A DNA stretch of 64,000 nucleotides from Collimonas antrihumi (GTDB lineage: Bacteria; Pseudomonadota; Gammaproteobacteria; Burkholderiales; Burkholderiaceae_D). Within the stretch, counting starts at the first letter, position 1. Each line of letters opens with the position of its first letter. A program made the position numbers and the translations under genes. The notes under the pieces are model-generated. The model did not search any database and was not told the origin of the DNA. It saw only the letters and a list, made by a program, of their open reading frames with translations. Shown here one piece after another: positions 1 through 64,000 of the stretch. The stretch is from positions 1 through 64,000 of the forward strand of contig NZ_JAGQED010000008.1 in assembly GCF_018304965.1 (NCBI RefSeq). Reading direction: 5' to 3'.

Positions 1-245
1 AACTGGCGAAATACGGTGAAGAACGCGGCAATGTCGGCAATCTGCTGAGCGATATCCCTTACGGCAAGTTTGCCGAGATGCTGGGTGGTCATGGCGAAGA
101 AGTGCGCGATCCGTCGCAGATCGCCGGTGCTTTGCAGCGGGCCCGTGAAGCGGTGCAGAAGACGCGTCGTTGTGCCGTGGTCAATATCTGGGTCGATCCT
201 GCGGTGTATGCCCCGGGAACCATGGCGCAGACCATGTACAAATAA
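1..245 (+). CDS. oxc: Oxalyl-CoA decarboxylase, C-terminal fragment
   Basis: This is the last 80 or so codons of a gene that begins before the window; the frame runs from base 3 to a TAA at 243-245. The visible peptide starts LAKYGEERGN and ends GTMAQTMYK. The C-terminal QTMYK and the length pattern fit thiamine-diphosphate-dependent oxalyl-CoA decarboxylase, which converts oxalyl-CoA to formyl-CoA and CO2 in the cytoplasm. The formyl-CoA:oxalate CoA-transferase gene follows after 83 bases on the same strand, the expected partner. The active-site and cofactor regions lie outside the window, so the call rests on the tail and the neighbour. Confidence 0.8.
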   Translation, partial: LAKYGEERGNVGNLLSDIPYGKFAEMLGGHGEEVRDPSQIAGALQRAREAVQKTRRCAVVNIWVDPAVYAPGTMAQTMYK

Positions 246-328
246 ATTGCCAGGCCAAAATAATAAATTCAAAAATAGATTCGCAAATTGCACAAAAAGA
301 TTCGATCAAATGAAACAGGAGATTTGAA

Positions 329-1597
329 ATGACCAAGGAAACAAGCAAGGCAAAGCCACTGGACGGCATCCGCATCATCGACTTCACGCACGTGCAAGCC
401 GGTCCTGCATGTACGCAAATGCTGGCATGGTTTGGCGCCGACGTGATCAAGGTTGAGCGTCCCGGTTCAGGCGATGTGACACGCTCGCAACTGCGCGACA
501 TCCCGGATGTCGACGCGCTGTATTTCACCATGTTGAACAGCAACAAGCGATCGCTCACGCTGGATACCAAAAAGCCGGAAGGCAAGCTGGTGCTGGAAAA
601 GCTGATCAAGGAATCCGACGTCCTGGTTGAAAACTTCGGTCCGGGTGCGCTTGACCGCATGGGCTTCTCCTGGGAGCGCATCAACGAACTCAATCCAAAG
701 ATGATCGTCGCTTCGGTAAAGGGCTTCAGCGACGGCCATCACTATGATGATTTGAAAGTCTACGAAAACGTCGCCCAATGCGCCGGCGGCGCGGCTTCCA
801 CCACCGGTTTCTGGGACGGCCCGCCAACCGTCAGCGCCGCTGCCCTGGGCGATAGCAACACCGGCATGCACCTGGCGATCGGCATTCTCACGGCGTTGAT
901 CGGTCGCGACAAGAGTGGCAAGGGCCAGCGGGTCGCGGTCTCGATGCAAGATAGCGTTCTGAATCTGTGCCGGGTCAAATTGCGCGACCAGCAACGCCTG
1001 GACCGGCTCGGCTTCCTGGAAGAATATCCGCAATACCCGCACGGCACGTTCAGCGATGTCGTACCGCGCGGCGGCAATGCCGGTGGTGGCGGTCAACCGG
1101 GCTGGGTGCTCAAGTGCAAAGGTTGGGAAAACGATCCGAACGCCTATATCTATTTCACCATCCAAGGCCATGCCTGGGCGCCTATCTGCAAAGCGATCGG
1201 CAAGGATGAATGGATCGACGATCCGGCCTACAGCACGCCAAAGGCGCGCCAGCCGCATATCACCGAGATTTTCGACACCATAGAAGTGTGGCTGAAGGAC
1301 AAGACCAAGTTTGAAGCAGTCGACATCTTGCGCAAATTCGACATTCCTTGCGCACCGGTGCTGACCATGAAAGAACTGGCAAACGATCCGTCGCTGCGCG
1401 CCAGCGGCACCATTACCGAAGTCGATCATAAGGAACGCGGTAAATACCTGACTGTCGGCAGCCCGATCAAGTTCTCCGATCTGACCCCGGAAATCACCGG
1501 ATCGCCATTGCTGGGCGAGCATACCGATGAAGTGTTGGCGAGCCTCGGCTACAGCGCCGGACAGATTGCAGAATTGCATGGTTCGCAAGCGGTCTGA
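329..1597 (+). CDS. frc: Formyl-CoA:oxalate CoA-transferase (Oxalobacter-like subtype)
   Basis: A 422-residue CaiB/BaiF family class III CoA-transferase. It moves CoA from formyl-CoA to oxalate, giving the oxalyl-CoA used by Oxc. The N-terminal [13 protein letters not shown], the catalytic Asp in GDSNTGMH (Asp175 here, equivalent to Asp169 of the Oxalobacter formigenes enzyme) and the glycine loop in [11 protein letters not shown] are all present. The intact four-glycine loop makes it closest to the Oxalobacter type. The position that is Trp48 in O. formigenes FRC, as I recall it, is Gln here (TRSQLRD). The ATG has an AGGAG site 5' (acaggagatttgaaatg). It probably forms one operon with oxc. 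Confidence 0.93.
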
Positions 1598-1711
1598 TAC
1601 TCTCGGAATAGCAGTATGATAGGTGGATAATCGTCGTGTTGACGATTGACGGCGTCCGCCTCGGACGCCGTTTTCACATGCAGGCGGTTTACTCGACACA
1701 GGAGCAGGAAT

Positions 1712-2161
1712 ATGTCATCCACACTCGATCTCAAGCAGTTGGTAGAGGCAATTGGCGATGCCATCGTGATTTCCGACGCCAGGGGCGCCATCACCTTATG
1801 GAATCCAGCAGCCGAGCGCATGTTTGGTTTTACCCAGGAAGATGCGTTGGGGAAGTCGCTGGATCTGATCATCCCCGAACGGCAACGCCAGCGTCATTGG
1901 GACGGTTACCAGAAGACCATGGATACCGGCATCACCCGCTACGGCAACGATGTGCTACGGGTGCCTGCGGTACATAAGGATGGACACACCTTGTCGATCG
2001 CGTTTACGGTGGCATTGCTGCATACGCCGGACAACAAGGTGGCGGCCATCGTTGCGGTCATCCGCGATGAAAGCAGCCGCTTCGCCGAAGATCGCGCCTT
2101 GCGCAAACGTCTGACAGAACTTGAAGCCAAACTGGCTACGCAAACAGCCGAGTCCAGTTAG
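1712..2161 (+). CDS. Single PAS-domain protein
   Basis: A 149-residue cytoplasmic protein made of one PAS domain (about residues 5-120) and a short charged C-terminal helix; no kinase, cyclase or DNA-binding output domain follows. Diagnostic stretches are DAIVISDARG, LWNPAAERMFGF, an IPER-RQRHWDGY segment and HKDGHTLSIAF. I chose ATG 1712 because ggagcaggaat precedes it; a longer reading from 1646 has no good ribosome-binding site and an unlikely Arg-rich start. It sits between two frc genes on the same strand, suggesting a sensory role in oxalate or formate metabolism, but its ligand is unknown. The RQRHWDGY histidine recalls heme-PAS proteins; that is speculation. Confidence 0.8.
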   Translation: MSSTLDLKQLVEAIGDAIVISDARGAITLWNPAAERMFGFTQEDALGKSLDLIIPERQRQRHWDGYQKTMDTGITRYGNDVLRVPAVHKDGHTLSIAFTVALLHTPDNKVAAIVAVIRDESSRFAEDRALRKRLTELEAKLATQTAESS

Positions 2162-2175
2162 TATATTGATGGAAC

Positions 2176-2240
2176 CGTTACCGGGAGTCGTTACCGGGAG
2201 TCGTTACCGAGAGTCGTTACCGAGAGTCGTTATCGAGAGA
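2176..2240. repeat. Five-copy 13-bp tandem repeat
   Basis: Five consecutive 13-bp units at 2176, 2189, 2202, 2215 and 2228. The unit is cgttaccgggagt in copies 1-2, cgttaccgagagt in copies 3-4 and cgttatcgagaga in copy 5. It fills the gap between the PAS gene and the second frc gene, ending 52 bases before that ATG. Copies drift in order, as expected from slippage. Confidence 0.9.
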
Positions 2241-2292
2241 CCGATATACGGTTCGATCAATATAAATATATAAATATAAACAGGAGATTGTA

Positions 2293-3540
2293 ATGAGCAA
2301 AGCACTGGATGGCGTGCGCATTCTTGACTTCACCCATGTCCAGTCAGGGCCGACCTGCACGCAGCTGCTGGCCTGGTTCGGCGCCGACGTCATCAAGGTC
2401 GAGCGCGCAGGCGAGGGTGACGCCACACGTGGACAATTGCGCGATATTCCCGGGGTCGACAGCCTGTATTTCACTATGTTGAACCATAACAAGCGTTCAA
2501 TCACTCTGGATACCAAAAATCCCAAAGGCAAGGAAGTACTGGAAACACTGATCAAGGATTGCGATGTGCTGGTAGAGAATTTCGCACCCGGTGCGCTCGA
2601 TCGCATGGGCTTTTCCTGGGAACGCATCCAGGAGTTGAATCCACGCATGATCGTCGCCTCCGTCAAAGGTTTCGGTCCCGGCAAATACGAGGATTGCAAG
2701 GTGTATGAAAACGTCGCCCAATGCGCGGGCGGTGCGGCTTCCACCACTGGTTTCGACGATGGTCCGCCGATGGTGACCGGCGCCCAGATCGGCGACAGCG
2801 GCACCGGCTTGCACCTCGCGCTGGGGATCGTCAGCGCACTGTTTCAGCGCCACACTTCAGGGCGCGGACAGAAGGTGCTGGCGCCGATGCAAGACGCCGT
2901 ATTGAACTTGTGCCGCGTCAAGCTGCGCGACCAGCAGCGGCTGGAACGCACCGGCACCATGCACGAATATCCGCAATACCCGGACAGCAAGTTCGGCGAG
3001 GCAGTGCCGCGCGCCGGCAATGCTTCCGGTGGCGGCCAGCCAGGCTCGATCCTGAAATGCAAGGGCTGGGAAACTGATCCCAACGCTTACATTTATTTCA
3101 TCACCCAGGGTGCGGTCTGGCCTGCGGTGTGCAAAGTGATCGGCGAAGAAGGCTGGATCACCGACGAGGCCTACGCCACGCCGGCGGCGCGCCTGCTGCA
3201 TCTGAAGCCGATCTTTGCCCGCATCGAACAATGGACCATGACCAAGACCAAGTTCGAAGCGATGGATATCTTGAACCAGTACGACATTCCGTGCGGACCG
3301 ATTCTGTCGATGAAGGAAATTGCTGAGGACGCTTCGCTGCGCCAGACGGGCACCATCGTCGAGATCGACCATCCGGCACGCGGCAAGTACCTCACGGTAG
3401 GCAATCCGATCAAGATGTCGGACAGCCCGACGGTGGTCACCCGTTCACCTTTGCTGGGAGAGCATACCGAAGAAGTGCTGGCGCAACTTGGTTATGGCAA
3501 GGACTACATTGCGGCACTGCGCGAAGAGAAAGTGATTTGA
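2293..3540 (+). CDS. frc: Formyl-CoA transferase paralogue (rhizobial-like subtype)
   Basis: A 415-residue CaiB/BaiF family CoA-transferase, a divergent paralogue of the gene at 329. It keeps [13 protein letters not shown], the catalytic Asp168 in GDSGTGLH and the [10 protein letters not shown] tail. The glycine loop reads [11 protein letters not shown] instead of four glycines plus Trp, a pattern I associate with the formyl-CoA transferases of Bradyrhizobium and relatives. It may transfer CoA between formyl-CoA and oxalate or a related acid. The ATG follows aacaggagattgta. A regulator gene overlaps its stop codon, suggesting coupling. Confidence 0.9.
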
Positions 3541-3560
3541 ATCAGGCCTGGGCTGACGAC

Positions 3561-4334
3561 ATGGCTGCGGGATCAAACGACAAAGCGCCCCATTCTGTCG
3601 ACGGCTCAGTCGTGACATCTGCCTCGGATTATCCTGGCGGCCACGTCATCCCGCTGCACCGGCATGCCTGCGCGCAGCTGCTGTATGCAACCAAGGGCGT
3701 CATGACGGTGGATGCAGCAGCCGGGCGCTGGATAGTGCCGCCCGGCCGCGCCGTCTGGCTGCAGGCGCATGTCGATCATCAGGTCCGTATGCATGGCGAG
3801 GTCGGGTTGCGCACGCTGTTGCTTGATGTCGATGCTGCCATGGCGCGGCGCCTGCCGGCACGCAGTTGCGTGTTGAATATCTCGCCTTTGCTGCGTGAGC
3901 TGATTGCTGCGGTTCATTGCAACCCGGCAGCGGACGATGGCGCCAGGCGCAACTGGCATATGCTGCAACTGTTGCTGCACGAATTGGGTTCGGTAACGGT
4001 GCTGCCTCTTTTTTTGCCCTTGCCGCTGGCTGCGCGGCTACGCAGTCTTTGCGAGTTGCTGATGGCGACTCCCGGCAAACAGGTGACAATCGAAACCTGG
4101 GCTGGCCAGCTCGGTATTTCCACCAGTACCCTGCATCGCCTGTTCCTGCGCCAGACCGGCATGCGGTTCGGGCAATGGCGACAGCAAGCGCGGCTGTTGC
4201 TGGCTCTGGAACAACTGGCGCGCGGTGGCAAGGTTGCCGCAGCAGCGCAAGACCAAGGCTACAGCAGCCAGAGCGCATTCAGCGCCATGTTCAGAAAACA
4301 CTTCGGCAGCACCCCCAGCGCTTTCTACCGCTAA
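3561..4334 (+). CDS. AraC-family transcriptional regulator with cupin sensor domain
   Basis: About 257 residues from ATG 3561; a TTG at 3537 that overlaps the frc stop (TTGA) would add eight residues. The N-terminal half is a cupin-like sensor (GGHVIPLHRHACAQLLYA and VPPGRAVWLQA). The C-terminal third is an AraC helix-turn-helix pair (WAGQLGISTSTLHRLFLRQTG, then AAAAQDQGYSSQSAFSAMFRKHFG). It is the last gene of the oxalate group and is likely to control it, perhaps in response to oxalate or a CoA ester. The effector cannot be read from sequence. Confidence 0.88.
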   Translation: MAAGSNDKAPHSVDGSVVTSASDYPGGHVIPLHRHACAQLLYATKGVMTVDAAAGRWIVPPGRAVWLQAHVDHQVRMHGEVGLRTLLLDVDAAMARRLPARSCVLNISPLLRELIAAVHCNPAADDGARRNWHMLQLLLHELGSVTVLPLFLPLPLAARLRSLCELLMATPGKQVTIETWAGQLGISTSTLHRLFLRQTGMRFGQWRQQARLLLALEQLARGGKVAAAAQDQGYSSQSAFSAMFRKHFGSTPSAFYR

Positions 4335-4368
4335 ATCCCCGCAGACTTTTCTTCAACACCGGTGTCGC

Positions 4369-4396
4369 AGCGTGGGCAAGCTTTTTTGCCCACGCT
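4369..4396. repeat. Perfect hairpin of the GTGGGCAA dispersed repeat family; possible two-way terminator
   Basis: Arms agcgtgggcaa (4369-4379) and ttgcccacgct (4386-4396) are perfectly complementary around a six-base T-rich loop. It lies between the convergent araC and paaY genes, so it could end transcription from both sides. The same core occurs at 31209-31299 and, degenerate, at 9009-9038. Confidence 0.75.
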
Positions 4397-4417
4397 GGCG
4401 GGCCTCGGAATTTTCTA

Positions 4418-5020
4418 TTACTTGCGTTTTTCAGCGATCAACGGCCGAACATCCGGCGCTTGCAGGCGAGGGCGATCCGGCTCGATCGCGGCCAGCGGTA
4501 ACACTTCGATCATTGTAGCCAGGCAGCGGCGCGTCAGATCCTGGTAGGTCAGCGTTCCTTCCTGTTTCCAGGCAATTTCTTCTTCGCTCAGCTCGCGTAT
4601 CACCTTGGCAGGAACCCCGGCAGCCAGGGAGCGCGGTGGAATTTTCATGCCGGCACGCACAAATGCGCTGGCAGCTACGATGGCGTGCTCGCCGATCTCC
4701 GCCTCATCCATCACCACTGCGTTCATTCCCACCAGCGCGCCACGCCGCACCAGGCAGCTGTGCAACACGGCGCCATGGCCAATGTGACCGTTTTCTTCTA
4801 TCACCGTGTCGGCCGACGGGAAGCCGTGGATGACGCAAGTGTCCTGCACATTGGCTCCGCGTTGCAACACGATGCGCCCGAAATCGCCGCGCAGCGAGGC
4901 ACAAGGGCCGACATAGCAATCGGGACCGATGATGACGTCGCCGATCAGCACTGCGGTCGGATGCACGTATGCGCTCGGATCTACTACCGGCGTGACACCT
5001 TCGATGGCATAGCAGGGCAT
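4418..5020 (-). CDS. paaY: PaaY, hexapeptide-repeat thioesterase of phenylacetate degradation
   Basis: A 200-residue left-handed beta-helix protein of the gamma-carbonic-anhydrase-like family. Repeats of the hexapeptide type run from [21 protein letters not shown] through [15 protein letters not shown] and [20 protein letters not shown]. The metal-binding histidines fit [16 protein letters not shown]. In the family PaaY is a trimeric metal thioesterase that clears dead-end CoA esters formed when the epoxide pathway stalls. It is transcribed away from paaR, and the shared intergenic region holds a 12-bp palindrome. Confidence 0.9.
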
Positions 5021-5075
5021 AAGGATTCCTTTGTTTTACCGCTTTTTTATTGTCTAAGAGGCATTTAAATACGCC

Positions 5076-5122
5076 TTGCTTTTATCTTCAGGCTTAAAAT
5101 ATAATTTAATCCGACCGGTCGG
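5076..5122 (+). promoter_or_regulatory. paaR promoter and palindromic operator
   Basis: A perfect -10 hexamer TATAAT (5100-5105) lies 18 bases after TTGCTT (5076-5081). The perfect 12-bp palindrome CCGACCGGTCGG spans 5111-5122, just downstream of the -10 and 28 bases before the paaR start. A TetR dimer bound there would block paaR and could affect divergent paaY. This supports autoregulation by PaaR. I found no second copy upstream of paaZ or paaA by eye. Confidence 0.75.
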
Positions 5123-5149
5123 TCAATAATGTTTTAATGGATCAGACAA

Positions 5150-5767
5150 ATGGCACGTGGACGTTCTCCCGGATACGACGACCAGCGCGAGGCAATTCGG
5201 GCCGGCGCGGCGCAATTGTTCGCATCGCGCGGCTATCCGGCTACTTCAATGAATGAAGTGGCCGACGCTTGCGGTATGTCGAAACCCTCGCTTTATCACT
5301 ATTTCCGGGATAAGGACGCATTACTGGCCAGTATCGCCGAAGACCATGTGTCGCGGCTGGAGGCGGTAGTCGAGGCTGTGCAGAAAGAAAGTCTCGATCC
5401 GAAAGCGCATCTGTATCGCCTGATTAACCGCTTCGTCGAGGAATATGCCGGCGCCCAGCATGCGCATCGGGTCCTTACCGAGGACGTGCGTTTTCTTGGC
5501 GAAGAAGACCGTGAACGCATCCTGGAAGGGCAACGCAGAGTCGTCGCCGCATTTGCACAAGTGATTGTCGCTTTGCGTCCGGAACTGGGCGAGGCGCAAC
5601 TGGCCAAGCCGCTGACCATGCTGCTGTTCGGCATGATCAACTGGATGTTCACCTGGCTGAAACAGGATGGCAACCTGACGCATGAGGCGATGGCGCCCAT
5701 CGTCGCCGATTTATTCTTTGGCGGTTATCCGGCGGTGCAATTGCCGGCGATCGCCGCTGGCGCTTAG
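5150..5767 (+). CDS. paaR: PaaR, TetR-family regulator of phenylacetate catabolism
   Basis: A 205-residue TetR repressor. The helix-turn-helix is at about residues 15-60 (AAQLFASRGYPATSMNEVADACGMSKPSLYHYFRDKDALL), followed by an all-helical ligand domain. Its place between paaY and paaZ matches the TetR-type PaaR of Burkholderia and other betaproteobacteria, which senses phenylacetyl-CoA. A 12-bp palindrome precedes the gene. paaX, a second known phenylacetate regulator of a different family, lies 2.2 kb downstream, so two regulators may share control. Confidence 0.87.
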   Translation: MARGRSPGYDDQREAIRAGAAQLFASRGYPATSMNEVADACGMSKPSLYHYFRDKDALLASIAEDHVSRLEAVVEAVQKESLDPKAHLYRLINRFVEEYAGAQHAHRVLTEDVRFLGEEDRERILEGQRRVVAAFAQVIVALRPELGEAQLAKPLTMLLFGMINWMFTWLKQDGNLTHEAMAPIVADLFFGGYPAVQLPAIAAGA

Positions 5768-5841
5768 CCGAGCTTGTAAGTGCGTGTTACCCATACCCGT
5801 GATGCACGCCTTTTAACGAAATCCAGATAAAGAGAGTTTTC

Positions 5842-7896
5842 ATGATGAATGTGCCTACCTTACAAAGTTTCATCGGCGGCCGCTGGCTCGGCAGTCAGCC
5901 GGCGCAGGTGCTGGCGAGTGCAGTCAACGGCCGCGCCGTGGCGTACACCCATGCCGAGACCATTGATTTCGATGAGGCGCTGGCTCACGCGCGGCGCCAG
6001 GGTGTGCCGGCGTTGATGGCAATGGATTTCCAGGAGCGCGCGGCGCGCCTGAAAGCGCTTGCAGCTTACCTTGCGGAGCGCAAGGAGCAGTTGTATGCGA
6101 TCTCGCAGCATACCGGCGCCACGCGTGCCGACAGCTGGATCGATATCGAGGGCGGCACCGGTACGTTGTTCGCCTACGCCAGCATGGGATCGAACGAACT
6201 CCCTTCCGGCAACGTATTTCACGAAGGGCCGCCGATCCAGCTAGGGAAACAAGGCAAGTTCTTTGGCACACATATCTTGGTGCCGCGCGGCGGCGTGGCT
6301 GTGCATATCAATGCTTTCAATTTCCCGGTGTGGGGCTTGCTGGAGAAATTTGCGCCGAGTTTCCTGGCCGGCATGCCATGCATAGCCAAGCCGGCGACCG
6401 CGACCAGCTATTTGACCGAGGCCATGGTGAGGCTGGCGCACGAGTCCGGCCTGCTGCCCGAAGGCAGTTTGCAACTGGTTATCGGCAGCAGTGGCGACTT
6501 GCTTGATCGCCTGCAAGGGATGGACGTCGTGACCTTTACCGGTTCGGCCGATACTGCGGCCAAGTTGCGCGCAAATGCCAATCTGATCAGGCAATCCGTA
6601 CCATTCAATGCGGAAGCGGATTCGCTTAATTGCGCCATCCTGGGACCGGACGTGATGCCGGATGATGAAGAATTCGATCTGTTCGTCAAGGAAGTGGCGC
6701 GAGAGATGACCACCAAGGCAGGGCAGAAATGTACCGCTATCCGCCGTGCCATCGTACCGCGCCGGCATCTGGATGCCGTGGCGCAGCGGCTGCGTGAACG
6801 GCTTGCAAAAACCGTTGTGGGCGATCCGGCGCGTGATGGCGTCAAGATGGGTCCGCTGGCATCGCATGCGCAACAGGCGGACGTCGCCGAGCGCCTGGCA
6901 TTGCTGGCGCAGGGCAATGAAATTGTATTTGGAGGCGGTGGCAACGCTTTCCGGCCGGTCGGCGACGGCGTGGCTGAAGGTGCGTTCTTTGCCCCGACCT
7001 TGCTATTGTGCCGCGATGGATTCAAGAACGACAAAGTGCACGAGATCGAAGCATTCGGTCCGGTGAGTACCCTGATGCCTTATGACGAACTGGATGAAGC
7101 GTTGGCGTTGGCGGCGAAAGGGCGCGGCAGCCTGGTCGGCTCGCTGGTGACGCGCGATCCGAAAGTCGCGGCGCGAGCGATTCCGGTAGCGGCCATGCAT
7201 CATGGGCGCATGCTGATATTGGAGCGTGAAGCGGCAATCGAGTCGACCGGCCATGGCTCGCCATTGCCAGCCTTGAAGCACGGCGGCCCGGGACGTGCCG
7301 GCGGCGGTGAAGAACTGGGCGGCATTCGCGCAGTCAAGCATTATCTGCAGCGCACTGCGGTGCAGGGCTCGGCCACCATGCTGACGGCGGTTACCGGCGA
7401 ATACCTGCGCGGTGCGGCAATCAACGAATCAGAGGTGCATCCATTCCGCCGTCATTTCGACGACTTGCAAATCGGCGATTCTCTGCTGACGCATCGCCGC
7501 ACCGTGACCGAAGCGGATATCGTGGCCTTCGGTGGCTTGTCGGGCGACTATTTTTATATGCATTTCGACGAAATCGCCGCCAGGGATTCGCAATTCGGGA
7601 AGCGTATAGCCCATGGTTATTTCGTCTTGTCGGCGGCTGCTGGCCTGTTTGTTTCGCCTGCGCCGGGGCCGGTACTGGCCAATTATGGCTTGGACACGTT
7701 GCGCTTCGTCAAGCCGGTTGGCATCGGCGACACAATCCAGGCGCGCCTGACTTGTAAACGCAAAATCGATCGTCGCAGGAAAGACGACAAGGGCGTCGGC
7801 CAGGGCGTGGTGGCGTGGGACGTGGCGGTGACCAACCAGCATGGCGAGCTGGTGGCTACTTACGACATTCTTACCCTGGTGTCGAAACGCGCTTGA
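5842..7896 (+). CDS. paaZ: PaaZ, bifunctional oxepin-CoA hydrolase / aldehyde dehydrogenase
   Basis: A 684-residue fusion. Residues 1 to about 520 are an NAD(P)-dependent aldehyde dehydrogenase with the catalytic Cys297 in GQKCTAIRR. Residues about 540-684 are a MaoC-type hotdog hydratase with Asp569 and His574 in GDYFYMHFDE. These match Cys295, Asp561 and His566 of the E. coli enzyme with a constant small shift. It opens the oxepin ring of oxepin-CoA and oxidises the resulting semialdehyde to 3-oxo-5,6-dehydrosuberyl-CoA. Both active sites look intact. A separate PaaN-type dehydrogenase also occurs in the cluster at 15605. Confidence 0.95.
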   Translation: MMNVPTLQSFIGGRWLGSQPAQVLASAVNGRAVAYTHAETIDFDEALAHARRQGVPALMAMDFQERAARLKALAAYLAERKEQLYAISQHTGATRADSWIDIEGGTGTLFAYASMGSNELPSGNVFHEGPPIQLGKQGKFFGTHILVPRGGVAVHINAFNFPVWGLLEKFAPSFLAGMPCIAKPATATSYLTEAMVRLAHESGLLPEGSLQLVIGSSGDLLDRLQGMDVVTFTGSADTAAKLRANANLIRQSVPFNAEADSLNCAILGPDVMPDDEEFDLFVKEVAREMTTKAGQKCTAIRRAIVPRRHLDAVAQRLRERLAKTVVGDPARDGVKMGPLASHAQQADVAERLALLAQGNEIVFGGGGNAFRPVGDGVAEGAFFAPTLLLCRDGFKNDKVHEIEAFGPVSTLMPYDELDEALALAAKGRGSLVGSLVTRDPKVAARAIPVAAMHHGRMLILEREAAIESTGHGSPLPALKHGGPGRAGGGEELGGIRAVKHYLQRTAVQGSATMLTAVTGEYLRGAAINESEVHPFRRHFDDLQIGDSLLTHRRTVTEADIVAFGGLSGDYFYMHFDEIAARDSQFGKRIAHGYFVLSAAAGLFVSPAPGPVLANYGLDTLRFVKPVGIGDTIQARLTCKRKIDRRRKDDKGVGQGVVAWDVAVTNQHGELVATYDILTLVSKRA

Positions 7897-7946
7897 GTGG
7901 TCATGGCCTGAACCGGGCGTTCGTCAGCCATGTCTGATTACTACAC

Positions 7947-8882
7947 TCAGTTCAGACCGCCGAAGCGCTGGTAAAAATAGGGTGCCGCAGCCGGTACGTC
8001 GTCGCTTTCGCGACGCAGGGTTTCAAGTATGTATTCTTCGGCGCTGGCCTGGGTGGCGTTATACACCTGATGGCAAAGATCATAGGCCGTCTTGCCGGGC
8101 CAGTTGGCCGGTAATAGTTCCAGCGGCAGTTGCGGGTCGTGCAATTGCACGCGGCGGAATTCGTGGATCGCCAAGGTCCGCAAGACGAATGCCTGTTCGG
8201 GATCAAGTATCTTTTTTGCGTTCAGGAGTTTTGGCAGCGACGCAAAGCACGTCAGGTAGTGCTCGTAATCGGCCATTACCGATTCCAGTTGCCAGCATTG
8301 CTCAACCAGGTCGCTGAGCGGCCGTCCGGCCACCTCTTGTGCTTCGGTTGCGCTGCACACAAAAACTGTATCGTGTACATCGATGCGATCGAGAATTTCC
8401 CGAAGCGTCTGCGGATCGGCGTTGGGATGTCCGAAAATCGCCGGCGCGATGGTGCCGAAGCCTTCCCACAGCAATTCTTTGCGTAACAAGGCACGCTGCT
8501 CGGCAGTGATGCCGTCGCCACTAGCGAACAGCAATGTCCATTTTCCTTGCCATGGCTGGTCCGAAGGCGTGTACACCCGCTGATACGCATGCTCAAAGCG
8601 GGTGGCCGCCGCCGGATTCAGTGCGTACAAGCTGCGTCGGCCCTCGCGCTTGGCGTCCAGCCATCCTTCTTCTGCGAGGCGGAATACACTGGTACGGACC
8701 AGGCGGTCGCTGATGCCGAAGGGCGCGAGCAGCTCGATCAGGCTGCCTAGCCATACTTCGCCGCCATGCGGCGTAATCGTATCGCCGAAAAGTGTCATCA
8801 CCACGGACTTCGCTCTTGGCGGATTGGTCGCTATAAACTGCTCAATCCATTTCTTGATTGCCGGGCTTGGAGTTGAATTCAT
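7947..8882 (-). CDS. paaX: PaaX, phenylacetyl-CoA-responsive repressor
   Basis: About 311 residues from the ATG at 8882 (MNSTPSPAIKKW). The N-terminal winged helix includes PPRAKSVVMTLFGDTITPHGGEVWLGSL and SDRLVRTSVFRLAEEGWLDAKREGRRSLYAL, typical of PaaX. The long C-terminal half is the PaaX effector domain (EFRRVQLHDPQLPLELLPANWPG). The family represses paa genes until phenylacetyl-CoA binds. It is convergent with paaZ. A reading extended upstream to 8975 has no family support. Confidence 0.93.
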   Translation of the reverse strand: MNSTPSPAIKKWIEQFIATNPPRAKSVVMTLFGDTITPHGGEVWLGSLIELLAPFGISDRLVRTSVFRLAEEGWLDAKREGRRSLYALNPAAATRFEHAYQRVYTPSDQPWQGKWTLLFASGDGITAEQRALLRKELLWEGFGTIAPAIFGHPNADPQTLREILDRIDVHDTVFVCSATEAQEVAGRPLSDLVEQCWQLESVMADYEHYLTCFASLPKLLNAKKILDPEQAFVLRTLAIHEFRRVQLHDPQLPLELLPANWPGKTAYDLCHQVYNATQASAEEYILETLRRESDDVPAAAPYFYQRFGGLN

Positions 8883-9008
8883 GATCGAGAGAAGATAGTC
8901 TTTGCAATTCAGAATAGCAGGCTCGCCAAAAAATGGGTGCACTGCCGAATTGCTGGATGATACAGGCATCGGCACATTTTTTCACTTCTGGATCATCTGC
9001 AAGCGCCA

Positions 9009-9038
9009 TAGGGTGGACACGCCTTTGTGCCCACCCTA
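9009..9038. repeat. Degenerate copy of the TAGGGTGG dispersed hairpin repeat
   Basis: Arms tagggtggacac (9009-9020) and gtgcccacccta (9027-9038) pair with one mismatch around a six-base loop. The arm sequence matches the outer arms of the longer element at 31209-31299. It lies between the divergently placed paaX start and the oxidase terminator. Confidence 0.7.
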
Positions 9039-9069
9039 CGAGGTTGATAAGCGATTTGCGCGAGGTAAT

Positions 9070-9103
9070 AAAAAAAGGCGAGGTGCATTGGATCGCCTCG
9101 CCT
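9070..9103 (-). terminator. Rho-independent terminator of the flavin oxidase gene
   Basis: On the minus strand the 8-bp stem aggcgagg / cctcgcct (9096-9103 with 9076-9083) is followed by a run of seven T (A run at 9070-9076 on the plus strand). It starts about 30 bases beyond the oxidase stop codon. Confidence 0.85.
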
Positions 9104-9135
9104 CAGCATTACTGTCTCACGTAAATGTCACGACA

Positions 9136-11544
9136 CTAAGCTGCTCCTTCTTCCTCTTCCGCGAGATATTTTACCTGTTCGGATGGAGCTGGAACTACGT
9201 TATCCAGCGATGTAAACAATTTTCGTGCTTGCAGATTCAACTGCGCCACGCCTGATTCGCCGCCGCCGTTGGCAGCCACGACAATTCCCGACACCGCGTT
9301 AATCGCACTCATGAAGGCGCCTTCAAGCCAGCCGCCTAAATGACTGTAGCTGTCACAGGCAAGGAAGAAGCGATTGCCCAGAGCAGCATCTTTCGCGTGC
9401 GTGTGATAACGGAAGCAGAAATTGCTCTGATAGTAGTCTCCGGTGACATCCAACTTGAAGCCGCCGGCGGTCTGATTGGTGGTCCAGTCGAAGACAAATC
9501 GATCTTCCAGCGTGACCTTGCTCAATACGTCGGCGAACCACCAGCGCGTGTAGAACCCGGTTAGTGGATCCTTGATGTCCCGGCTGGCGCGATTGATCAT
9601 GGTTCTGAACATGTCTTCAGCCGACAGCGCCTTTCCTTCCGAAACATTCTGCGGATACATGCCAAAATCACGTTGCAAGCGGGTCGAATCATCGTTCCAG
9701 GTATAGCTGACCAGCAAAGTCGAATATAGAGAGTTAATCGAACTAGGCACAATGTAGCTGGCAGCCAGGCCGCAGTCAGATACCACCGCCTTGATTTTTT
9801 GCGTCACGATCGATGATGGATCGTCCTGATCGGCCTGATAAGTGAATGACGGTACGCCCGGTCCCTCGACGTCGGAAGTCAGGATTTTTCCGAATACCTT
9901 GGAAGATCGCACCATGGTCAACATGCTTACCGCCGTGACGGCACGCGCATTCTGCGCTGCATGCGTTCTACTCATCAATAGAGGTGGCAAGGCACTTGCA
10001 TAGTCCACTGTAGCGTAGCCAAGGCCGATATCGCCAAATTTAACGGTTCTGTCGCCATGGACCGCGTAGCCGGCACGCGTTACCATCGGTATCAACTGGT
10101 CCTGTGGAAGCGCCAGGATGGCGTAGTCGAAATTTTTCTGATGCAAAGGGCGCGCTGCAGGATCTTCTGCGTCCTTGTGTTCGTAATAGAGAACCGTAGC
10201 CGGGCTATCCAGCCGTGGATCGTGAAATACATCCGATACGCGGCCCAATACGACGCTGACTTCGAATTTGGCTCCGCCGGGATCCGTCTTGAGCGCCAGC
10301 TTGCAAAGATCTTCGATGAATGTAACGTTTTCGTCAACTGGCAGTGAATACTCTCGGGAATAATCCCATAACACCAGGCGCATAATCTCCGGCAAGGAAA
10401 TATTGTAGAGAGGTTTGAAGCCGCCGGTGCCGAAGCCGAAACGGCCAAATAATTCAACGTAATAATTTTCCTTTTCGGCAGTACTGGACAGGCCCGGAAT
10501 CTCCGGCAGGATGTCCAGCCGGAAGCGTACGCACTGACGCACTGCGGATTCCAGGGTGTGGCCATCCCATTGGTGCACAAAGTCCTTCCAGTTCTGGCTG
10601 ATGTGGGTCAGTTGGTCTGCCGGGGTGTCTTCCTCCTTCAATTTTTGTAGCACTTCGTATGGCCGTTCGTCGCCAATCATGAACAGAGAATCGTGCTCGC
10701 CAGGCAGGTAGCCAGGCTCGCCAGGAGTGAATCCGGGGTCGCCGATGAAGCCAAAAATCACAGCGTCCTTCACCGCCAGTGTGGGTGAGGACTCGTCATG
10801 CCAGGTGTCCCGCGCATAACGATCGACCTGGTCGCCGAACACGAATTCCGTGGCTACAGTACCGGGATTAGGGAAAATCTTAATTGGTGCATCTTCGTCA
10901 AAAACTTGTGCCGCATAGTGCCATGTCAAACCGGCGATAGTCGGGAAGCGCATCGCACCAACTTCATAAACGGTTTCGGATTCGCCGACGCGTGCGGCTG
11001 AAACGCGGCCGGCCTTTTTGCCAAAAACATCGACAGCTTTTCCGGCCGGTTTGGCCAGGAAGCTGTTCGGGTCTGTTTCGAAGATCGTTACGGTGATATT
11101 GCCGGAACTGCGCTTTGCAGCGATTCGGCTCAATTCATACAATGCGCTGATGCCCGCAGCGCCTGCGCCGACAATGCCAATATTCAGATCGCCGCCGTCG
11201 GGTATGACGCCAATTTCCGGCTCCACTGCAAGAGGGTATGAAATTTCAGCAGAGTCGGGGTGGCGATAAAACTTTCCTTCCTCAAGCACATCGCCAATTT
11301 TTGTGAAATCGGGGATTTTCATCCCTCGCTTAAGTTTTATCTTGTCCCGCAAGCCCAGCATTAACGTCACACTCATATAAGCCTCTGTCGGTTGAAATAC
11401 GCGGATTCTTTGCCTGTGCGGCGAACTATCTGCAATGTCGCCTGCCGTCACAAACCTTGCTTCGCAGTTTTGCATTCGCTCCTCAAAAAAAGCGCGCTCG
11501 CCCGGATGCAAAATAATTGTATTTTTTGATAACTTGAGATGCAA
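9136..11544 (-). CDS. FAD-dependent L-amino-acid oxidase/monooxygenase (Phe/Trp 2-monooxygenase-like)
   Basis: An 802-residue flavoprotein of the amine oxidase superfamily. The FAD dinucleotide motif IGIVGAGAAG is at 122-131, far from the N-terminus; EVGAMRFP at 194-201 is the second flavin motif shared with tryptophan 2-monooxygenase and L-phenylalanine oxidase. SHLGGWLEGAF near the end is the C-terminal FAD motif. The start is TTG 11544 with AGGTG upstream; an ATG at residue 57 is an alternative. No signal peptide is visible. The family oxidises aromatic L-amino acids, often with decarboxylation to the amide. Its place inside the paa cluster suggests phenylalanine as substrate, which is inference. 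Confidence 0.75.
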   Translation of the reverse strand: MHLKLSKNTIILHPGERAFFEERMQNCEARFVTAGDIADSSPHRQRIRVFQPTEAYMSVTLMLGLRDKIKLKRGMKIPDFTKIGDVLEEGKFYRHPDSAEISYPLAVEPEIGVIPDGGDLNIGIVGAGAAGISALYELSRIAAKRSSGNITVTIFETDPNSFLAKPAGKAVDVFGKKAGRVSAARVGESETVYEVGAMRFPTIAGLTWHYAAQVFDEDAPIKIFPNPGTVATEFVFGDQVDRYARDTWHDESSPTLAVKDAVIFGFIGDPGFTPGEPGYLPGEHDSLFMIGDERPYEVLQKLKEEDTPADQLTHISQNWKDFVHQWDGHTLESAVRQCVRFRLDILPEIPGLSSTAEKENYYVELFGRFGFGTGGFKPLYNISLPEIMRLVLWDYSREYSLPVDENVTFIEDLCKLALKTDPGGAKFEVSVVLGRVSDVFHDPRLDSPATVLYYEHKDAEDPAARPLHQKNFDYAILALPQDQLIPMVTRAGYAVHGDRTVKFGDIGLGYATVDYASALPPLLMSRTHAAQNARAVTAVSMLTMVRSSKVFGKILTSDVEGPGVPSFTYQADQDDPSSIVTQKIKAVVSDCGLAASYIVPSSINSLYSTLLVSYTWNDDSTRLQRDFGMYPQNVSEGKALSAEDMFRTMINRASRDIKDPLTGFYTRWWFADVLSKVTLEDRFVFDWTTNQTAGGFKLDVTGDYYQSNFCFRYHTHAKDAALGNRFFLACDSYSHLGGWLEGAFMSAINAVSGIVVAANGGGESGVAQLNLQARKLFTSLDNVVPAPSEQVKYLAEEEEGAA

Positions 11545-11600
11545 GTAAGTATTTCACCTAAATGTGCTTCGAACATTTTTTCATGAGGGTGCTGATTGCA

Positions 11601-11676
11601 TTAATCTGTAAATTGATACATGGAAATAACGTGATACCGAAAAGATGTTTACAGATTAAATTTAGTATCATATTAT
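11601..11676 (+). promoter_or_regulatory. paaA promoter with 12-bp inverted repeat
   Basis: Perfect arms ttaatctgtaaa (11601-11612) and tttacagattaa (11648-11659) are separated by 35 bases. The right arm contains a -35-like TTTACA (11648-11653), and TATTAT (11671-11676) follows at 17 bases. The promoter would drive paaABCDE-paaN onward; the leader to paaA is about 120 bases. The arms are unlike the PaaR palindrome at 5111, so another regulator, for example PaaX, may act here. Confidence 0.6.
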
Positions 11677-11800
11677 TTGATTCGTCGACGCACATGACTT
11701 CCCCGGACAGACGCGATGCAGTTCATCGCGTTCTTACTGCAACGTTGGAGCATGCGCTGTAGCAAATCGAACAAAAGAGATTGCATAGGAGAGAAACGCC

Positions 11801-12805
11801 ATGTACGCGCAATTGGTTGAAACTGGCAGCAAGTCGCTACGATCCCTGGATGAGATGACGCCGGAAGAGCGTGCGTTTCAGGAGCGGGTGAACGAAGGTG
11901 TGAAGATCGAGGCTAAGGACTGGATGCCGGAGGGTTATCGGAAGACTTTGATCCGCCAGATTTCACAGCATGCGCACTCCGAAATTGTCGGGCAATTGCC
12001 GGAGGGTAACTGGGTAACCAGAGCGCCAAGCCTAAAGCGGAAATCCATATTGCTGGCGAAGATCCAGGACGAGGCGGGCCACGGTCTTTACCTGTATAGC
12101 GCTGTCGAAACGCTCGGTGTATCGCGTGACGAGGTGCTCGCCGACCTGCATTCAGGCAAGGCAAAGTATTCCAGCATTTTCAATTATCCGACCTTGAACT
12201 GGGCCGACATGGGAGCCATCGGCTGGCTGGTTGACGGCTCGGCCATCATCAACCAGGTTCCGCTTTGCCGCTGTTCTTACGGCCCATATGCCCGTGCCAT
12301 GGTACGCGTTTGCAAGGAAGAGTCTTTTCATGCGCGCCAGGGCTACGACATCATGCTGGCATTGTGCAACGGCACGCCGGAACAAAAGCAGATGGCGCAG
12401 GATGCGTTCAACCGCTGGTGGTGGCCGGCACTGATGATGTTCGGCCCGTCTGATGCGGAATCGGTCAATAGCACGCAGTCAGCCGCATGGCGCATCAAAT
12501 TGTTTTCGAACGATGAACTGCGGCAGAAGATGGTCGACCAGACCGTGCCGCAGGCAGAGTTCCTGGGCTTGAGCGTGCCCGATCCCGATCTCAAATTCAA
12601 TGCTGAAACCCAGCATTACGAATTCGGCGAAATCGACTGGAGTGAATTCAATAACGTCATTAAAGGCAACGGTCCATGCAATCGCGACCGTTTGCGGACC
12701 CGCGTCAAGGCGTACCAGGATGGCGAGTGGTTTCGCGATGGCCTGGTGGCGCACGCGGATAAACAGGAACGCCGCAAGGCACAGCAGGCGCCACTGGCGG
12801 CCTGA
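11801..12805 (+). CDS. paaA: Phenylacetyl-CoA 1,2-epoxidase catalytic subunit PaaA
   Basis: A 334-residue ferritin-like di-iron oxygenase subunit. It carries the iron ligand motifs EAGHGLYLY and [12 protein letters not shown] (two E-x-x-H sets) expected of PaaA. With PaaC it forms the core that epoxidises phenylacetyl-CoA with O2 and electrons from PaaE. An AGGAG site precedes the ATG (ataggagagaaacgccatg). It is the first gene of the main operon; paaB follows after 18 bases. Confidence 0.97.
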
Positions 12806-12823
12806 TCGAAGGAGAAATATTCC

Positions 12824-13108
12824 ATGAGTAAAGAATGGCCTCTGTGGGAAGTATTCATTCGCAGCCAGCACGGACTGGCGCACAAGCACGTTGGCAGCCT
12901 GCATGCGCCGGATGCCGAGATGGCCGTCAATAATGCGCGTGACGTGTATACGCGGCGCAATGAGGGCGTCAGCATCTGGGTAGTGCTGGCCGGCGATATT
13001 ACCGCTAGCAGTCCTGCCGATAAGTCGGTGCTGTTCGAACCATCCAACAGCAAAGTATATCGTCATCCAACCTTCTTCCCGATGCCGGAAGAAGTCAAGA
13101 ACCTGTAA
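12824..13108 (+). CDS. paaB: Phenylacetyl-CoA epoxidase subunit PaaB
   Basis: A 94-residue protein with the family start WPLWEVFIRSQHGLAHKHVG and the NARDVYTRRNEG segment. PaaB bridges PaaAC heterodimers in the multicomponent epoxidase. Length is normal for the family. It sits between paaA and paaC with a GAAGGAG site before the ATG. Confidence 0.96.
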   Translation: MSKEWPLWEVFIRSQHGLAHKHVGSLHAPDAEMAVNNARDVYTRRNEGVSIWVVLAGDITASSPADKSVLFEPSNSKVYRHPTFFPMPEEVKNL

Positions 13109-13127
13109 GTCAGTCCGGAGATTGAAA

Positions 13128-13898
13128 ATGGCCGATTCTAACGTCGCCGATCCCAAAATCGAATTCCTGTTGCGTCTCGCGGACAATTCCCTGGTGCTGA
13201 GTCAACGCCTGTCCGAGTTGTGCGGCAAAGGTCCTGCGCTGGAAGAAGATATAGCGCTGACCAATGTTGCTCTCGATCTGCTGGGGCAAGCACGGTTCTG
13301 GTTCGCGTATGCCGGCGAACTGGAAGGCGCCGGCCGCGACGAAGACCGGCTGGCATTCCTGCGCGATGCGCACGAATTTCGCAACCTGCTGCTGGTCGAA
13401 CAGCCGAACGGCAGTTATGCCGATACGCTGATGCGCCAGTTTTATTTTGACGCCTGGCATTACCTGCTGCTGGAGCAGCTGCTGACATCCTCCGACGAGC
13501 GGATTGCCGCGATTGCCGAAAAATCGCTGAAGGAAGTGCGTTATCACCTGCGCCGCAGCGGTGATTTGATCGTACGCCTGGGTGACGGCAGCGAACTCAG
13601 CCACAGCATGATGCAACGCGCTGCCGACGACTTGTGGATGTTTACCGATGAAATGTTCCAGGCTGACGCGGTGGAGCAGGCCATGGCGGCGCAGGGCGTG
13701 ATGCCTGAACTCGGTACGTTGCGGACTCCCTGGATCAATCACGTGGCCGAGATATTCCGCGAGGCGACGCTGGTGCTGCCGCCGCTCGACGCCTGGATGC
13801 AAAAGGGCGGAAAGCAAGGGCGCCATGGCGAGAGCCTGGGATATCTGCTGGCGGAAATGCAATTCCTGCCGCGCGCCTATCCGGACGCGGTCTGGTAG
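13128..13898 (+). CDS. paaC: Phenylacetyl-CoA epoxidase structural subunit PaaC
   Basis: A 256-residue ferritin-like subunit that pairs with PaaA but does not hold the catalytic iron. Recognisable parts are LADNSLVLSQRLSELCGKGP, DLLGQARFWFAYAGELEG and the C-terminal GYLLAEMQFLPRAYPDAVW. I chose ATG 13128 after GGAG; a TTG two codons earlier is possible. paaD follows after 20 bases. Confidence 0.96.
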   Translation: MADSNVADPKIEFLLRLADNSLVLSQRLSELCGKGPALEEDIALTNVALDLLGQARFWFAYAGELEGAGRDEDRLAFLRDAHEFRNLLLVEQPNGSYADTLMRQFYFDAWHYLLLEQLLTSSDERIAAIAEKSLKEVRYHLRRSGDLIVRLGDGSELSHSMMQRAADDLWMFTDEMFQADAVEQAMAAQGVMPELGTLRTPWINHVAEIFREATLVLPPLDAWMQKGGKQGRHGESLGYLLAEMQFLPRAYPDAVW

Positions 13899-13918
13899 AT
13901 CTGGCAAAGGCGATAGCG

Positions 13919-14437
13919 ATGACGATGACGATGACAAGCGTAGAACAAGTCTGGGCCTGGCTGGAGGAGGTCCCGGATCCGGAAATTCCGGCGATCTCCG
14001 TCGTGGACCTGGGAATCGTGCGCGTCGTTGAGCTGGATGGCGCCCAATGCACTGTCACCATTACGCCGACCTACAGCGGCTGCCCGGCCATGCAGGTGAT
14101 TGCCGATGCTATCGAAACCGGACTGAAAAGCCATGGCATTGCGCATCTGACGATCAAGACGCAACTGTCACCGGCCTGGACCACGGATTGGATGTCGGCA
14201 GAGGGTAAGAACAAATTGAGAGCATACGGTATAGCACCGCCGGCACAGCAGGTGATCGATATCAGCCGCATCACCGGTTCCGTGGCGCGCAGCAAAATCG
14301 CCGGGCCGCAAGTGGCGTGCCCTCATTGCGGCTCAGGCAAGACGCGTTGCAGCAGTCATTTCGGTTCTACGCCATGCAAGGCGCTGTATCGCTGCGACGA
14401 TTGCCTGGAACCGTTCGATTATTTTAAGTGCCATTAA
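13919..14437 (+). CDS. paaD: PaaD, Fe-S maturation factor of the epoxidase system
   Basis: A 172-residue protein with an N-terminal MIP18/DUF59 domain (EVPDPEIPAISVVDLGIV and YSGCPAMQVI) and a C-terminal zinc-ribbon-like tail with paired cysteines (CPHCGSGKTRCSSHFG, CKALYRCDDC). Such proteins help assemble the metal centres of the complex. The first codons are ATG ACG ATG ACG ATG ACA, so any of three ATGs could start the protein. A good ribosome-binding site is not obvious, so coupling to paaC is likely. Confidence 0.94.
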   Translation: MTMTMTSVEQVWAWLEEVPDPEIPAISVVDLGIVRVVELDGAQCTVTITPTYSGCPAMQVIADAIETGLKSHGIAHLTIKTQLSPAWTTDWMSAEGKNKLRAYGIAPPAQQVIDISRITGSVARSKIAGPQVACPHCGSGKTRCSSHFGSTPCKALYRCDDCLEPFDYFKCH

Positions 14438-14460
14438 TTGGATTTGGAGAGTAGCCCGTC

Positions 14461-15537
14461 ATGAGCAAATTCCAGGCGCTAACCGTTGCCCAAGTGAGCA
14501 ACGAGACGCGCGATACCATTGCCGTAACTTTTGCCGTGCCGCCGGCATTGCGGGAAACCTATCGCTATACGCAAGGCCAGCACCTGACATTGCGCGCAAT
14601 GATCAATGCGGAAGATGTGCGCCGCTCATATTCCATCTGCTCCGGGGTGCAGGAAGACACGCTGCGAGTTGCCATCAAGCGCACCCCGGGCGGCGTATTT
14701 TCCACCTGGGCCAACGACACGTTGCAACCCGGTTCCGTAATCGAGGTCATGCCGCCGATGGGCAATTTCAACGTGCCGCTGGCGCCTGACCATCGCAAAC
14801 ATTACCTGGCGTTCGCCGCCGGCAGCGGCATCACTCCCATGCTGTCGATTATCAAGACCACGCTGGCTGCCGAGCCGCACAGCAGATTCACGCTGTTTTA
14901 CGGCAACCGCGCATCGTCTTCCGTCATCTTCAAGGAAGAACTGTCGGATTTGAAGGACCGCTATCTGGGCCGTTTCAAGCTGGTCTACGTGATGAGCCGC
15001 GAGCAGCAGGATATCGAACTGTTCAACGGCCGCATCACCAAAGACAAGTGCCAGCAATTATTCAAGCACTGGGTCGCGTTGGACGATGTCGACCAGGCAT
15101 TCATTTGCGGACCTGAGCAGATGACGCAAGAAGTGCTCGAAGCGTTGCAGGTCCACGGCCTGGCCAAGGAAAAAATCAAGATCGAGTTGTTTGCCGCCGG
15201 CGCTCCGCGGCGCCAGCATGTGCCGAATGCGCAGCCACAGCCCGGCCAGCGGGAATGCGAGGTTACTTTGATTGTCGATGGCGCGCATCTCAGTTTTACG
15301 ATGGAAAAGGACCGTGAATCGGTACTCGATGCGGCACTGAAGCAAGGCATCGACATGCGCTACTCATGCAAGGCCGGGGTCTGTTCCACCTGTCGTTGCA
15401 AGGTATTGGACGGCAAGGTCGACATGGACGCCAATTACGCCCTTGAAGACTACGAGATTGCGCGCGGTTTTGCGTTGTCCTGCCAGAGTTTTCCGGTATC
15501 CGACAAGCTGGTGATGGATTTCGATCAGGATCATTGA
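14461..15537 (+). CDS. paaE: PaaE, NAD(P)H reductase of phenylacetyl-CoA epoxidase
   Basis: A 358-residue electron-transfer protein. An FAD-binding ferredoxin-reductase domain comes first (RRSYSICSG), then an NAD(P) domain (AAGSGITPMLSII, ICGPEQM), then a plant-type 2Fe-2S ferredoxin with cysteines in CKAGVCSTCRC and LSCQS. It passes electrons from NADPH to the PaaAC di-iron centre. The order of domains and length are as expected. Confidence 0.96.
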   Translation: MSKFQALTVAQVSNETRDTIAVTFAVPPALRETYRYTQGQHLTLRAMINAEDVRRSYSICSGVQEDTLRVAIKRTPGGVFSTWANDTLQPGSVIEVMPPMGNFNVPLAPDHRKHYLAFAAGSGITPMLSIIKTTLAAEPHSRFTLFYGNRASSSVIFKEELSDLKDRYLGRFKLVYVMSREQQDIELFNGRITKDKCQQLFKHWVALDDVDQAFICGPEQMTQEVLEALQVHGLAKEKIKIELFAAGAPRRQHVPNAQPQPGQRECEVTLIVDGAHLSFTMEKDRESVLDAALKQGIDMRYSCKAGVCSTCRCKVLDGKVDMDANYALEDYEIARGFALSCQSFPVSDKLVMDFDQDH

Positions 15538-15604
15538 ACTGCCGGTCGTTGCCGGAATCATATTGCATTAGATGTTAAATAATTAATATATTGGAGATAG
15601 CGCC

Positions 15605-17269
15605 GTGTCCCATCCTCTTTTTGAGCGTCATCAGGAACTGCTGCAGCAGGCCAGCGAAGCAATCGAACAGCGTGGCTACTGGAGCGCGTATACAGAAATG
15701 CCTAGCCCCAAGGCGTATGGCGAAACCGCCAATGACGATGGCAAGGCAGCCTATGAGGCGCGCCTGGAAAAGCCGTTTGGCCTGACCCAGGTAGCGACTG
15801 TCGGTCAGGTCGGAAATGAGATGTCGCCGTACGGCTTCAAGCTTGGCGTCAGCTACCCGAAGGCGGATCTGGATCAACTGTTTGCAGCCGTCAAGGCTGC
15901 ATCTCCGGCCTGGCGCAAGGCGGGGCCGGAAGCATGGGTTGGCGTTTCAATGGAGATATTGCAGCGCCTGAACCGGCGCAGTGTCGAGATTGCCTATGCA
16001 GTAATGCACACCACCGGCCAGGCATTCATGATGTCGTTCCAGGCTGGCGGTCCGCATGCCCAGGATCGTGGACTGGAAGCGGTGGCGTATGCCTGGCAAG
16101 CGATGCGCAAGATCCCGGCGCATGCCTTTTGGGAAAAACCGCAAGGCAAGAACCCGCCGCTGAAAATGGAAAAGCACTATAGCATTGTGCCACGCGGCAT
16201 CGGGCTGGTAGTCGGCTGCTGCACTTTCCCGACCTGGAACAGCTATCCCGGCCTGTTTGCCAGTCTGGCGACCGGTAATGCCGTGGTGATCAAGCCGCAT
16301 CCGGGCGCCATCTTGCCGCTGGCGATCACGGTCCAGGTGGCGCGCGAAGTACTGGCCGAAGCCGGCTTCGATCCGAATATCGTGACGTTGGCAGCGCACG
16401 AACAGGACGACGACACGGCTACTCAACTGGCGCTCCGTCCGGAAGTACGCCTGATCGATTTTACCGGCAGCAGCAAGAATGGCGACTGGCTGGAACAGCA
16501 TGCTCGCCAGGCCCAGGTATTTACCGAAAAGGCCGGGGTCAACCAGATCATCATCGACTCCACCGATGATTTCCAGGGCATGGTGCGCAATATCGCGTTT
16601 TCGCTCACGCTGTACTCCGGGCAAATGTGCACTGCGCCGCAGAATATCTATATTCCAAAAGACGGCATCGCCACCGCTGAAGGGCATGTCAGTTTCGACC
16701 AGGTTGTCGCCGCCATCGGCGAGAGCATCGCCAGGCTGACCGGCGATCCCGCCAAGGCGGTTGAATTGCTGGGCGCGATCCAGAATACCGGCGTGCTGGC
16801 GCGCATCGATGCAGCGCGTGCCATCGGTACAGTCGTAATTGACAGTAAACCGTTGCAGCATCCCTTGTTCCCGGCGGCATGCATACGCACGCCGTTGCTG
16901 ATGAAGGTGGCGGAAGCAGAACAAGGCAAGGTCATGCAGGAGTTCTTCGGGCCGGTTTCTTTCGCCGTTGCCTGTGCCGACATGACGCACTGCATCGCCT
17001 TGGCGGAGCAGGCCGCGCGCACACACGGGGCTTTGACCTTGTCAGTGTATTCCAGCAACTCCGCGGTAATTGCCGCAGCGCGCGATGCCGCAGAGGAAGC
17101 AGGGGTTGCCTTGTCGATCAATCTCACCGGCGGCGTGTTTGTGAACCAGTCCGCGGCATTCAGTGATTTCCACGGCACCGGCGCCAATCCGGCGGCAAAC
17201 GCGTGCTTGTCGGATACAGCGTTCGTTGCCGGTCGCTTCCGCGTTGTGCAGACTCGCGCACACGTATAA
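15605..17269 (+). CDS. paaN: PaaN, phenylacetate-degradation aldehyde dehydrogenase (long form)
   Basis: A 554-residue ALDH-superfamily protein with a GTG start after ttggagatagcgcc. The presumed nucleophile is the Cys in GQMCTAPQ, and the NAD-fold FTGSSKNG segment is present. It lacks the MaoC hydratase domain of PaaZ. The sequence fits the PaaN family of betaproteobacterial paa clusters, whose exact role is less clear than that of PaaZ. Here both paaZ and paaN occur, so it may oxidise the same semialdehyde or a by-product. Confidence 0.85.
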   Translation: MSHPLFERHQELLQQASEAIEQRGYWSAYTEMPSPKAYGETANDDGKAAYEARLEKPFGLTQVATVGQVGNEMSPYGFKLGVSYPKADLDQLFAAVKAASPAWRKAGPEAWVGVSMEILQRLNRRSVEIAYAVMHTTGQAFMMSFQAGGPHAQDRGLEAVAYAWQAMRKIPAHAFWEKPQGKNPPLKMEKHYSIVPRGIGLVVGCCTFPTWNSYPGLFASLATGNAVVIKPHPGAILPLAITVQVAREVLAEAGFDPNIVTLAAHEQDDDTATQLALRPEVRLIDFTGSSKNGDWLEQHARQAQVFTEKAGVNQIIIDSTDDFQGMVRNIAFSLTLYSGQMCTAPQNIYIPKDGIATAEGHVSFDQVVAAIGESIARLTGDPAKAVELLGAIQNTGVLARIDAARAIGTVVIDSKPLQHPLFPAACIRTPLLMKVAEAEQGKVMQEFFGPVSFAVACADMTHCIALAEQAARTHGALTLSVYSSNSAVIAAARDAAEEAGVALSINLTGGVFVNQSAAFSDFHGTGANPAANACLSDTAFVAGRFRVVQTRAHV

Positions 17270-17327
17270 CGAGACGTGCGTAGAGCACATTTCCGCCAAA
17301 AATACATAGACAAATCCGGAGCAACGA

Positions 17328-18119
17328 ATGCCTTATCAAAACATTCTGCTGGAGATCCAGGACGGCATTGCGCGACTGACGCTCAACCGTCCTGAAAAGC
17401 TCAACAGCTTTACTGTCGCCATGCATAACGAAGTGCGCGCGGCGCTGGAACACATCGAGGCCGATGCTTCGGTCCGGGTGCTGGTGTTGACCGGCGCCGG
17501 ACGCGGCTTTTGCGCCGGCCAGGACTTGGGCGACCGTGCCGTGGCGCCCGGTTCTGCCGCGCTCGACCTCGGCGAATCGGTGGAGCGATACTACGCACCG
17601 CTGGTGCTGGCGCTGCGTAATCTGCCGTTCCCGGTGATTTGCGCAGTCAATGGCGTTGCTGCCGGTGCCGGCGCCAATCTGGCGCTCGCCGCAGATATCG
17701 TTATCGCCACCCGCTCGGCATCATTCGTCGAAGCTTTTTGCCGCCTCGGCCTGATCCCTGATACCGGCGGTACTTATTTTCTGCCGCGCCTGGTCGGCAA
17801 CGCGCGCGCGTTGGGAATGGCGCTGCTGGGCGAAAAATTGACGGCTGAACGGGCCGAAAGCTGGGGATTGATCTGGAAATGTGTGGATGACGATCAATTC
17901 GGCGCCGAGGTCGAGCAACTGGCCCGGCATTTCGCCAGTGCGCCAACCAAAGGCCTGGCCCGCACCAAACAAGCCATTTATGCGAGCCCGGCCAATACAT
18001 TAGTGCAGCAACTCATGCTGGAACGCGATTTTATGCGCGAACTCGGCCACAGCCGGGATTATCGCGAAGGCGTCAGTGCATTCATTGAAAAACGCGCACC
18101 GCAATTCAAGGGAGCGTAG
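17328..18119 (+). CDS. paaG: PaaG, 1,2-epoxyphenylacetyl-CoA isomerase
   Basis: A 263-residue crotonase-fold enzyme. The oxyanion-hole regions are AGRGFCAGQDLG and NGVAAGAGANLALAADIVI; the acidic catalytic residue fits RLGLIPDTGGTYFLPRLVG. PaaG turns the ring epoxide into oxepin-CoA and later shifts a double bond. AGC-rich spacing and a GGAGC site place it in the paaA operon, three bases before paaH. Confidence 0.94.
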   Translation: MPYQNILLEIQDGIARLTLNRPEKLNSFTVAMHNEVRAALEHIEADASVRVLVLTGAGRGFCAGQDLGDRAVAPGSAALDLGESVERYYAPLVLALRNLPFPVICAVNGVAAGAGANLALAADIVIATRSASFVEAFCRLGLIPDTGGTYFLPRLVGNARALGMALLGEKLTAERAESWGLIWKCVDDDQFGAEVEQLARHFASAPTKGLARTKQAIYASPANTLVQQLMLERDFMRELGHSRDYREGVSAFIEKRAPQFKGA

Positions 18120-18122
18120 CAA

Positions 18123-19667
18123 ATGACAAATTCCATGGCAATCGCACTCAACACCTCGCGGCTGGTTGCGGTGATCGGCAGCGGCGCGATGGGTGCCGGC
18201 ATTGCACAGGTGGCGGCCGCCGCCGGCCATCGCGTCAAGCTGTACGACACGCGTGACGGTGCCGCTGTCAAGGCTGTCGCCGAAATCCGCAGGAATTATG
18301 AAAAGCTGAGCGCGAAAGGCAAAATGACCCCCGCAGCGGCCGATGCAGCAGGCGGAAATTTGCTGGTGGCCGGTACACTGGAAGAACTTGCCGATGCAGC
18401 ACTGGTCGTGGAAGCGATCGTCGAGAATCTGTCGGTCAAGCGCCAGTTGTTTAGCGATCTGGAAGCGATCGTCGCTGACGATTGCATTCTTGCCAGCAAT
18501 ACCTCGTCGCTTTCGATCACGGCGATTGGCGCCGGTTTGCGCTTGCCGCAGCGGCTGGTTGGCATGCATTTCTTCAATCCGGTGCCACTAATGGCGTTGG
18601 TCGAAGTTATCAGCGGCCTGGCAACCGAGCGCTGTGTCGCCGAGATCGTCCACGCCACCGCCATCGCATGGGGCAAGAGCCCGGTGCATGCTGCCTCCAC
18701 GCCAGGTTTCATCGTCAACCGCGTGGCGCGTCCGTATTATGCCGAAAGCCTGCGTGTAGCCACCGAGCAGGCGGCAAGTCCGGCAACACTGGATGCAGTG
18801 ATGCGCGAGGCCGGCGGTTTCCGCATGGGGCCATTCGAATTGATGGATCTGATCGGGCATGACGTCAATTTTGCTGTAACCAGCTCGGTATTCGCGGCTT
18901 GCTTCAACGATCCGCGCTTCACGCCGTCGCTGCTGCAGCAAGAGCTGGTCAACGCCGGCTTCCTGGGCCGGAAGAGCGGACGTGGCTTTTATCACTATGG
19001 CGAGAATACCGACGTACCCGAAGTACACACCGAGCCGGCATATCCGATGCAGCGGGAAGCGGCGCTGCCTGTGGGTTCCGCGATGGCCGATATGCTGGCT
19101 GCGCGGCTATCGTCTTCCGGGATACATTTGCGGCGCACTTACTTTGAGCACGGCGACGACGCGCTGCTGGAGTGCGGCAACGCAACCATATTCCTGACCG
19201 ACGGCCGCAGCGCTACTCAACGTGCCCACGACAATGCGATTCCGAACACAGTATTGCTTGATCTGACCCTGGATTTCTCAAGTGCCAAGCGGGTCGCGCT
19301 GGCACGCGCCGATCAATGCAGCGATGCCGCCTACCAGGCGGCGGTTGGATTGTTCCAGGCCGCCGGTTATGCCGTTTCACCGCTCGCCGATGTACCCGGA
19401 ATGGTGGTCATGCGTACCGTAGCGATGCTGGCCAATGAAGCCGCCGATGCTGTCAACCAGGGCGTATGCAGCGCACCGGCAGTCGATACTGCGATGCAAA
19501 AAGGCGTCAATTATCCGTGCGGCCCGCTGGCCTGGGCGGACAGCATCGGCCTGGACCGCGTGCGCACGGTACTGCGCAACCTGACTAACGTGTATGGCGA
19601 GGACCGCTACCGCATTTCCCCGCTGATCCAGCGCAAGGTCGCTGCCGGGAGGACATTCCATGGGTGA
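18123..19667 (+). CDS. paaH: PaaH, 3-hydroxyadipyl-CoA dehydrogenase
   Basis: A 514-residue 3-hydroxyacyl-CoA dehydrogenase. The NAD motif is IGSGAMGAGIAQVAAAAGH near residue 20; the catalytic His is in GMHFFNPVPLM. A second 3HCDH C-terminal domain follows, giving the long PaaH form. It oxidises 3-hydroxyadipyl-CoA to 3-oxoadipyl-CoA. Its end overlaps the paaI start by eight bases. Confidence 0.95.
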   Translation: MTNSMAIALNTSRLVAVIGSGAMGAGIAQVAAAAGHRVKLYDTRDGAAVKAVAEIRRNYEKLSAKGKMTPAAADAAGGNLLVAGTLEELADAALVVEAIVENLSVKRQLFSDLEAIVADDCILASNTSSLSITAIGAGLRLPQRLVGMHFFNPVPLMALVEVISGLATERCVAEIVHATAIAWGKSPVHAASTPGFIVNRVARPYYAESLRVATEQAASPATLDAVMREAGGFRMGPFELMDLIGHDVNFAVTSSVFAACFNDPRFTPSLLQQELVNAGFLGRKSGRGFYHYGENTDVPEVHTEPAYPMQREAALPVGSAMADMLAARLSSSGIHLRRTYFEHGDDALLECGNATIFLTDGRSATQRAHDNAIPNTVLLDLTLDFSSAKRVALARADQCSDAAYQAAVGLFQAAGYAVSPLADVPGMVVMRTVAMLANEAADAVNQGVCSAPAVDTAMQKGVNYPCGPLAWADSIGLDRVRTVLRNLTNVYGEDRYRISPLIQRKVAAGRTFHG

Positions 19668-20145
19668 TTTGCAAATCGTTCCGGCCATGCCGGGCATGCA
19701 AGAACTGGCCGAAGCCACTGCCAAAACGATGTTCGAACGCGACCAGGCGTCGCAAGCGCTTGGCATGCAGATCGTCGGCATGGGACCTGGATCTGCGCAA
19801 CTGACCATGCGGGTGCGGCCGGACATGCTGAACGGCCATAGCACCTGTCACGGCGGTTTCATTTTCGCCTTGGCCGACAGCGCCTTTGCCTTTGCCTGCA
19901 ACAGCCATAACCGCAACACCGTGGCTTCCGGTTGCAGCATCGACTACCTGGCGCCCGGCTATGCAGGCGACATCCTGACCGCACAGGCGGCAGAGCAATC
20001 GCGCGCGGGCCGGACCGGCGTCTACGATGTCACGATATGCAACCAGTCCGGCACACGTATCGCATTATTTCGCGGCAGATCCTATCAGATAAAAGGCGAG
20101 GTTCTGGAAGAGCCTATGCCTGCTAGCCAACCTGCCGAATCCTGA
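19660..20145 (+). CDS. paaI: PaaI, phenylacetyl-CoA pathway thioesterase
   Basis: A 161-residue hotdog thioesterase. The motif HGGFIFALADSAFAFACN with its catalytic Asp is typical of PaaI. The family hydrolyses ring-hydroxylated phenylacetyl-CoA and relieves CoA trapping. It overlaps paaH by eight bases, so translation is probably coupled. Confidence 0.95.
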   Translation: MGDLQIVPAMPGMQELAEATAKTMFERDQASQALGMQIVGMGPGSAQLTMRVRPDMLNGHSTCHGGFIFALADSAFAFACNSHNRNTVASGCSIDYLAPGYAGDILTAQAAEQSRAGRTGVYDVTICNQSGTRIALFRGRSYQIKGEVLEEPMPASQPAES

Positions 20146-20183
20146 CTGTCACATTTGCCGAATATTATTTGAAGGAGACACGT

Positions 20184-21533
20184 ATGCCGCAACGTAAACA
20201 TGATCGGAGTGATCTGGAACCGATCGAACTGGCCAGCAAGGATGAATTACAGGCGTTGCAATTGGAACGCATGCAATGGTCGCTCAAGCACGCGTATGAA
20301 AATGTGCCGCATTATCGCGCTGCCTTTGATGCCGCCGGCGTTCATCCGAGCGATCTCAAGTCGCTGGCCGACCTGGCACGTTTTCCGTTCACGACCAAAC
20401 AGGACTTGCGCGATCAGTATCCATTCGGGATGTTTGCCGTGCCACGTGAAAAAATCTCCCGGATCCATGCGTCGAGCGGTACTACGGGCAAGCCAACGGT
20501 GGTCGGCTACACCCGCAACGATATCGATACCTGGGCCACCGTTGTTGCGCGTTCGATCCGCGCCGGCGGCGGACGTGCCGGCGATATTATCCATATATCG
20601 TATGGCTACGGCTTGTTTACCGGCGGGTTGGGAGCGCATTACGGCGCCGAAAAACTTGGCTGCACCGTGGTGCCGATGTCCGGTGGTCAAACCGAAAAGC
20701 AGGTCCAGTTGATCCAGGATTTCAAGCCCAGCATCATCATGGTGACGCCATCGTACATGCTCAACATCATCGAGGAATTTACACGGCAGGGGCTCGATGC
20801 GGCGGAAAGTTCGTTGAAAGTGGGGATATTCGGCGCTGAACCGTGGACCGATGCAATGCGCTCGGAAATCCAGACCCGTGCCGACATCGATGCGGTCGAT
20901 ATCTATGGCTTGTCCGAGGTGATGGGGCCAGGCGTGGCCAGCGAATGCATCGAAAGCAAGGACGGTCCAATTATCTGGGAAGATCATTTTTATCCCGAAA
21001 TCATTAACCCGGATACCGGCGAAGTGGTAGCCGATGGCGAGGAAGGAGAGCTGGTGTTTACCTCGCTGACCAAGGAGGCATTACCGATCATTCGCTACCG
21101 GACCCGCGACCTGACGCGCTTGCTGCCGCCTACCTCACGCTCGATGCGGCGTATCGGCAAGATCACCGGCCGTTCCGACGACATGCTGATCATCCGCGGC
21201 GTCAACGTGTTCCCGACGCAGATCGAAGAACTGATCCTGAAAAACCCGCGACTGGCGCCGCACTACCAGCTGATCGTCACGCGCGACGGCAACCTGGACA
21301 AACTGCAGGTGCTTGCCGAATTGCGCGGCGAAGCCAGCAGTCAGCTGCCGGCGACGGAAATCGAATCGATCGGCAATGAGTTGCAGCATGCCATCAAGAC
21401 CTATATCGGTATCAGCACACGGGTATCCGTGCTGGCTTCATCCGGCATCGAACGGACTTTGACCGGCAAAGCCAGGCATGTGATCGACAAACGTCCGAAG
21501 GTGACACATGAACAGCCGGTCGGCGCTGTATAG
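20184..21533 (+). CDS. paaK: PaaK, phenylacetate-CoA ligase
   Basis: A 449-residue AMP-forming ligase of the ANL superfamily. The P-loop-like motif SSGTTGKPTVVGY, the adenylate-binding DIYGLSEVMGPG and the hinge GRSDDMLIIRGVNVFP are all present. It activates phenylacetate to phenylacetyl-CoA, the first committed step and the source of the inducer. ATG 20184 follows gaaggagacacgt; a TTG fifteen bases upstream overlaps that site and is unlikely. Confidence 0.96.
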   Translation: MPQRKHDRSDLEPIELASKDELQALQLERMQWSLKHAYENVPHYRAAFDAAGVHPSDLKSLADLARFPFTTKQDLRDQYPFGMFAVPREKISRIHASSGTTGKPTVVGYTRNDIDTWATVVARSIRAGGGRAGDIIHISYGYGLFTGGLGAHYGAEKLGCTVVPMSGGQTEKQVQLIQDFKPSIIMVTPSYMLNIIEEFTRQGLDAAESSLKVGIFGAEPWTDAMRSEIQTRADIDAVDIYGLSEVMGPGVASECIESKDGPIIWEDHFYPEIINPDTGEVVADGEEGELVFTSLTKEALPIIRYRTRDLTRLLPPTSRSMRRIGKITGRSDDMLIIRGVNVFPTQIEELILKNPRLAPHYQLIVTRDGNLDKLQVLAELRGEASSQLPATEIESIGNELQHAIKTYIGISTRVSVLASSGIERTLTGKARHVIDKRPKVTHEQPVGAV

Positions 21534-21603
21534 ACGGTCTGGCATGTCTGGAGCATAGAAGTATAGAAATATGAAAATAAGAATATAAACAGGAGACTTT
21601 GCA

Positions 21604-24171
21604 TTGATATCCGCTAAAAAAATAGCATTGGTGCTGGCCATCTGCGGTATCGCGGCCAGCTTGCCTTCGGTACAGGCACGGCAACAGCAACCGTCCATCG
21701 TCCACATAGCGCCGCATGGTGCCGTCACGATCAAGCGCGATACATACGGCACGCCGCATATCTATGCCGATACCACGTTCGGCCTGTTCTACGGTTACGG
21801 TTATGCGGTAGCGCAGGATCGGCTGTTCCAGATGGAAATGGCGCGCCGTACATTCACCGGGAAAGTGTCAGAGGCATTGGGTGCCAAGTATCTTACCTCG
21901 GACCAGGCGGTGCGCAGTAACTATAAGCCGCAATCGCTGCTACGCCAGTATGCCGCTTTGCCTGCGTCGGACAAGGCCATATTTGAAGGATATGCCGCAG
22001 GTTTCAATGCCTGGGTCCGGCAGGTCGAGAAGCAACCTGAGCAACTGATGCCCAAGCAATTCAATGACATGGGTTTCAAGCCGGTCAAGTGGACAGCGAT
22101 GGATGTGGTGATGATATTCGTCGGCTCGATGGCCAATCGTTTTTCCGATTTCAACACCGAACTCGACAATCTCGGGTTGTTGAACGCGCTCGTCGAAAAA
22201 CACGGCAAGGAAGACGGTTCGCGGATTTTCGATCAATTGAAATGGGTCGACGATCCAGGGGCGCCGACTACCATTCCATCAGGTCCGGCCGAACGCAAGG
22301 TGACTGGCCCGGCGCCGGCCGAGCAGGCAGTTGATAATCGGCAGCAACTGGCAGGGTTGGCCGCGCCTTCCAGGCAAACCATGCAGGCCATTGCTCGCAT
22401 GCCAAGGGATGCGGGCAATGGCCGCCTGTTGCCGATGTCGGGATCGGCGGCGCAGGACCACCTCGATGCTTTGCTTGCCAGGGATGGTTTGAGCGGTATG
22501 GGTGGTTTCCCGCAGGCCAGCAACATATGGCTGGCAGGCAAGGGCAAGGCCAAGGATGCCCAAGCAATTCTGTTCAACGGCCCGCAATTTGGCTGGTTCA
22601 ACCCGGCCTATGTTTATGCGGTCGGCCTGCACGGCGCCGGGTTCAATGTGGTCGGCAACACGCCGTTTGCCTATCCCAGTATCCTGTTCGGACATAACGG
22701 AAAAATCGCCTGGGGCGCGACCGCGGGGTATGGCGACGGCGTCGATATCTACCAGGAACAGCTCAATCCGGATAATCGCTACGAGTACCTGTATAAGGGC
22801 AAGTATCTGCCGATGATCAAGCGCACCGACATCATCAAGGTCAAAGGTGCGCCAGATCATAAGCTGGATGTTTATGGCACCACGCATGGTTTGGTAGTCG
22901 CCTTCGATATGGAAAAAGGCGTGGCGTATTCCAAGAAGCGAACCTGGGACGGACACGAAGTGGAATCGTTGATGGCCTGGATACGGCAGACGCAGGCGCA
23001 AGACTATGACCAATGGATCGGCCAGGCCGCGCATATGGCAATCACCATCAACTGGTACTACGCCGACGCCAAAGGTAACATCGGTTATGCCTATACAGGG
23101 AAATTCCCGCAGCGCAAGCCGAACCACGATACCCGTCTGCCGGCGCTCGGCACCGGCGACATGGAGTGGGATGCGGTGCTGCCGTTCAGCAGCAATCCGC
23201 AGATGCTCAACCCGCAACAGGGCTGGATCGCCAACTGGAACAACAAGCCGGCTGCCGGCTATCCGAGTCCGGATATGTACTGGTTGTCATGGTCTGCCGC
23301 CGATCGCGTCGAAACCATCATGGATCACTTCAAGCCGGATGACAAGCTGACTCCGGCGGCGATGGCCGGGATCAATCAGAGCGCGTCGTTTGCCGATGTC
23401 AATGCGCGCTATTTCCTGCCGTATCTCAAGGAAGCGGTGGCCCGGCTTGCAGAAAACGACCCGCGCCGCCAGGCGGTAACCCTGTTCGACGGCTGGGATT
23501 TGCAAACTGTCGACAGCAGTACCGCCACGCACTACAAGGCGGCTGCCACCCTGATGCGTACCTGGCTGCCGATCATGCTGAAGAACACTTTGGCCGACGT
23601 TATTCCGGCGGAATACTTCAAGTTTTATTCTGCCGCAGGTTACCCGGTCGCCGGAACGCCGGTGGTCGGCTCGGTCAATATCCAGCCTGGCACTAAAGTG
23701 CTGTATCAGGCACTGAGGGGCAAGCACGCGAGCATCCCGCAGCGCTACGATTTATTTAACGGCAAGAAGCCGCTGGATGTGGTGTTGGCAGCATTGAGCG
23801 AGAGTGTCGAGTCGCTGCAAACCCGTTATGGCAGCGATATGCAGAAGTGGCTGGAACCCGTGGATGAGCATGTTTACCTGTCGAATAACTTCGTGGGCAT
23901 TCCGCAAGCGAATGGCAACGAGCGGTTGAAGACACCGGTCATGATGAATCGCGGCACCGAAAACAACCTGATTTCTTTTACGTCTGACGGCGTACGGAAT
24001 TGCGAAGTTCTGCCTCCTGGACAAAGCGGCTTCATCGCGCCCGATGGCGCCAAATCAAAGCACTATGAGGATCAACTGGAGCTATACAAAAAATTCGAAT
24101 GCAAGCACACGTGGCTGGAGCCGGCCGATGTCGACCGGCATCTGGAATCGAAGACGGTGCTGGAGTATTGA
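21604..24171 (+). CDS. pac: Penicillin G acylase precursor (phenylacetyl amidohydrolase)
   Basis: An 855-residue Ntn-hydrolase precursor. The TTG start has AGGAG eight bases upstream. A signal peptide ends near SVQA (about residue 25), so the enzyme is exported. Ser306 (SNIWLAGKGKA) would be the N-terminal nucleophile of the beta chain after self-cleavage. GPQFGW and NWNNKP correspond to GlnB23, PheB24 and AsnB241 of the E. coli enzyme. MANRF at 176-180 matches MetA142, ArgA145 and PheA146 of the phenylacetyl pocket. It lies between paaK and paaJ on the same strand, suggesting release of phenylacetate from phenylacetyl amides as its job. Confidence 0.93.
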   Translation: MISAKKIALVLAICGIAASLPSVQARQQQPSIVHIAPHGAVTIKRDTYGTPHIYADTTFGLFYGYGYAVAQDRLFQMEMARRTFTGKVSEALGAKYLTSDQAVRSNYKPQSLLRQYAALPASDKAIFEGYAAGFNAWVRQVEKQPEQLMPKQFNDMGFKPVKWTAMDVVMIFVGSMANRFSDFNTELDNLGLLNALVEKHGKEDGSRIFDQLKWVDDPGAPTTIPSGPAERKVTGPAPAEQAVDNRQQLAGLAAPSRQTMQAIARMPRDAGNGRLLPMSGSAAQDHLDALLARDGLSGMGGFPQASNIWLAGKGKAKDAQAILFNGPQFGWFNPAYVYAVGLHGAGFNVVGNTPFAYPSILFGHNGKIAWGATAGYGDGVDIYQEQLNPDNRYEYLYKGKYLPMIKRTDIIKVKGAPDHKLDVYGTTHGLVVAFDMEKGVAYSKKRTWDGHEVESLMAWIRQTQAQDYDQWIGQAAHMAITINWYYADAKGNIGYAYTGKFPQRKPNHDTRLPALGTGDMEWDAVLPFSSNPQMLNPQQGWIANWNNKPAAGYPSPDMYWLSWSAADRVETIMDHFKPDDKLTPAAMAGINQSASFADVNARYFLPYLKEAVARLAENDPRRQAVTLFDGWDLQTVDSSTATHYKAAATLMRTWLPIMLKNTLADVIPAEYFKFYSAAGYPVAGTPVVGSVNIQPGTKVLYQALRGKHASIPQRYDLFNGKKPLDVVLAALSESVESLQTRYGSDMQKWLEPVDEHVYLSNNFVGIPQANGNERLKTPVMMNRGTENNLISFTSDGVRNCEVLPPGQSGFIAPDGAKSKHYEDQLELYKKFECKHTWLEPADVDRHLESKTVLEY

Positions 24172-24254
24172 GTCGGTTTGTTCAACCCGACGCGGCATTT
24201 TCGTGTGGCATGCGGCCCTCTACTGAACAACTTCATCTAAGGATTTAATTAATT

Positions 24255-25457
24255 ATGGACGCTTTTATTTGTGATGCCATCCGCACGCCATTCGGCCGTT
24301 ACGGCGGCGCATTGTCAACGGTGCGCGCCGATGATCTCGGCGCACTGCCGATCAAGGCGTTGATTGAGCGTAATCCGTCTGTGAACTGGGCGGAAGTGGA
24401 CGATGTGCTGTACGGGTGCGCTAACCAGGCAGGGGAAGACAACCGCAATGTCGGTCGCATGGCCGCGCTGCTGGCTGGCCTGCCGGAGACGGTGCCGGGC
24501 AACACCATCAATCGGCTGTGCGGGTCGAGCATGGATGCGATCGGCCTGGCTGCCCGCAGCATCAAGGCCGGCGAGGCCGGATTGGTGATTGCCGGCGGCG
24601 TGGAAAGCATGAGCCGCGCACCTTTCGTGATGGGCAAGGCAGAAAGCGCTTTTTCTCGCGCCGCGAAAATCGAGGACACCACGATTGGCTGGCGCTTCGT
24701 CAATCCATTGATGAAGGCGCAATACGGCATTGACTCCATGCCCGAAACAGCAGAGAACGTTGCCGCCGATTTCAATATCAGCCGCACGGACCAGGATGCA
24801 TTGGCGCTGCGCAGCCAGCAACGCTGGGCCGCAGCACAGGCGGCCGGTTTCTTTACATCGGAAATCGCGCCGGTTTCCATTCCACGGAAGAAGGGCGAAC
24901 CGATGCTCTTTTCCAGCGACGAACATCCTCGCCCTGAAACCACTTTCGACACGTTGCAGAAGCTCAAAGGCGTGGTTCGTCCCGATGGCAGCGTGACTGC
25001 CGGCAACGCTTCAGGCGTCAATGACGGTGCTTGCGCGGTGCTGCTGGCCTCAGCCGCTGCCGTCGATAAATATCGGTTGCAGCCGCGCGCCCGTGTGCTG
25101 GGCATGGCGAGCGCCGGGCTGGCGCCGCGCATCATGGGTTTCGGCCCCGCGTTAGCCAGCAAAAAGGTACTGGCGCAGACCGGCCTGACGCTGGCGCAGA
25201 TGGATGTTATAGAACTCAACGAAGCGTTCGCGGCACAGGCATTGGCGGTAACGCGCGAACTCGGTCTGGCGGACGATGCCGTGCATGTCAATCCGAACGG
25301 CGGGGCGATCGCCATCGGCCATCCGCTCGGCGCCTCCGGTGCGCGCCTGGTCATGACGGCGCTCAACCAGCTTGAACGCAGCGGTGGCCGGTATGCGTTG
25401 TGCACGATGTGTATCGGCGTCGGCCAAGGTATCGCCTTGATTATCGAACGCGTCTGA
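24255..25457 (+). CDS. paaJ: PaaJ, 3-oxoadipyl-CoA/3-oxo-5,6-dehydrosuberyl-CoA thiolase
   Basis: A 400-residue thiolase. The acyl-accepting Cys is in NRLCGSSMDAIG, the catalytic His in NPNGGAIAIGHPLGASGAR, and the second Cys in TMCIGVGQG. The MDAFICDAIRTPFGRYGG start and NP..KAQYGIDSMPETAENVA segment fit the 3-oxoadipyl-CoA thiolase subgroup. It performs the two thiolytic steps that release acetyl-CoA and succinyl-CoA. A pcaF function cannot be excluded from sequence alone. Confidence 0.92.
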   Translation: MDAFICDAIRTPFGRYGGALSTVRADDLGALPIKALIERNPSVNWAEVDDVLYGCANQAGEDNRNVGRMAALLAGLPETVPGNTINRLCGSSMDAIGLAARSIKAGEAGLVIAGGVESMSRAPFVMGKAESAFSRAAKIEDTTIGWRFVNPLMKAQYGIDSMPETAENVAADFNISRTDQDALALRSQQRWAAAQAAGFFTSEIAPVSIPRKKGEPMLFSSDEHPRPETTFDTLQKLKGVVRPDGSVTAGNASGVNDGACAVLLASAAAVDKYRLQPRARVLGMASAGLAPRIMGFGPALASKKVLAQTGLTLAQMDVIELNEAFAAQALAVTRELGLADDAVHVNPNGGAIAIGHPLGASGARLVMTALNQLERSGGRYALCTMCIGVGQGIALIIERV

Positions 25458-25530
25458 GTACTAGCATTCGGCACGGAGGAGTCAGCCGGCATGGTTTTCC
25501 TCATCTCATCTTTCTATGGAACGCAAGCGC

Positions 25531-26310
25531 ATGAATGATTTTCAAGATATCAGTCTGGCCCAGCCAGGCAATGGCGTGCTGTTAATCGTTGTGCAACGCC
25601 CGGAGGCGCGTAATGCACTGCGTAACAACACCTTGCGCGAAATTGCGGATGTCCTGCGCAGTACGGCGGACGACAGCGCGGTGCGCGTAGTCGTCATTAC
25701 CGGCGGGCCGAAAATTTTCGCGGCCGGCGCCGACATCAAGGAAATGGCGCAGTTGGGGCCGATCGAGGCTTTGACTGATGTGCGGCCGGAATACTGGAAA
25801 TGCATCGCGGCCTTCCCCAAACCGCTACTGGCAGCGGTCAACGGCTACGCCCTTGGCGCCGGCTGCGAACTTGTCATGCATGCAGACATCGTGATTGCCG
25901 GGGAGGGCGCGAAATTCGGTCAGCCGGAGATCAACCTGGGAACGATCCCGGGCGCTGGCGGCACGCAACGCCTGATCCGCACTGTCGGCAAGCCGCTGGC
26001 AATGAAAATGATATTAAGCGGGGAAATGATAGATGCGCAGACCGCACTGACAGCCGGTTTGGTTGCAGAAGTTACAAGCGACGACAAAGTGCTGGAACGC
26101 GCCACGGAGCTGGCTGCGGTGATTGCGGCCAAGTCGCCGTTGGCTGCGCGGCTGGCCAAGGAAGCAATATTGCGTTCTTTCGAGCTTGGTCTCGAAAGCG
26201 GACTAAACCTTGAGCGCAAGTCATTCTCGCTGCTGGCGGCAAGCAACGACCGCAAGGAAGGTATTGCTGCATTCATGGAAAAGCGACCCGCCGAATTCAA
26301 CGGGAAATAA
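25531..26310 (+). CDS. paaF: PaaF, 2,3-dehydroadipyl-CoA hydratase
   Basis: A 259-residue crotonase-fold enoyl-CoA hydratase. AAGADIKEM and NGYALGAGCELVMHADIV form the oxyanion hole; the catalytic Glu is in PEINLGTIPGAGGTQRLIR. The start at 25531 has GGAA nine bases upstream; an ATG at 25516 adds five residues but lacks a site. It hydrates 2,3-dehydroadipyl-CoA to the substrate of PaaH. Confidence 0.9.
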   Translation: MNDFQDISLAQPGNGVLLIVVQRPEARNALRNNTLREIADVLRSTADDSAVRVVVITGGPKIFAAGADIKEMAQLGPIEALTDVRPEYWKCIAAFPKPLLAAVNGYALGAGCELVMHADIVIAGEGAKFGQPEINLGTIPGAGGTQRLIRTVGKPLAMKMILSGEMIDAQTALTAGLVAEVTSDDKVLERATELAAVIAAKSPLAARLAKEAILRSFELGLESGLNLERKSFSLLAASNDRKEGIAAFMEKRPAEFNGK

Positions 26311-26418
26311 AGAAAGTCACAGAAGAATAATTACAGAAATAACTACGGCGATAGCCGCCTTGCTGCATCGGAAGATGCCGGGTGTCATGTCGTTTAATCA
26401 ACCAGGAGAGAGACCAGC

Positions 26419-27741
26419 ATGACTACCAATGTATTGGCCGCCAGCGCAGCCAGCCCCACAGGCGCAACCCAAGGCGACGACGCGTTATACCGCAAGGTAT
26501 CAATGCGTATTTTGCCGTTTTTGTTCATCTGTTACGTTATTTCATTCCTGGACCGGATTAACATCGGCTTCGCGCAATTGCACATGCAGAAGGATCTCGG
26601 CTTCAGCGACGCGATGTATGGCCTGGGTGCCGCGGTGTTTTATATCGGTTACGTCCTGTGCGAAGTGCCTAGCAATCTGCTGCTGGAAAAATATGGCGCC
26701 CGCAAGACATTCTCTCGCATCATGGTGCTATGGGGCCTGGCGTCGGTCGGCATGATGTATGTATCCACTCCCACGCATTTTTATGCCTTGCGCTTTTTCC
26801 TTGGCGTATTCGAGGCAGGATTTTTTCCCGGCATCGTGCTTTACCTGACCTACTGGTATCCGGTGAGGCGCAGGGCCGCCGTGCTGTCGATCTTTTTTGC
26901 CGGTGTGGCGGTCGCGGGCGTACTGGGCGGTTTGATTTCCGGCTGGATCATGGAAGGCATGGCCGGCGTGTACGGCATGTATGGCTGGCAGTGGATGTTT
27001 GCGATCGAAGGGGCGCCCGCGATTATCCTGGCAGTGGTCGCCTGGTTTTATCTGGACGATCACCCAAAACAGGCGAAATGGCTGAGCCCTGCAGAAAAAC
27101 AAGCGATTGAAGACAATCTTCTGAATGATCCCCGTCAATTGAAGTCGCAAAAAGGCCATTCTTTGGCAGATGCGTTGCGCAATCCGCGTGTCTACCTGTT
27201 TTCCTTTATATATTTTGCACTGACTTGCGCCGTTTTAATGCTGGTGTTCTGGATGCCGCTCATTATCCGGGATCTCGGCATCAGCGATGTCCTGCATATC
27301 AGCCTCTATAGTGCGGTGCCGAACGCGATTGGCGCAATCGGCGTGATACTGATCGCTTGGCATTCGGATCGGAAAGCCGAGCGGCGCAAGCATTTCGCTT
27401 TTTGCGTGATCGGCGGCGCCACCGCACTGTTGATGCTGACCCTGCGCCTGGATAGCTTCGTTGCCATGATGGCGATACTCTCCGTAGCGGCGGCCTTGCT
27501 GTATGCGGCGATGCCGATTTTCTGGGCTTTGACGACTAGTTACCTGTCGGGAATGGCGGCGGCCGGCGGCATTGCCCTGATCAGTAGCATCGGCATCACC
27601 AGCGGCATTATCAGTCCGTGGGTGATTGGCTTGATCAGGACGCACACGGGTAATATGGATTACACCTTATATATCCTTGCCGTTTTGCTGGTAGCCAGTA
27701 CCGTCGCAGTGATGGTTGGTACCAAGGCCGACAAGGGATAA
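26419..27741 (+). CDS. MFS transporter, anion:cation symporter type
   Basis: A 440-residue protein with twelve predicted membrane segments. The motif RILPFLFICYVISFLDRINIGFAQ marks the anion:cation symporter branch (tartrate, phthalate and aromatic-acid permeases). It follows paaF after 108 bases on the same strand with an AGGAGAG site before ATG. Uptake of phenylacetate or a related aromatic acid is a reasonable inference; substrate cannot be read from sequence. Confidence 0.85.
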   Translation: MTTNVLAASAASPTGATQGDDALYRKVSMRILPFLFICYVISFLDRINIGFAQLHMQKDLGFSDAMYGLGAAVFYIGYVLCEVPSNLLLEKYGARKTFSRIMVLWGLASVGMMYVSTPTHFYALRFFLGVFEAGFFPGIVLYLTYWYPVRRRAAVLSIFFAGVAVAGVLGGLISGWIMEGMAGVYGMYGWQWMFAIEGAPAIILAVVAWFYLDDHPKQAKWLSPAEKQAIEDNLLNDPRQLKSQKGHSLADALRNPRVYLFSFIYFALTCAVLMLVFWMPLIIRDLGISDVLHISLYSAVPNAIGAIGVILIAWHSDRKAERRKHFAFCVIGGATALLMLTLRLDSFVAMMAILSVAAALLYAAMPIFWALTTSYLSGMAAAGGIALISSIGITSGIISPWVIGLIRTHTGNMDYTLYILAVLLVASTVAVMVGTKADKG

Positions 27742-27896
27742 TGTGCAAAAAATCAATAGCTTAGCGCATTGACCAGAATGTTCACCGATGTCCGCCATGC
27801 CAGATCGAAGCGTATCGCAGTATCATGCAAACCGTTTCGGTCGTAAAATCCGAATAAGTAATTTGAATATCATGGTTTTTTATAAAGGAGATTGGC

Positions 27897-28277
27897 ATGG
27901 GTCAGGTGAAATATACCGTCGAGCATGAATGGTTACGCGTTGAGGACGACGGTCTGGTGACAGTCGGCATTACCGATTTTGCACAAGGACATCTGGGCGA
28001 TCTGGTTTTTGTGCAACTGCCGGAAGTCGACAGCGAAATTGCCCGGGGCGACGAAGCCGCGGTGATTGAATCGGTCAAGGCCGCAAGTGAAATCATGATG
28101 CCGGTAGCCGGCAAGGTAGTCGAAATTAACACCACGTTGACAGACGAACCAGGCAAGGTCAATGACGATCCGTTAGGCGCTGGCTGGTTTTTCAAAATGA
28201 AAGTCAACGATATCGCTGAGTTGAACAGTTTGATGGATGAAGCGGCTTACGCTGCGATGATCAAAGGCCAAGCGTAA
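27897..28277 (+). CDS. gcvH: Glycine cleavage system H protein
   Basis: A 126-residue lipoyl carrier. The lipoylation site is Lys61 in [10 protein letters not shown]. It carries the aminomethyl group from GcvP to GcvT. An AAGGAG site precedes the ATG. The 155-base leader shows no paired glycine-riboswitch structure that I can recognise. Confidence 0.97.
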
Positions 28278-28327
28278 GCCACAAGCTAACGCCGCCATTT
28301 ACTGTTCACAATATGAAGGATGCACCC

Positions 28328-31192
28328 ATGACACAATCGCGGCCTGCTCTTGAAGATCTGGTACAACATGCCGATTTCATTGAACGCCATATCGGTCCGG
28401 ATCACTCCCAGCAAAAGGCCATGTTGTCGATGCTCGGTTTCGATTCGATCGACGCATTGATACAAAAAGTAGTCCCGGCCGCTATCCTGGAGCGGCAGCC
28501 GCTGAAACTCGGCTCCCCGCGCAGCGAAGCGGAAACGCTGGCGGCATTGCGCCAGATTGCCAGTAAGAACCAGTTGTTCAAATCACATATAGGCATGGGG
28601 TATTACAACTGCCATACGCCGACCGTGATCTTGCGCAACCTGCTGGAAAATCCGGCCTGGTATACCGCCTACACACCGTACCAGCCTGAAATTTCGCAAG
28701 GGCGGCTGGAAGCGCTGTTGAATTTCCAGACCATGGTGACCGACCTGACCGGCATGGAAATCGCCAACGCTTCCCTGCTGGATGAAGCCACCGCGGCAGC
28801 CGAAGCGATGACTTTTTGCCAGCGCCTGTCGAAAAGCAAGAGCAACATATTCTTCGTTTCGCAAGACTGCTATCCGCAAACCATCGACGTGCTGCGCACC
28901 CGCGCCGCGCCGATCGGCGTCGAGGTGGTGGTCGGCGATCATCTTAAAGACCTGGAGCGGCTCGACTGCTTCGGCGTGCTCCTGCAATATCCGACGCTTA
29001 ACGGCGAGATCAACGACTATACCGCCACCGCGCGTCTGGCGCATGGCAAGCAGGCATTGGTGGTGGTTGCCGCCGATCTGCTGGCATTGACTTTGCTGAC
29101 GCCGCCGGGCGAGTTCGGCGCCGATGTGGTGGTCGGCAGCGCCCAGCGTTTCGGCGTGCCGCTTGGTTATGGCGGTCCGCACGCGGCGTATTTCGCTACG
29201 CTGGATGTACATAAGCGCGTGATGCCCGGACGATTGGTCGGCGTTTCGATCGACAGCCGCGGCCAACCGGCCTACCGCCTGGCGATGCAAACCCGCGAAC
29301 AGCATATCCGCCGTGAAAAGGCCACCAGCAACGTGTGTACAGCGCAGGTGCTGCTGGCCAATATCGCCGGCATGTACGCGGTTTACCACGGTCCGCAAGG
29401 CTTGAAGACGATCGCACAACGGGTACACCGGCTGACCGCGATCCTGGCCGAAGGCTTGCGTCTGTTGCACCATCCAGTGCCAACCGCCAGCTTCTTCGAT
29501 ACCATCACCGTGCATACCGGCGGCCATACCCAGGATATCCACGCGGCTGCGCGCAGCCAGTCGGTCAACCTGCGGCTGATCGACGATGGCAGCGTCGGCA
29601 TTGCGCTGGATGAAACCAGCACGCGCGCGGATGTGGAAGCGTTGTGGAGTATCTTCGCAGTCGGCAAGCCGTTGCCGTCGTTCGATGCATTGGAAGCCAG
29701 CGCCGCAGAACGGATTCCGGCGCCGCTGATGCGCAACAGTGCTTTCCTGACGCACCCTGTATTCAACAGCCATCACTCGGAAACCCAGATGCTGCGCTAC
29801 TTGCGCGCGCTGGCAGACAAGGACCTGGCGCTCGACCGCAGCATGATACCGCTCGGCTCCTGCACCATGAAACTCAACGCGACTACCGAGATGATTCCGG
29901 TCACCTGGCCGGAGTTCGGCGCGCTGCATCCGTTCGCACCGCTTCACCAGGCCCTGGGTTATCAACAACTGGTGGCCGAACTGGAAGAAATGCTGTGCGT
30001 CTGCACCGGCTACGATGCGGTATCGCTGCAGCCTAACGCCGGTTCGCAAGGGGAATATGCCGGCTTGCTGGCGATTCGCGCCTATCACCAGAGCCGTGGC
30101 CAAGGCGAACGCAATATCTGCCTGATCCCGAGTTCCGCGCATGGCACCAATCCGGCTACTGCTCATATGGCCGGCATGAAAGTGGTGGTGGTGCAATGCG
30201 ACGAACAAGGCAATGTCAATGTCGCCGACCTGCGCGCCAAGGCAGATGAACACGCCAACGATCTGGCTGCCTTGATGATTACCTATCCATCGACCCACGG
30301 TGTGTTTGAAGAAGCCATCGGCGAGATTTGCGAAATCGTCCATGCCCATGGCGGCCAGGTGTATATCGACGGCGCCAACATGAATGCGATGGTCGGTTTG
30401 TGCGCGCCAGGCAAGTTCGGTGGCGACGTGTCGCACCTGAATTTGCACAAGACCTTCTGCATTCCGCATGGCGGCGGCGGGCCCGGTGTCGGCCCGATCG
30501 GCGTCAAGGCGCATCTGGCGCCTTTCCTGCCGGGTCACCGCATGCTGGAGAAAGGCATTGCGCCGGTCTCCGCCGCACCTTGGGGCAGCGCCAGCATCCT
30601 GCCGATTACCTGGGCGTATATCACGCTGATGGGCGCGCAGGGCTTGCGGCAAGCGAGTGAGTTGGCGATCCTGAACGCCAATTACATCATGCATCGGCTG
30701 GCACCGCATTATCCGATCTTGTACAGCGGCAGCGACGGCCTGGTGGCGCACGAGGGCATCATCGACCTGCGGCCGCTCAAGGACAAGACCGGGATTACGG
30801 TGGAAGACGTCGCCAAACGCTTGATCGATTACGGTTTCCATGCGCCCACCATGTCGTTCCCGGTGGCCGGCACCCTGATGATAGAGCCGACCGAAAGTGA
30901 ATCCAAGGAAGAGCTGGATCGTTTCTGCGACGCCATGATCGCGATTCGCGAAGAGATCAGGGCAGTCGAGAACGGCGATATCAAAGCCGAGCAGACGGCG
31001 TTGCGGCATGCTCCACATACTGCCCAGGATCTGACCGATGAGTGGGCGCGAGCGTATTCGCGCGAACAGGCTGTCTTTCCGTTGAAGTCGCTGCGCCAGA
31101 ACAAATATTGGCCGCCGGTAGGACGGATCGATAACGTCTACGGCGACCGCAATCTGGTTTGTTCCTGTCCGCCGATGTCGGATTACGAATAA
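28328..31192 (+). CDS. gcvP: Glycine dehydrogenase (decarboxylating), P protein
   Basis: A 954-residue homodimeric-type P protein that decarboxylates glycine with PLP. The PLP lysine is in [18 protein letters not shown]. Characteristic parts include HIGPDHSQQ at the N-terminus and [14 protein letters not shown] 28328 follows AAGGA with eight-base spacing; the ATG at 28313 lacks a site. Second gene of a gcvHPT set. Confidence 0.97.
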
Positions 31193-31208
31193 GGTCGCAT
31201 GTACACAA

Positions 31209-31299
31209 GTAGGGTGGGCAAGTTTTTTTGCCCACGCGTTACCGAAGCACGCGTGACGTTGAGTTTGAGGTCACGCGTGGGCACAGGTGTCCACCCTAC
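31209..31299. repeat. Full-length dispersed repeat with nested hairpins
   Basis: Outer arms gtagggtgg (31209-31217) and ccaccctac (31291-31299) enclose two hairpins: gtgggcaa / ttgcccac (31214-31221 with 31228-31235) and cacgcgtga / tcacgcgtg (second arm 31271-31279). It fills nearly the whole gap between gcvP and gcvT. Shorter relatives lie at 4369 and 9009. Its position inside the operon suggests a mobile REP-like element rather than a full terminator. Confidence 0.8.
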
Positions 31300-31321
31300 A
31301 AACTGATAAAGGACATTTTTC

Positions 31322-32452
31322 ATGAGTGATACCGGCAACGCCGCCCCAGCGGCCCGTACACCGCTGTACCAATTGCATCTCGAACTAGGCGCCAAGATGG
31401 TGCCGTTCGCAGGCTACGAAATGCCATTGCAATATCCGAGCGGCATTCTCAAGGAACACAATCACACCCGCAGCCAGGCCGGCCTGTTCGATGTTTCGCA
31501 CATGGGCCAGTTGCGCCTGAGTGGCGCTGGCGCTGCCGCTGCATTGGAATCGCTGGTGCCGGTCGACATTGTCGATCTGCCCGTGAACCAGCAGCGTTAT
31601 GCGCTGTTTACCAACCAGCAAGGCGGCATTCTCGACGACTTGATGGTTGCGAATGCGGGCGATCACCTGTTCCTGGTGGTGAATGCCGCCTGCAAGCAGC
31701 AAGACACCGCGCACCTGCGGGAGCATCTGTCCGGCCTCTGTCAAATCGAAGAATTGAGCGATCGCTCTTTGCTCGCCTTGCAAGGGCCGGCAGCGGCGGC
31801 CGTGATGGCGCGCCTGGCTCCTGACAGCGCGCGGATGGTTTTCATGCAGACTGCCAAATTTACTTTGGCAGGCAGCGAATGTTTTGTCAGCCGCTCCGGT
31901 TACACCGGCGAAGACGGCTTTGAAATTTCAGTGCCGAATGCCGCTGCTGAAGCCTTGGCGCGGCTGCTGCTGGCGCAACCTGAGGTGGCGCCTATCGGTC
32001 TTGGCGCGCGTGATTCCCTGCGCCTTGAGGCCGGATTGTGCCTCTACGGCCACGACATGGATGGCAGCACCACGCCGGTCGAAGCCAGCCTGAGTTGGGC
32101 CTTGTCCAAGGTGCGGCGCGCCGGCGGCGCTCGTGCCGGCGGTTATCCTGGCGCCGAGGTGATCGCCCGCCAGCTTGAACAAGGCGTCGAACGCAAACGG
32201 GTCGGCCTGCTGTTAAAGGATCGCATGCCTGCGCGGGAAGGCGCGGAACTGGTCGACGCCGATGGCAAGCAAGTGGGCAAGGTCACCAGCGGCGGTTTCG
32301 GGCCGACGCTGGGAAGCCCGGTGGCAATGGGGTATGTCGATAGCGCACATGCGCCAATCGGCACACTGTTGCAGGCCATGGTGCGCGGCAAGGGGGTGCC
32401 AGCCGAAGTCGTCAAGACGCCGTTTACCCCAGCGCGTTATTTCCGCGGCTAA
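31322..32452 (+). CDS. gcvT: Aminomethyltransferase, T protein of glycine cleavage
   Basis: A 376-residue folate-dependent enzyme that yields 5,10-methylene-tetrahydrofolate and ammonia. SHMGQLRLSG, SRSGYTGEDGFEISVP and GLGARDSLRLEAGLCLYGHDM are diagnostic, the last holding the catalytic Asp. It is the third gene of the set, in the order H-P-T rather than the common T-H-P. It ends 35 bases before the convergent dioxygenase. Confidence 0.96.
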   Translation: MSDTGNAAPAARTPLYQLHLELGAKMVPFAGYEMPLQYPSGILKEHNHTRSQAGLFDVSHMGQLRLSGAGAAAALESLVPVDIVDLPVNQQRYALFTNQQGGILDDLMVANAGDHLFLVVNAACKQQDTAHLREHLSGLCQIEELSDRSLLALQGPAAAAVMARLAPDSARMVFMQTAKFTLAGSECFVSRSGYTGEDGFEISVPNAAAEALARLLLAQPEVAPIGLGARDSLRLEAGLCLYGHDMDGSTTPVEASLSWALSKVRRAGGARAGGYPGAEVIARQLEQGVERKRVGLLLKDRMPAREGAELVDADGKQVGKVTSGGFGPTLGSPVAMGYVDSAHAPIGTLLQAMVRGKGVPAEVVKTPFTPARYFRG

Positions 32453-32487
32453 AGGACTGACGGATAAGCATGGATGCCGGTCGGCGC

Positions 32488-33378
32488 TCAGACCGGCACA
32501 TCGCCTTCGACGGTGGTGCGGTACAGCGTACGGCGTAAATGCTGAGGCGTGATCGCCGCATAATGCACCGTGCTGCGATTGTCCCAAAACACCATGTCAT
32601 GCGCGCGCCACTGGTGGCGGTAGACATTCTCGGCGCGTATCGAGTGTTCATGCAAATACCGTAGCAAGGCGTCGCTTTCAGCCTTGGGCAAGCCGACGAT
32701 GTGCGAGGTAAATCCTTCGCTGACAAACAATGCCTTGCGGCCGCTTTCCGGATGCACCCGTATTACCGGGTGCTCGACTTCAGGCACTTCGTCGATTTGT
32801 TTTTGCGTCAGGTCGGCACGCCAGGGCGACAGTTTCTGCAGGCGGCGATAACGATAGACATAGGAATGCACCGCACGCCGTCCTTCCAGGGCTTGCTTGA
32901 CATCGGCGGGCAGGGTTTCATAAGCATTGAACATATTGGCGAACAAGGTATCTCCTTGTTCGGCCGGTAATTCCTGCGCATGCAGCAAGGAACCCAAACT
33001 AGGTTTGGGCATGTACGACAGATCGGAATGCCAGTCGGCGCCGGCGTCCACAAGGCCGATCGGCTTGCCGTTTTCGATGACATTGGAAACGATCAGGATT
33101 TCCGGATGGCCTTGCAGATGAAAGCGGTTCAGCACATGGACTTGCAGCGGACCGAAGCGGCGGCTGAATGCTACGTGTTGCTGCGGTGTGATACGTTGTT
33201 CGCGAAATACCAGCACGTTGTGCTTAACCAGGGCTGCGCGTATGCGCGCCAGATCCTGTGCGGATACCGGCAATCGCAAATCGAGACCCAGGATTTCTGC
33301 GCCTAACGGCCCTTCGATGGGGCGGATCTCGAATGACTGGGCGACAGGAGGTGGCGACAGGGTGCTGGCGTTGGGCAT
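32488..33378 (-). CDS. TauD/TfdA-family 2-oxoglutarate dioxygenase
   Basis: A 296-residue Fe(II)/2-oxoglutarate dioxygenase. The iron ligands are His and Asp in DWHSDLSYMPKPS and a distal His near STVHYA; the 2-oxoglutarate Arg is probably in LRRTLYRTTVEG. GAEILGLDLRLPVSAQDL is the usual start. Members hydroxylate taurine, phenoxyacetates and many other acids, so the substrate is open. It stands alone on the minus strand. Confidence 0.88.
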   Translation of the reverse strand: MPNASTLSPPPVAQSFEIRPIEGPLGAEILGLDLRLPVSAQDLARIRAALVKHNVLVFREQRITPQQHVAFSRRFGPLQVHVLNRFHLQGHPEILIVSNVIENGKPIGLVDAGADWHSDLSYMPKPSLGSLLHAQELPAEQGDTLFANMFNAYETLPADVKQALEGRRAVHSYVYRYRRLQKLSPWRADLTQKQIDEVPEVEHPVIRVHPESGRKALFVSEGFTSHIVGLPKAESDALLRYLHEHSIRAENVYRHQWRAHDMVFWDNRSTVHYAAITPQHLRRTLYRTTVEGDVPV

Positions 33379-33381
33379 GAG

Positions 33382-33422
33382 ATGGCTCGAATATGGCTCG
33401 AATATGGCTCAAATATGGCTCG
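33382..33422. repeat. Short 11-bp tandem repeat upstream of the dioxygenase gene
   Basis: Units atggctcgaat at 33382 and 33393, atggctcaaat at 33404 and a partial fourth unit at 33415. It begins four bases upstream of the dioxygenase start codon (minus strand), so it lies in its leader or promoter and could vary by slippage. Confidence 0.85.
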
Positions 33423-33590
33423 GTAAGACTCGGATAACGGAGCGGCGCGCCTGTAATGACATCATTGAACAGGTGCAATACCGTCCTAAAACGACATTAC
33501 ACCTGTTCCCGCATCATCACCGCAAATAATGGATTCTCATAACCATATGTGTTTTGCGGCGCAACGCCGCTGCGCTACCTGGCTATCTGT

Positions 33591-34364
33591 CTAGCGCTGC
33601 GTCGAGACCAAGGCAAACATGGCGCCTTGCGGATCCAGTCCCTGGACAATCCAGCTGCCGCCGGGAACCTGATGCGGGCCCATGAGGACCTTGCCGCCAC
33701 CTTCGTTGATGCGCGTAACAGCAGCGTCGATGGCTTCGACATTGATGTAATACAGCCAGCAGGTGACGGGCATGTCCGGCGTTTTGGTCATCATGCCGCC
33801 GATTGGCGCGCCGCCGGTGGCGAACGTCTGGTAGACGCCCATCGGACCCATGTCGATCGCTTCGGCCTTGGTCCAGCCGAACAGGCGGGCATAGAAAGCA
33901 AATTCGCTTTCCATATCGCCGGCATGCAATTCGTGCCAGCCGATATGCCCCGGCGTTCCAGCTGCCGCCGGCGCCGGCTGGTCTTCGCTATTGCCTTTGA
34001 ATAAGAAAAATCCTGCGCCGTGCGGATCTGCCGCGACGGCAAAGCGGCCGACTCCTGGAATGTCTTCCGGAGGGCGACGGATGGTGCCGCCTGCAGCCAC
34101 GACGCGCCCGGCGTAGTCATCGACATCGCTGACGGCGATATAACCGTTCCAGCCAGGCCGCGCGCCCATGGCGCGTGCTTCTTCCGGGATTTGCATCAGG
34201 CCGCCGACCATGATGGTCCCGGCAGACAGTATGGTGTAAGGAGGGCCGCCCATGTCGGCGTCCTGCATGTTCCAGCCGACCACGCTCTTATAAAAAGACT
34301 CGGCGGCCTTGGTGTCGCTGGTCATGAGGTCGTACCACACAAATTTTGCTTGATTAGTAGACAT
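33591..34364 (-). CDS. Two-domain VOC (glyoxalase/bleomycin-resistance fold) protein
   Basis: About 257 residues with two similar VOC modules (KFVWYDLMTSDTKAAESFYKSVVGW and IGWHELHAGDMESEFAFYARLFGW). This arrangement is common in uncharacterised proteins named after 27 kDa antigen Cfp30B. The start at 34364 has AAGGAG on the minus strand; readings from 34445 lack one. No specific substrate can be assigned. Confidence 0.85.
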   Translation of the reverse strand: MSTNQAKFVWYDLMTSDTKAAESFYKSVVGWNMQDADMGGPPYTILSAGTIMVGGLMQIPEEARAMGARPGWNGYIAVSDVDDYAGRVVAAGGTIRRPPEDIPGVGRFAVAADPHGAGFFLFKGNSEDQPAPAAAGTPGHIGWHELHAGDMESEFAFYARLFGWTKAEAIDMGPMGVYQTFATGGAPIGGMMTKTPDMPVTCWLYYINVEAIDAAVTRINEGGGKVLMGPHQVPGGSWIVQGLDPQGAMFALVSTQR

Positions 34365-34625
34365 TGCGTTTGACTCCTTCGCTTGGATTTGATGGAACAG
34401 AACAGTACTGCCAGGTGGACACATTGGGGATAGGGGATTCGGCAACCTGCAGCCAGCCGAAACCCCCGAATCATGCGTCCTTGAAAAAACACATTATGCA
34501 CCCGCCAGCATATAGGAAAACCTGATATCGACGCTGCAGCGCAATAACCAGCAAACGTTATCCAACTAACCAGTCATGCGCTTTCCATATTGGATAATTT
34601 CAGCCCATGCGCTACAGTACGAGGC

Positions 34626-35255
34626 ATGATACTACTGCCTGAAGACCTGGAAAAAATTGCCGCTCTTACCTTGGAGCATTACAACCAGCATGCCGAAGAT
34701 TTCCGCGAAGGCACCCGCGATCACGACGTCAGCCAGAACATTGCCGCACTGCTGCGCCATATCAAAGGCACGCCGCCTTTCTCGATCCTGGATGTCGGCT
34801 GCGGCCCGGGGCGCGACCTGCGCACATTCAGCAAGCTCGGTCACGTTGCTGTCGGCGTTGAAGGCGCGGCGCGTTTCGTTGAGATGGCGCGGGCGGACAG
34901 CGGCTGCGAAGTCTGGCATCAGGATTTTCTCAAACTCGATTTTCCGGACGCTCGTTTCGACGGCATCTTCGCCAACGCGGCACTGTTCCATATCCCCGGC
35001 CAGGAACTACCGCGCGTCCTGCGGCAATTCCATGCAACGCTGAAGCCTGATGGCGTATTGTTCAGCTCCAACCCGCGCGGCAGCAATCAGGAGGGCTGGA
35101 ATAGCGGACGTTACGGCAGCTATCACGATCTCGCGGCATGGCGCCATTTCATGTCCGACGCCGGCTTCTCCGAACTTGAGCACTACTACCGGCCCGACGG
35201 TCTGCCGCGTGAGCAGCAGCCATGGCTGGCCAGTGTCTGGCGCAAACAATCATGA
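34626..35255 (+). CDS. SAM-dependent methyltransferase, class I
   Basis: A 209-residue Rossmann methyltransferase. Motif I is ILDVGCGPGRDLRTF, with the acidic motif II near VGVEGAARFVEMA and motif IV near FDGIFANAALFHIP. The start ATG 34626 follows gaggc; a longer reading from 34590 is possible. It is transcribed away from the VOC gene; substrate unknown. Confidence 0.85.
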   Translation: MILLPEDLEKIAALTLEHYNQHAEDFREGTRDHDVSQNIAALLRHIKGTPPFSILDVGCGPGRDLRTFSKLGHVAVGVEGAARFVEMARADSGCEVWHQDFLKLDFPDARFDGIFANAALFHIPGQELPRVLRQFHATLKPDGVLFSSNPRGSNQEGWNSGRYGSYHDLAAWRHFMSDAGFSELEHYYRPDGLPREQQPWLASVWRKQS

Positions 35256-35271
35256 AAAATTTGAGCGGCGA

Positions 35272-36210
35272 CTAAATGGTTTCCGGTGCAGGTGATATTT
35301 CAAGCCTGACAAATTGCCTTGTCGCTTCTATCACGCCCGGGTCTTTCAACAGCCGGCGATGTCCCAGGTTGCGTGTGCTGAGCAGTTGCCCATCGGGCAA
35401 TTTTTCCATCAGCAACTGGGCTGAGCGAAATGGCACGATGTTGTCGTCGCAATCATGTATCACCAATGTAGGCGTGCCTATCCGCGGCGCGACATGGCCG
35501 GCGCCCATGCGTTCGAAGAGCATCCCTTCGCGTGCTTCGAGATAGGAGACCATGTCTGCACGAACGCTTTCACGGATGCCGAAGGCGAGAGCGTAGTCAC
35601 GCGTTGCCTGCAGCATGGAAACCGGTGCCGCAATCAGCACCAGTTTGTCCAGCGCCAGCCCTAATCCCAACCCGTTCGCCGCAGCAATATATGCCGCAGC
35701 GCCGCCCATGGAATGCCCAACCAGCGCCCGCACTCTGCCAAGGCGCGCGGCTGCATAAGCCAACGCCCGTACAAACTGCGGCAGCGTGCTGCTCCACGCC
35801 GAACTGCGCCCGTGCGCCGGCTGGTCTATGACAACCACGGCCCAGCCGGCGGCGCTCAAGGCGTCGGCCAGGGCGGTCATTTGCAGACCCCAGCCGGCCC
35901 AGCCATGAGTCATCAGCAGTTGCGGGGCATTCTCCGGCGCCGGCCAATGATAGAGGGTGATCGAGGCGCGCTCAAAAGAGAGGGACTCAACGCGCACATC
36001 AGGCGGTGCTGTCAAATTGCGTGAAGCCAGCTTACCCGGAATCGGCGTGCAGAATAAGCGGGCGGCGATGCGGGGAGTCAGGTTAGGGGCGACGAATTGC
36101 GACAGGCGCATGCCAGCCCTCAACAATTTGAACAGATTGCCGACCGGAGTCTTGTTAGCTGCTTGAGCCTTCGCGGCGAGCGGCTGGCTTGAGGCGGGAT
36201 GCATATCCAT
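35272..36210 (-). CDS. Alpha/beta hydrolase
   Basis: A 312-residue alpha/beta hydrolase. The nucleophile elbow is GHSMGGAAAY, the oxyanion region MTHGWAGWGLQM, the acid probably in LVIHDCDDNIVP and the catalytic His in NLGHRRLL. It resembles lysophospholipase/esterase-type enzymes; substrate unknown. It lies 42 bases downstream of a 41-residue membrane peptide gene on the same strand, and both are downstream of a palindrome shared with the neighbouring tetR gene. Confidence 0.86.
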   Translation of the reverse strand: MDMHPASSQPLAAKAQAANKTPVGNLFKLLRAGMRLSQFVAPNLTPRIAARLFCTPIPGKLASRNLTAPPDVRVESLSFERASITLYHWPAPENAPQLLMTHGWAGWGLQMTALADALSAAGWAVVVIDQPAHGRSSAWSSTLPQFVRALAYAAARLGRVRALVGHSMGGAAAYIAAANGLGLGLALDKLVLIAAPVSMLQATRDYALAFGIRESVRADMVSYLEAREGMLFERMGAGHVAPRIGTPTLVIHDCDDNIVPFRSAQLLMEKLPDGQLLSTRNLGHRRLLKDPGVIEATRQFVRLEISPAPETI

Positions 36211-36252
36211 GAAGACTTCCCTATAAGGTATGAGGCTGCGGTTGGGGTACAG

Positions 36253-36378
36253 TCAAAAGAAGATGAAATCGTCGTTGCAGTCAGGAACGGATTGTCCTGT
36301 CAGGAAGATCAGGCGCCATACAGTCAGGCCGGCAGCGGCAACGGTAATCAAAGCGATGCATCCGGTAATAATCAACAT
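36253..36378 (-). CDS. Small single-helix membrane protein, 41 residues
   Basis: Forty-one codons and a TGA, starting MLIITGCIALITVAAAGLTV. The first 26 residues form one hydrophobic helix; the tail is polar and acidic, ending NDDFIFF. An AAAGGA site is correctly spaced before the ATG (minus strand). The gene is 42 bases upstream of the alpha/beta hydrolase, and a CGCAC-agtc-GTGCG palindrome (36392-36405) lies just upstream. I do not recognise a function; the clean start signals and operator make it likely to be real. Confidence 0.65.
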   Translation of the reverse strand: MLIITGCIALITVAAAGLTVWRLIFLTGQSVPDCNDDFIFF

Positions 36379-36391
36379 GACAATCCTTTAT

Positions 36392-36405
36392 CGCACAGTC
36401 GTGCG
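36392..36405. promoter_or_regulatory. Candidate TetR operator, copy 1
   Basis: Perfect palindrome cgcac-agtc-gtgcg followed by aaa. It lies 14 bases upstream of the 41-residue peptide start (minus strand). A matching site, gcac-tgtc-gtgc-gaaa, lies at 37075-37086 upstream of the tetR gene. Confidence 0.7.
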
Positions 36406-36452
36406 AAAGTTGTTTGGTAAAAATCGCAAATCCAATCCAGGCATGGCGCTAT

Positions 36453-37061
36453 TTATGCGTGATAGTTGAAACTGCGATAGGTCGAGGTCAGGCGCTCATA
36501 GGCGTTGCGCACCCTGTCATGCGCCTTGGGGTCACGCAGAAAACGTGCGTCATGCATCAGGCCGACCATCAGGCTGTAGATTTCGAATACCAGTTGCTCC
36601 GGGTCGGTATCGGGCCGCAAATGACCGGCATCCAGCGCCTGGATGACACAGCGGCGCAATACTGCACGCCATCGCAATACGTTATGTTGCAGCCGCTCGC
36701 GCATCGGGCTGTCAACATCGTCGTATTCAAAAGCGCCAGCAACATAGATACAGCCGCTGACATTGCAGGCGCGCGAGATCCAGTTCATCACCAGCGCGTT
36801 GAGGCGGGGCAGGCCGCGCGGCTGCCTCATCGCGGGTTCGAACACGTCGGCGGCAAAACGCCGGTCGAATTCATTCAGCACTGCTTCGTGCAAGGCTTCA
36901 CGGGAACCGACGCGCGAGAATACGCCGCTTTTGCTGATACCTAGCCGCTTCGCGACCTCCCCCAGAGAGAGACTTTCCAGTCCCTGCGTGGCAACCATAT
37001 TCAATGCCGTATCGACAATGGCTGCCAGGGTGAGTTCGCTTTTTTCGGTATGGGTATCCAT
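36453..37061 (-). CDS. TetR-family transcriptional regulator
   Basis: A 202-residue TetR repressor. The helix-turn-helix is at about residues 25-55 (MVATQGLESLSLGEVAKRLGISKSGVFSRVGSREALHEAV). The C-terminal domain includes the cysteine-containing RACNVSGCIYVAGAFEYDD region typical of a TetR subgroup with TetR_C_6-like ends. A palindrome 14 bases upstream of its start is repeated before the downstream small-peptide/hydrolase genes, which suggests it controls itself and them. Confidence 0.88.
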   Translation of the reverse strand: MDTHTEKSELTLAAIVDTALNMVATQGLESLSLGEVAKRLGISKSGVFSRVGSREALHEAVLNEFDRRFAADVFEPAMRQPRGLPRLNALVMNWISRACNVSGCIYVAGAFEYDDVDSPMRERLQHNVLRWRAVLRRCVIQALDAGHLRPDTDPEQLVFEIYSLMVGLMHDARFLRDPKAHDRVRNAYERLTSTYRSFNYHA

Positions 37062-37074
37062 GTGTCGCAGTTTA

Positions 37075-37086
37075 GCACTGTCGTGC
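37075..37086. promoter_or_regulatory. Candidate TetR operator, copy 2
   Basis: gcac-tgtc-gtgc, followed by gaaa as in copy 1 at 36392. It lies 14 bases upstream of the tetR start (minus strand), the same distance as copy 1 from its gene. Fits autoregulation. Confidence 0.7.
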
Positions 37087-37114
37087 GAAATGTCCAGGGT
37101 AATTTTTGCACGGC

Positions 37115-37147
37115 AAAAAACGGCGCCGGCTCAATACGCGGCGCCGT
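37115..37147 (-). terminator. Rho-independent terminator of the AhpD-like gene
   Basis: On the minus strand a 9-bp perfect stem acggcgccg / cggcgccgt (37139-37147 with 37120-37128) is followed by six T (A run 37115-37120). It begins 22 bases past the stop codon of the AhpD-like gene and separates it from tetR. Confidence 0.9.
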
Positions 37148-37168
37148 CTTGAACATTAGACATCGTTC

Positions 37169-37609
37169 TTATTCGGTTGGCATCTTCCGGAACCCGACAG
37201 CCAGCCGATTCCAGCTATTTATAGTGTTGATGGCAAGGCTCAGATTGACCATTTCGGCAGGATTGAATTGCGCGCTCAGCATGGCGTAATCGGCATCCGG
37301 CGCATGGCTTTGCGAAATCAGCGTGAGTGCTTCGGTCCAGGCTAATGCGGCACGTTCACGGGCACTAAAGAACGGCGCTTCGCGCCAGGCCGTGACTGCG
37401 TACAGGCGGCGTTCGCTTTCACCGGCCTTGCGTGCATCTGCAGTATGCATGTCGATGCAGAAAGCGCAGCCGTTGATTTGCGAAGCGCGCAATTTGACCA
37501 GTTCCAGCAGCGATGGCTCCAGGCCCAGTTTGCCGACCGCGCCTTCGAGCGCAATCATGGCTTTCATGGCGTCGGGGGAAGCTGTGTAGAAATCGATACG
37601 GTTTTCCAA
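37169..37609 (-). CDS. AhpD-like carboxymuconolactone decarboxylase-family protein
   Basis: About 146 residues from TTG 37609 (AAGGAG seven bases upstream); longer readings have no support. The redox motif is CAFCIDMHTADARKAGE, the C-x-x-C of alkylhydroperoxidase AhpD-type proteins. It probably acts as a small cytoplasmic peroxidase or disulphide enzyme. It is divergent from a MocR-type regulator 210 bases away, which may control it. Confidence 0.87.
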   Translation of the reverse strand: MENRIDFYTASPDAMKAMIALEGAVGKLGLEPSLLELVKLRASQINGCAFCIDMHTADARKAGESERRLYAVTAWREAPFFSARERAALAWTEALTLISQSHAPDADYAMLSAQFNPAEMVNLSLAINTINSWNRLAVGFRKMPTE

Positions 37610-37818
37610 GATACTCTCCTTGTGTGGATCATGTGTGAGCTGAGAGCTTGCATCATAAGAGTTGGCGACACGGCATTGGATAGCCAATTCGGCCAAAAAA
37701 CAGGAGGCCACTCAGCTTGTGATTTGCACTGGACTGGCAGGCATGCTAAAACCGCATGGTTTCATTTGGGAAAGCAGGGGCGTGCGGCCTGCATCGCTGA
37801 TCGTTTTTTGGAGCTGTT

Positions 37819-39252
37819 ATGGAATTGCATGTCGTCATCGACGGCGATAAGGATCTGGCGGGGCAGGTCTATCGGCAAATCAAGGAAGCCATTCAATCAG
37901 GACGGCTGGCGGCCGGCGAGCAAGTGCCGCCGTCGCGCTTGCTGGCGCAACAGTTGCAGGTATCGCGCAAGACGGTGTCGGAAGCCTACGCGCGATTGAC
38001 CATGGATAAATTGCTTGCCGGCCAGATAGGTACCGGCACCTTTGTTACCGCGGCGACGCAGCCACAGCCAAGTCCACGCCGCTTCGCAGCTAAGGATCTG
38101 GCGGCTGGCGCCACGCTCAAGAACTGGCTGGGCCGTTCAATGCCGTTGCAGCCGCCGGAACGACGCTCTGCTTATGATTTTTTTGGCGGCGGCGCCGCAA
38201 AAAGCCATTTCCCTCAGGCCGAATGGCGCCAGTGCATACTGCACGGCTTGCGCAAGAGCCAGGCTGCGCGCGGCTATTATTCGGAACCGCAAGGATTGCC
38301 GGCGTTGCGCGAAGCGATCGCCCGCCATAGTGCGTTTGCCCGGGGAGTGCAGTGCGGGCCGATGGACGTGCTGGTCACCAACGGCGCCCAGCAGGCGATC
38401 GATTTGGTGGCGCGGGTGCTGATCGAACCCGGTTGCACGGTGGCGGTTGAAGATCCCGGTTATCCACCGGCGCGGCTGACGTTTGCCAGCCAGGGCGCGC
38501 GTATCGCCTGCATCCCGGTCGACGCCGAAGGAATGATGGTTGCGCACATCCCCGACGATACCCGTCTGATCTATGTCACACCCGCCCATCAGTTCCCGCT
38601 CGGCATGCCGATGAGTCTGGCGCGCCGTAAAGCGTTGCTGAAACGCGCCGGCGAACTTGGCGCGATCATCATCGAAGACGACTACGATAGCGAATTCCGC
38701 TATCAGGGGCGGCCCACCGATTCCCTGCAAAGCATGGATAGCGAGGGCCTGGTGGCCTTTGTCGGGTCGTTTTCGAAAGTCATGCAGCCGGAACTGCGTA
38801 TCGGCTATCTGATTGCGCCGCCTGCGATACGGGAAGCCGTGACCGTCGCCAAGCATCTGTGCGACTGGCACGCGCCGACCATGATGCAATGGGCGCTGGC
38901 CAAGTTCATCGACGATGGTTATTTGCAAAAGCATATCCGGCGCTGCCACGCGATGTACGCCAGCCGCCGCGAAAAGCTGTTGTCGCGTTTAAATGCTGAT
39001 CTGGCGCCGTGGCTGCAGCCGATAGCGGCCACCGCAGGCTTCCATCTGACAGCATTGGCGAGCAAGGAGGTCGACATGCGCCAGCTGTTACAGCTGGCGC
39101 GACGGGTCGATGTCGGTTTGTATGCGATCGATGTGTTTTATCATGAAATGCCCCCGGTACCGGGACTGTTCTTCGGCTACGGGGCGATAGAAACACTGGA
39201 TATCGAGCCGGCGCTGGATCGGGTCAAGGCGATCCTGACGGAGATCGCCTAA
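37819..39252 (+). CDS. MocR-type regulator (GntR helix-turn-helix fused to aminotransferase fold)
   Basis: A 477-residue fusion. The winged helix is at about residues 12-80 (VYRQIKEAIQSGRLAAGEQVPPSRLLAQQLQVSRKTV). The rest is a fold-type I aminotransferase domain; the PLP lysine is in GSFSKVMQPELRIGYL and the Asp in EDDYDSEFRY. It probably senses a PLP-linked amine or PLP itself and controls the divergent AhpD-like gene or others. GGAG precedes the ATG. Confidence 0.92.
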   Translation: MELHVVIDGDKDLAGQVYRQIKEAIQSGRLAAGEQVPPSRLLAQQLQVSRKTVSEAYARLTMDKLLAGQIGTGTFVTAATQPQPSPRRFAAKDLAAGATLKNWLGRSMPLQPPERRSAYDFFGGGAAKSHFPQAEWRQCILHGLRKSQAARGYYSEPQGLPALREAIARHSAFARGVQCGPMDVLVTNGAQQAIDLVARVLIEPGCTVAVEDPGYPPARLTFASQGARIACIPVDAEGMMVAHIPDDTRLIYVTPAHQFPLGMPMSLARRKALLKRAGELGAIIIEDDYDSEFRYQGRPTDSLQSMDSEGLVAFVGSFSKVMQPELRIGYLIAPPAIREAVTVAKHLCDWHAPTMMQWALAKFIDDGYLQKHIRRCHAMYASRREKLLSRLNADLAPWLQPIAATAGFHLTALASKEVDMRQLLQLARRVDVGLYAIDVFYHEMPPVPGLFFGYGAIETLDIEPALDRVKAILTEIA

Positions 39253-39274
39253 CAGCATCGCCTTTACCTCTACC

Positions 39275-40033
39275 TTAATGAGCTTGTTTTGCCGGCTTTT
39301 GGCGGAAAAACAACATGCAGGTCAGGATGAATGCAAACAGCGCCAGCGATGCGGAATAGCGGCTTAACGCCAGGCCGCCGGCACTGAGCGGTTTATCAAG
39401 GAAATCGCCGACTACGGCGCCAAGCGGACGGGTAAGAATGAATGCGGCCCAGAACAACGCGGTGCGCGATATGGCAGTCCGGTAATAGGCGACAGCCAGC
39501 ACCGCCAGAAGGCCGCCGAAAACCAGCGCGGCGCCGGTATAGCCGAGGCCGGCGGTATCAGCCGTCCAGTCGCCCAGCGCCGTACCCAAGGTTTGGGAAA
39601 ACATGATGGTCAGCCAGTAGAACATTTCGGCCTTGGGCGAGTTGACGGTGTCGACCGAAATCGAGCCGAGCGAGCGATACCAGATTGCCAACGAGCCCAT
39701 CAGCAAGACAAACAGCAGCGAACTTCCGCCTGCATAGCCGATGCCAAGCGAACGGTCCGCGAAATCGGCCAGGGTGGTCCCGACTGTTGTGGTCGCAATG
39801 ATGGTTGCCCAATAAAGAGCCGGGTTGAATTTCTTCGCTTTGATTTGGGCAAATACGGCAACCAGGAAGATTGCGGCGAAAATGGCCGTCGCCACGAGGT
39901 AGCCCAGGTTCATCGACATGGATACGGCGTCGCCACCGGTTTCACCCAGTGTCGTGGCGGCTATCTTGATGATCCAGAAGATCAAGGTCACTTCTGGAAC
40001 CTTGCTCAAACGATGTGCGGTAGTTGAATTCAT
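39275..40033 (-). CDS. COG4705-like multi-pass membrane protein
   Basis: About 252 residues from ATG 40033 (AAGGAA upstream). Eight or so hydrophobic segments with repeated motifs: TTLGETGGDA, TTVGTTLADF, QTLGTALGDWTADTAGLGYTG and RPLGAVVGDFLDKP. These T/P-x-G-x-x-x-x-D repeats mark the uncharacterised COG4705 family. Function unknown, though such proteins are sometimes linked with metal or stress responses. Confidence 0.85.
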   Translation of the reverse strand: MNSTTAHRLSKVPEVTLIFWIIKIAATTLGETGGDAVSMSMNLGYLVATAIFAAIFLVAVFAQIKAKKFNPALYWATIIATTTVGTTLADFADRSLGIGYAGGSSLLFVLLMGSLAIWYRSLGSISVDTVNSPKAEMFYWLTIMFSQTLGTALGDWTADTAGLGYTGAALVFGGLLAVLAVAYYRTAISRTALFWAAFILTRPLGAVVGDFLDKPLSAGGLALSRYSASLALFAFILTCMLFFRQKPAKQAH

Positions 40034-40274
40034 GCGAGTTCCTTTTTTGCTGATCAATGTGTTCACGATGTGTTCACTGCGGCCGGGAGGCGGACGGATT
40101 TGAATGAAACGCTGCTGACAGTCTGAATCTCGAGACTTAGCTGAGCCATAGCAATGTATTTGCTATATTGCCAAGTTCTGAGTGGGCATGCTGTTGCCAT
40201 GTTCACGTGTTCATGCCTCACGTTACCATGGGGAAACGGTTTGCTGATCTGCGATCTGAGTTGCCGGTCGGGAG

Positions 40275-40952
40275 CTAATTGCCGGATTCGGATTCTTCAC
40301 CGTTGCGATTCGAAGAAAGTATGCTGATCACTTCGTCATCTTCGACCTGGCGATAATCTCGATAGAATTGCTGAACTGCAAAGAAATTTGTAGAGGAATG
40401 GAGACAGCACACTTTATCGGCCAGCGGCCTGATTTGTTCGAGGCTCTCCGACGCTGCCACAGGCACCGCGCAGACCAGATCGGCAGGTTGTTTTTCCCGG
40501 ACTGCATGTAATGCGGCAATCATGGTCGCGCCGGTCGCTATCCCATCGTCAACGATAATGGCGGTACGACCGCGCGCGGAAATCGCCGGTCTGAGCGGCG
40601 TGTATCGCGTGCGGCGTTGTGTTAACGCCTGCAGTTGCCGCGACTTTTCTTCTTTTAGATAAGTTTCTGTTTCGCCGAATTCTTCGGAAAAAGGAAGGAC
40701 ATAAGTCCAGCCGCTCTCGTCAATGGCGCCGATCGCGCGTTCCGGATTCAAGGGCGCGCTAAGCTTATGCACCAGCACAATATCCAGCTCCCCAAGCAGC
40801 AAATCGGCCATCACTTTTCCCATGGGGACTGCACCCCTGGGAATTGCAAGTATCAACGGCTGGCGCCCTTTGTATTCAAGCAAATGAAAAGCAAGGATTT
40901 CCGCCGCCTCTGTCCGATTTGCAAAAATATGCGGTCTATCCATTTTTTTCAT
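40275..40952 (-). CDS. Phosphoribosyltransferase-fold protein
   Basis: About 225 residues. The PRPP-binding motif is AIIVDDGIATGATMIAAL. The frame also contains AIPRGAVPMG and HKLSAPLNPERAIGAID, typical of the orphan phosphoribosyltransferase group found with universal stress proteins. The start is uncertain among GTG 40964, ATG 40952 and ATG 40943; none has a strong ribosome-binding site. Substrate unknown. Confidence 0.82.
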   Translation of the reverse strand: MKKMDRPHIFANRTEAAEILAFHLLEYKGRQPLILAIPRGAVPMGKVMADLLLGELDIVLVHKLSAPLNPERAIGAIDESGWTYVLPFSEEFGETETYLKEEKSRQLQALTQRRTRYTPLRPAISARGRTAIIVDDGIATGATMIAALHAVREKQPADLVCAVPVAASESLEQIRPLADKVCCLHSSTNFFAVQQFYRDYRQVEDDEVISILSSNRNGEESESGN

Positions 40953-40996
40953 CCGTGTTTTCACCCATTAAAGGGCAAGCCACACAGCCTTAAGCC

Positions 40997-41434
40997 TTAG
41001 CGAAATACCAGCACCGGTTTCTTGCCATGAGTCAGCACTTTCTGGGTCTCGCTGCCGGCCAGGATCCCTCGCACGCCTTTCCTGCCATGCGAAGCCATGG
41101 TGATCATGTCGCATCCCTTGTCTTCGGCCATTTTGAGGATTGCTTCATAAGGATGGTCGCTCACCACATATTCCGTGTCGCATGGAACCCCGGCTTCTTG
41201 TGCGGCCCGTTTTATGGCGTCAAGGAACTTGTCAGCTTGCGCTACGCCTTCCTTGTCGAATTGCTCTTTGGTTTCGGTCAGCGTCAGCAGGTGCCGGCTG
41301 AAAACATGATATTCGGGGATTACGTGCACGCCGGTTACCGTGGCGCCGGTTTCTTTGGCGAACAGGATGCTTTGCCGAATCGCAGCTTCGGAAGCTTCTG
41401 AACCATCCGTGGGTAATAGTAGATGCTTGAACAT
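40997..41434 (-). CDS. Universal stress protein, UspA family
   Basis: A 145-residue UspA-fold protein. MFKHLLLPTDGSEASEAA is the N-terminus; ATP-type binding is suggested by MASHGRKGVRGILAGSETQKVLTHGKKPVLV (G-2x-G-9x-GS). ATG 41434 follows AAGGAGAC. It is upstream of the phosphoribosyltransferase gene on the same strand with a 33-base gap, so both may form a stress operon. Confidence 0.92.
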   Translation of the reverse strand: MFKHLLLPTDGSEASEAAIRQSILFAKETGATVTGVHVIPEYHVFSRHLLTLTETKEQFDKEGVAQADKFLDAIKRAAQEAGVPCDTEYVVSDHPYEAILKMAEDKGCDMITMASHGRKGVRGILAGSETQKVLTHGKKPVLVFR

Positions 41435-41769
41435 TTTTGTCTCCTTGAGTTTGGTTTCCCGACACAACAAGACTGTCTGGACAGGCATATTTTCAATCTC
41501 GTTTCCTATGGCGAGACTGGCGTTATCCTGATTAAAGGATATGTAAAATATTGAGGAAATGCCAGTTACGTATTTCGTGCAGGATCGGCCTGCGCAGCCT
41601 TCGCGACGCCGCTGATCGAGTCGGTCGAGCCGGTCGAGGGCGGCCGGGATTCACGTAAAATTTGTTAAGAATTGATCTAACTGTGGTGGGTCAGTTTTCG
41701 ATGCAAATTAACAAACACAGGGCATGTCTGGCGATCCAGGCGCTGCGCAGGTTCTTACATCGAGAAATA
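41435..41769. other. Intergenic region without a recognised gene
   Basis: Upstream of the UspA gene and of the effector cassette. I see no convincing reading frame, RNA gene or terminator. The part from about 41640 onward is markedly AT-rich compared with the flanks, and the promoter of the cassette starts at its end. Confidence 0.6.
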
Positions 41770-41799
41770 TTGCAAAAATATTAATTATGCAAATATAAT
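41770..41799 (+). promoter_or_regulatory. Sigma70-type promoter of the effector cassette
   Basis: A perfect -10 TATAAT (41794-41799) lies 18 bases after TTGCAA (41770-41775). The leader to the TTG start is about 20 bases and holds the AAGGAA ribosome-binding site (41817-41822). The surroundings are AT-rich. Confidence 0.65.
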
Positions 41800-41827
41800 G
41801 TTCAATAGATAACTCTAAGGAATCATT

Positions 41828-42301
41828 TTGATTGAATGCCGCTTTGCACTGAATGACAAGCCGATGAGCGCCTTTTCGATTGGCGGGTTATCTGTTCCGG
41901 CGTTTTCTGGAAAAGGGACAGATGTAAATAGACGTATGGCGATGTGTAATCGCAATACAGGGCCAATACCTGCCGGAACGTACTACATTTTTGACAGACA
42001 GTCTGGTGGGCTACTCGGACCATTGAAAGAAATACTGAATTTAAACGGTAATGACAAAAGAAACTGGTTTTCACTCTACGCCATTGATGACAATATCGAT
42101 GACGACAAAGTCATTTGCAATGAAATTATTCGGGGCGAATTTCGCTTACATCCTAAAGGGCCTTTAGGACTAAGCGAAGGTTGCATCACCATTGAACATC
42201 TCGGCGATTGGGGCCGTATACGCTCTCCCTTAAAACGCGGGGAACAATTCTCTGTTCCAGGCTCTGCCCTTAAAACCTATGGCAGAGTTACCGTTCGATG
42301 A
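41828..42301 (+). CDS. Tlde1-like (DUF2778) L,D-transpeptidase-fold toxin, putative T6SS effector
   Basis: A 157-residue protein with a TTG start behind AAGGAA. GLSVPAFSGKG and GPIPAGTYYI are the DUF2778 hallmarks, and the catalytic set is His108 with S-x-G-C at Ser116-Cys119 (SEGCITI). Family members (Tlde1) are secreted by type VI secretion and attack peptidoglycan stem peptides in the periplasm of rivals. No signal peptide or C-terminal extension is present, as for a cargo effector. Its stop codon overlaps the next gene (ATGA), which encodes a small membrane protein. No T6SS structural gene lies in the window. The effector role is inference from family and context. Confidence 0.75.
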   Translation: MIECRFALNDKPMSAFSIGGLSVPAFSGKGTDVNRRMAMCNRNTGPIPAGTYYIFDRQSGGLLGPLKEILNLNGNDKRNWFSLYAIDDNIDDDKVICNEIIRGEFRLHPKGPLGLSEGCITIEHLGDWGRIRSPLKRGEQFSVPGSALKTYGRVTVR

Positions 42302-42555
42302 GCCAATTTTATCGATTTCTTTTAGTTGCATTATGGTTGGTGCTGGGGACTTTAGGTATTGCCATTTGGTGGATTTACCATCCAGATACCGCCCTAAATT
42401 TTTCTGGCGCTGCATGGATGTGGCTAATAGACATTTGCGGCGCAAAGACCGCCGCAGAAATAACCGACGTCGCGTTTGTTTTGTCGATTTTTTGCCTTGG
42501 CGTTTTAACGTTGATTTTTTTGCGCCTCTTTCACAGCGTGTTTACGAAGAAATGA
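42298..42555 (+). CDS. Two-helix membrane protein, putative immunity protein 1
   Basis: Eighty-five residues with a hydrophobic helix at about 5-27 (FLLVALWLVLGTLGIAIWW) and another at about 57-77, leaving a loop of about 30 residues between them, IYHPDTALNFSG to EITD. The start overlaps the effector stop by four bases. It is 45/85 identical by my count to the next protein, with no gaps. Position, size and membrane topology fit an immunity protein that guards the periplasm against the upstream enzyme. No named family is recognised. Confidence 0.7.
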   Translation: MSQFYRFLLVALWLVLGTLGIAIWWIYHPDTALNFSGAAWMWLIDICGAKTAAEITDVAFVLSIFCLGVLTLIFLRLFHSVFTKK

Positions 42556-42809
42556 AGACGTTTCCCCAATTTTTGGTCATCACACTGTGGCTGCTGCTGG
42601 CTACATCAGGTCTGGCGACCTGGTGGATATATCACCCGGAAACTGCTTTAAGTTTTTCCAACCCGGTATGGGAGCGGGCTCGTGATATTTACGGCGCGAA
42701 GAACGCTGATCAGGACACTGATTTAGCATTTCTCATGTCTGTCATTTGCCTTTGCGCGTTGACGTGGTTTTTTTTGAGGCTCTGTCGCCGCTTATTCGCG
42801 AAGAAATGA
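42552..42809 (+). CDS. Two-helix membrane protein, putative immunity protein 2 (tandem paralogue)
   Basis: Eighty-five residues, the same length and layout as the preceding protein. Shared blocks are WWIYHP-TAL-FS, DI-GAK and FLRL-F-KK; the loop between the two helices differs most. The start overlaps the previous stop (ATGA). A longer reading from 42279 runs through the other gene in a different frame and is rejected. The pair looks like a tandem duplication after which the loop diverged. Confidence 0.7.
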   Translation: MKTFPQFLVITLWLLLATSGLATWWIYHPETALSFSNPVWERARDIYGAKNADQDTDLAFLMSVICLCALTWFFLRLCRRLFAKK

Positions 42810-43081
42810 ACAGTCGTCATTGCCTGTCATAAGCTCAGTTCGCACCCCGCCCGGCAGGCTTGTCCGGACCAGAATAGTGTCCTATATTAAAAACAACAAA
42901 GTTGTTGATGAGTACGCAAGTACATTTGCCGATTCTGCACGAAATGTTGATGTATTGGAAAATGCGAGAGTTGCAGCATCGGCTTTATGGCCCATGGCCT
43001 GTCCAGAAGGTGATCTTGGCTCCCATGAGAACGCGGTCAAGCTACAACCGGCAAGGTTGGCAACCATAGAAGGAGAACAAA
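42810..43081. other. Intergenic region ahead of the ABC importer
   Basis: About 270 bases. It contains a small inverted repeat aacaacaaagttgtt near 42893. Otherwise I see no gene. It probably holds the promoter for the importer; the ribosome-binding site is AGAAGGAG at about 43070. Confidence 0.5.
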
Positions 43082-44338
43082 ATGGGCGATCACACAGCAA
43101 TCGGCGACAGGCAACGGAGGACGGTTCTCAAGGCTGCGGCGGCGGCGGGCATTTTGCAAGTTGCTGCCCCATTCATTGGCAAGGCCTACGGTGCGGAGCC
43201 GATCAAGTTCGGGCTCAACGATCCTCTTACAGGAACTTACGCAGAACTCGGCAAAAACGAGCAAATCGGCTGCGAACTTGCTGTGGAGCAGATCAACGCC
43301 AAAGGCGGTATTCTCGGGCGTCCGGTGCAACTTCTGGTGGAAGATTCAACCAGCGCCGACACCGGTACGGCGGTGCAAAAGGCGCGCAAGTTAATCGTGC
43401 GCGACAAGGTGGATTTTCTGCTGGGTAATGTCAATTCAGCGATGGCGCTGGCTATCGGCCAGGTCTCCAACGAACTCAAGACATTGCATATTGTTACCGG
43501 TGGGCACACCGACCCCGTAACCGGCACCGATTGCCACTGGAATGTATTCCGGGTCTGCAATACCACGCGTATGGAAACCAATGCCGTATCGAAAATCCTG
43601 TTCGAAAAATACGGCAAAAAATGGTTTTTCATCACTCCGGATTATGCGTTCGGGCATACCCTGCAACAGGGCTTCGAGGTCAGTCTCAAGAAGTTCGGCG
43701 GAATAGAGGCCGGCGCCGCATTGACTCCGCTCGGCACGAGCGACTATTCACCGTACCTGATCAAGGCACAAGCGGCCAATCCGGACGTGATCATCTTTCT
43801 GACTGCGGGAGGCGATGCGGTCAACTCTCTCAAGCAGGCCGTGCAATTCGGTCTGGACAAGCGCTTCCATATCGCCGGTGCCCAGCAGGAACTCGAAGTG
43901 CTGGAAGGGTTGCCTCCCAATGCCCGTATCGGTACCTGGGTGTTCGAATGGTACTGGAACCAGCCGAATGTGCCGCATGTGGCCGAATTCGTCGCCGCGA
44001 TCAAGAAAAAGGCAGGCCGGGTGCCAACGGCACGGCATTGGTTCGGCTATACCGCTGCCTGGACTATCGCACTTGTCGCCAATCAGGAAAAAACCTTGGA
44101 TGCAGTTAAACTTGCCAAGGCCCTGGAAGGATTCAAGTTGCCGCCCGAAGTGGGGCTGATGCCCGACACCCCGTTCTATCGGGCCGGCGATCATCAGCTG
44201 ATGCCGAACTTGTATGTCGGACACGCCGTCGAGAAAGGATCCCAACCGGAAGATCTGTTTCATGTGGATACCGTCGTCAAGGGTGTCGATGCCGCATTGC
44301 CGGTCGAACAGACGGGTTGCAACATGAAATGGTCCTGA
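43082..44338 (+). CDS. Branched-chain-amino-acid/amide type ABC substrate-binding protein
   Basis: A 418-residue periplasmic protein. The N-terminus has a twin-arginine-like signal (RQRRTVLKAAAAAGILQVAAPFIG) ending near AYGAE. The mature part fits the Leu/Ile/Val-type PBP fold (IKFGLNDPLTGTYAELGKNEQIG, AVEQINAKGGILGRPV). Cognate permeases and ATPases follow. Ligand unknown; amino acids, amides, urea and aromatic acids are all known for this group. Confidence 0.9.
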   Translation: MGDHTAIGDRQRRTVLKAAAAAGILQVAAPFIGKAYGAEPIKFGLNDPLTGTYAELGKNEQIGCELAVEQINAKGGILGRPVQLLVEDSTSADTGTAVQKARKLIVRDKVDFLLGNVNSAMALAIGQVSNELKTLHIVTGGHTDPVTGTDCHWNVFRVCNTTRMETNAVSKILFEKYGKKWFFITPDYAFGHTLQQGFEVSLKKFGGIEAGAALTPLGTSDYSPYLIKAQAANPDVIIFLTAGGDAVNSLKQAVQFGLDKRFHIAGAQQELEVLEGLPPNARIGTWVFEWYWNQPNVPHVAEFVAAIKKKAGRVPTARHWFGYTAAWTIALVANQEKTLDAVKLAKALEGFKLPPEVGLMPDTPFYRAGDHQLMPNLYVGHAVEKGSQPEDLFHVDTVVKGVDAALPVEQTGCNMKWS

Positions 44339-44498
44339 AAGCGCTCCTGAAACGTCGGCCAGGATCCTTAAAGACGGCATATCTGGGAGCGCGCTCTTTC
44401 ATGCCGCGTCTGGCGGACAGGAAGGAATCGCCGAGCCACCCGGGCCACATTTTGCAGCCCACGCGACCAGACGAGCGGACTGCATCGGCGAGGCGAGC

Positions 44499-45368
44499 AT
44501 GACCCAACTTATCCTGTTCAATATCTTCAACGGGATCATCATCGGCGCGTTCTATGCGCTCATGGCGCTCGGCCTTTCCTTGATCCTTAACCTGAGCGGC
44601 GTCATCAACTTCGCGCATGGCGGTTTCCTGGCGCTGGGTGCCTATATTGCCTATACGTTGATGCCTTACATCGGCTTCTGGACTGCCTTGCTGATTGCCC
44701 CGGTGTTAACCGCCGTGTTGGGATTAGCGGTGGAACGCGTCCTGATCCGCCGGCTTTATGGCCGCGACCCCGTGTACAGCTTGTTGCTGACTTTCGGGCT
44801 GGCTTTCATGCTCCAGGACGGCACGCGCTATATCTGGGGGCCACAGACCCTGCCTTACGAGATACCCGCTGCGCTCGCCACGTCGCTGAACCAGACCTTG
44901 TTTTTTTTGACCGGATACCGCTTGCTCATGATGCTGCTGGTGACAGCGGTGGTGATCGGCCTGTTCCTGATTCTCAACCACACCCGGCTTGGCATACGGA
45001 TCCGCGCCGGGACTTCCGATCTCGACATGGTGTCTGCGCTGGGAGTAAATGTACGGATACTGCGTAACCTGAACTTCGGCCTGGGCATCTATCTGGCCGG
45101 ACTGGCCGGCGTGCTCGCCGCCGGCATGCTCGGGCTTGAGCCGACGATAGGCGACGCCCTGATCATGCCAAGCTTCGTCACCATCATCGTGGGTGGCCTC
45201 GGCAGCCTGCCTGGCACTTTGCTGGCCGGGATATTGATCGGGGTGGCATCGAGCGTGACCTCGGTATTCTTCCCGTCGGCGACCGAGGCGGTGATGTACG
45301 TGATGATGGCGCTCGTGCTGCTGTTAACGCCGCGCGGCTTGCTGGGCGAAGAAGGGAGGGTGCGGTGA
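44499..45368 (+). CDS. livH: ABC permease, LivH family
   Basis: A 289-residue inner-membrane permease. FNIFNGIIIGAFYALMALGLSLILNLSGVINFAHGGF is the LivH signature, with the conserved EAA-like loop later. The stop overlaps the LivM start by four bases. About 160 bases without a gene separate it from the binding protein. Confidence 0.92.
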   Translation: MTQLILFNIFNGIIIGAFYALMALGLSLILNLSGVINFAHGGFLALGAYIAYTLMPYIGFWTALLIAPVLTAVLGLAVERVLIRRLYGRDPVYSLLLTFGLAFMLQDGTRYIWGPQTLPYEIPAALATSLNQTLFFLTGYRLLMMLLVTAVVIGLFLILNHTRLGIRIRAGTSDLDMVSALGVNVRILRNLNFGLGIYLAGLAGVLAAGMLGLEPTIGDALIMPSFVTIIVGGLGSLPGTLLAGILIGVASSVTSVFFPSATEAVMYVMMALVLLLTPRGLLGEEGRVR

Positions 45369-46315
45369 ATAGCCGATACAAATTCGCAAGTGATTTGGCG
45401 ATCTGGGCCGTGTTGTTCACCATGCCCTTCTGGATGGGCTGGATCGGCGGATACACGGCGTTAGGAAGCCGCGTCCTGATCATGGCGCTTGCTGCCATAT
45501 CGCTTAACTTCCTGCTGGGCTTCACCGGCGTGCTTTCCTTCGGTCATGCCGCCTATTTCGGTTTGGGTGCATACGGCGTAGGCATGACGATCAAGTACCT
45601 GACCCCCAGTACACCGCTTGGCATCCTGGTCGGCGTGGCGGTCGGCACGGCGGCGGCAGCCGTCATCGGCGCACTGATCGTCAAGTTGCGTGGTGTCTAC
45701 TTCGCCATGGCGACGATCGCTTTCGGGCAAGTGTTCTATTTCATCGCGTTCCGCTGGAATGCCGTCACCGGCGGCGATGACGGCCTTTCTGGCTGGCACC
45801 GCATGCCGATCGACCTGGGGTTTCGGACCATCGACATTTTGGGCAATGACAAAATATTCTATTATCTGGTGCTGATCTGCTTCGTCGTCGCGATCGCCAT
45901 CATGGCAGCTTTGCTGCGTTCGCCGTTCGGCCGCACACTGCTGGCGATTCGCGAAAATGAACGGCGCGCTCGGTTTCTCGGCATTTCCATAGAGCGGCAC
46001 ATCTGGTTGTCTTTCATGATCTCCTGCGTGTTCGTAAGCCTGGCCGGCACGCTCTACGCCTTGCTCAACAATTTCGCCGATCCGCACGGCCTGCATTGGA
46101 GCCAATCCGGCGATTTCGTCATCATGACAGTGCTCGGCGGCATGCGTTCACTATGGGGGCCGCTGCTCGGCGCGGCAATCTTCGTTGTCTTGCAAGACTA
46201 CATTTCCAGCCGAACCGAGAACTGGATGTCATTCATCGGCCTGCTTTTCATTTTGGTGGTCCTGTTTTTTCCACGCGGAGTCCTCGGCATTATCCGCGGA
46301 AAGGAAAATTCATGA
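45365..46315 (+). CDS. livM: ABC permease, LivM family
   Basis: A 316-residue inner-membrane permease. ALAAISLNFLLGFTGVLSFGHAAYFGLGAY and LLAIRENERRARFLGISIERH are LivM hallmarks. Starts GTG 45365 overlapping livH and ends overlapping the ATG of livG (ATGA). Confidence 0.92.
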   Translation: MNSRYKFASDLAIWAVLFTMPFWMGWIGGYTALGSRVLIMALAAISLNFLLGFTGVLSFGHAAYFGLGAYGVGMTIKYLTPSTPLGILVGVAVGTAAAAVIGALIVKLRGVYFAMATIAFGQVFYFIAFRWNAVTGGDDGLSGWHRMPIDLGFRTIDILGNDKIFYYLVLICFVVAIAIMAALLRSPFGRTLLAIRENERRARFLGISIERHIWLSFMISCVFVSLAGTLYALLNNFADPHGLHWSQSGDFVIMTVLGGMRSLWGPLLGAAIFVVLQDYISSRTENWMSFIGLLFILVVLFFPRGVLGIIRGKENS

Positions 46316-47061
46316 GCTTATTGACGGTCGAAAACGTCTCCTGCCATTTCGGCAGCCTGTGTGCAGTCAATAACGTATCGATGAGCATCGAAGCTGGTGA
46401 GCTGCGCGCGGTGATCGGCCCCAACGGCGCCGGCAAGACGACTTTCTTCAATTTGATCAGCGGCATGTTTCTCCCCACTACGGGACGGATCCTGTTTGAC
46501 GGGCAGGATATTACCGGGATGCCTCCCCATCTGCGTGTGACGATGGGCATGGCGCGCACTTTCCAGATTACGGAGGTGTTTCCGGAACTCTCAGTGCGCG
46601 ATAACCTGCGCATTCCGGTGGAAATCGAAGCGGGTTACCAGCTGAGTCCGTGGTTATCGCGGACCGCGAAGGGGAGAGTACGGGAGCGCGTCGATGAACT
46701 GCTCGCGATGGGAGGGCTGGATGCAAAGGCCGATCGTCTCGTCGGAGAATTATCGCCGGGTGACCAGCGTTCCACCGAGATCATGATGTCTCTCGCACTT
46801 AAACCCCGTCTGCTTCTGCTTGATGAACCGACCGCCGGCATGGGCGACCAGGAAACGTACGATATCACTCAACTGATACGAAACCTGCACAAGAATCTTG
46901 CGCTGTCGATGGTTCTTATCGAACACGACATGCGCGTCATTTTCCGGCTGGCCCAGCGCATCATGGTACTCGCGGAAGGCCGGGTGTTGGCCGATGGCAC
47001 ACCCGGCGAAATTGCCGCAAGCGAGGACGTGCAAGCCGCTTATCTGGGGAAAACCAAGTGA
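46312..47061 (+). CDS. livG: ABC ATPase, LivG family
   Basis: A 249-residue ATP-binding subunit. Walker A is GPNGAGKTTFFN, the signature region LSPGDQRSTEI and Walker B LLLLDEPTAGMGDQE. I chose ATG 46312, which overlaps the livM stop and follows AAAGGAAAA; a reading from 46096 lies inside livM. The PGDQ signature replaces the usual SGGQ. Confidence 0.93.
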   Translation: MSLLTVENVSCHFGSLCAVNNVSMSIEAGELRAVIGPNGAGKTTFFNLISGMFLPTTGRILFDGQDITGMPPHLRVTMGMARTFQITEVFPELSVRDNLRIPVEIEAGYQLSPWLSRTAKGRVRERVDELLAMGGLDAKADRLVGELSPGDQRSTEIMMSLALKPRLLLLDEPTAGMGDQETYDITQLIRNLHKNLALSMVLIEHDMRVIFRLAQRIMVLAEGRVLADGTPGEIAASEDVQAAYLGKTK

Positions 47062-47780
47062 CTATCCTGGAAGCCGAAGGCTTGCACACGTTTTATGGCA
47101 AGAGCCATATTCTCCACGCAGTATCGCTTCAGGTAGGCGAAGGGGAAATCGTCGCGCTCTTGGGACGTAACGGCGCGGGCAAGACCACCACGCTACGCAG
47201 CTTGATGGGATTGACGCTCGCCCGTGAAGGTACTGTGCGCATCCTGGGCAAGACGACAACTGCCTGGCCGCCTTACCGTATCGCTGCCCTGGGTGTTGGA
47301 TATGTTCCTGAAGGGCGGCGCATTTTTCCGAATCTGACAGTTGAAGAAAATCTCATGGTCCCGCTAGAGCGCCCGGGTCCGTGGGCAATCGAGCGGGTCT
47401 ACAAACTGTTCCCGCGATTGAAGGAGCGCAGCGCGAACCAAGGCCGGCAATTGTCGGGGGGAGAGCAGGAGATGTTGGCAATTGCACGGGCGCTGATGCT
47501 CAATCCCAAGCTTCTGTTGCTCGACGAACCGTCGCAAGGACTGGCGCCGCTCCTGGTTCAAGAGGTATTCGATGTGATCGCGGCGATGCGCCATGAAGGT
47601 ATCTCGGTGCTGTTGGTCGAACAAAACGTGCGTGCCGCGGTAGAGATTGCCGACAACGCTTGTGTGCTTAGTGACGGACGTGTGGTTTTCCAGGGTGCTG
47701 CCAGCGAATTTGCAAGCGACGAAGCGCGGGTGCGTTCTCTGGCCGGGGCGAGCGTTGAAAATTGGGAAAATACGGAATAA
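47058..47780 (+). CDS. livF: ABC ATPase, LivF family
   Basis: A 240-residue ATP-binding subunit with a GTG start overlapping livG. Walker A is GRNGAGKTTTLRS, signature LSGGEQEMLAIARAL, Walker B LLLLDEPSQGLAP. It completes the importer. Confidence 0.94.
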   Translation: MTILEAEGLHTFYGKSHILHAVSLQVGEGEIVALLGRNGAGKTTTLRSLMGLTLAREGTVRILGKTTTAWPPYRIAALGVGYVPEGRRIFPNLTVEENLMVPLERPGPWAIERVYKLFPRLKERSANQGRQLSGGEQEMLAIARALMLNPKLLLLDEPSQGLAPLLVQEVFDVIAAMRHEGISVLLVEQNVRAAVEIADNACVLSDGRVVFQGAASEFASDEARVRSLAGASVENWENTE

Positions 47781-47792
47781 CCACGATAATAG

Positions 47793-47888
47793 TTAAGCCC
47801 AAACCACGGAAAGCAGCATCACGGCAGCCACTTCCAGCAGGTCGCCGACACCGTGAGCAATCATTGGCGCCAACAGGCTGCGCGAGCG
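47793..47888 (-). pseudogene. C-terminal remnant of a CPBP-type intramembrane protease
   Basis: On the minus strand 31 codons read RSRSLLAPMIAHGVGDL and then a hydrophobic end, stopping at TAA (47793-47795). SLLAPMIAHGVGDL resembles the last conserved motif (APMLAH...) of CAAX/CPBP membrane proteases. Two stop codons (TAA, TGA) stand directly upstream and no start or body of the gene is present. It looks like the tail of a gene whose rest was deleted. Confidence 0.5.
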
Positions 47889-47998
47889 TCATTATTTACC
47901 GTATATCGTGGCACAACATTGCTCATAGGCAACGTTGCGTAACGCTGTTGCCTTGTGCTGGATTGCGGCGCATTCTGGTGATGGCTCGCAATTACTTA

Positions 47999-48040
47999 TT
48001 GCAAAGCTAAAATTTAACCATTATTATTGGTCCAACCAAT
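47999..48040 (+). promoter_or_regulatory. Fucose operon promoter and GntR/FadR-type operator
   Basis: TTGCAA (47999-48004), 17 bases, then TATTAT (48022-48027). The palindrome ATTGGT-cca-ACCAAT (48026-48040) overlaps the -10 and start site. TGGTnnnACCA is the usual half-site pair of FadR-subfamily (FCD) GntR repressors. No such regulator gene is in the window. Confidence 0.7.
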
Positions 48041-48083
48041 GGACCTATGGACCGATGCCGACAGAGATCATCCAGATTCCTGA

Positions 48084-48872
<789 letters not shown>

Positions 48873-48879
48873 TTCTGAC

Positions 48880-48909
48880 ACTGATACTGATACTGATACT
48901 GATACTAAT
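48880..48909. repeat. Hexamer microsatellite actgat x5
   Basis: Four perfect actgat units (48880, 48886, 48892, 48898) and actaat at 48904, directly after the preceding stop codon and before the ribosome-binding site of the next gene. Could change length by slippage. Confidence 0.85.
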
Positions 48910-48949
48910 CCAGCCTGAAGGCGACCGCGTTAACTGTGAAAGAGAATCC

Positions 48950-49804
48950 ATGAAATTGTTGAGATACGGCCAGAAAGGCCAGGAAAAACCCGGCGTACTG
49001 GATGCACAAGGACGTGTGCGTGATTTGTCGGGTGTGATCGCGGATATTGCCGGCCGCCACCTGTTACCGCAAGAACTGGACAAGTTGCGCGCCTTGAATC
49101 TGGATAGCCTGCCGCTGGTTGCAGGTACACCGCAACAAGACCTGCGTCTCGGCCCGTGCGTGGGCGCAGTCGGCAAATTCATTTGCATCGGTTTGAATTA
49201 CTCCGATCATGCCGCCGAATCCGGCATGGAGGTACCGGCGGAGCCCGTGGTGTTCAATAAATGGACCAGCGCAATCTGCGGCCCGGACGACGACGTCGAA
49301 ATCCCGCGTGGTTCCTTGAAGACCGATTGGGAAGTGGAGCTAGGCGTGGTGATCGGCACCGGCGGGAGTTATATCGATGAAGCCGATGCGCTCAAGCATG
49401 TCGCCGGCTATTGCGTCATCAACGACGTATCCGAACGCAAATACCAGCTCGAACTGGGCGGCACGTGGGACAAGGGCAAGGGCTGCGACACCTTCGGCCC
49501 GCTCGGACCGTGGCTGGTAACCGCCGACGAGGTGGCGGATCCGCACGCACTCAACCTGTGGCTGGAAGTGGATGGCCATCGCTATCAAAACGGTAATACC
49601 GCAACCATGGTATTCCAGGTTCCGGCGCTGGTCAGCTATCTGAGCCGTTTCATGAGTTTGCAGCCGGGCGATGTGATTTCTACCGGCACGCCGCCAGGTG
49701 TCGGCCTCGGGCAAAAGCCGCCGGTCTATCTGCGCGCAGGCCAGGTGATGCGGCTCGGGATTGACGGCCTCGGCGAGCAACGCCAACACACCATCTCACT
49801 TTGA
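48950..49804 (+). CDS. 2,4-diketo-3-deoxy-L-fuconate hydrolase (FAH family)
   Basis: A 284-residue fumarylacetoacetate-hydrolase-fold enzyme. GLNYSDHAAESGMEVPAEPVV, the metal ligands in WEVELGVVIG and the NDVSERKYQLELGGTWDKGKG segment define the fold. It cleaves the diketo acid to pyruvate and L-lactate in the fucose route. Same operon. Confidence 0.87.
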   Translation: MKLLRYGQKGQEKPGVLDAQGRVRDLSGVIADIAGRHLLPQELDKLRALNLDSLPLVAGTPQQDLRLGPCVGAVGKFICIGLNYSDHAAESGMEVPAEPVVFNKWTSAICGPDDDVEIPRGSLKTDWEVELGVVIGTGGSYIDEADALKHVAGYCVINDVSERKYQLELGGTWDKGKGCDTFGPLGPWLVTADEVADPHALNLWLEVDGHRYQNGNTATMVFQVPALVSYLSRFMSLQPGDVISTGTPPGVGLGQKPPVYLRAGQVMRLGIDGLGEQRQHTISL

Positions 49805-49825
49805 ACTAGAAAAAAGAAATATACG

Positions 49826-51103
49826 ATGACCACAATTCGATCGATACGCGTATTGGATGTGCGCTTCCCGACCTCGCAAATGCTGGATGGATCAGATGCG
49901 ATGAATCCGGATCCGGATTATTCCGCCGCCTACGTCATTCTGGAAACGGATAAGCCGGGCCTGGAAGGCCACGGCCTGACCTTCACCATCGGCCGCGGCA
50001 ATGAAATATGCTGTGCCGCGATCAAGGCGATGGAACATCTGGTGATCGGCTTGAAGCTGGAATGGATCAGCGAAGACATGGGGCGCTTCTGGCGCCACAT
50101 CACTTCCGATAGTCAATTGCGCTGGATCGGCCCCGATAAAGGGGCAATTCACCTGGCCACCGGCGCGGTAGTGAATGCTGTCTGGGATTTGTGGGCCAAG
50201 GCGGAAGGCAAGCCATTGTGGCAGCTGGTGACCGACATGTCTCCCGAGGAATTGGTGCGGGCGATCGATTTCCGCTACCTGACCGACTGCATCACGCCCG
50301 ATGAAGCACTGGCTTTGCTGCGCGAGCAGGCGCCGGGCAAAGCCGAACGAATTCGCTCATTACAGGAGAACGGGTACCCGTGCTACACCACCTCAGCCGG
50401 CTGGCTGGGTTATGAGGACAAGAAATTGCGCAGGCTGTGCCAGGAGGCAGTGGACAGTGGCTTCAACCATATCAAGCTAAAGGTCGGCCGCGATCTGGCG
50501 GACGACATTCGCCGGGTCACCATCGCCCGCGAGGTTATCGGCCAGGAACGGCAACTGATGATCGATGCCAACCAGGTGTGGGAAGTCGACCAGGCGATCG
50601 ACTGGGTCAAACAGCTGGCCTTTGCCAAGCCTTGGTTTATCGAAGAACCCACCAGCCCGGACGACGTTGAAGGACATCGAAAAATCCGCGAAGGCATCGG
50701 TGCGGTCAAGGTTGCCACCGGCGAGATGTGCCAAAACCGCATCATCTTCAAGCAATTCATCATGCGTGGCGCGATCGATGTGGTGCAGATCGATTCCTGC
50801 CGTCTTGGCGGCGTCAATGAAATTCTGGCAGTGCTGCTGATGGCGGCAAAATACAAATTACCGGTATGTCCGCATGCCGGCGGCGTCGGCTTGTGCGAAT
50901 ATGTGCAGCATCTGTCGATGATCGACTATGTGTGCATTTCCGGCAGCAAGGCGGGGCGCGTTACCGAATACGTCGATCATCTGCATGAACATTTTGTCGA
51001 CCCGTGCGTCATACGGAATGCCAGCTACATGCCGCCAACCGCGCCGGGATTCTCGATTACGATGAAACCGGAATCGCTGCAGCAATACCGGTTTCGTGGC
51101 TAG
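49826..51103 (+). CDS. L-fuconate dehydratase (enolase superfamily)
   Basis: A 425-residue mandelate-racemase-type dehydratase. The lysine motif is HIKLKVGRDL, the metal ligands MIDANQVW, EEPTSPDD and ATGEMCQN, and the His/Asp dyad QIDSCRLGGV and CPHAGGVGLCEY. MLDGSDAMNPDPDYSAAYV at the N-terminus is diagnostic of L-fuconate dehydratase. It makes 2-keto-3-deoxy-L-fuconate. Confidence 0.93.
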   Translation: MTTIRSIRVLDVRFPTSQMLDGSDAMNPDPDYSAAYVILETDKPGLEGHGLTFTIGRGNEICCAAIKAMEHLVIGLKLEWISEDMGRFWRHITSDSQLRWIGPDKGAIHLATGAVVNAVWDLWAKAEGKPLWQLVTDMSPEELVRAIDFRYLTDCITPDEALALLREQAPGKAERIRSLQENGYPCYTTSAGWLGYEDKKLRRLCQEAVDSGFNHIKLKVGRDLADDIRRVTIAREVIGQERQLMIDANQVWEVDQAIDWVKQLAFAKPWFIEEPTSPDDVEGHRKIREGIGAVKVATGEMCQNRIIFKQFIMRGAIDVVQIDSCRLGGVNEILAVLLMAAKYKLPVCPHAGGVGLCEYVQHLSMIDYVCISGSKAGRVTEYVDHLHEHFVDPCVIRNASYMPPTAPGFSITMKPESLQQYRFRG

Positions 51104-51155
51104 GCACAACCAGGCAAGTAGCTCGTTGTGCCTGAAGCTGGTCTATAAAGAGTAA

Positions 51156-51995
<840 letters not shown>

Positions 51996-52014
51996 ATGCA
52001 TCTTGAGAGTGGAC

Positions 52015-53580
52015 ATGCAGCAATCAGAAAATTCCAGAGACGACGGGCAGACGCACGGAACTGAGTCGGCATCGGAAACCATTATTTCCCTGGAAAATGT
52101 CACCAAGCGTTTCCCGGGCGTGCTGGCGCTCGACAACTGCCGGTTCGATCTGCGGCGCGGAGAAGTCCACGCGCTCATGGGGGAAAACGGCGCTGGAAAA
52201 TCGACGCTGATGAAGGTATTGGCAGGCGTGTACCCGAAGGACAGCGGTGAAATCCGTATCGAAGGGCGCCCGGTTGAGATTCCCACTCCGCGTGCTGCAC
52301 AAATGCTTGGCATCGGCATCATTCATCAGGAACTCAACCTGATGAACCACCTGACTGCCGCCCAGAATATTTTCATCGGCCGTGAGCCACGCGGCCGCTT
52401 TGGCTTGTTTCTCGATGAAGAGGCCCTGAACCAGCAAACCAGGCTGATCTTTGAACGCATGCGGCTGGATCTGGATCCCGGCACGCTGGTGAGCGAGCTG
52501 ACGGTGGCCAAGCAGCAAATGGTGGAAATCGCCAAGGCCCTGTCATTCGATTCGCGCGTGCTTATCATGGATGAACCCACGGCGGCGTTGAACAACGCTG
52601 AAATCGAGGATCTGTTCCGCATCATCCGGCAATTGCAATCGCATGGCGTCGGCATCATTTACATCTCGCACAAGATGGACGAATTGCGGCAGATATCCAA
52701 CCGCGTCACGGTCATGCGCGACGGCCAGTACATCGCCACGGTTCCTACCGCGACCACCTCCATGGAGACCATCATCGGTATGATGGTGGGCCGCCAGCTC
52801 GACAATAGCGGAACGGAAATTCCGGATACGTCCGGCAACGACATCGTACTGCAAGTCAAAGGACTGGAGCGGGGGGCAACTATCAAGGACGTGAGTTTCA
52901 CCTTGCGCAAGGGTGAAATCCTGGGTTTTGCCGGTTTGATGGGTGCGGGGCGTACCGAAGTGGCGCGTGCGATTTTCGGCGCCGACCACCTTGATGCCGG
53001 CGAGATCCTGGTGCATGGCACCAAGGTATCGATCAAGTCGCCAAGAGATGCGGTGGCGCACGGCATCGGTTACCTGTCGGAGGACCGCAAACACTTTGGC
53101 CTGGCCACCGGGCTTGACGTCAAGACCAACGTCGCCTTGTCCAGCATGAACGGTTTTCTTAAACAAGGCCTATTCCTGGATCAAGCTGCGATTCGCGATA
53201 CGGCCCAGGGTTATGTCCGGCAACTGAGCATCAAGACGCCGTCGGTCGATCAGCCGGTGCGGCTGCTGTCTGGCGGCAACCAGCAGAAGATCGTGATTGC
53301 CAAATGGCTGCTGCGGGATTGCGACATCCTGTTCTTCGACGAGCCGACGCGCGGCATCGACATCGGCGCCAAGAACGAAATCTACAAGCTGCTCAATACT
53401 CTGGCGGAGCAAGGAAAAGCGATTGTCATGATCTCCTCAGAGCTGCCCGAAGTGCTGCGCATGAGCCATCGCATCCTGGTCATGTGCGAGGGTCGCATCA
53501 CCGGTGAACTTGCCGCCGCCGACGCTTCGCAGGAAAAGATCATGCAGCTGGCCACCCTGCGCGAAGCTGCAGTGGCCTGA
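52015..53580 (+). CDS. Sugar ABC importer ATPase with two nucleotide-binding domains
   Basis: A 521-residue duplicated ATPase of the RbsA/XylG/AraG type. First domain: Walker [15 protein letters not shown], Walker [14 protein letters not shown]. Second domain: degenerate Walker [11 protein letters not shown], signature [10 protein letters not shown] and Walker [13 protein letters not shown]. It lies in the fucose operon, so L-fucose or a relative is the likely substrate. ATG 52015 was chosen; TTG 52003 is possible. Confidence 0.92.
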
Positions 53581-53586
53581 CGATTG

Positions 53587-54675
53587 ATGATGGATGCTAA
53601 ATACCCGAATAACTCACATTCAATGAAGACGAACATGGCAAATATCCAGAACCCCCTGGCGCAGGTAAAGCCGCCCATCAGCGGACAGGGCGCACTCGCC
53701 GCTCTCAAGGCAAAGATATTCCATCCGGCCACGCGGCAGAAGCTGTTGGCGTTTGCCAGCCTGCTGGTATTGCTGGTGTTTTTCAGCTTTGCATCGTCGA
53801 ATTTCCTGCAGGTCGACAACCTGGTGAGCATCCTGCAATCCACCGCCGTCAACGGCGTGCTGGCGATTGCCTGCACCTTCGTCATCATCACCGCCGGTAT
53901 TGATTTGTCGGTAGGCACATTGATGACATTCTGCGCCGTGATGGCCGGGGTGTTCCTTACTTACTGGGGATTGCCGATCTACGTCGGAATTGTTGCCGCG
54001 ATCGTATTCGGCGCCTTGTGCGGCTGGATTTCCGGCGTGCTGGTGGCCAAGTTCAAGATTCCTCCCTTCATCGCGACGCTTGGCATGATGATGTTGCTCA
54101 AAGGCTTGTCGCTGGTGATCTCTGGCACCAAACCGATTTATTTCAATGACACCCCGGGATTTTCGAGCATCTCGCAGGAATCGCTGATCGGCAATTTGAT
54201 TCCCGCCTTGCCGATTCCCAACGCGGTATTGATCCTGTTCCTGGTAGCGATTGCGGCTGGCGTCGTGCTCAACAAAACCATATTCGGCCGCTATACCTTT
54301 GCCTTGGGTAGCAACGAAGAAGCGCTGCGCCTGTCTGGCGTAAATGTCGATTTCTGGAAGGTCGCTGTATACACGTTCAGCGGCGCCATCTGCGGTATTG
54401 CCGGCTTGCTGATTGCGTCGCGCCTGAATTCGGCGCAGCCGGCGCTGGGGCAGGGTTACGAGCTTGATGCGATTGCCGCGGTAGTCATTGGCGGCACCTC
54501 GCTGTCGGGCGGGACCGGTACCGTGCTCGGTACGATTATCGGCGCCTTCATCATGAGCGTGCTGATCAACGGCTTGCGCATGATGTCCGTCGCCCAGGAA
54601 TGGCAAACCGTGGTGACCGGCGTCATCATCATCCTGGCGGTCTATATGGATATCTTGCGTCGCCGTCGGCAATGA
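53587..54675 (+). CDS. Sugar ABC importer permease (RbsC family)
   Basis: About 362 residues with roughly ten membrane segments. [24 protein letters not shown] and [23 protein letters not shown] are the BPD_transp_2 hallmarks. The first 45 residues are polar and several in-frame ATGs (53587, 53590, 53623, 53635) could start it. Partner of the flanking ATPase and binding protein. Confidence 0.92.
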
Positions 54676-54787
54676 GGTGGGTCGGAATAAAGTTTAAAGG
54701 TTCTGTAGGTGCATATGAGGTACACATGAGGTTCCGGGCATTTGCTTCAACGCCCACTGTTTTATAACCAAAAAAAGGAGACTTGAA

Positions 54788-55726
54788 ATGATAAAGAGAA
54801 GAGCAGTCAATATTGCCGTCGGCCTTGCTTTTGCGCTTGGGTTCAGTGCTGCTGCAAGCGCCGAAGACACCTATATTCCGCTGATCTCGAAGGGCTTCCA
54901 GCATCAGTTCTGGCAAGCGGTGAAATCCGGCGCCGAACAGGCGGCCAAGGATTTTAATGTGAAGGTATCGTTCGAAGGCCCGGAGACAGAAGCCATGGTC
55001 GACAAACAGATCGACATGCTGTCGGCAGCGCTGGCCAAGAAACCCAAAGCCATCGGCTTCGCCGCATTGGACAGCAAGGCAGCTCTGCCATTGCTGAAAA
55101 AGGCGCAGGCGGCGCATATCCCGATTGTCGCCTTCGACTCGGGCGTGGACAGCGATATCCCTGTGACCACGGCCACCACCGATAACAAGGCCGCCGCGGG
55201 ATTGGCAGCGGACAAGATGGCAGAACTGATCGGCAAAGAGGGCGAAGTCGCAGTGGTGGCGCACGACCAAACCAGCCGCACCGGCATTGATCGGCGTGAC
55301 GGTTTCGTCGAGCGCATGAAAGCCTATCCGAAGATCAAGATCGTCAGCATCCAGTACGGCGCCGGCGATCAGCTGAAATCGACTGAAATCACCAAATCCA
55401 TCCTGCAGGCCTATCCTCATCTCAAGGGCGCCTTCGGCACTAATGAAGGCTCGGCAATCGGCGTGTTGAATGGCGTCAAGGAAATGAAACGCAAGCTGGT
55501 GGTCGTCGGTTACGACTCCGGCAAGCAGCAGAAAGACGCGATTCGCGACGGCAGCATGGCCGGCGCCATCACCCAGAATCCTGTCGGCATCGGCTACAAG
55601 ACGGTAGAAGCTGCCGTCAAGGCACTCAAGGGCGAGAAATTGCCTAAGGTGATCGACACCGGCTTCTACTGGTACGACAAGAGCAACATCAGCGATCCGA
55701 AGATCGCAGCCGTGCTTTACGACTGA
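54788..55726 (+). CDS. Periplasmic sugar-binding protein of the ABC importer
   Basis: A 312-residue type I periplasmic binding protein. A signal peptide ends near AAASAEDT (about residue 26). YIPLISKGFQHQFWQAVKSGAEQAAKDF and VVGYDSGKQQKDAIRDG fit the ribose/galactofuranose-type group. AAAGGAG precedes the ATG. Last gene of the operon, with an unusual 112-base gap before it. Confidence 0.92.
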   Translation: MIKRRAVNIAVGLAFALGFSAAASAEDTYIPLISKGFQHQFWQAVKSGAEQAAKDFNVKVSFEGPETEAMVDKQIDMLSAALAKKPKAIGFAALDSKAALPLLKKAQAAHIPIVAFDSGVDSDIPVTTATTDNKAAAGLAADKMAELIGKEGEVAVVAHDQTSRTGIDRRDGFVERMKAYPKIKIVSIQYGAGDQLKSTEITKSILQAYPHLKGAFGTNEGSAIGVLNGVKEMKRKLVVVGYDSGKQQKDAIRDGSMAGAITQNPVGIGYKTVEAAVKALKGEKLPKVIDTGFYWYDKSNISDPKIAAVLYD

Positions 55727-55769
55727 TCCAAAGTTTTTTACCCCACATGCGACGGGTAGTCGGAACTAA

Positions 55770-55825
55770 CCGGGGGCAGAGTCAAGTTTCGCGACAAACC
55801 CTCCGAAAATTGACTCTGCCCCCGG
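55770..55825. repeat. Long perfect inverted repeat, REP/RAYT-type
   Basis: Sixteen-base arms ccgggggcagagtcaa (55770-55785) and ttgactctgcccccgg (55810-55825) match perfectly around a 24-base loop. I recognise this GGGGCAGAGTCAA type as a family dispersed in betaproteobacterial genomes, probably mobilised by REP-associated Y1 transposases. It lies between convergent genes and could end transcription from either side. Confidence 0.8.
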
Positions 55826-55845
55826 ATCACTTATGTCGTCGATGC

Positions 55846-56334
55846 TCATCTGAGCAGACCAAGCCGCTGATGCCATTCAAACAAAGATTCACGCGGGAAA
55901 TCGGCAAACTGCTTGTCCTTGCGACCTGCCTTGACTTCTACCCACGGCGCTTTGTAAGCTAACAGCAGATGGGTGTGTTCAGGCGGCGTCGGCAGCGGCG
56001 TATCGATGGCAGAAGCAAAGGGGTGCACCAGCTCAGGCCATTCCGGATCGTAGAGCCAGAGCGCGCTGCCGCAGCGCCGGCAAAAATGCCTTTGCGCTGT
56101 GCTGGTATGGGCGCGTTGTTCGCCTTTGCGTTTGAGTTTGGCGTGATAGACGCTGACGTCGTCTTGCCCCAGTACCTTCAAGGTCTTGGCGTCACCGCCG
56201 AGATTGATGGCATATCCGCCGCCGCCTTGGGTCTTGCGGCAAATCGAACAATAACAGCGCTGATAAGGGTACGGCGAGTCGCTATTCAGACTGAAACGAA
56301 CTGCGCCGCAATGGCACGATCCCTTGAGCTTCAT
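55846..56334 (-). CDS. GFA-family (glutathione-dependent formaldehyde-activating-like) zinc protein
   Basis: A 162-residue protein with zinc-binding cysteines in CHCGAVRFSL, CYCSICRKTQGG and CRRCGSALW. The family name comes from one formaldehyde-linked member, but most are of unknown function. It is the last of three same-strand genes (SDR, VOC, GFA). Confidence 0.88.
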   Translation of the reverse strand: MKLKGSCHCGAVRFSLNSDSPYPYQRCYCSICRKTQGGGGYAINLGGDAKTLKVLGQDDVSVYHAKLKRKGEQRAHTSTAQRHFCRRCGSALWLYDPEWPELVHPFASAIDTPLPTPPEHTHLLLAYKAPWVEVKAGRKDKQFADFPRESLFEWHQRLGLLR

Positions 56335-56360
56335 GGTTCTCTCCTGGTGGTTGCTGCCCG

Positions 56361-56744
56361 TCAGCGTCCTGGCTCATAGGTGCGCACTTCGAGATTGTGC
56401 CCATCAGGGTCATAGAAGTACCAGGCGTCGGCCATGCCGCGCGCGCCCAGAGACTGCTCCAACGGTCCACCGTTGCGGTCGAATGGCGTGCTGCCGAACG
56501 CTATCGATCGTTCGCAAAGATGGCGGTGTACCGCGTCGAAGCTGACACGGTCAAGACAAAACGCCAAGTGTACCGGATCGCGCGGGGTCTCGCCCATCAG
56601 GTCGAGCGTCAAGCTTTCGTTCACTCGCACGAGTTCGAACGGCCCCGCGCGTCCTTCGTGACGGAAACCGAGTACTTCCTGATAAAAATTAGCTGACGCC
56701 ACCGGATCGCATACCCGCAGGATGATGTGGTCAAGAGTTACCAT
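56361..56744 (-). CDS. Single-domain VOC family protein
   Basis: A 127-residue VOC (glyoxalase-fold) protein. DHIILRVCDPVASANFYQEVLGF starts the fold; metal ligands probably include His5, a Glu or His in HLAF and the terminal Glu in YFYDPDGHNLEV. Substrate unknown. 26 and 31 bases separate it from its neighbours, so it is likely co-transcribed. Confidence 0.88.
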   Translation of the reverse strand: MVTLDHIILRVCDPVASANFYQEVLGFRHEGRAGPFELVRVNESLTLDLMGETPRDPVHLAFCLDRVSFDAVHRHLCERSIAFGSTPFDRNGGPLEQSLGARGMADAWYFYDPDGHNLEVRTYEPGR

Positions 56745-56775
56745 GGTGTTCCTTTCAATGTGCTGACAGGGGCGT

Positions 56776-57561
56776 TCACGTCATGACGCGGCCACCCGCG
56801 ACATCCAACGTGATGCCGGTGATCCATGACGCCGACGCTGACAGCAAAAATAGTGCTGCCGATGCAATGTCGTCAGGTTGACCAAGCCGGCCCAGCGGAA
56901 ACGCCTCCAGCATACGTTGCTGCTGCTCGAACGGCATGCGTTGAGCGGTGCGTTCGGTCAACACAGCCGATGGTGAAATGCAGTTCACACGCACGCCGTG
57001 CCGGCCAACCTCGTTAGCGGCGTGACGTGTCAGCATGATCACACCGGCCTTGGCTGCCCCGTAGCCGGCCGGCGCTCCCGAAGCGACGCGTCCGCCCGCC
57101 GAAGCCATGGTGACGATGCTGCCGCCTCCACGCGCTATCATCGCCGGCAGGAAAGACTTGAGCGTGAAGAATGTTGAAGTCAGGTTGTTGTCGATACTTG
57201 AGCGCCAATCCTGTTCGGTGATGTCGGCCAATGCGACGGGGCGTCCGCTGCCGCCGCCGGCAAATGCCAGCAGCAACTCTGGCGCACCGAAATCGGCCTC
57301 GACGACCTCGCGCATGCGTTCGACAGAGGCCAGGTCGGCACAGTCGGCTATCGCCGCGATAGCTTCGCCGCCATGTGAGCGGATCGCGGCCACCGTAGCG
57401 TCTACGGCATCGCGGGCGCGGCCGTTGACGGCGACCCGTATGCCACAGCGGGCTAGCGCCAGGCAAGTGGCAGCCCCGATCCCGCGCGAACCACCGGTAA
57501 CAAGGGCTACCTTGCCGCGCAGATCTGGGTAGGTCGGAACAAGGCTGTTTGATTCGGTCAT
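56776..57561 (-). CDS. SDR-family oxidoreductase
   Basis: A 261-residue short-chain dehydrogenase. VTGGSRGIGAAT binds NAD(P); TMASAGGRVASGAPAGYGAAKAG holds Ser/Tyr/Lys. It is divergent from a lysR gene 91 bases away, the standard arrangement for LysR control. Substrate unknown. Confidence 0.9.
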   Translation of the reverse strand: MTESNSLVPTYPDLRGKVALVTGGSRGIGAATCLALARCGIRVAVNGRARDAVDATVAAIRSHGGEAIAAIADCADLASVERMREVVEADFGAPELLLAFAGGGSGRPVALADITEQDWRSSIDNNLTSTFFTLKSFLPAMIARGGGSIVTMASAGGRVASGAPAGYGAAKAGVIMLTRHAANEVGRHGVRVNCISPSAVLTERTAQRMPFEQQQRMLEAFPLGRLGQPDDIASAALFLLSASASWITGITLDVAGGRVMT

Positions 57562-57652
57562 GGCAGGTCTCCAGTGAATGCTTGACGCCAGATTACAAAC
57601 TGATTAGGCTAAAATCAAATCATCAATTATTGGTCAATCCATCAAAAAAAAG

Positions 57653-58297
57653 ATGTCTTACCTACTTCATCTGCGCAGTTTCATCAGCGTCTACAGGCAC
57701 AATTCGATCTCGCGCGCTGCGCTTGCCCTGCAGTTGACCCAGCCTGCGGTATCCCGCCACATCAAGATATTGGAAGCACGCCTGCAGTCACAGCTGTTCA
57801 CCCGTCTTCCGCGTGGATTAGCGCCGACGCCAGCCGCCATCGAACTGGAGCGGCAGGCCGGACTGCATTTGGACGCGCTCGAGGCCATCATCGGCAGCGG
57901 CGCGGGCCAGCGTGACGCCCTTGCCGGTGTCGTCCATGTGGGCGCGACCAGCGGCTTTTCCAGGCTGTTGCTGTCCGCATTGAGCATGCTGCCGCGCTAC
58001 GCTATTCGACTTGACCTGCGCGCGATGCCGCCGCCGGCCTTGGTGAAGGCGCTTGTCGACCGCGAACTCGATGTGGCTGTCACGCTAGCGCGCATACCGC
58101 ACAAAGGTGTCGACTATGAACTGTTGTATGAGGGGCGTCTGCAAATGGTATGTGCTCCGACTTTTCGGGACCGCCTGCCCAAGTCGGCTGCACCGAAAGG
58201 TCTGCCGCTGATCGACTTGCAGGGGCCTGTGCCGCCATTGGCGAGTTTTTGGCGCGAGGTGTTCGGCTGTAACGCTGAGCAGTGGGGGGATGTTTAG
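57653..58297 (+). pseudogene. LysR-family regulator truncated by prophage insertion
   Basis: The helix-turn-helix (SISRAALALQLTQPAVSRHIKILEARL) and the first half of the effector domain are intact, but the frame stops after 214 residues; LysR proteins usually have about 290-310. The break falls at FWREVFGCNAEQWGDV, and the TAG stop (58295-58297) belongs to the phage end that begins TGTTTAG at 58291. The divergent SDR-VOC-GFA genes may have lost normal control. Confidence 0.85.
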
Positions 58298-58410
58298 ATT
58301 GATCCAAATAGAAAAGATAAAAAAAGTCCGTAAATGCTTGATTAAACAGGATTTAACGGCAATTTAAGGAATTATCAACAGACGTTTGATTTGATCCGAT
58401 TTTTGATAAA
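58291..58410. promoter_or_regulatory. Putative phage end with two transposase-binding repeats
   Basis: Two related direct repeats, tGTTTaGATTGATCCaAaT at 58291 and cGTTTgATTTGATCCgAtT at 58383, lie 92 bases apart. One abuts the TG end. The layout is like the R1/R2 or L-type MuA sites. AT-rich. Confidence 0.55.
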
Positions 58411-58434
58411 AATGTGGTCTATTTATCAAAATAA

Positions 58435-58608
58435 ATGACGGCAATGTGTTCGTTCCCTGTTCAAAAAAAGCGACAGCCGACATCGATACAATCAACACCG
58501 GCTATAATTGGTATCAAGATAAGTCAGTGGACTGGAAAAGGCCCAGCTTCCGAGCTTGCAAAAGACCGTATTATGAGGATTGCCGCACCTCCTGACTTAT
58601 CCATCTAA
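58435..58608 (+). CDS. Small hypothetical protein in the phage end, 57 residues
   Basis: ATG 58435 to TAA 58608, on the strand opposite to the phage genes and meeting the end of the F-like gene (four-base overlap). The C-terminal half, KGPASELAKDRIMRIAAPPD, looks like real protein rather than random sequence. No ribosome-binding site is visible. I do not recognise the family. It could instead be the tail of a gene brought next to the phage end by deletion. Confidence 0.35.
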   Translation: MTAMCSFPVQKKRQPTSIQSTPAIIGIKISQWTGKGPASELAKDRIMRIAAPPDLSI

Positions 58609-59840
58609 TCTAGCTTACCCGCCACCAGCGTAAATTGCGCTTGCTTCAAATTCGGCAACTCTGCCGTACCCAACGACACCACACTGACCACCGCCTCACC
58701 CCGATATTTCTGGTTAGGCCGCAACGCTACTTTGGGCACCCGCTTATTAAACGAACCTTTGGGAATGACAATCAGCGTCTTATTCTTGGTATCCCAAAGC
58801 ACCGCACGATAATCACCCATCAATTCTGGCAAGCGTGCTATCCAGTCGGACGGCCACGCCTGCGCGGAGGCCGTTTTGTGCGCTCCTTCCAAATGAATCG
58901 TCTTGCTATCAAAGACCCCGATGGTCAGCGACTTCAATTGCACGTCTGGGAATGCTTTTGCCAGCCCCATCGTTACACCGTCCGGCAGATAACCAATAAT
59001 TTGTGCTACGCCACGCGGCTTGCCATCTTTGCGGGTCGACTTGTACCAACTATGCCAGCGCTGTGACAGCACCTGTCGATAATCCGCATTGATTGATTGA
59101 CGCACCGCCGTGCCTTGCAATTCCATCGGCATCGTCGCCAGCTTTTGACCAAGCGCCAACTCAGGCGATAACCAGGATTCACCAACGTTATGGTCCCAGC
59201 CCGCATCGACCCCGATAGGCACCACGTCTGTGACTTCGCCATCCTTGTCTTTGACGTCGCGCTTTTTGATTACTGGCGACTTGGATGGCTTCTTGCCTGC
59301 CGCTTCCAATTCCGCGAGAGAATAAGAACGCACCGTACACCGGCAATTCCAGCCGTTAGGTGGATAGTGCGTTTTCCAGAATGGATCGTCTACATGAAGA
59401 ATCAGACCATCCCAGGCCAAATGCTCTGGCCGTGTGTTCTCATCCTTGACGGCGCGGTATTCCAAATAAGGTCGCCGATCCTTATTGCTCTCAATCTGCT
59501 GCCAGCGCCCGGCCATATAGGCACTCTGCATATTGGTGTTAAAGATCAACGCGGTGCGCCAACCTCGCTTGCCCTTGTACGTCCAGCCATTGCGCTGTAC
59601 GGTATCGTCAAAGTCTCGCCGAAACTGGCTTAATGTCTGGCCGTCATCCAATGCCTTAAGCAGTGAGGTATGAATATCTCTAACCACATCCAGCGGCGCG
59701 CCGGCCACCGTGAACTGTTTCCCGTGAACCGGCCCGAGCAAGTCATTCCAGCGTTCGGTCGCCACCGGCACCTTGCCGCGTAGATTGGCAATCGCCTGAT
59801 CCGCCTTGACGCCGAACGGATTAACGCTGGGCGTTGCCAT
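58605..59840 (-). CDS. Mu F-like head morphogenesis protein with C-terminal nuclease-like domain
   Basis: A 411-residue protein. The N-terminal two thirds match Mu gpF/SPP1 gp7 minor head proteins: FNTNMQSAYMAGRWQQ, then YRAVKDENTRPEHLAWDG and the cysteine-containing HYPPNGWNCRCTV. From about residue 280 a second domain follows (IGYLPDGVTMGLAK ... RLPELMGDYRAVLWDTKNKT ... KYRGEAVVSVVSLGT), which resembles phage-Barnase-EndoU-ColicinE5-RelE (PBECR) domains. That part is inference. Its start overlaps the portal gene. Confidence 0.85.
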   Translation of the reverse strand: MATPSVNPFGVKADQAIANLRGKVPVATERWNDLLGPVHGKQFTVAGAPLDVVRDIHTSLLKALDDGQTLSQFRRDFDDTVQRNGWTYKGKRGWRTALIFNTNMQSAYMAGRWQQIESNKDRRPYLEYRAVKDENTRPEHLAWDGLILHVDDPFWKTHYPPNGWNCRCTVRSYSLAELEAAGKKPSKSPVIKKRDVKDKDGEVTDVVPIGVDAGWDHNVGESWLSPELALGQKLATMPMELQGTAVRQSINADYRQVLSQRWHSWYKSTRKDGKPRGVAQIIGYLPDGVTMGLAKAFPDVQLKSLTIGVFDSKTIHLEGAHKTASAQAWPSDWIARLPELMGDYRAVLWDTKNKTLIVIPKGSFNKRVPKVALRPNQKYRGEAVVSVVSLGTAELPNLKQAQFTLVAGKLD

Positions 59841-61338
59841 CGGCGGCCCCTTTGGTAAAGGACCACATCAGAGCCTTGTTGGTCACGTCTATCAATTCCG
59901 CATTGTCGATATTACCCAGCAATTTCCCCAATTCTTCCCGCATGTCGGCGAGGCTTTTACCGTCCTTTTCACCTTGCGCCAGCATCCGCGCTATAGGTTC
60001 CAGCACATGCGCCTCCAACGCCGCATCGGCTGCTGTGGCCGCGCTGGCGATAATCTGGTTTTCCTCGTCTTGCCCCTTAAATACGGACGCTTTGTCCCCG
60101 CTGGAAAACTGTACTGAGCTGGAAGGCGTGCCTGGCAACAGCGCGTCGTCGTCATCTAAGGCCATCGGCATATTCAATTCTTCCAGCATGGCCTTACGTG
60201 ACGGCTTAGCCCCCATATCCGCAGCCAGTTTATAGGTCTCAGCACGGCTTTTTCCTGCCTGGGTTGGTTTGAAAAACTCCAATTCGGGCGACGGCACATC
60301 CGCGCCAAAGTTAAAAGTCGTGATGTGCCGGAAGATGCGCGAGAACGACGATGCCGCAATGGCACGGTCGGAATCATTAATGCCAGCCTGCCGCTCCGCT
60401 GCCGTCTCGCTGGCCGCACGTGCCCCAGTGTTCTGCAATTCGGCCACCATCGCCTGGCCAGTCAAGACCTTCGACATCTCCCGATTACAAGCATTGATCA
60501 GTGACTCTTGCGGCAGGTGATTGCCGGCAGCGGGCACGATAAGTTCAACACCGTCACCTTTCGGCACCACGGCATAGCCACTTTCAACCATGGTTTCGAT
60601 TGCTCTCGACAGATCGGTGATGTCCTTATCACTTGCACCCTCGGCGTAACGCCCCACCGGCCACGGCAAACCATGTCGTTCGCAGTATTTGACGAAATAC
60701 TTCCAGCCGCCAGTTTTGAACGTCCACGGCCAGAAGCAGGAAGACAGCAGAGCCTGCCCGTATGGATTCGTCACCTTTGCCATGTGGCGAGAAATGACAA
60801 AGCGGTGCGGCTCAATGATGTCGCCGTTACGGTTGGCCTTGGTGATCAACAGCGGCACGGCATCGTAGTCAAAGCCGAAGCGGTGTAGCGGCCTGTCTAA
60901 TACCCGCACGGGCACGATGTAACCATCCCAATAGTCCCAGACCAGTTCATGCGAGGTATAGCCGGTAAAGATCGCCGACATCATCTGCCACATGACCTCT
61001 TCCCAATCTGCCGCATCATTCGGACTCAGGCTTTGCATCCATACCTCGCACAGTTCCCGTGCCGCCTGGGCGCGTGGATCGTCCTCGGCCCAGGTCACGA
61101 CCCGATAGTCCATATCCTTGAATTCACCACGGATAGAACGCACGTCACCCATCACATGGGCGTCGGCCAGGATGGACGCGTAGATGCTCTCGGCGATGCC
61201 CATGGAGCGCAAGATTGGATCGGGATTAGGTAGCATGTGCAGATTGCCGAAAAAGCGCGGGTCTGTATCTATCCCCGCCGCCTGCTTACCAAAGGTGTTT
61301 TTAACTGAACGAACCAGCTTTTTAATGTCGAGTGCCAT
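59821..61338 (-). CDS. Mu gp29-like portal protein (DUF935)
   Basis: A 505-residue portal protein. MLPNPDPILRSMGIAESIYASILAD, HELVWDYWDGYIVPVRVLDRPLHRF, RHGLPWPVGRYAEGASDKDI and the TGQAMVAELQNTGARAASE region are typical of DUF935. The portal forms the dodecameric DNA entry ring of the head. Overlaps the terminase gene upstream and the F-like gene downstream. Confidence 0.93.
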   Translation of the reverse strand: MALDIKKLVRSVKNTFGKQAAGIDTDPRFFGNLHMLPNPDPILRSMGIAESIYASILADAHVMGDVRSIRGEFKDMDYRVVTWAEDDPRAQAARELCEVWMQSLSPNDAADWEEVMWQMMSAIFTGYTSHELVWDYWDGYIVPVRVLDRPLHRFGFDYDAVPLLITKANRNGDIIEPHRFVISRHMAKVTNPYGQALLSSCFWPWTFKTGGWKYFVKYCERHGLPWPVGRYAEGASDKDITDLSRAIETMVESGYAVVPKGDGVELIVPAAGNHLPQESLINACNREMSKVLTGQAMVAELQNTGARAASETAAERQAGINDSDRAIAASSFSRIFRHITTFNFGADVPSPELEFFKPTQAGKSRAETYKLAADMGAKPSRKAMLEELNMPMALDDDDALLPGTPSSSVQFSSGDKASVFKGQDEENQIIASAATAADAALEAHVLEPIARMLAQGEKDGKSLADMREELGKLLGNIDNAELIDVTNKALMWSFTKGAADGNAQR

Positions 61339-62938
61339 AATGTTTTCGTGGACCTGTAATAATTCGTGGAACCGTGCCGGTGAAGGTGCTGAACGCCAGC
61401 ATGAATAACATTTGTAGCGCGTCAGGACCGTCGTCGTGATCGGCTTCAGGATAATGGCGTAACTGCGAATTCAACACCGTGTGGCGCTGATGAGAGCGCA
61501 CTGTACCGTTAGCGATATGCGGTTGCATCGATAGAATCCGCAAATCCTTATCGGTGCCCGGCACAATCCCCCTTGCTGGAATCGGAACACCAGCTTTGCG
61601 GGATTCCTTGACGATTTCATCCTTAAAGAACTCCTGGAACTGCACCGATTCGATGCCCCACACCAGGCAGTTATATTCGCGTTGCAATTCAATTAGCGTC
61701 ATGGTCTGCAAACTTGGCACCATCCGCGCAATGCGGGCCTCGACCACGTCCAGGACACCGTGATTGCGATCCAAGCCGCCGACCAGAATGGCGCAAGGAT
61801 CACGTCTCTTGTTTTTTTTGCCCATGGATGGATCGTGCGCGCCGAAGAATACCCAGTCACGGCTTGGCTGCACCCAAAATTCAATCACTTTAAAGGGGGC
61901 GTTTTCGTCGTTATCGGGATCGTTCTGATACTCGGCGTCGAAAGAGGCATGGTCGGCAGCGCGGATTTTCATCAACATCAGCAACGGGCGCATCGATGGC
62001 CAACTCACGATGGCACCTGCGTCCATCTCAGTCCGGCGCAACGTATAGAACACGTCTGCCGCAGTTTCCCCGTCGTTGATATAAACCTCTTCCCATTGCT
62101 GCCACAAATCCAGGCGGGCTGGGTATTCGATGATGGCTTTAAATTTAACCGAGGTCCAACGAACATTTTTATGCGTCCGATTGGCGACTGAGTCGTAATG
62201 CAGAATGGTGTTGAGATAAATAATGTCCATGCTGCCATCGGGTGGCCCCAGCGGCAACACAGTGCGATTGAGCCATTTTTCCAGCTTGTCGCGCTGCTCT
62301 TTTGACATCACATTTTCATCATTCTCGATATCGTCCAGAATCACCAGGTCCGGGCGATATGGCCCGTGGCGCAAGCCACGCATGCGCTTGCCAGAACCGA
62401 ATGCCTGTATCTTGACGTTCGTCTTCGTCAGCAGTACGCCGACGTTCCAGACGCGGCCAGCGCCGCAGGCATCGGGAAAGTCCATCTGCAAGCGCGGATT
62501 ACTTTCCAATTCGACTTTGATGGCTTCCAGCATGGATTGCGCCTGGTCGAGCGCATCCATGATTATTGGGATAAAACGCTTGCGTTTGGTGACGACGCAC
62601 CACAAGGGTAGCAACTGCGTCACCAAGGTCGATTTCGCCTCACCACGCGGTGCAGAGACATCAACTTTCTGTCCAACGGCAGCGTCCAGTTTCTTCGGCA
62701 ACTGGTCGAAGACCCACTGGTGAAAGACTGACGGTTCTGCCTTGATATAGTGCGGGAAATACGTTTGTACAAAGAACTGAAAACTGTTCTGCACGCGACT
62801 GACGCGCACATCCCGCGCCGCTGCATCGACAGGAAATGCAGCGCACGCGGTCTCGATCAGATTGCGCTGTTCCTCCGCAAATGCGGCCAGTTCGGCAATA
62901 AACTGTTTCGACGACAATGAGTTTGATTTCTTACCCAT
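61322..62938 (-). CDS. Mu gp28-like terminase large subunit
   Basis: A 538-residue packaging motor. The Walker A-like motif is APRGEAKST (96-104), Walker B is LVILDDIENDEN, and nuclease acidic residues are probably in FFGAHDPSMGKKNKRRDPC and the later ESVQFQEFF region. It packages phage DNA. Overlaps the gp27-like gene by eight bases. Confidence 0.93.
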   Translation of the reverse strand: MGKKSNSLSSKQFIAELAAFAEEQRNLIETACAAFPVDAAARDVRVSRVQNSFQFFVQTYFPHYIKAEPSVFHQWVFDQLPKKLDAAVGQKVDVSAPRGEAKSTLVTQLLPLWCVVTKRKRFIPIIMDALDQAQSMLEAIKVELESNPRLQMDFPDACGAGRVWNVGVLLTKTNVKIQAFGSGKRMRGLRHGPYRPDLVILDDIENDENVMSKEQRDKLEKWLNRTVLPLGPPDGSMDIIYLNTILHYDSVANRTHKNVRWTSVKFKAIIEYPARLDLWQQWEEVYINDGETAADVFYTLRRTEMDAGAIVSWPSMRPLLMLMKIRAADHASFDAEYQNDPDNDENAPFKVIEFWVQPSRDWVFFGAHDPSMGKKNKRRDPCAILVGGLDRNHGVLDVVEARIARMVPSLQTMTLIELQREYNCLVWGIESVQFQEFFKDEIVKESRKAGVPIPARGIVPGTDKDLRILSMQPHIANGTVRSHQRHTVLNSQLRHYPEADHDDGPDALQMLFMLAFSTFTGTVPRIITGPRKHYGTRH

Positions 62939-63428
62939 ACTTTCTCGCTATCTCAGGGCCATAACCTTCGATCACTTCGAGAAATGGCTCACGCAATTGC
63001 GGGAATTTACCGCCGATGTAGTGCGACAGATCGCGCAAGAGATCCATTGCAATCGACAGTTCTGACAGCCGCGGATTGCCGCGTGCTGCAGCATTGACTG
63101 TTTTGACATAGCTGTCGGATAGCTGCGCAAGAATCTGCGCTTTCTGCGCTGGTGCCATGTCTTTTTTGACTTTGACATCCTCCAACGTCGCCAGAAATTG
63201 AACGGCCATTTCTTCCAACACCTGGCCGGTCAATTCCTCCATGCCGCCGCCCGACATGCGTCTGGCTGCACGTGCAATGTCCCAATCGTCGCCATCAGCC
63301 TTGGCCTTGCGTTTCCAATTACGCGCCGACTGATACGATGCGCCGCCCAGTTCGGCAGCGGTCGCCAGCGTCTGGCCCTGCACGTACTTGCTACGCACTT
63401 CAGCTCTTACCTTGTGGTCAATAGCCAT
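62931..63428 (-). CDS. Mu gp27-like protein (DUF3486), probable small terminase
   Basis: A 165-residue protein. The N-terminal helix-turn-helix-like region VRSKYVQGQTLATAAELGGASYQSARNWKRKAKADGDDW suggests DNA binding. In Mu-like phages this gene precedes the large terminase and is a candidate small subunit. It ends overlapping the terminase start. Confidence 0.85.
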   Translation of the reverse strand: MAIDHKVRAEVRSKYVQGQTLATAAELGGASYQSARNWKRKAKADGDDWDIARAARRMSGGGMEELTGQVLEEMAVQFLATLEDVKVKKDMAPAQKAQILAQLSDSYVKTVNAAARGNPRLSELSIAMDLLRDLSHYIGGKFPQLREPFLEVIEGYGPEIARKYG

Positions 63429-63722
63429 TCAATTGCCGCCGAGTTTCATCCGAATGAATTCCACCGTCACTGCGGCGACAATAGCTGCCGCGCTGCCGGT
63501 GGTCGCACTCTTAAGCATCAAGGTGCGTTGTCCACCTTCCAACGTATGCACGCGAGATTCAACACTTTGCAAGCGCTGGTTGTTGGACTGAGTCATATCG
63601 TCAATGCGCCGATTTAGTGCGGCGTGATTGTTCTGTACTGCAGAACTCAAGCCTTTGAGTTCACCCATGATCTGGCCTAACAGCAGGCGCACTTCTTTAT
63701 CGTCCACGGTGTATTCCTTCAT
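63429..63722 (-). CDS. Mu gp25-like DUF2730-type phage protein
   Basis: About 97 residues from ATG 63722 (MKEYTVDDKEVRLLLGQI). A coiled-coil stretch (about residues 10-60, SSAVQNNHAALNRRIDDM) is followed by a hydrophobic helix near the C-terminus (SAAAIVAAVTVEF). A longer reading to 63908 lies in another frame of the TraR gene and is rejected. Function unknown; possibly membrane-attached. Confidence 0.7.
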   Translation of the reverse strand: MKEYTVDDKEVRLLLGQIMGELKGLSSAVQNNHAALNRRIDDMTQSNNQRLQSVESRVHTLEGGQRTLMLKSATTGSAAAIVAAVTVEFIRMKLGGN

Positions 63723-63912
63723 GACGTTGTTGGCATCCGGCACAGCGTTGCGCGTTTCGGACGGCAGCGCGGCGGGCGACTGGGATCGGTTCATCGCAAG
63801 CGATGCAGAATTCCGCGCCCTTGCCAGCGCAGGCTTGGCGGCTTTGTTCGATACCAGCAACCCGTGCCGCTTCTTCCATCTTTTGCGCGAATTCAAATTG
63901 TTTTTCATTCAT
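63697..63912 (-). CDS. TraR/DksA-type zinc-finger protein of the phage
   Basis: A 71-residue protein. The C4 zinc finger is CIACDEPIPVARRAAV then CAGCQQRHE, the TraR/DksA pattern; the N-terminal part is helical. Phage and plasmid TraR proteins bind RNA polymerase in place of DksA. It overlaps both the upstream partial gene and the gp25-like gene by a few bases. Confidence 0.8.
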   Translation of the reverse strand: MNEKQFEFAQKMEEAARVAGIEQSRQACAGKGAEFCIACDEPIPVARRAAVRNAQRCAGCQQRHEGIHRGR

Positions 63913-64000
63913 GTTTATCTTGCTCGTCGATATAGATCAAACATCCGGCCCGTTCTATGCCAAGCCGTCTCAATAGTCCGCAGGTTTGCGTAGCCAGCAG
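63905..64000 (-). CDS. C-terminal end of an upstream phage gene
   Basis: Thirty-one codons and a stop visible, ending LIYIDEQDKHE; the rest lies beyond the window. It overlaps the TraR start (ATGAATGA). I do not recognise the product; in Mu-like phages lysis or gp22-24-type genes lie here. Confidence 0.55.
   Translation of the reverse strand: MLATQTCGLLRRLGIERAGCLIYIDEQDKHE

Follow-up and report, generated by a model that had tools for sequence, protein, structure and literature searches.

Penicillin G acylase gene inside a phenylacetate gene cluster of Collimonas antrihumi, beside an L-phenylalanine oxidase gene that suggests phenylacetamide as its substrate

The window analysed here, a stretch of 64,000 nucleotides of a Collimonas antrihumi genome contig, carries a full phenylacetate (paa) gene cluster with an open reading frame for a penicillin G acylase (PGA) precursor, pac, inside it (Table 1). 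The plus-strand order is paaA, paaB-type, paaC, paaD, paaE, paaN, paaG, paaH, paaI, paaK, pac, paaJ, paaF and a gene for an MFS transporter, the last scoring under the cut-offs of both TIGR00893 (333 bits) and TIGR02332 (320 bits). The paaC, paaD and paaE genes are 72-84% identical to their counterparts in G061, a genome of the same genus. As the sequence-only reading had stated, pac lies between paaK and paaJ on their strand, with gaps of 70 bp from paaK and 83 bp to paaJ, comparable to others in the cluster (paaE-paaN 67 bp, paaN-paaG 58 bp, paaJ-paaF 58 bp). A consensus scan placed no plus-strand promoter- or terminator-like site in either pac gap, its total counts being close to those in shuffled sequences (5 vs. 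4.2 and 11 vs. 7.6, respectively); two minus-strand promoter-like sites overlap the paaK-pac and pac-paaJ gaps. Given the gap sizes and the lack of plus-strand hits in the gaps, paaK, pac and paaJ are likely co-transcribed. Elsewhere in the window, CoA-transferase family III genes at 329-1597 and 2293-3540 flank a small PAS-domain gene, and an AraC-type regulator gene comes next.

Table 1. Genes and sites of the paa cluster, in window coordinates.
Feature	Position	Strand	Basis or remark
paaY	4418..5020	-	TIGR02287, 325 bits
TetR-type regulator, PaaR-like by position and upstream box	5150..5767	+	PF00440
paaZ	5842..7896	+	TIGR02278, 992 bits
paaX, repressor	7947..8975	-	TIGR02277, 291 bits
PAO, L-phenylalanine oxidase/2-monooxygenase homologue	9136..11544	-	divergent from paaA, between paaX and paaA
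PaaX-operator-like inverted repeat TGATAC-N27-GTATCA	11632..11670	.	between PAO and paaA
paaA, first gene in run	11801..12805	+	TIGR02156, 525 bits
paaB-type ORF, 94 aa	12824-13108	+	named by position, after paaA
paaC	13122-13898	+	named by position and reading; order as in G061
paaD	13919-14437	+	named by position and reading; order as in G061
paaE	14461-15537	+	named by position and reading; order as in G061
paaN	15605..17269	+	TIGR02288, 905 bits
paaG, paaH, paaI	17328..20145	+	TIGR02280, TIGR02279, TIGR02286
paaK, phenylacetate-CoA ligase	20169..21533	+	TIGR02155, 733 bits
pac, penicillin G acylase (S45 Ntn-hydrolase) precursor	21604..24171	+	855 aa; beta chain from Ser306
paaJ, 3-oxoadipyl-CoA thiolase	24255..25457	+	TIGR02430, 737 bits
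paaF, 2,3-dehydroadipyl-CoA hydratase type	25516..26310	+	PRK09674, 361 bits, just below 371 cut-off
MFS transporter, HpaX/galactonate type, possible uptake gene	26419..27741	+	PF07690; TIGR00893, TIGR02332

The PF01804 (Penicil_amidase) profile, which has a cut-off of 21.3 bits, scores 455 bits on the Pac protein; the match takes in residues 41-844 of Pac and positions 2-674 of the 675 of the profile. In a comparison with solved structures, penicillin G acylases take the top rows, and the E. coli copy (locus L104) is identical at 385 of 836 aligned positions (46.1%). By its sequence Pac is a PGA homologue, with a match far beyond chance, in line with the true PGA type claimed for it before. 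The reading frame starts with TTG and has its own ribosome-binding site, an AGGAG that ends 8 bases upstream. Its N-terminus (MISAKKIALVLAICGIAASLPSVQA-R), read by eye, reads as a Sec-type signal peptide, which agrees with the exported enzyme of the sequence-only reading. The catalytic set is present (beta Ser1 nucleophile, Gln23, Ala69, Asn241 and Arg263), and the phenylacetyl pocket, which we take to be formed by alpha Met142 and Phe146 and beta Phe24, Phe57, Trp154 and Ile177, is complete. All these beta residues are conserved between Pac and the E. coli protein, as are beta Tyr31, Gly385, Ser386 and Asn388 and the alpha MANRF motif. Three of the checked positions differ from E. coli, namely beta Val56 (Leu in Pac), Phe71 (Tyr) and Pro205 (Thr). 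The catalytic and acyl-pocket residues and the MANRF motif thus stand as described earlier, and the three changed positions make the wording 'full pocket set' slightly too strong. Passages of PMC3347531 name beta Gln23, Ala69, Asn241 and Arg263 of penicillin G acylase. In the Collimonas genome pac is the sole PF01804 match; a remote relative of the penicillin amidases, 30-33% identical over about 340-370 residues, occurs in 12 of the 14 other genomes of the genus.

The sequence-only reading overlooked the gene divergent from paaA, and this gene suggests phenylacetamide as an internal substrate of Pac. Its product scored 673 bits against 2yr4, the pro-enzyme of the L-phenylalanine oxidase of Pseudomonas sp. 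P-501, with tryptophan 2-monooxygenase as the second-best chain at 52 bits; no Pfam or NCBIfam family matched the ORF at 0.001. The start is ambiguous (TTG at 11544 or ATG at 11475), and the match leaves uncovered an N-terminal stretch of about 79 residues (56 if the ATG is used), in which the window protein differs from the P-501 oxidase. The window gene, for its part, adjoins a paa operon and shares a genome with a PGA. From the chemistry and the EC entry of the enzyme, the amide made from Phe by PAO is presumably phenylacetamide. According to passages of PMC5832979, Phe316, Leu319 and Gly659 of the P-501 enzyme lie at the substrate site, the enzyme both deaminates and decarboxylates, and the monooxygenase reaction is proposed to yield the amide. 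The three residues are common to both proteins, lying at Phe376, Leu379 and Gly738 of the window PAO. Judged by this likeness, the gene product is an L-Phe oxidase of P-501 type, a type proposed to form an amide from Phe. Unlike Pac, PAO shows no export signal by eye. Its third-position GC (GC3) of 0.589 differs from the 0.696 of pac, so that the two genes need not have arrived together and may have arrived at different times; the paa genes range from 0.644 to 0.721.

The inverted repeat between PAO and paaA is expected 0.01 times in the window and resembles the E. coli PaaX site, given as TGATTC(N27)GAATCA in passages of PMC9493321. The counterpart in G061 contains a single mismatch and a spacer extended by one base, and no PAO gene is found there, so the site in the window is explainable by paaA alone. 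We surveyed 1.65 Mb, made up of 80 pac loci (the best 80 of at least 589 relatives), two stretches of G061 and the window. The word TGATAC-N27-GTATCA matched 6 times, which put it at the top of 180 permuted words with a mean of 0.52. One copy in a Zoogloea locus (L006) lies between paaN and paaX, and another, at 14393-14430 of the same locus, precedes an ABC permease ORF, judged by eye to be of Liv type, that adjoins paa genes and pac, hinting at an uptake system that would be under PaaX control in Zoogloea. In L073 the word is just upstream of paaA, and the remaining copies are in L068 and L074. The E. coli form, TGATTC...GAATCA, was seen once in the survey, at 8049 of a Citrobacter contig (L046), where the pac match follows after about 240 bp. 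It is thus reasonable to predict that PaaX controls the PAO-paaA region, but the predicted site may serve paaA alone. TGATTCG half-sites were discarded as uninformative (7 found vs. 13.9 expected). A PaaR-type box was found in one exact copy, at 5111-5122 before the TetR gene, with a total count no more than chance; allowing two mismatches still gave none at either paaA or pac. The cluster carries PaaX-type and TetR (PaaR-like) regulators, each with its own kind of box.

For the linkage of pac with paa genes we applied similarity thresholds for 12 paa markers to the best 80 of at least 589 relatives, obtained in one scan of genome contigs. At least two markers were found at 19 of these 80 loci, and a paa gene was the same-strand neighbour within 500 bp at 13 of the 80. 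Of these 80 loci, 61 are flanked by 5 kb or more on each side; 16 of the 61 had two or more markers and 45 had fewer than two. The link had been called rarely seen; with 19 of 80 loci carrying at least two markers, this is wrong. The slots vary: paaI-pac-paaK in Herbaspirillum, paaK-pac-paaA in Variovorax and one MAG, paaK-pac in Paraburkholderia, paaZ-pac in Amaricoccus, pac-paaK in a Woeseiaceae MAG and pac-paaX in Paracoccus. A quick maximum-likelihood tree requires 10 changes of the paa label (window included), at least 8 of them forced by starred branches, vs. 18.0 changes in shuffles, and 0 of 500 shuffles gave a value as low. Thus pac has been joined to paa runs in several arrangements, and this recurrence supports a catabolic role in general; the 45 of 61 well-flanked loci with fewer than two markers count against it. 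The window Pac itself is a long lone branch, 51% identical to the closest row among the best 80 of at least 589, and sits outside the Herbaspirillum/Variovorax group, its exact placement being unsure because of the long branches.

Strong PaaK matches (E <= 1e-60) were found in 2 of 15 genomes of the genus, that of the window and G061. The paaX-paaA...paaK-paaJ run of G061 is collinear with the window, with 78% nucleotide identity over 11781-21535, and holds no counterpart of the PAO interval or of pac. In G061, 35 bp separate paaK from paaJ, with no pac in that gap, and paaJ is divided from paaF by an ABC transporter set that was assigned to the Liv type by eye. Another genome of the genus, G083, measures 1.7 Mb at 99% completeness vs. 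4.5-5.9 Mb in the other 14 and may belong to a reduced symbiont.

Pac as such is widespread, with at least 589 relatives in the scan of genome contigs; a strong match (E <= 1e-60) was found in 1 of 195 genomes of the family, the window's own. PAO was detected in 1 of 392 family, 1 of 369 class and 1 of 195 phylum genomes, always that of the window, in samples that overlap. The same query, which recovers the window gene in these three samples, found no PAO (E <= 1e-20) in any of 49 genomes of other pac loci, and we therefore reject a general partnership of PAO with Pac. It also had no match in plasmids, viral contigs or phages, nor in 398 genomes of the family of G602, a group selected by a 260-bit OprF match and on that ground inferred to be Pseudomonas-like. 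Neither the 49 nor the 398 genomes include a positive one, and an empty result in such a set shows nothing by itself.

We favour a reading in which pac functions as a member of the paa operon, the substrate of its product is phenylacetamide from PAO and the region is under PaaX control, and we put its probability at roughly one half (0.52). PAO would decarboxylate L-Phe to phenylacetamide, the likeliest home-made substrate of Pac in this genome. Pac, as an exported Ntn-hydrolase cutting phenylacetyl amides, would hydrolyse it to phenylacetate and ammonia, and the phenylacetate set free would be taken up and activated by PaaK to phenylacetyl-CoA. PaaX bound at the inverted repeat would repress both directions, PAO and paaA, until phenylacetyl-CoA accumulates. 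We give about even odds to the two-step Phe branch itself, a flavin 2-monooxygenase followed by a penicillin G acylase with both under PaaX. The favoured reading draws on the sequence matches and conserved residues of Pac and PAO, on the gaps around pac and on the operator-like word, which is present at paa promoters in L006 and L073 as well. In addition, both pac and PAO are extra in one cluster relative to G061. Passages of PMC2845550 report that E. coli PGA hydrolyses phenylacetamide, with ammonia release as the assay. In B. cenocepacia, paaA is induced by Phe and by phenylacetamide (passages of PMC2770484), which fits either a PAO-to-Pac route or the scavenging role considered below.

Several observations count against the PAO-to-Pac route. 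By eye PAO has no export signal and Pac has one, so that the amide would need to exit the cytoplasm and phenylacetate to return, although PMC2845550 notes that processing of E. coli PGA starts in the cytoplasm. The amide could instead be hydrolysed by L102, an amidase-signature protein that the genome encodes in addition to GatA, and a Biopterin_H (PhhA-type) gene in the genome offers another use of Phe. The P-501 enzyme also deaminates, so that the amide may be only part of the product. Moreover, the pairing of PAO with Pac was found in the window genome only.

The main alternative holds that Pac acts in the periplasm as a general scavenger, taking external phenylacetyl amides of plant, fungal or microbial origin and feeding the catabolon, with PAO unrelated and its amide or keto acid handled by another enzyme. 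We rate it as possible, with a chance well short of even. Passages of PMC9493321 and PMC2265553 (citing Galan 2004, Kim 2004 and Merino 1992) state that PGA scavenges phenylacetyl amides and esters and that EcoPaaX binds the pga promoter; scavenging is the published view for E. coli and has been suggested for Acinetobacter. It is consistent with the export suggested for Pac, with the additional amidase-signature protein and with the presence of pac in paa clusters of genomes that gave no match when searched for PAO. Yet it leaves unexplained why both genes are extra in one cluster as compared with G061. The earlier proposal, a natural function of Pac in feeding PaaK, gains from the sequence type, the placement of pac and the export signal read by eye, but the general idea had already been published for E. 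coli. The observation behind that proposal is confirmed, and its interpretation is partly supported and in general form already known.

A shift of Pac to another acyl or leaving group (e.g., hydroxyphenylacetyl or acyl-homoserine lactones), its place in the operon then reflecting regulation only, appears unlikely. It draws on the lone branch of Pac in the tree and on Tyr at beta 71, a residue with one parallel (L050) among the best 80 of at least 589 relatives. This position is variable in the same 80 (Phe in 37, Pro in 27, Tyr in 1), so Phe71 does not define the family. According to passages of PMC3347531, residue 71 is a principal one facing the leaving group and every beta-71 mutant of that study is active; a Tyr mutant at this position was not found in the text of that paper. 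Tyr71 therefore bears on leaving-group preference and is by itself no argument against phenylacetyl binding. Further, the other checked acyl-pocket and oxyanion residues are conserved, and the PvdQ model gave only 78 bits vs. its cut-off of 950. Least probable is that pac is a recent passenger insertion without a role in the operon: the gene is missing from the G061 cluster and Pac branches alone, but it is open over 855 codons with a GC3 inside the paa range, has its own ribosome-binding site and occurs in paa clusters of unrelated genomes.

Besides the P-501 oxidase, three known systems can be set beside that of the window. The first is E. coli W, in which PGA is tied to the phenylacetyl-CoA catabolon via PaaX (passages of PMC9493321). 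The M19 strain of E. coli has its pac about 4 kb away from hpa genes and no paa gene in 18 kb of that locus, whereas the window pac is inside a paa gene run. The M19 pac near hpa (L100, 8133-10675) is annotated as frameshifted, and that of strain EC11 is not. The second, Herbaspirillum and Variovorax (L032, L034, L027, L030, L035, L038 and L041), shares with the window a same-strand pac inside a paa run; it differs in the slots given above, in a Pac of another clade and in that the six genomes searched (all of the seven but L035) gave no PAO. The third is the IaaM/IaaH indole-3-acetamide route, in which an amino-acid 2-monooxygenase is followed by an amide hydrolase, as would be the case for PAO and Pac. 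The window route would differ in using Phe instead of Trp, in feeding catabolism and in relying on an exported Ntn-hydrolase where the known route has an amidase-signature enzyme. A pairing of L-Phe oxidase with penicillin acylase was not met with among the listed hits of the literature searched (titles and starts of abstracts, with few subscription journals), and words beginning with 'acylase' or 'penicillin' do not occur in the text of the paa-cluster papers PMC2653477 and PMC13186573. Within that literature, the new element is the pairing of oxidase and acylase in one catabolon.

The natural substrate of penicillin G acylases has so far been a matter of inference. Here an acylase gene lies beside that of the presumed maker of the simplest phenylacetyl amide, which makes the question answerable by growth or product assay in one strain. 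If the favoured reading is true, the logic of IaaM/IaaH would recur for Phe, with the hydrolytic step taken over by an unrelated and exported Ntn-hydrolase, and the penicillin acylase family would gain a defined metabolic substrate in place of scavenging. The cluster suggests that this industrial enzyme family can act as the second step of an ordinary route of amino-acid breakdown.
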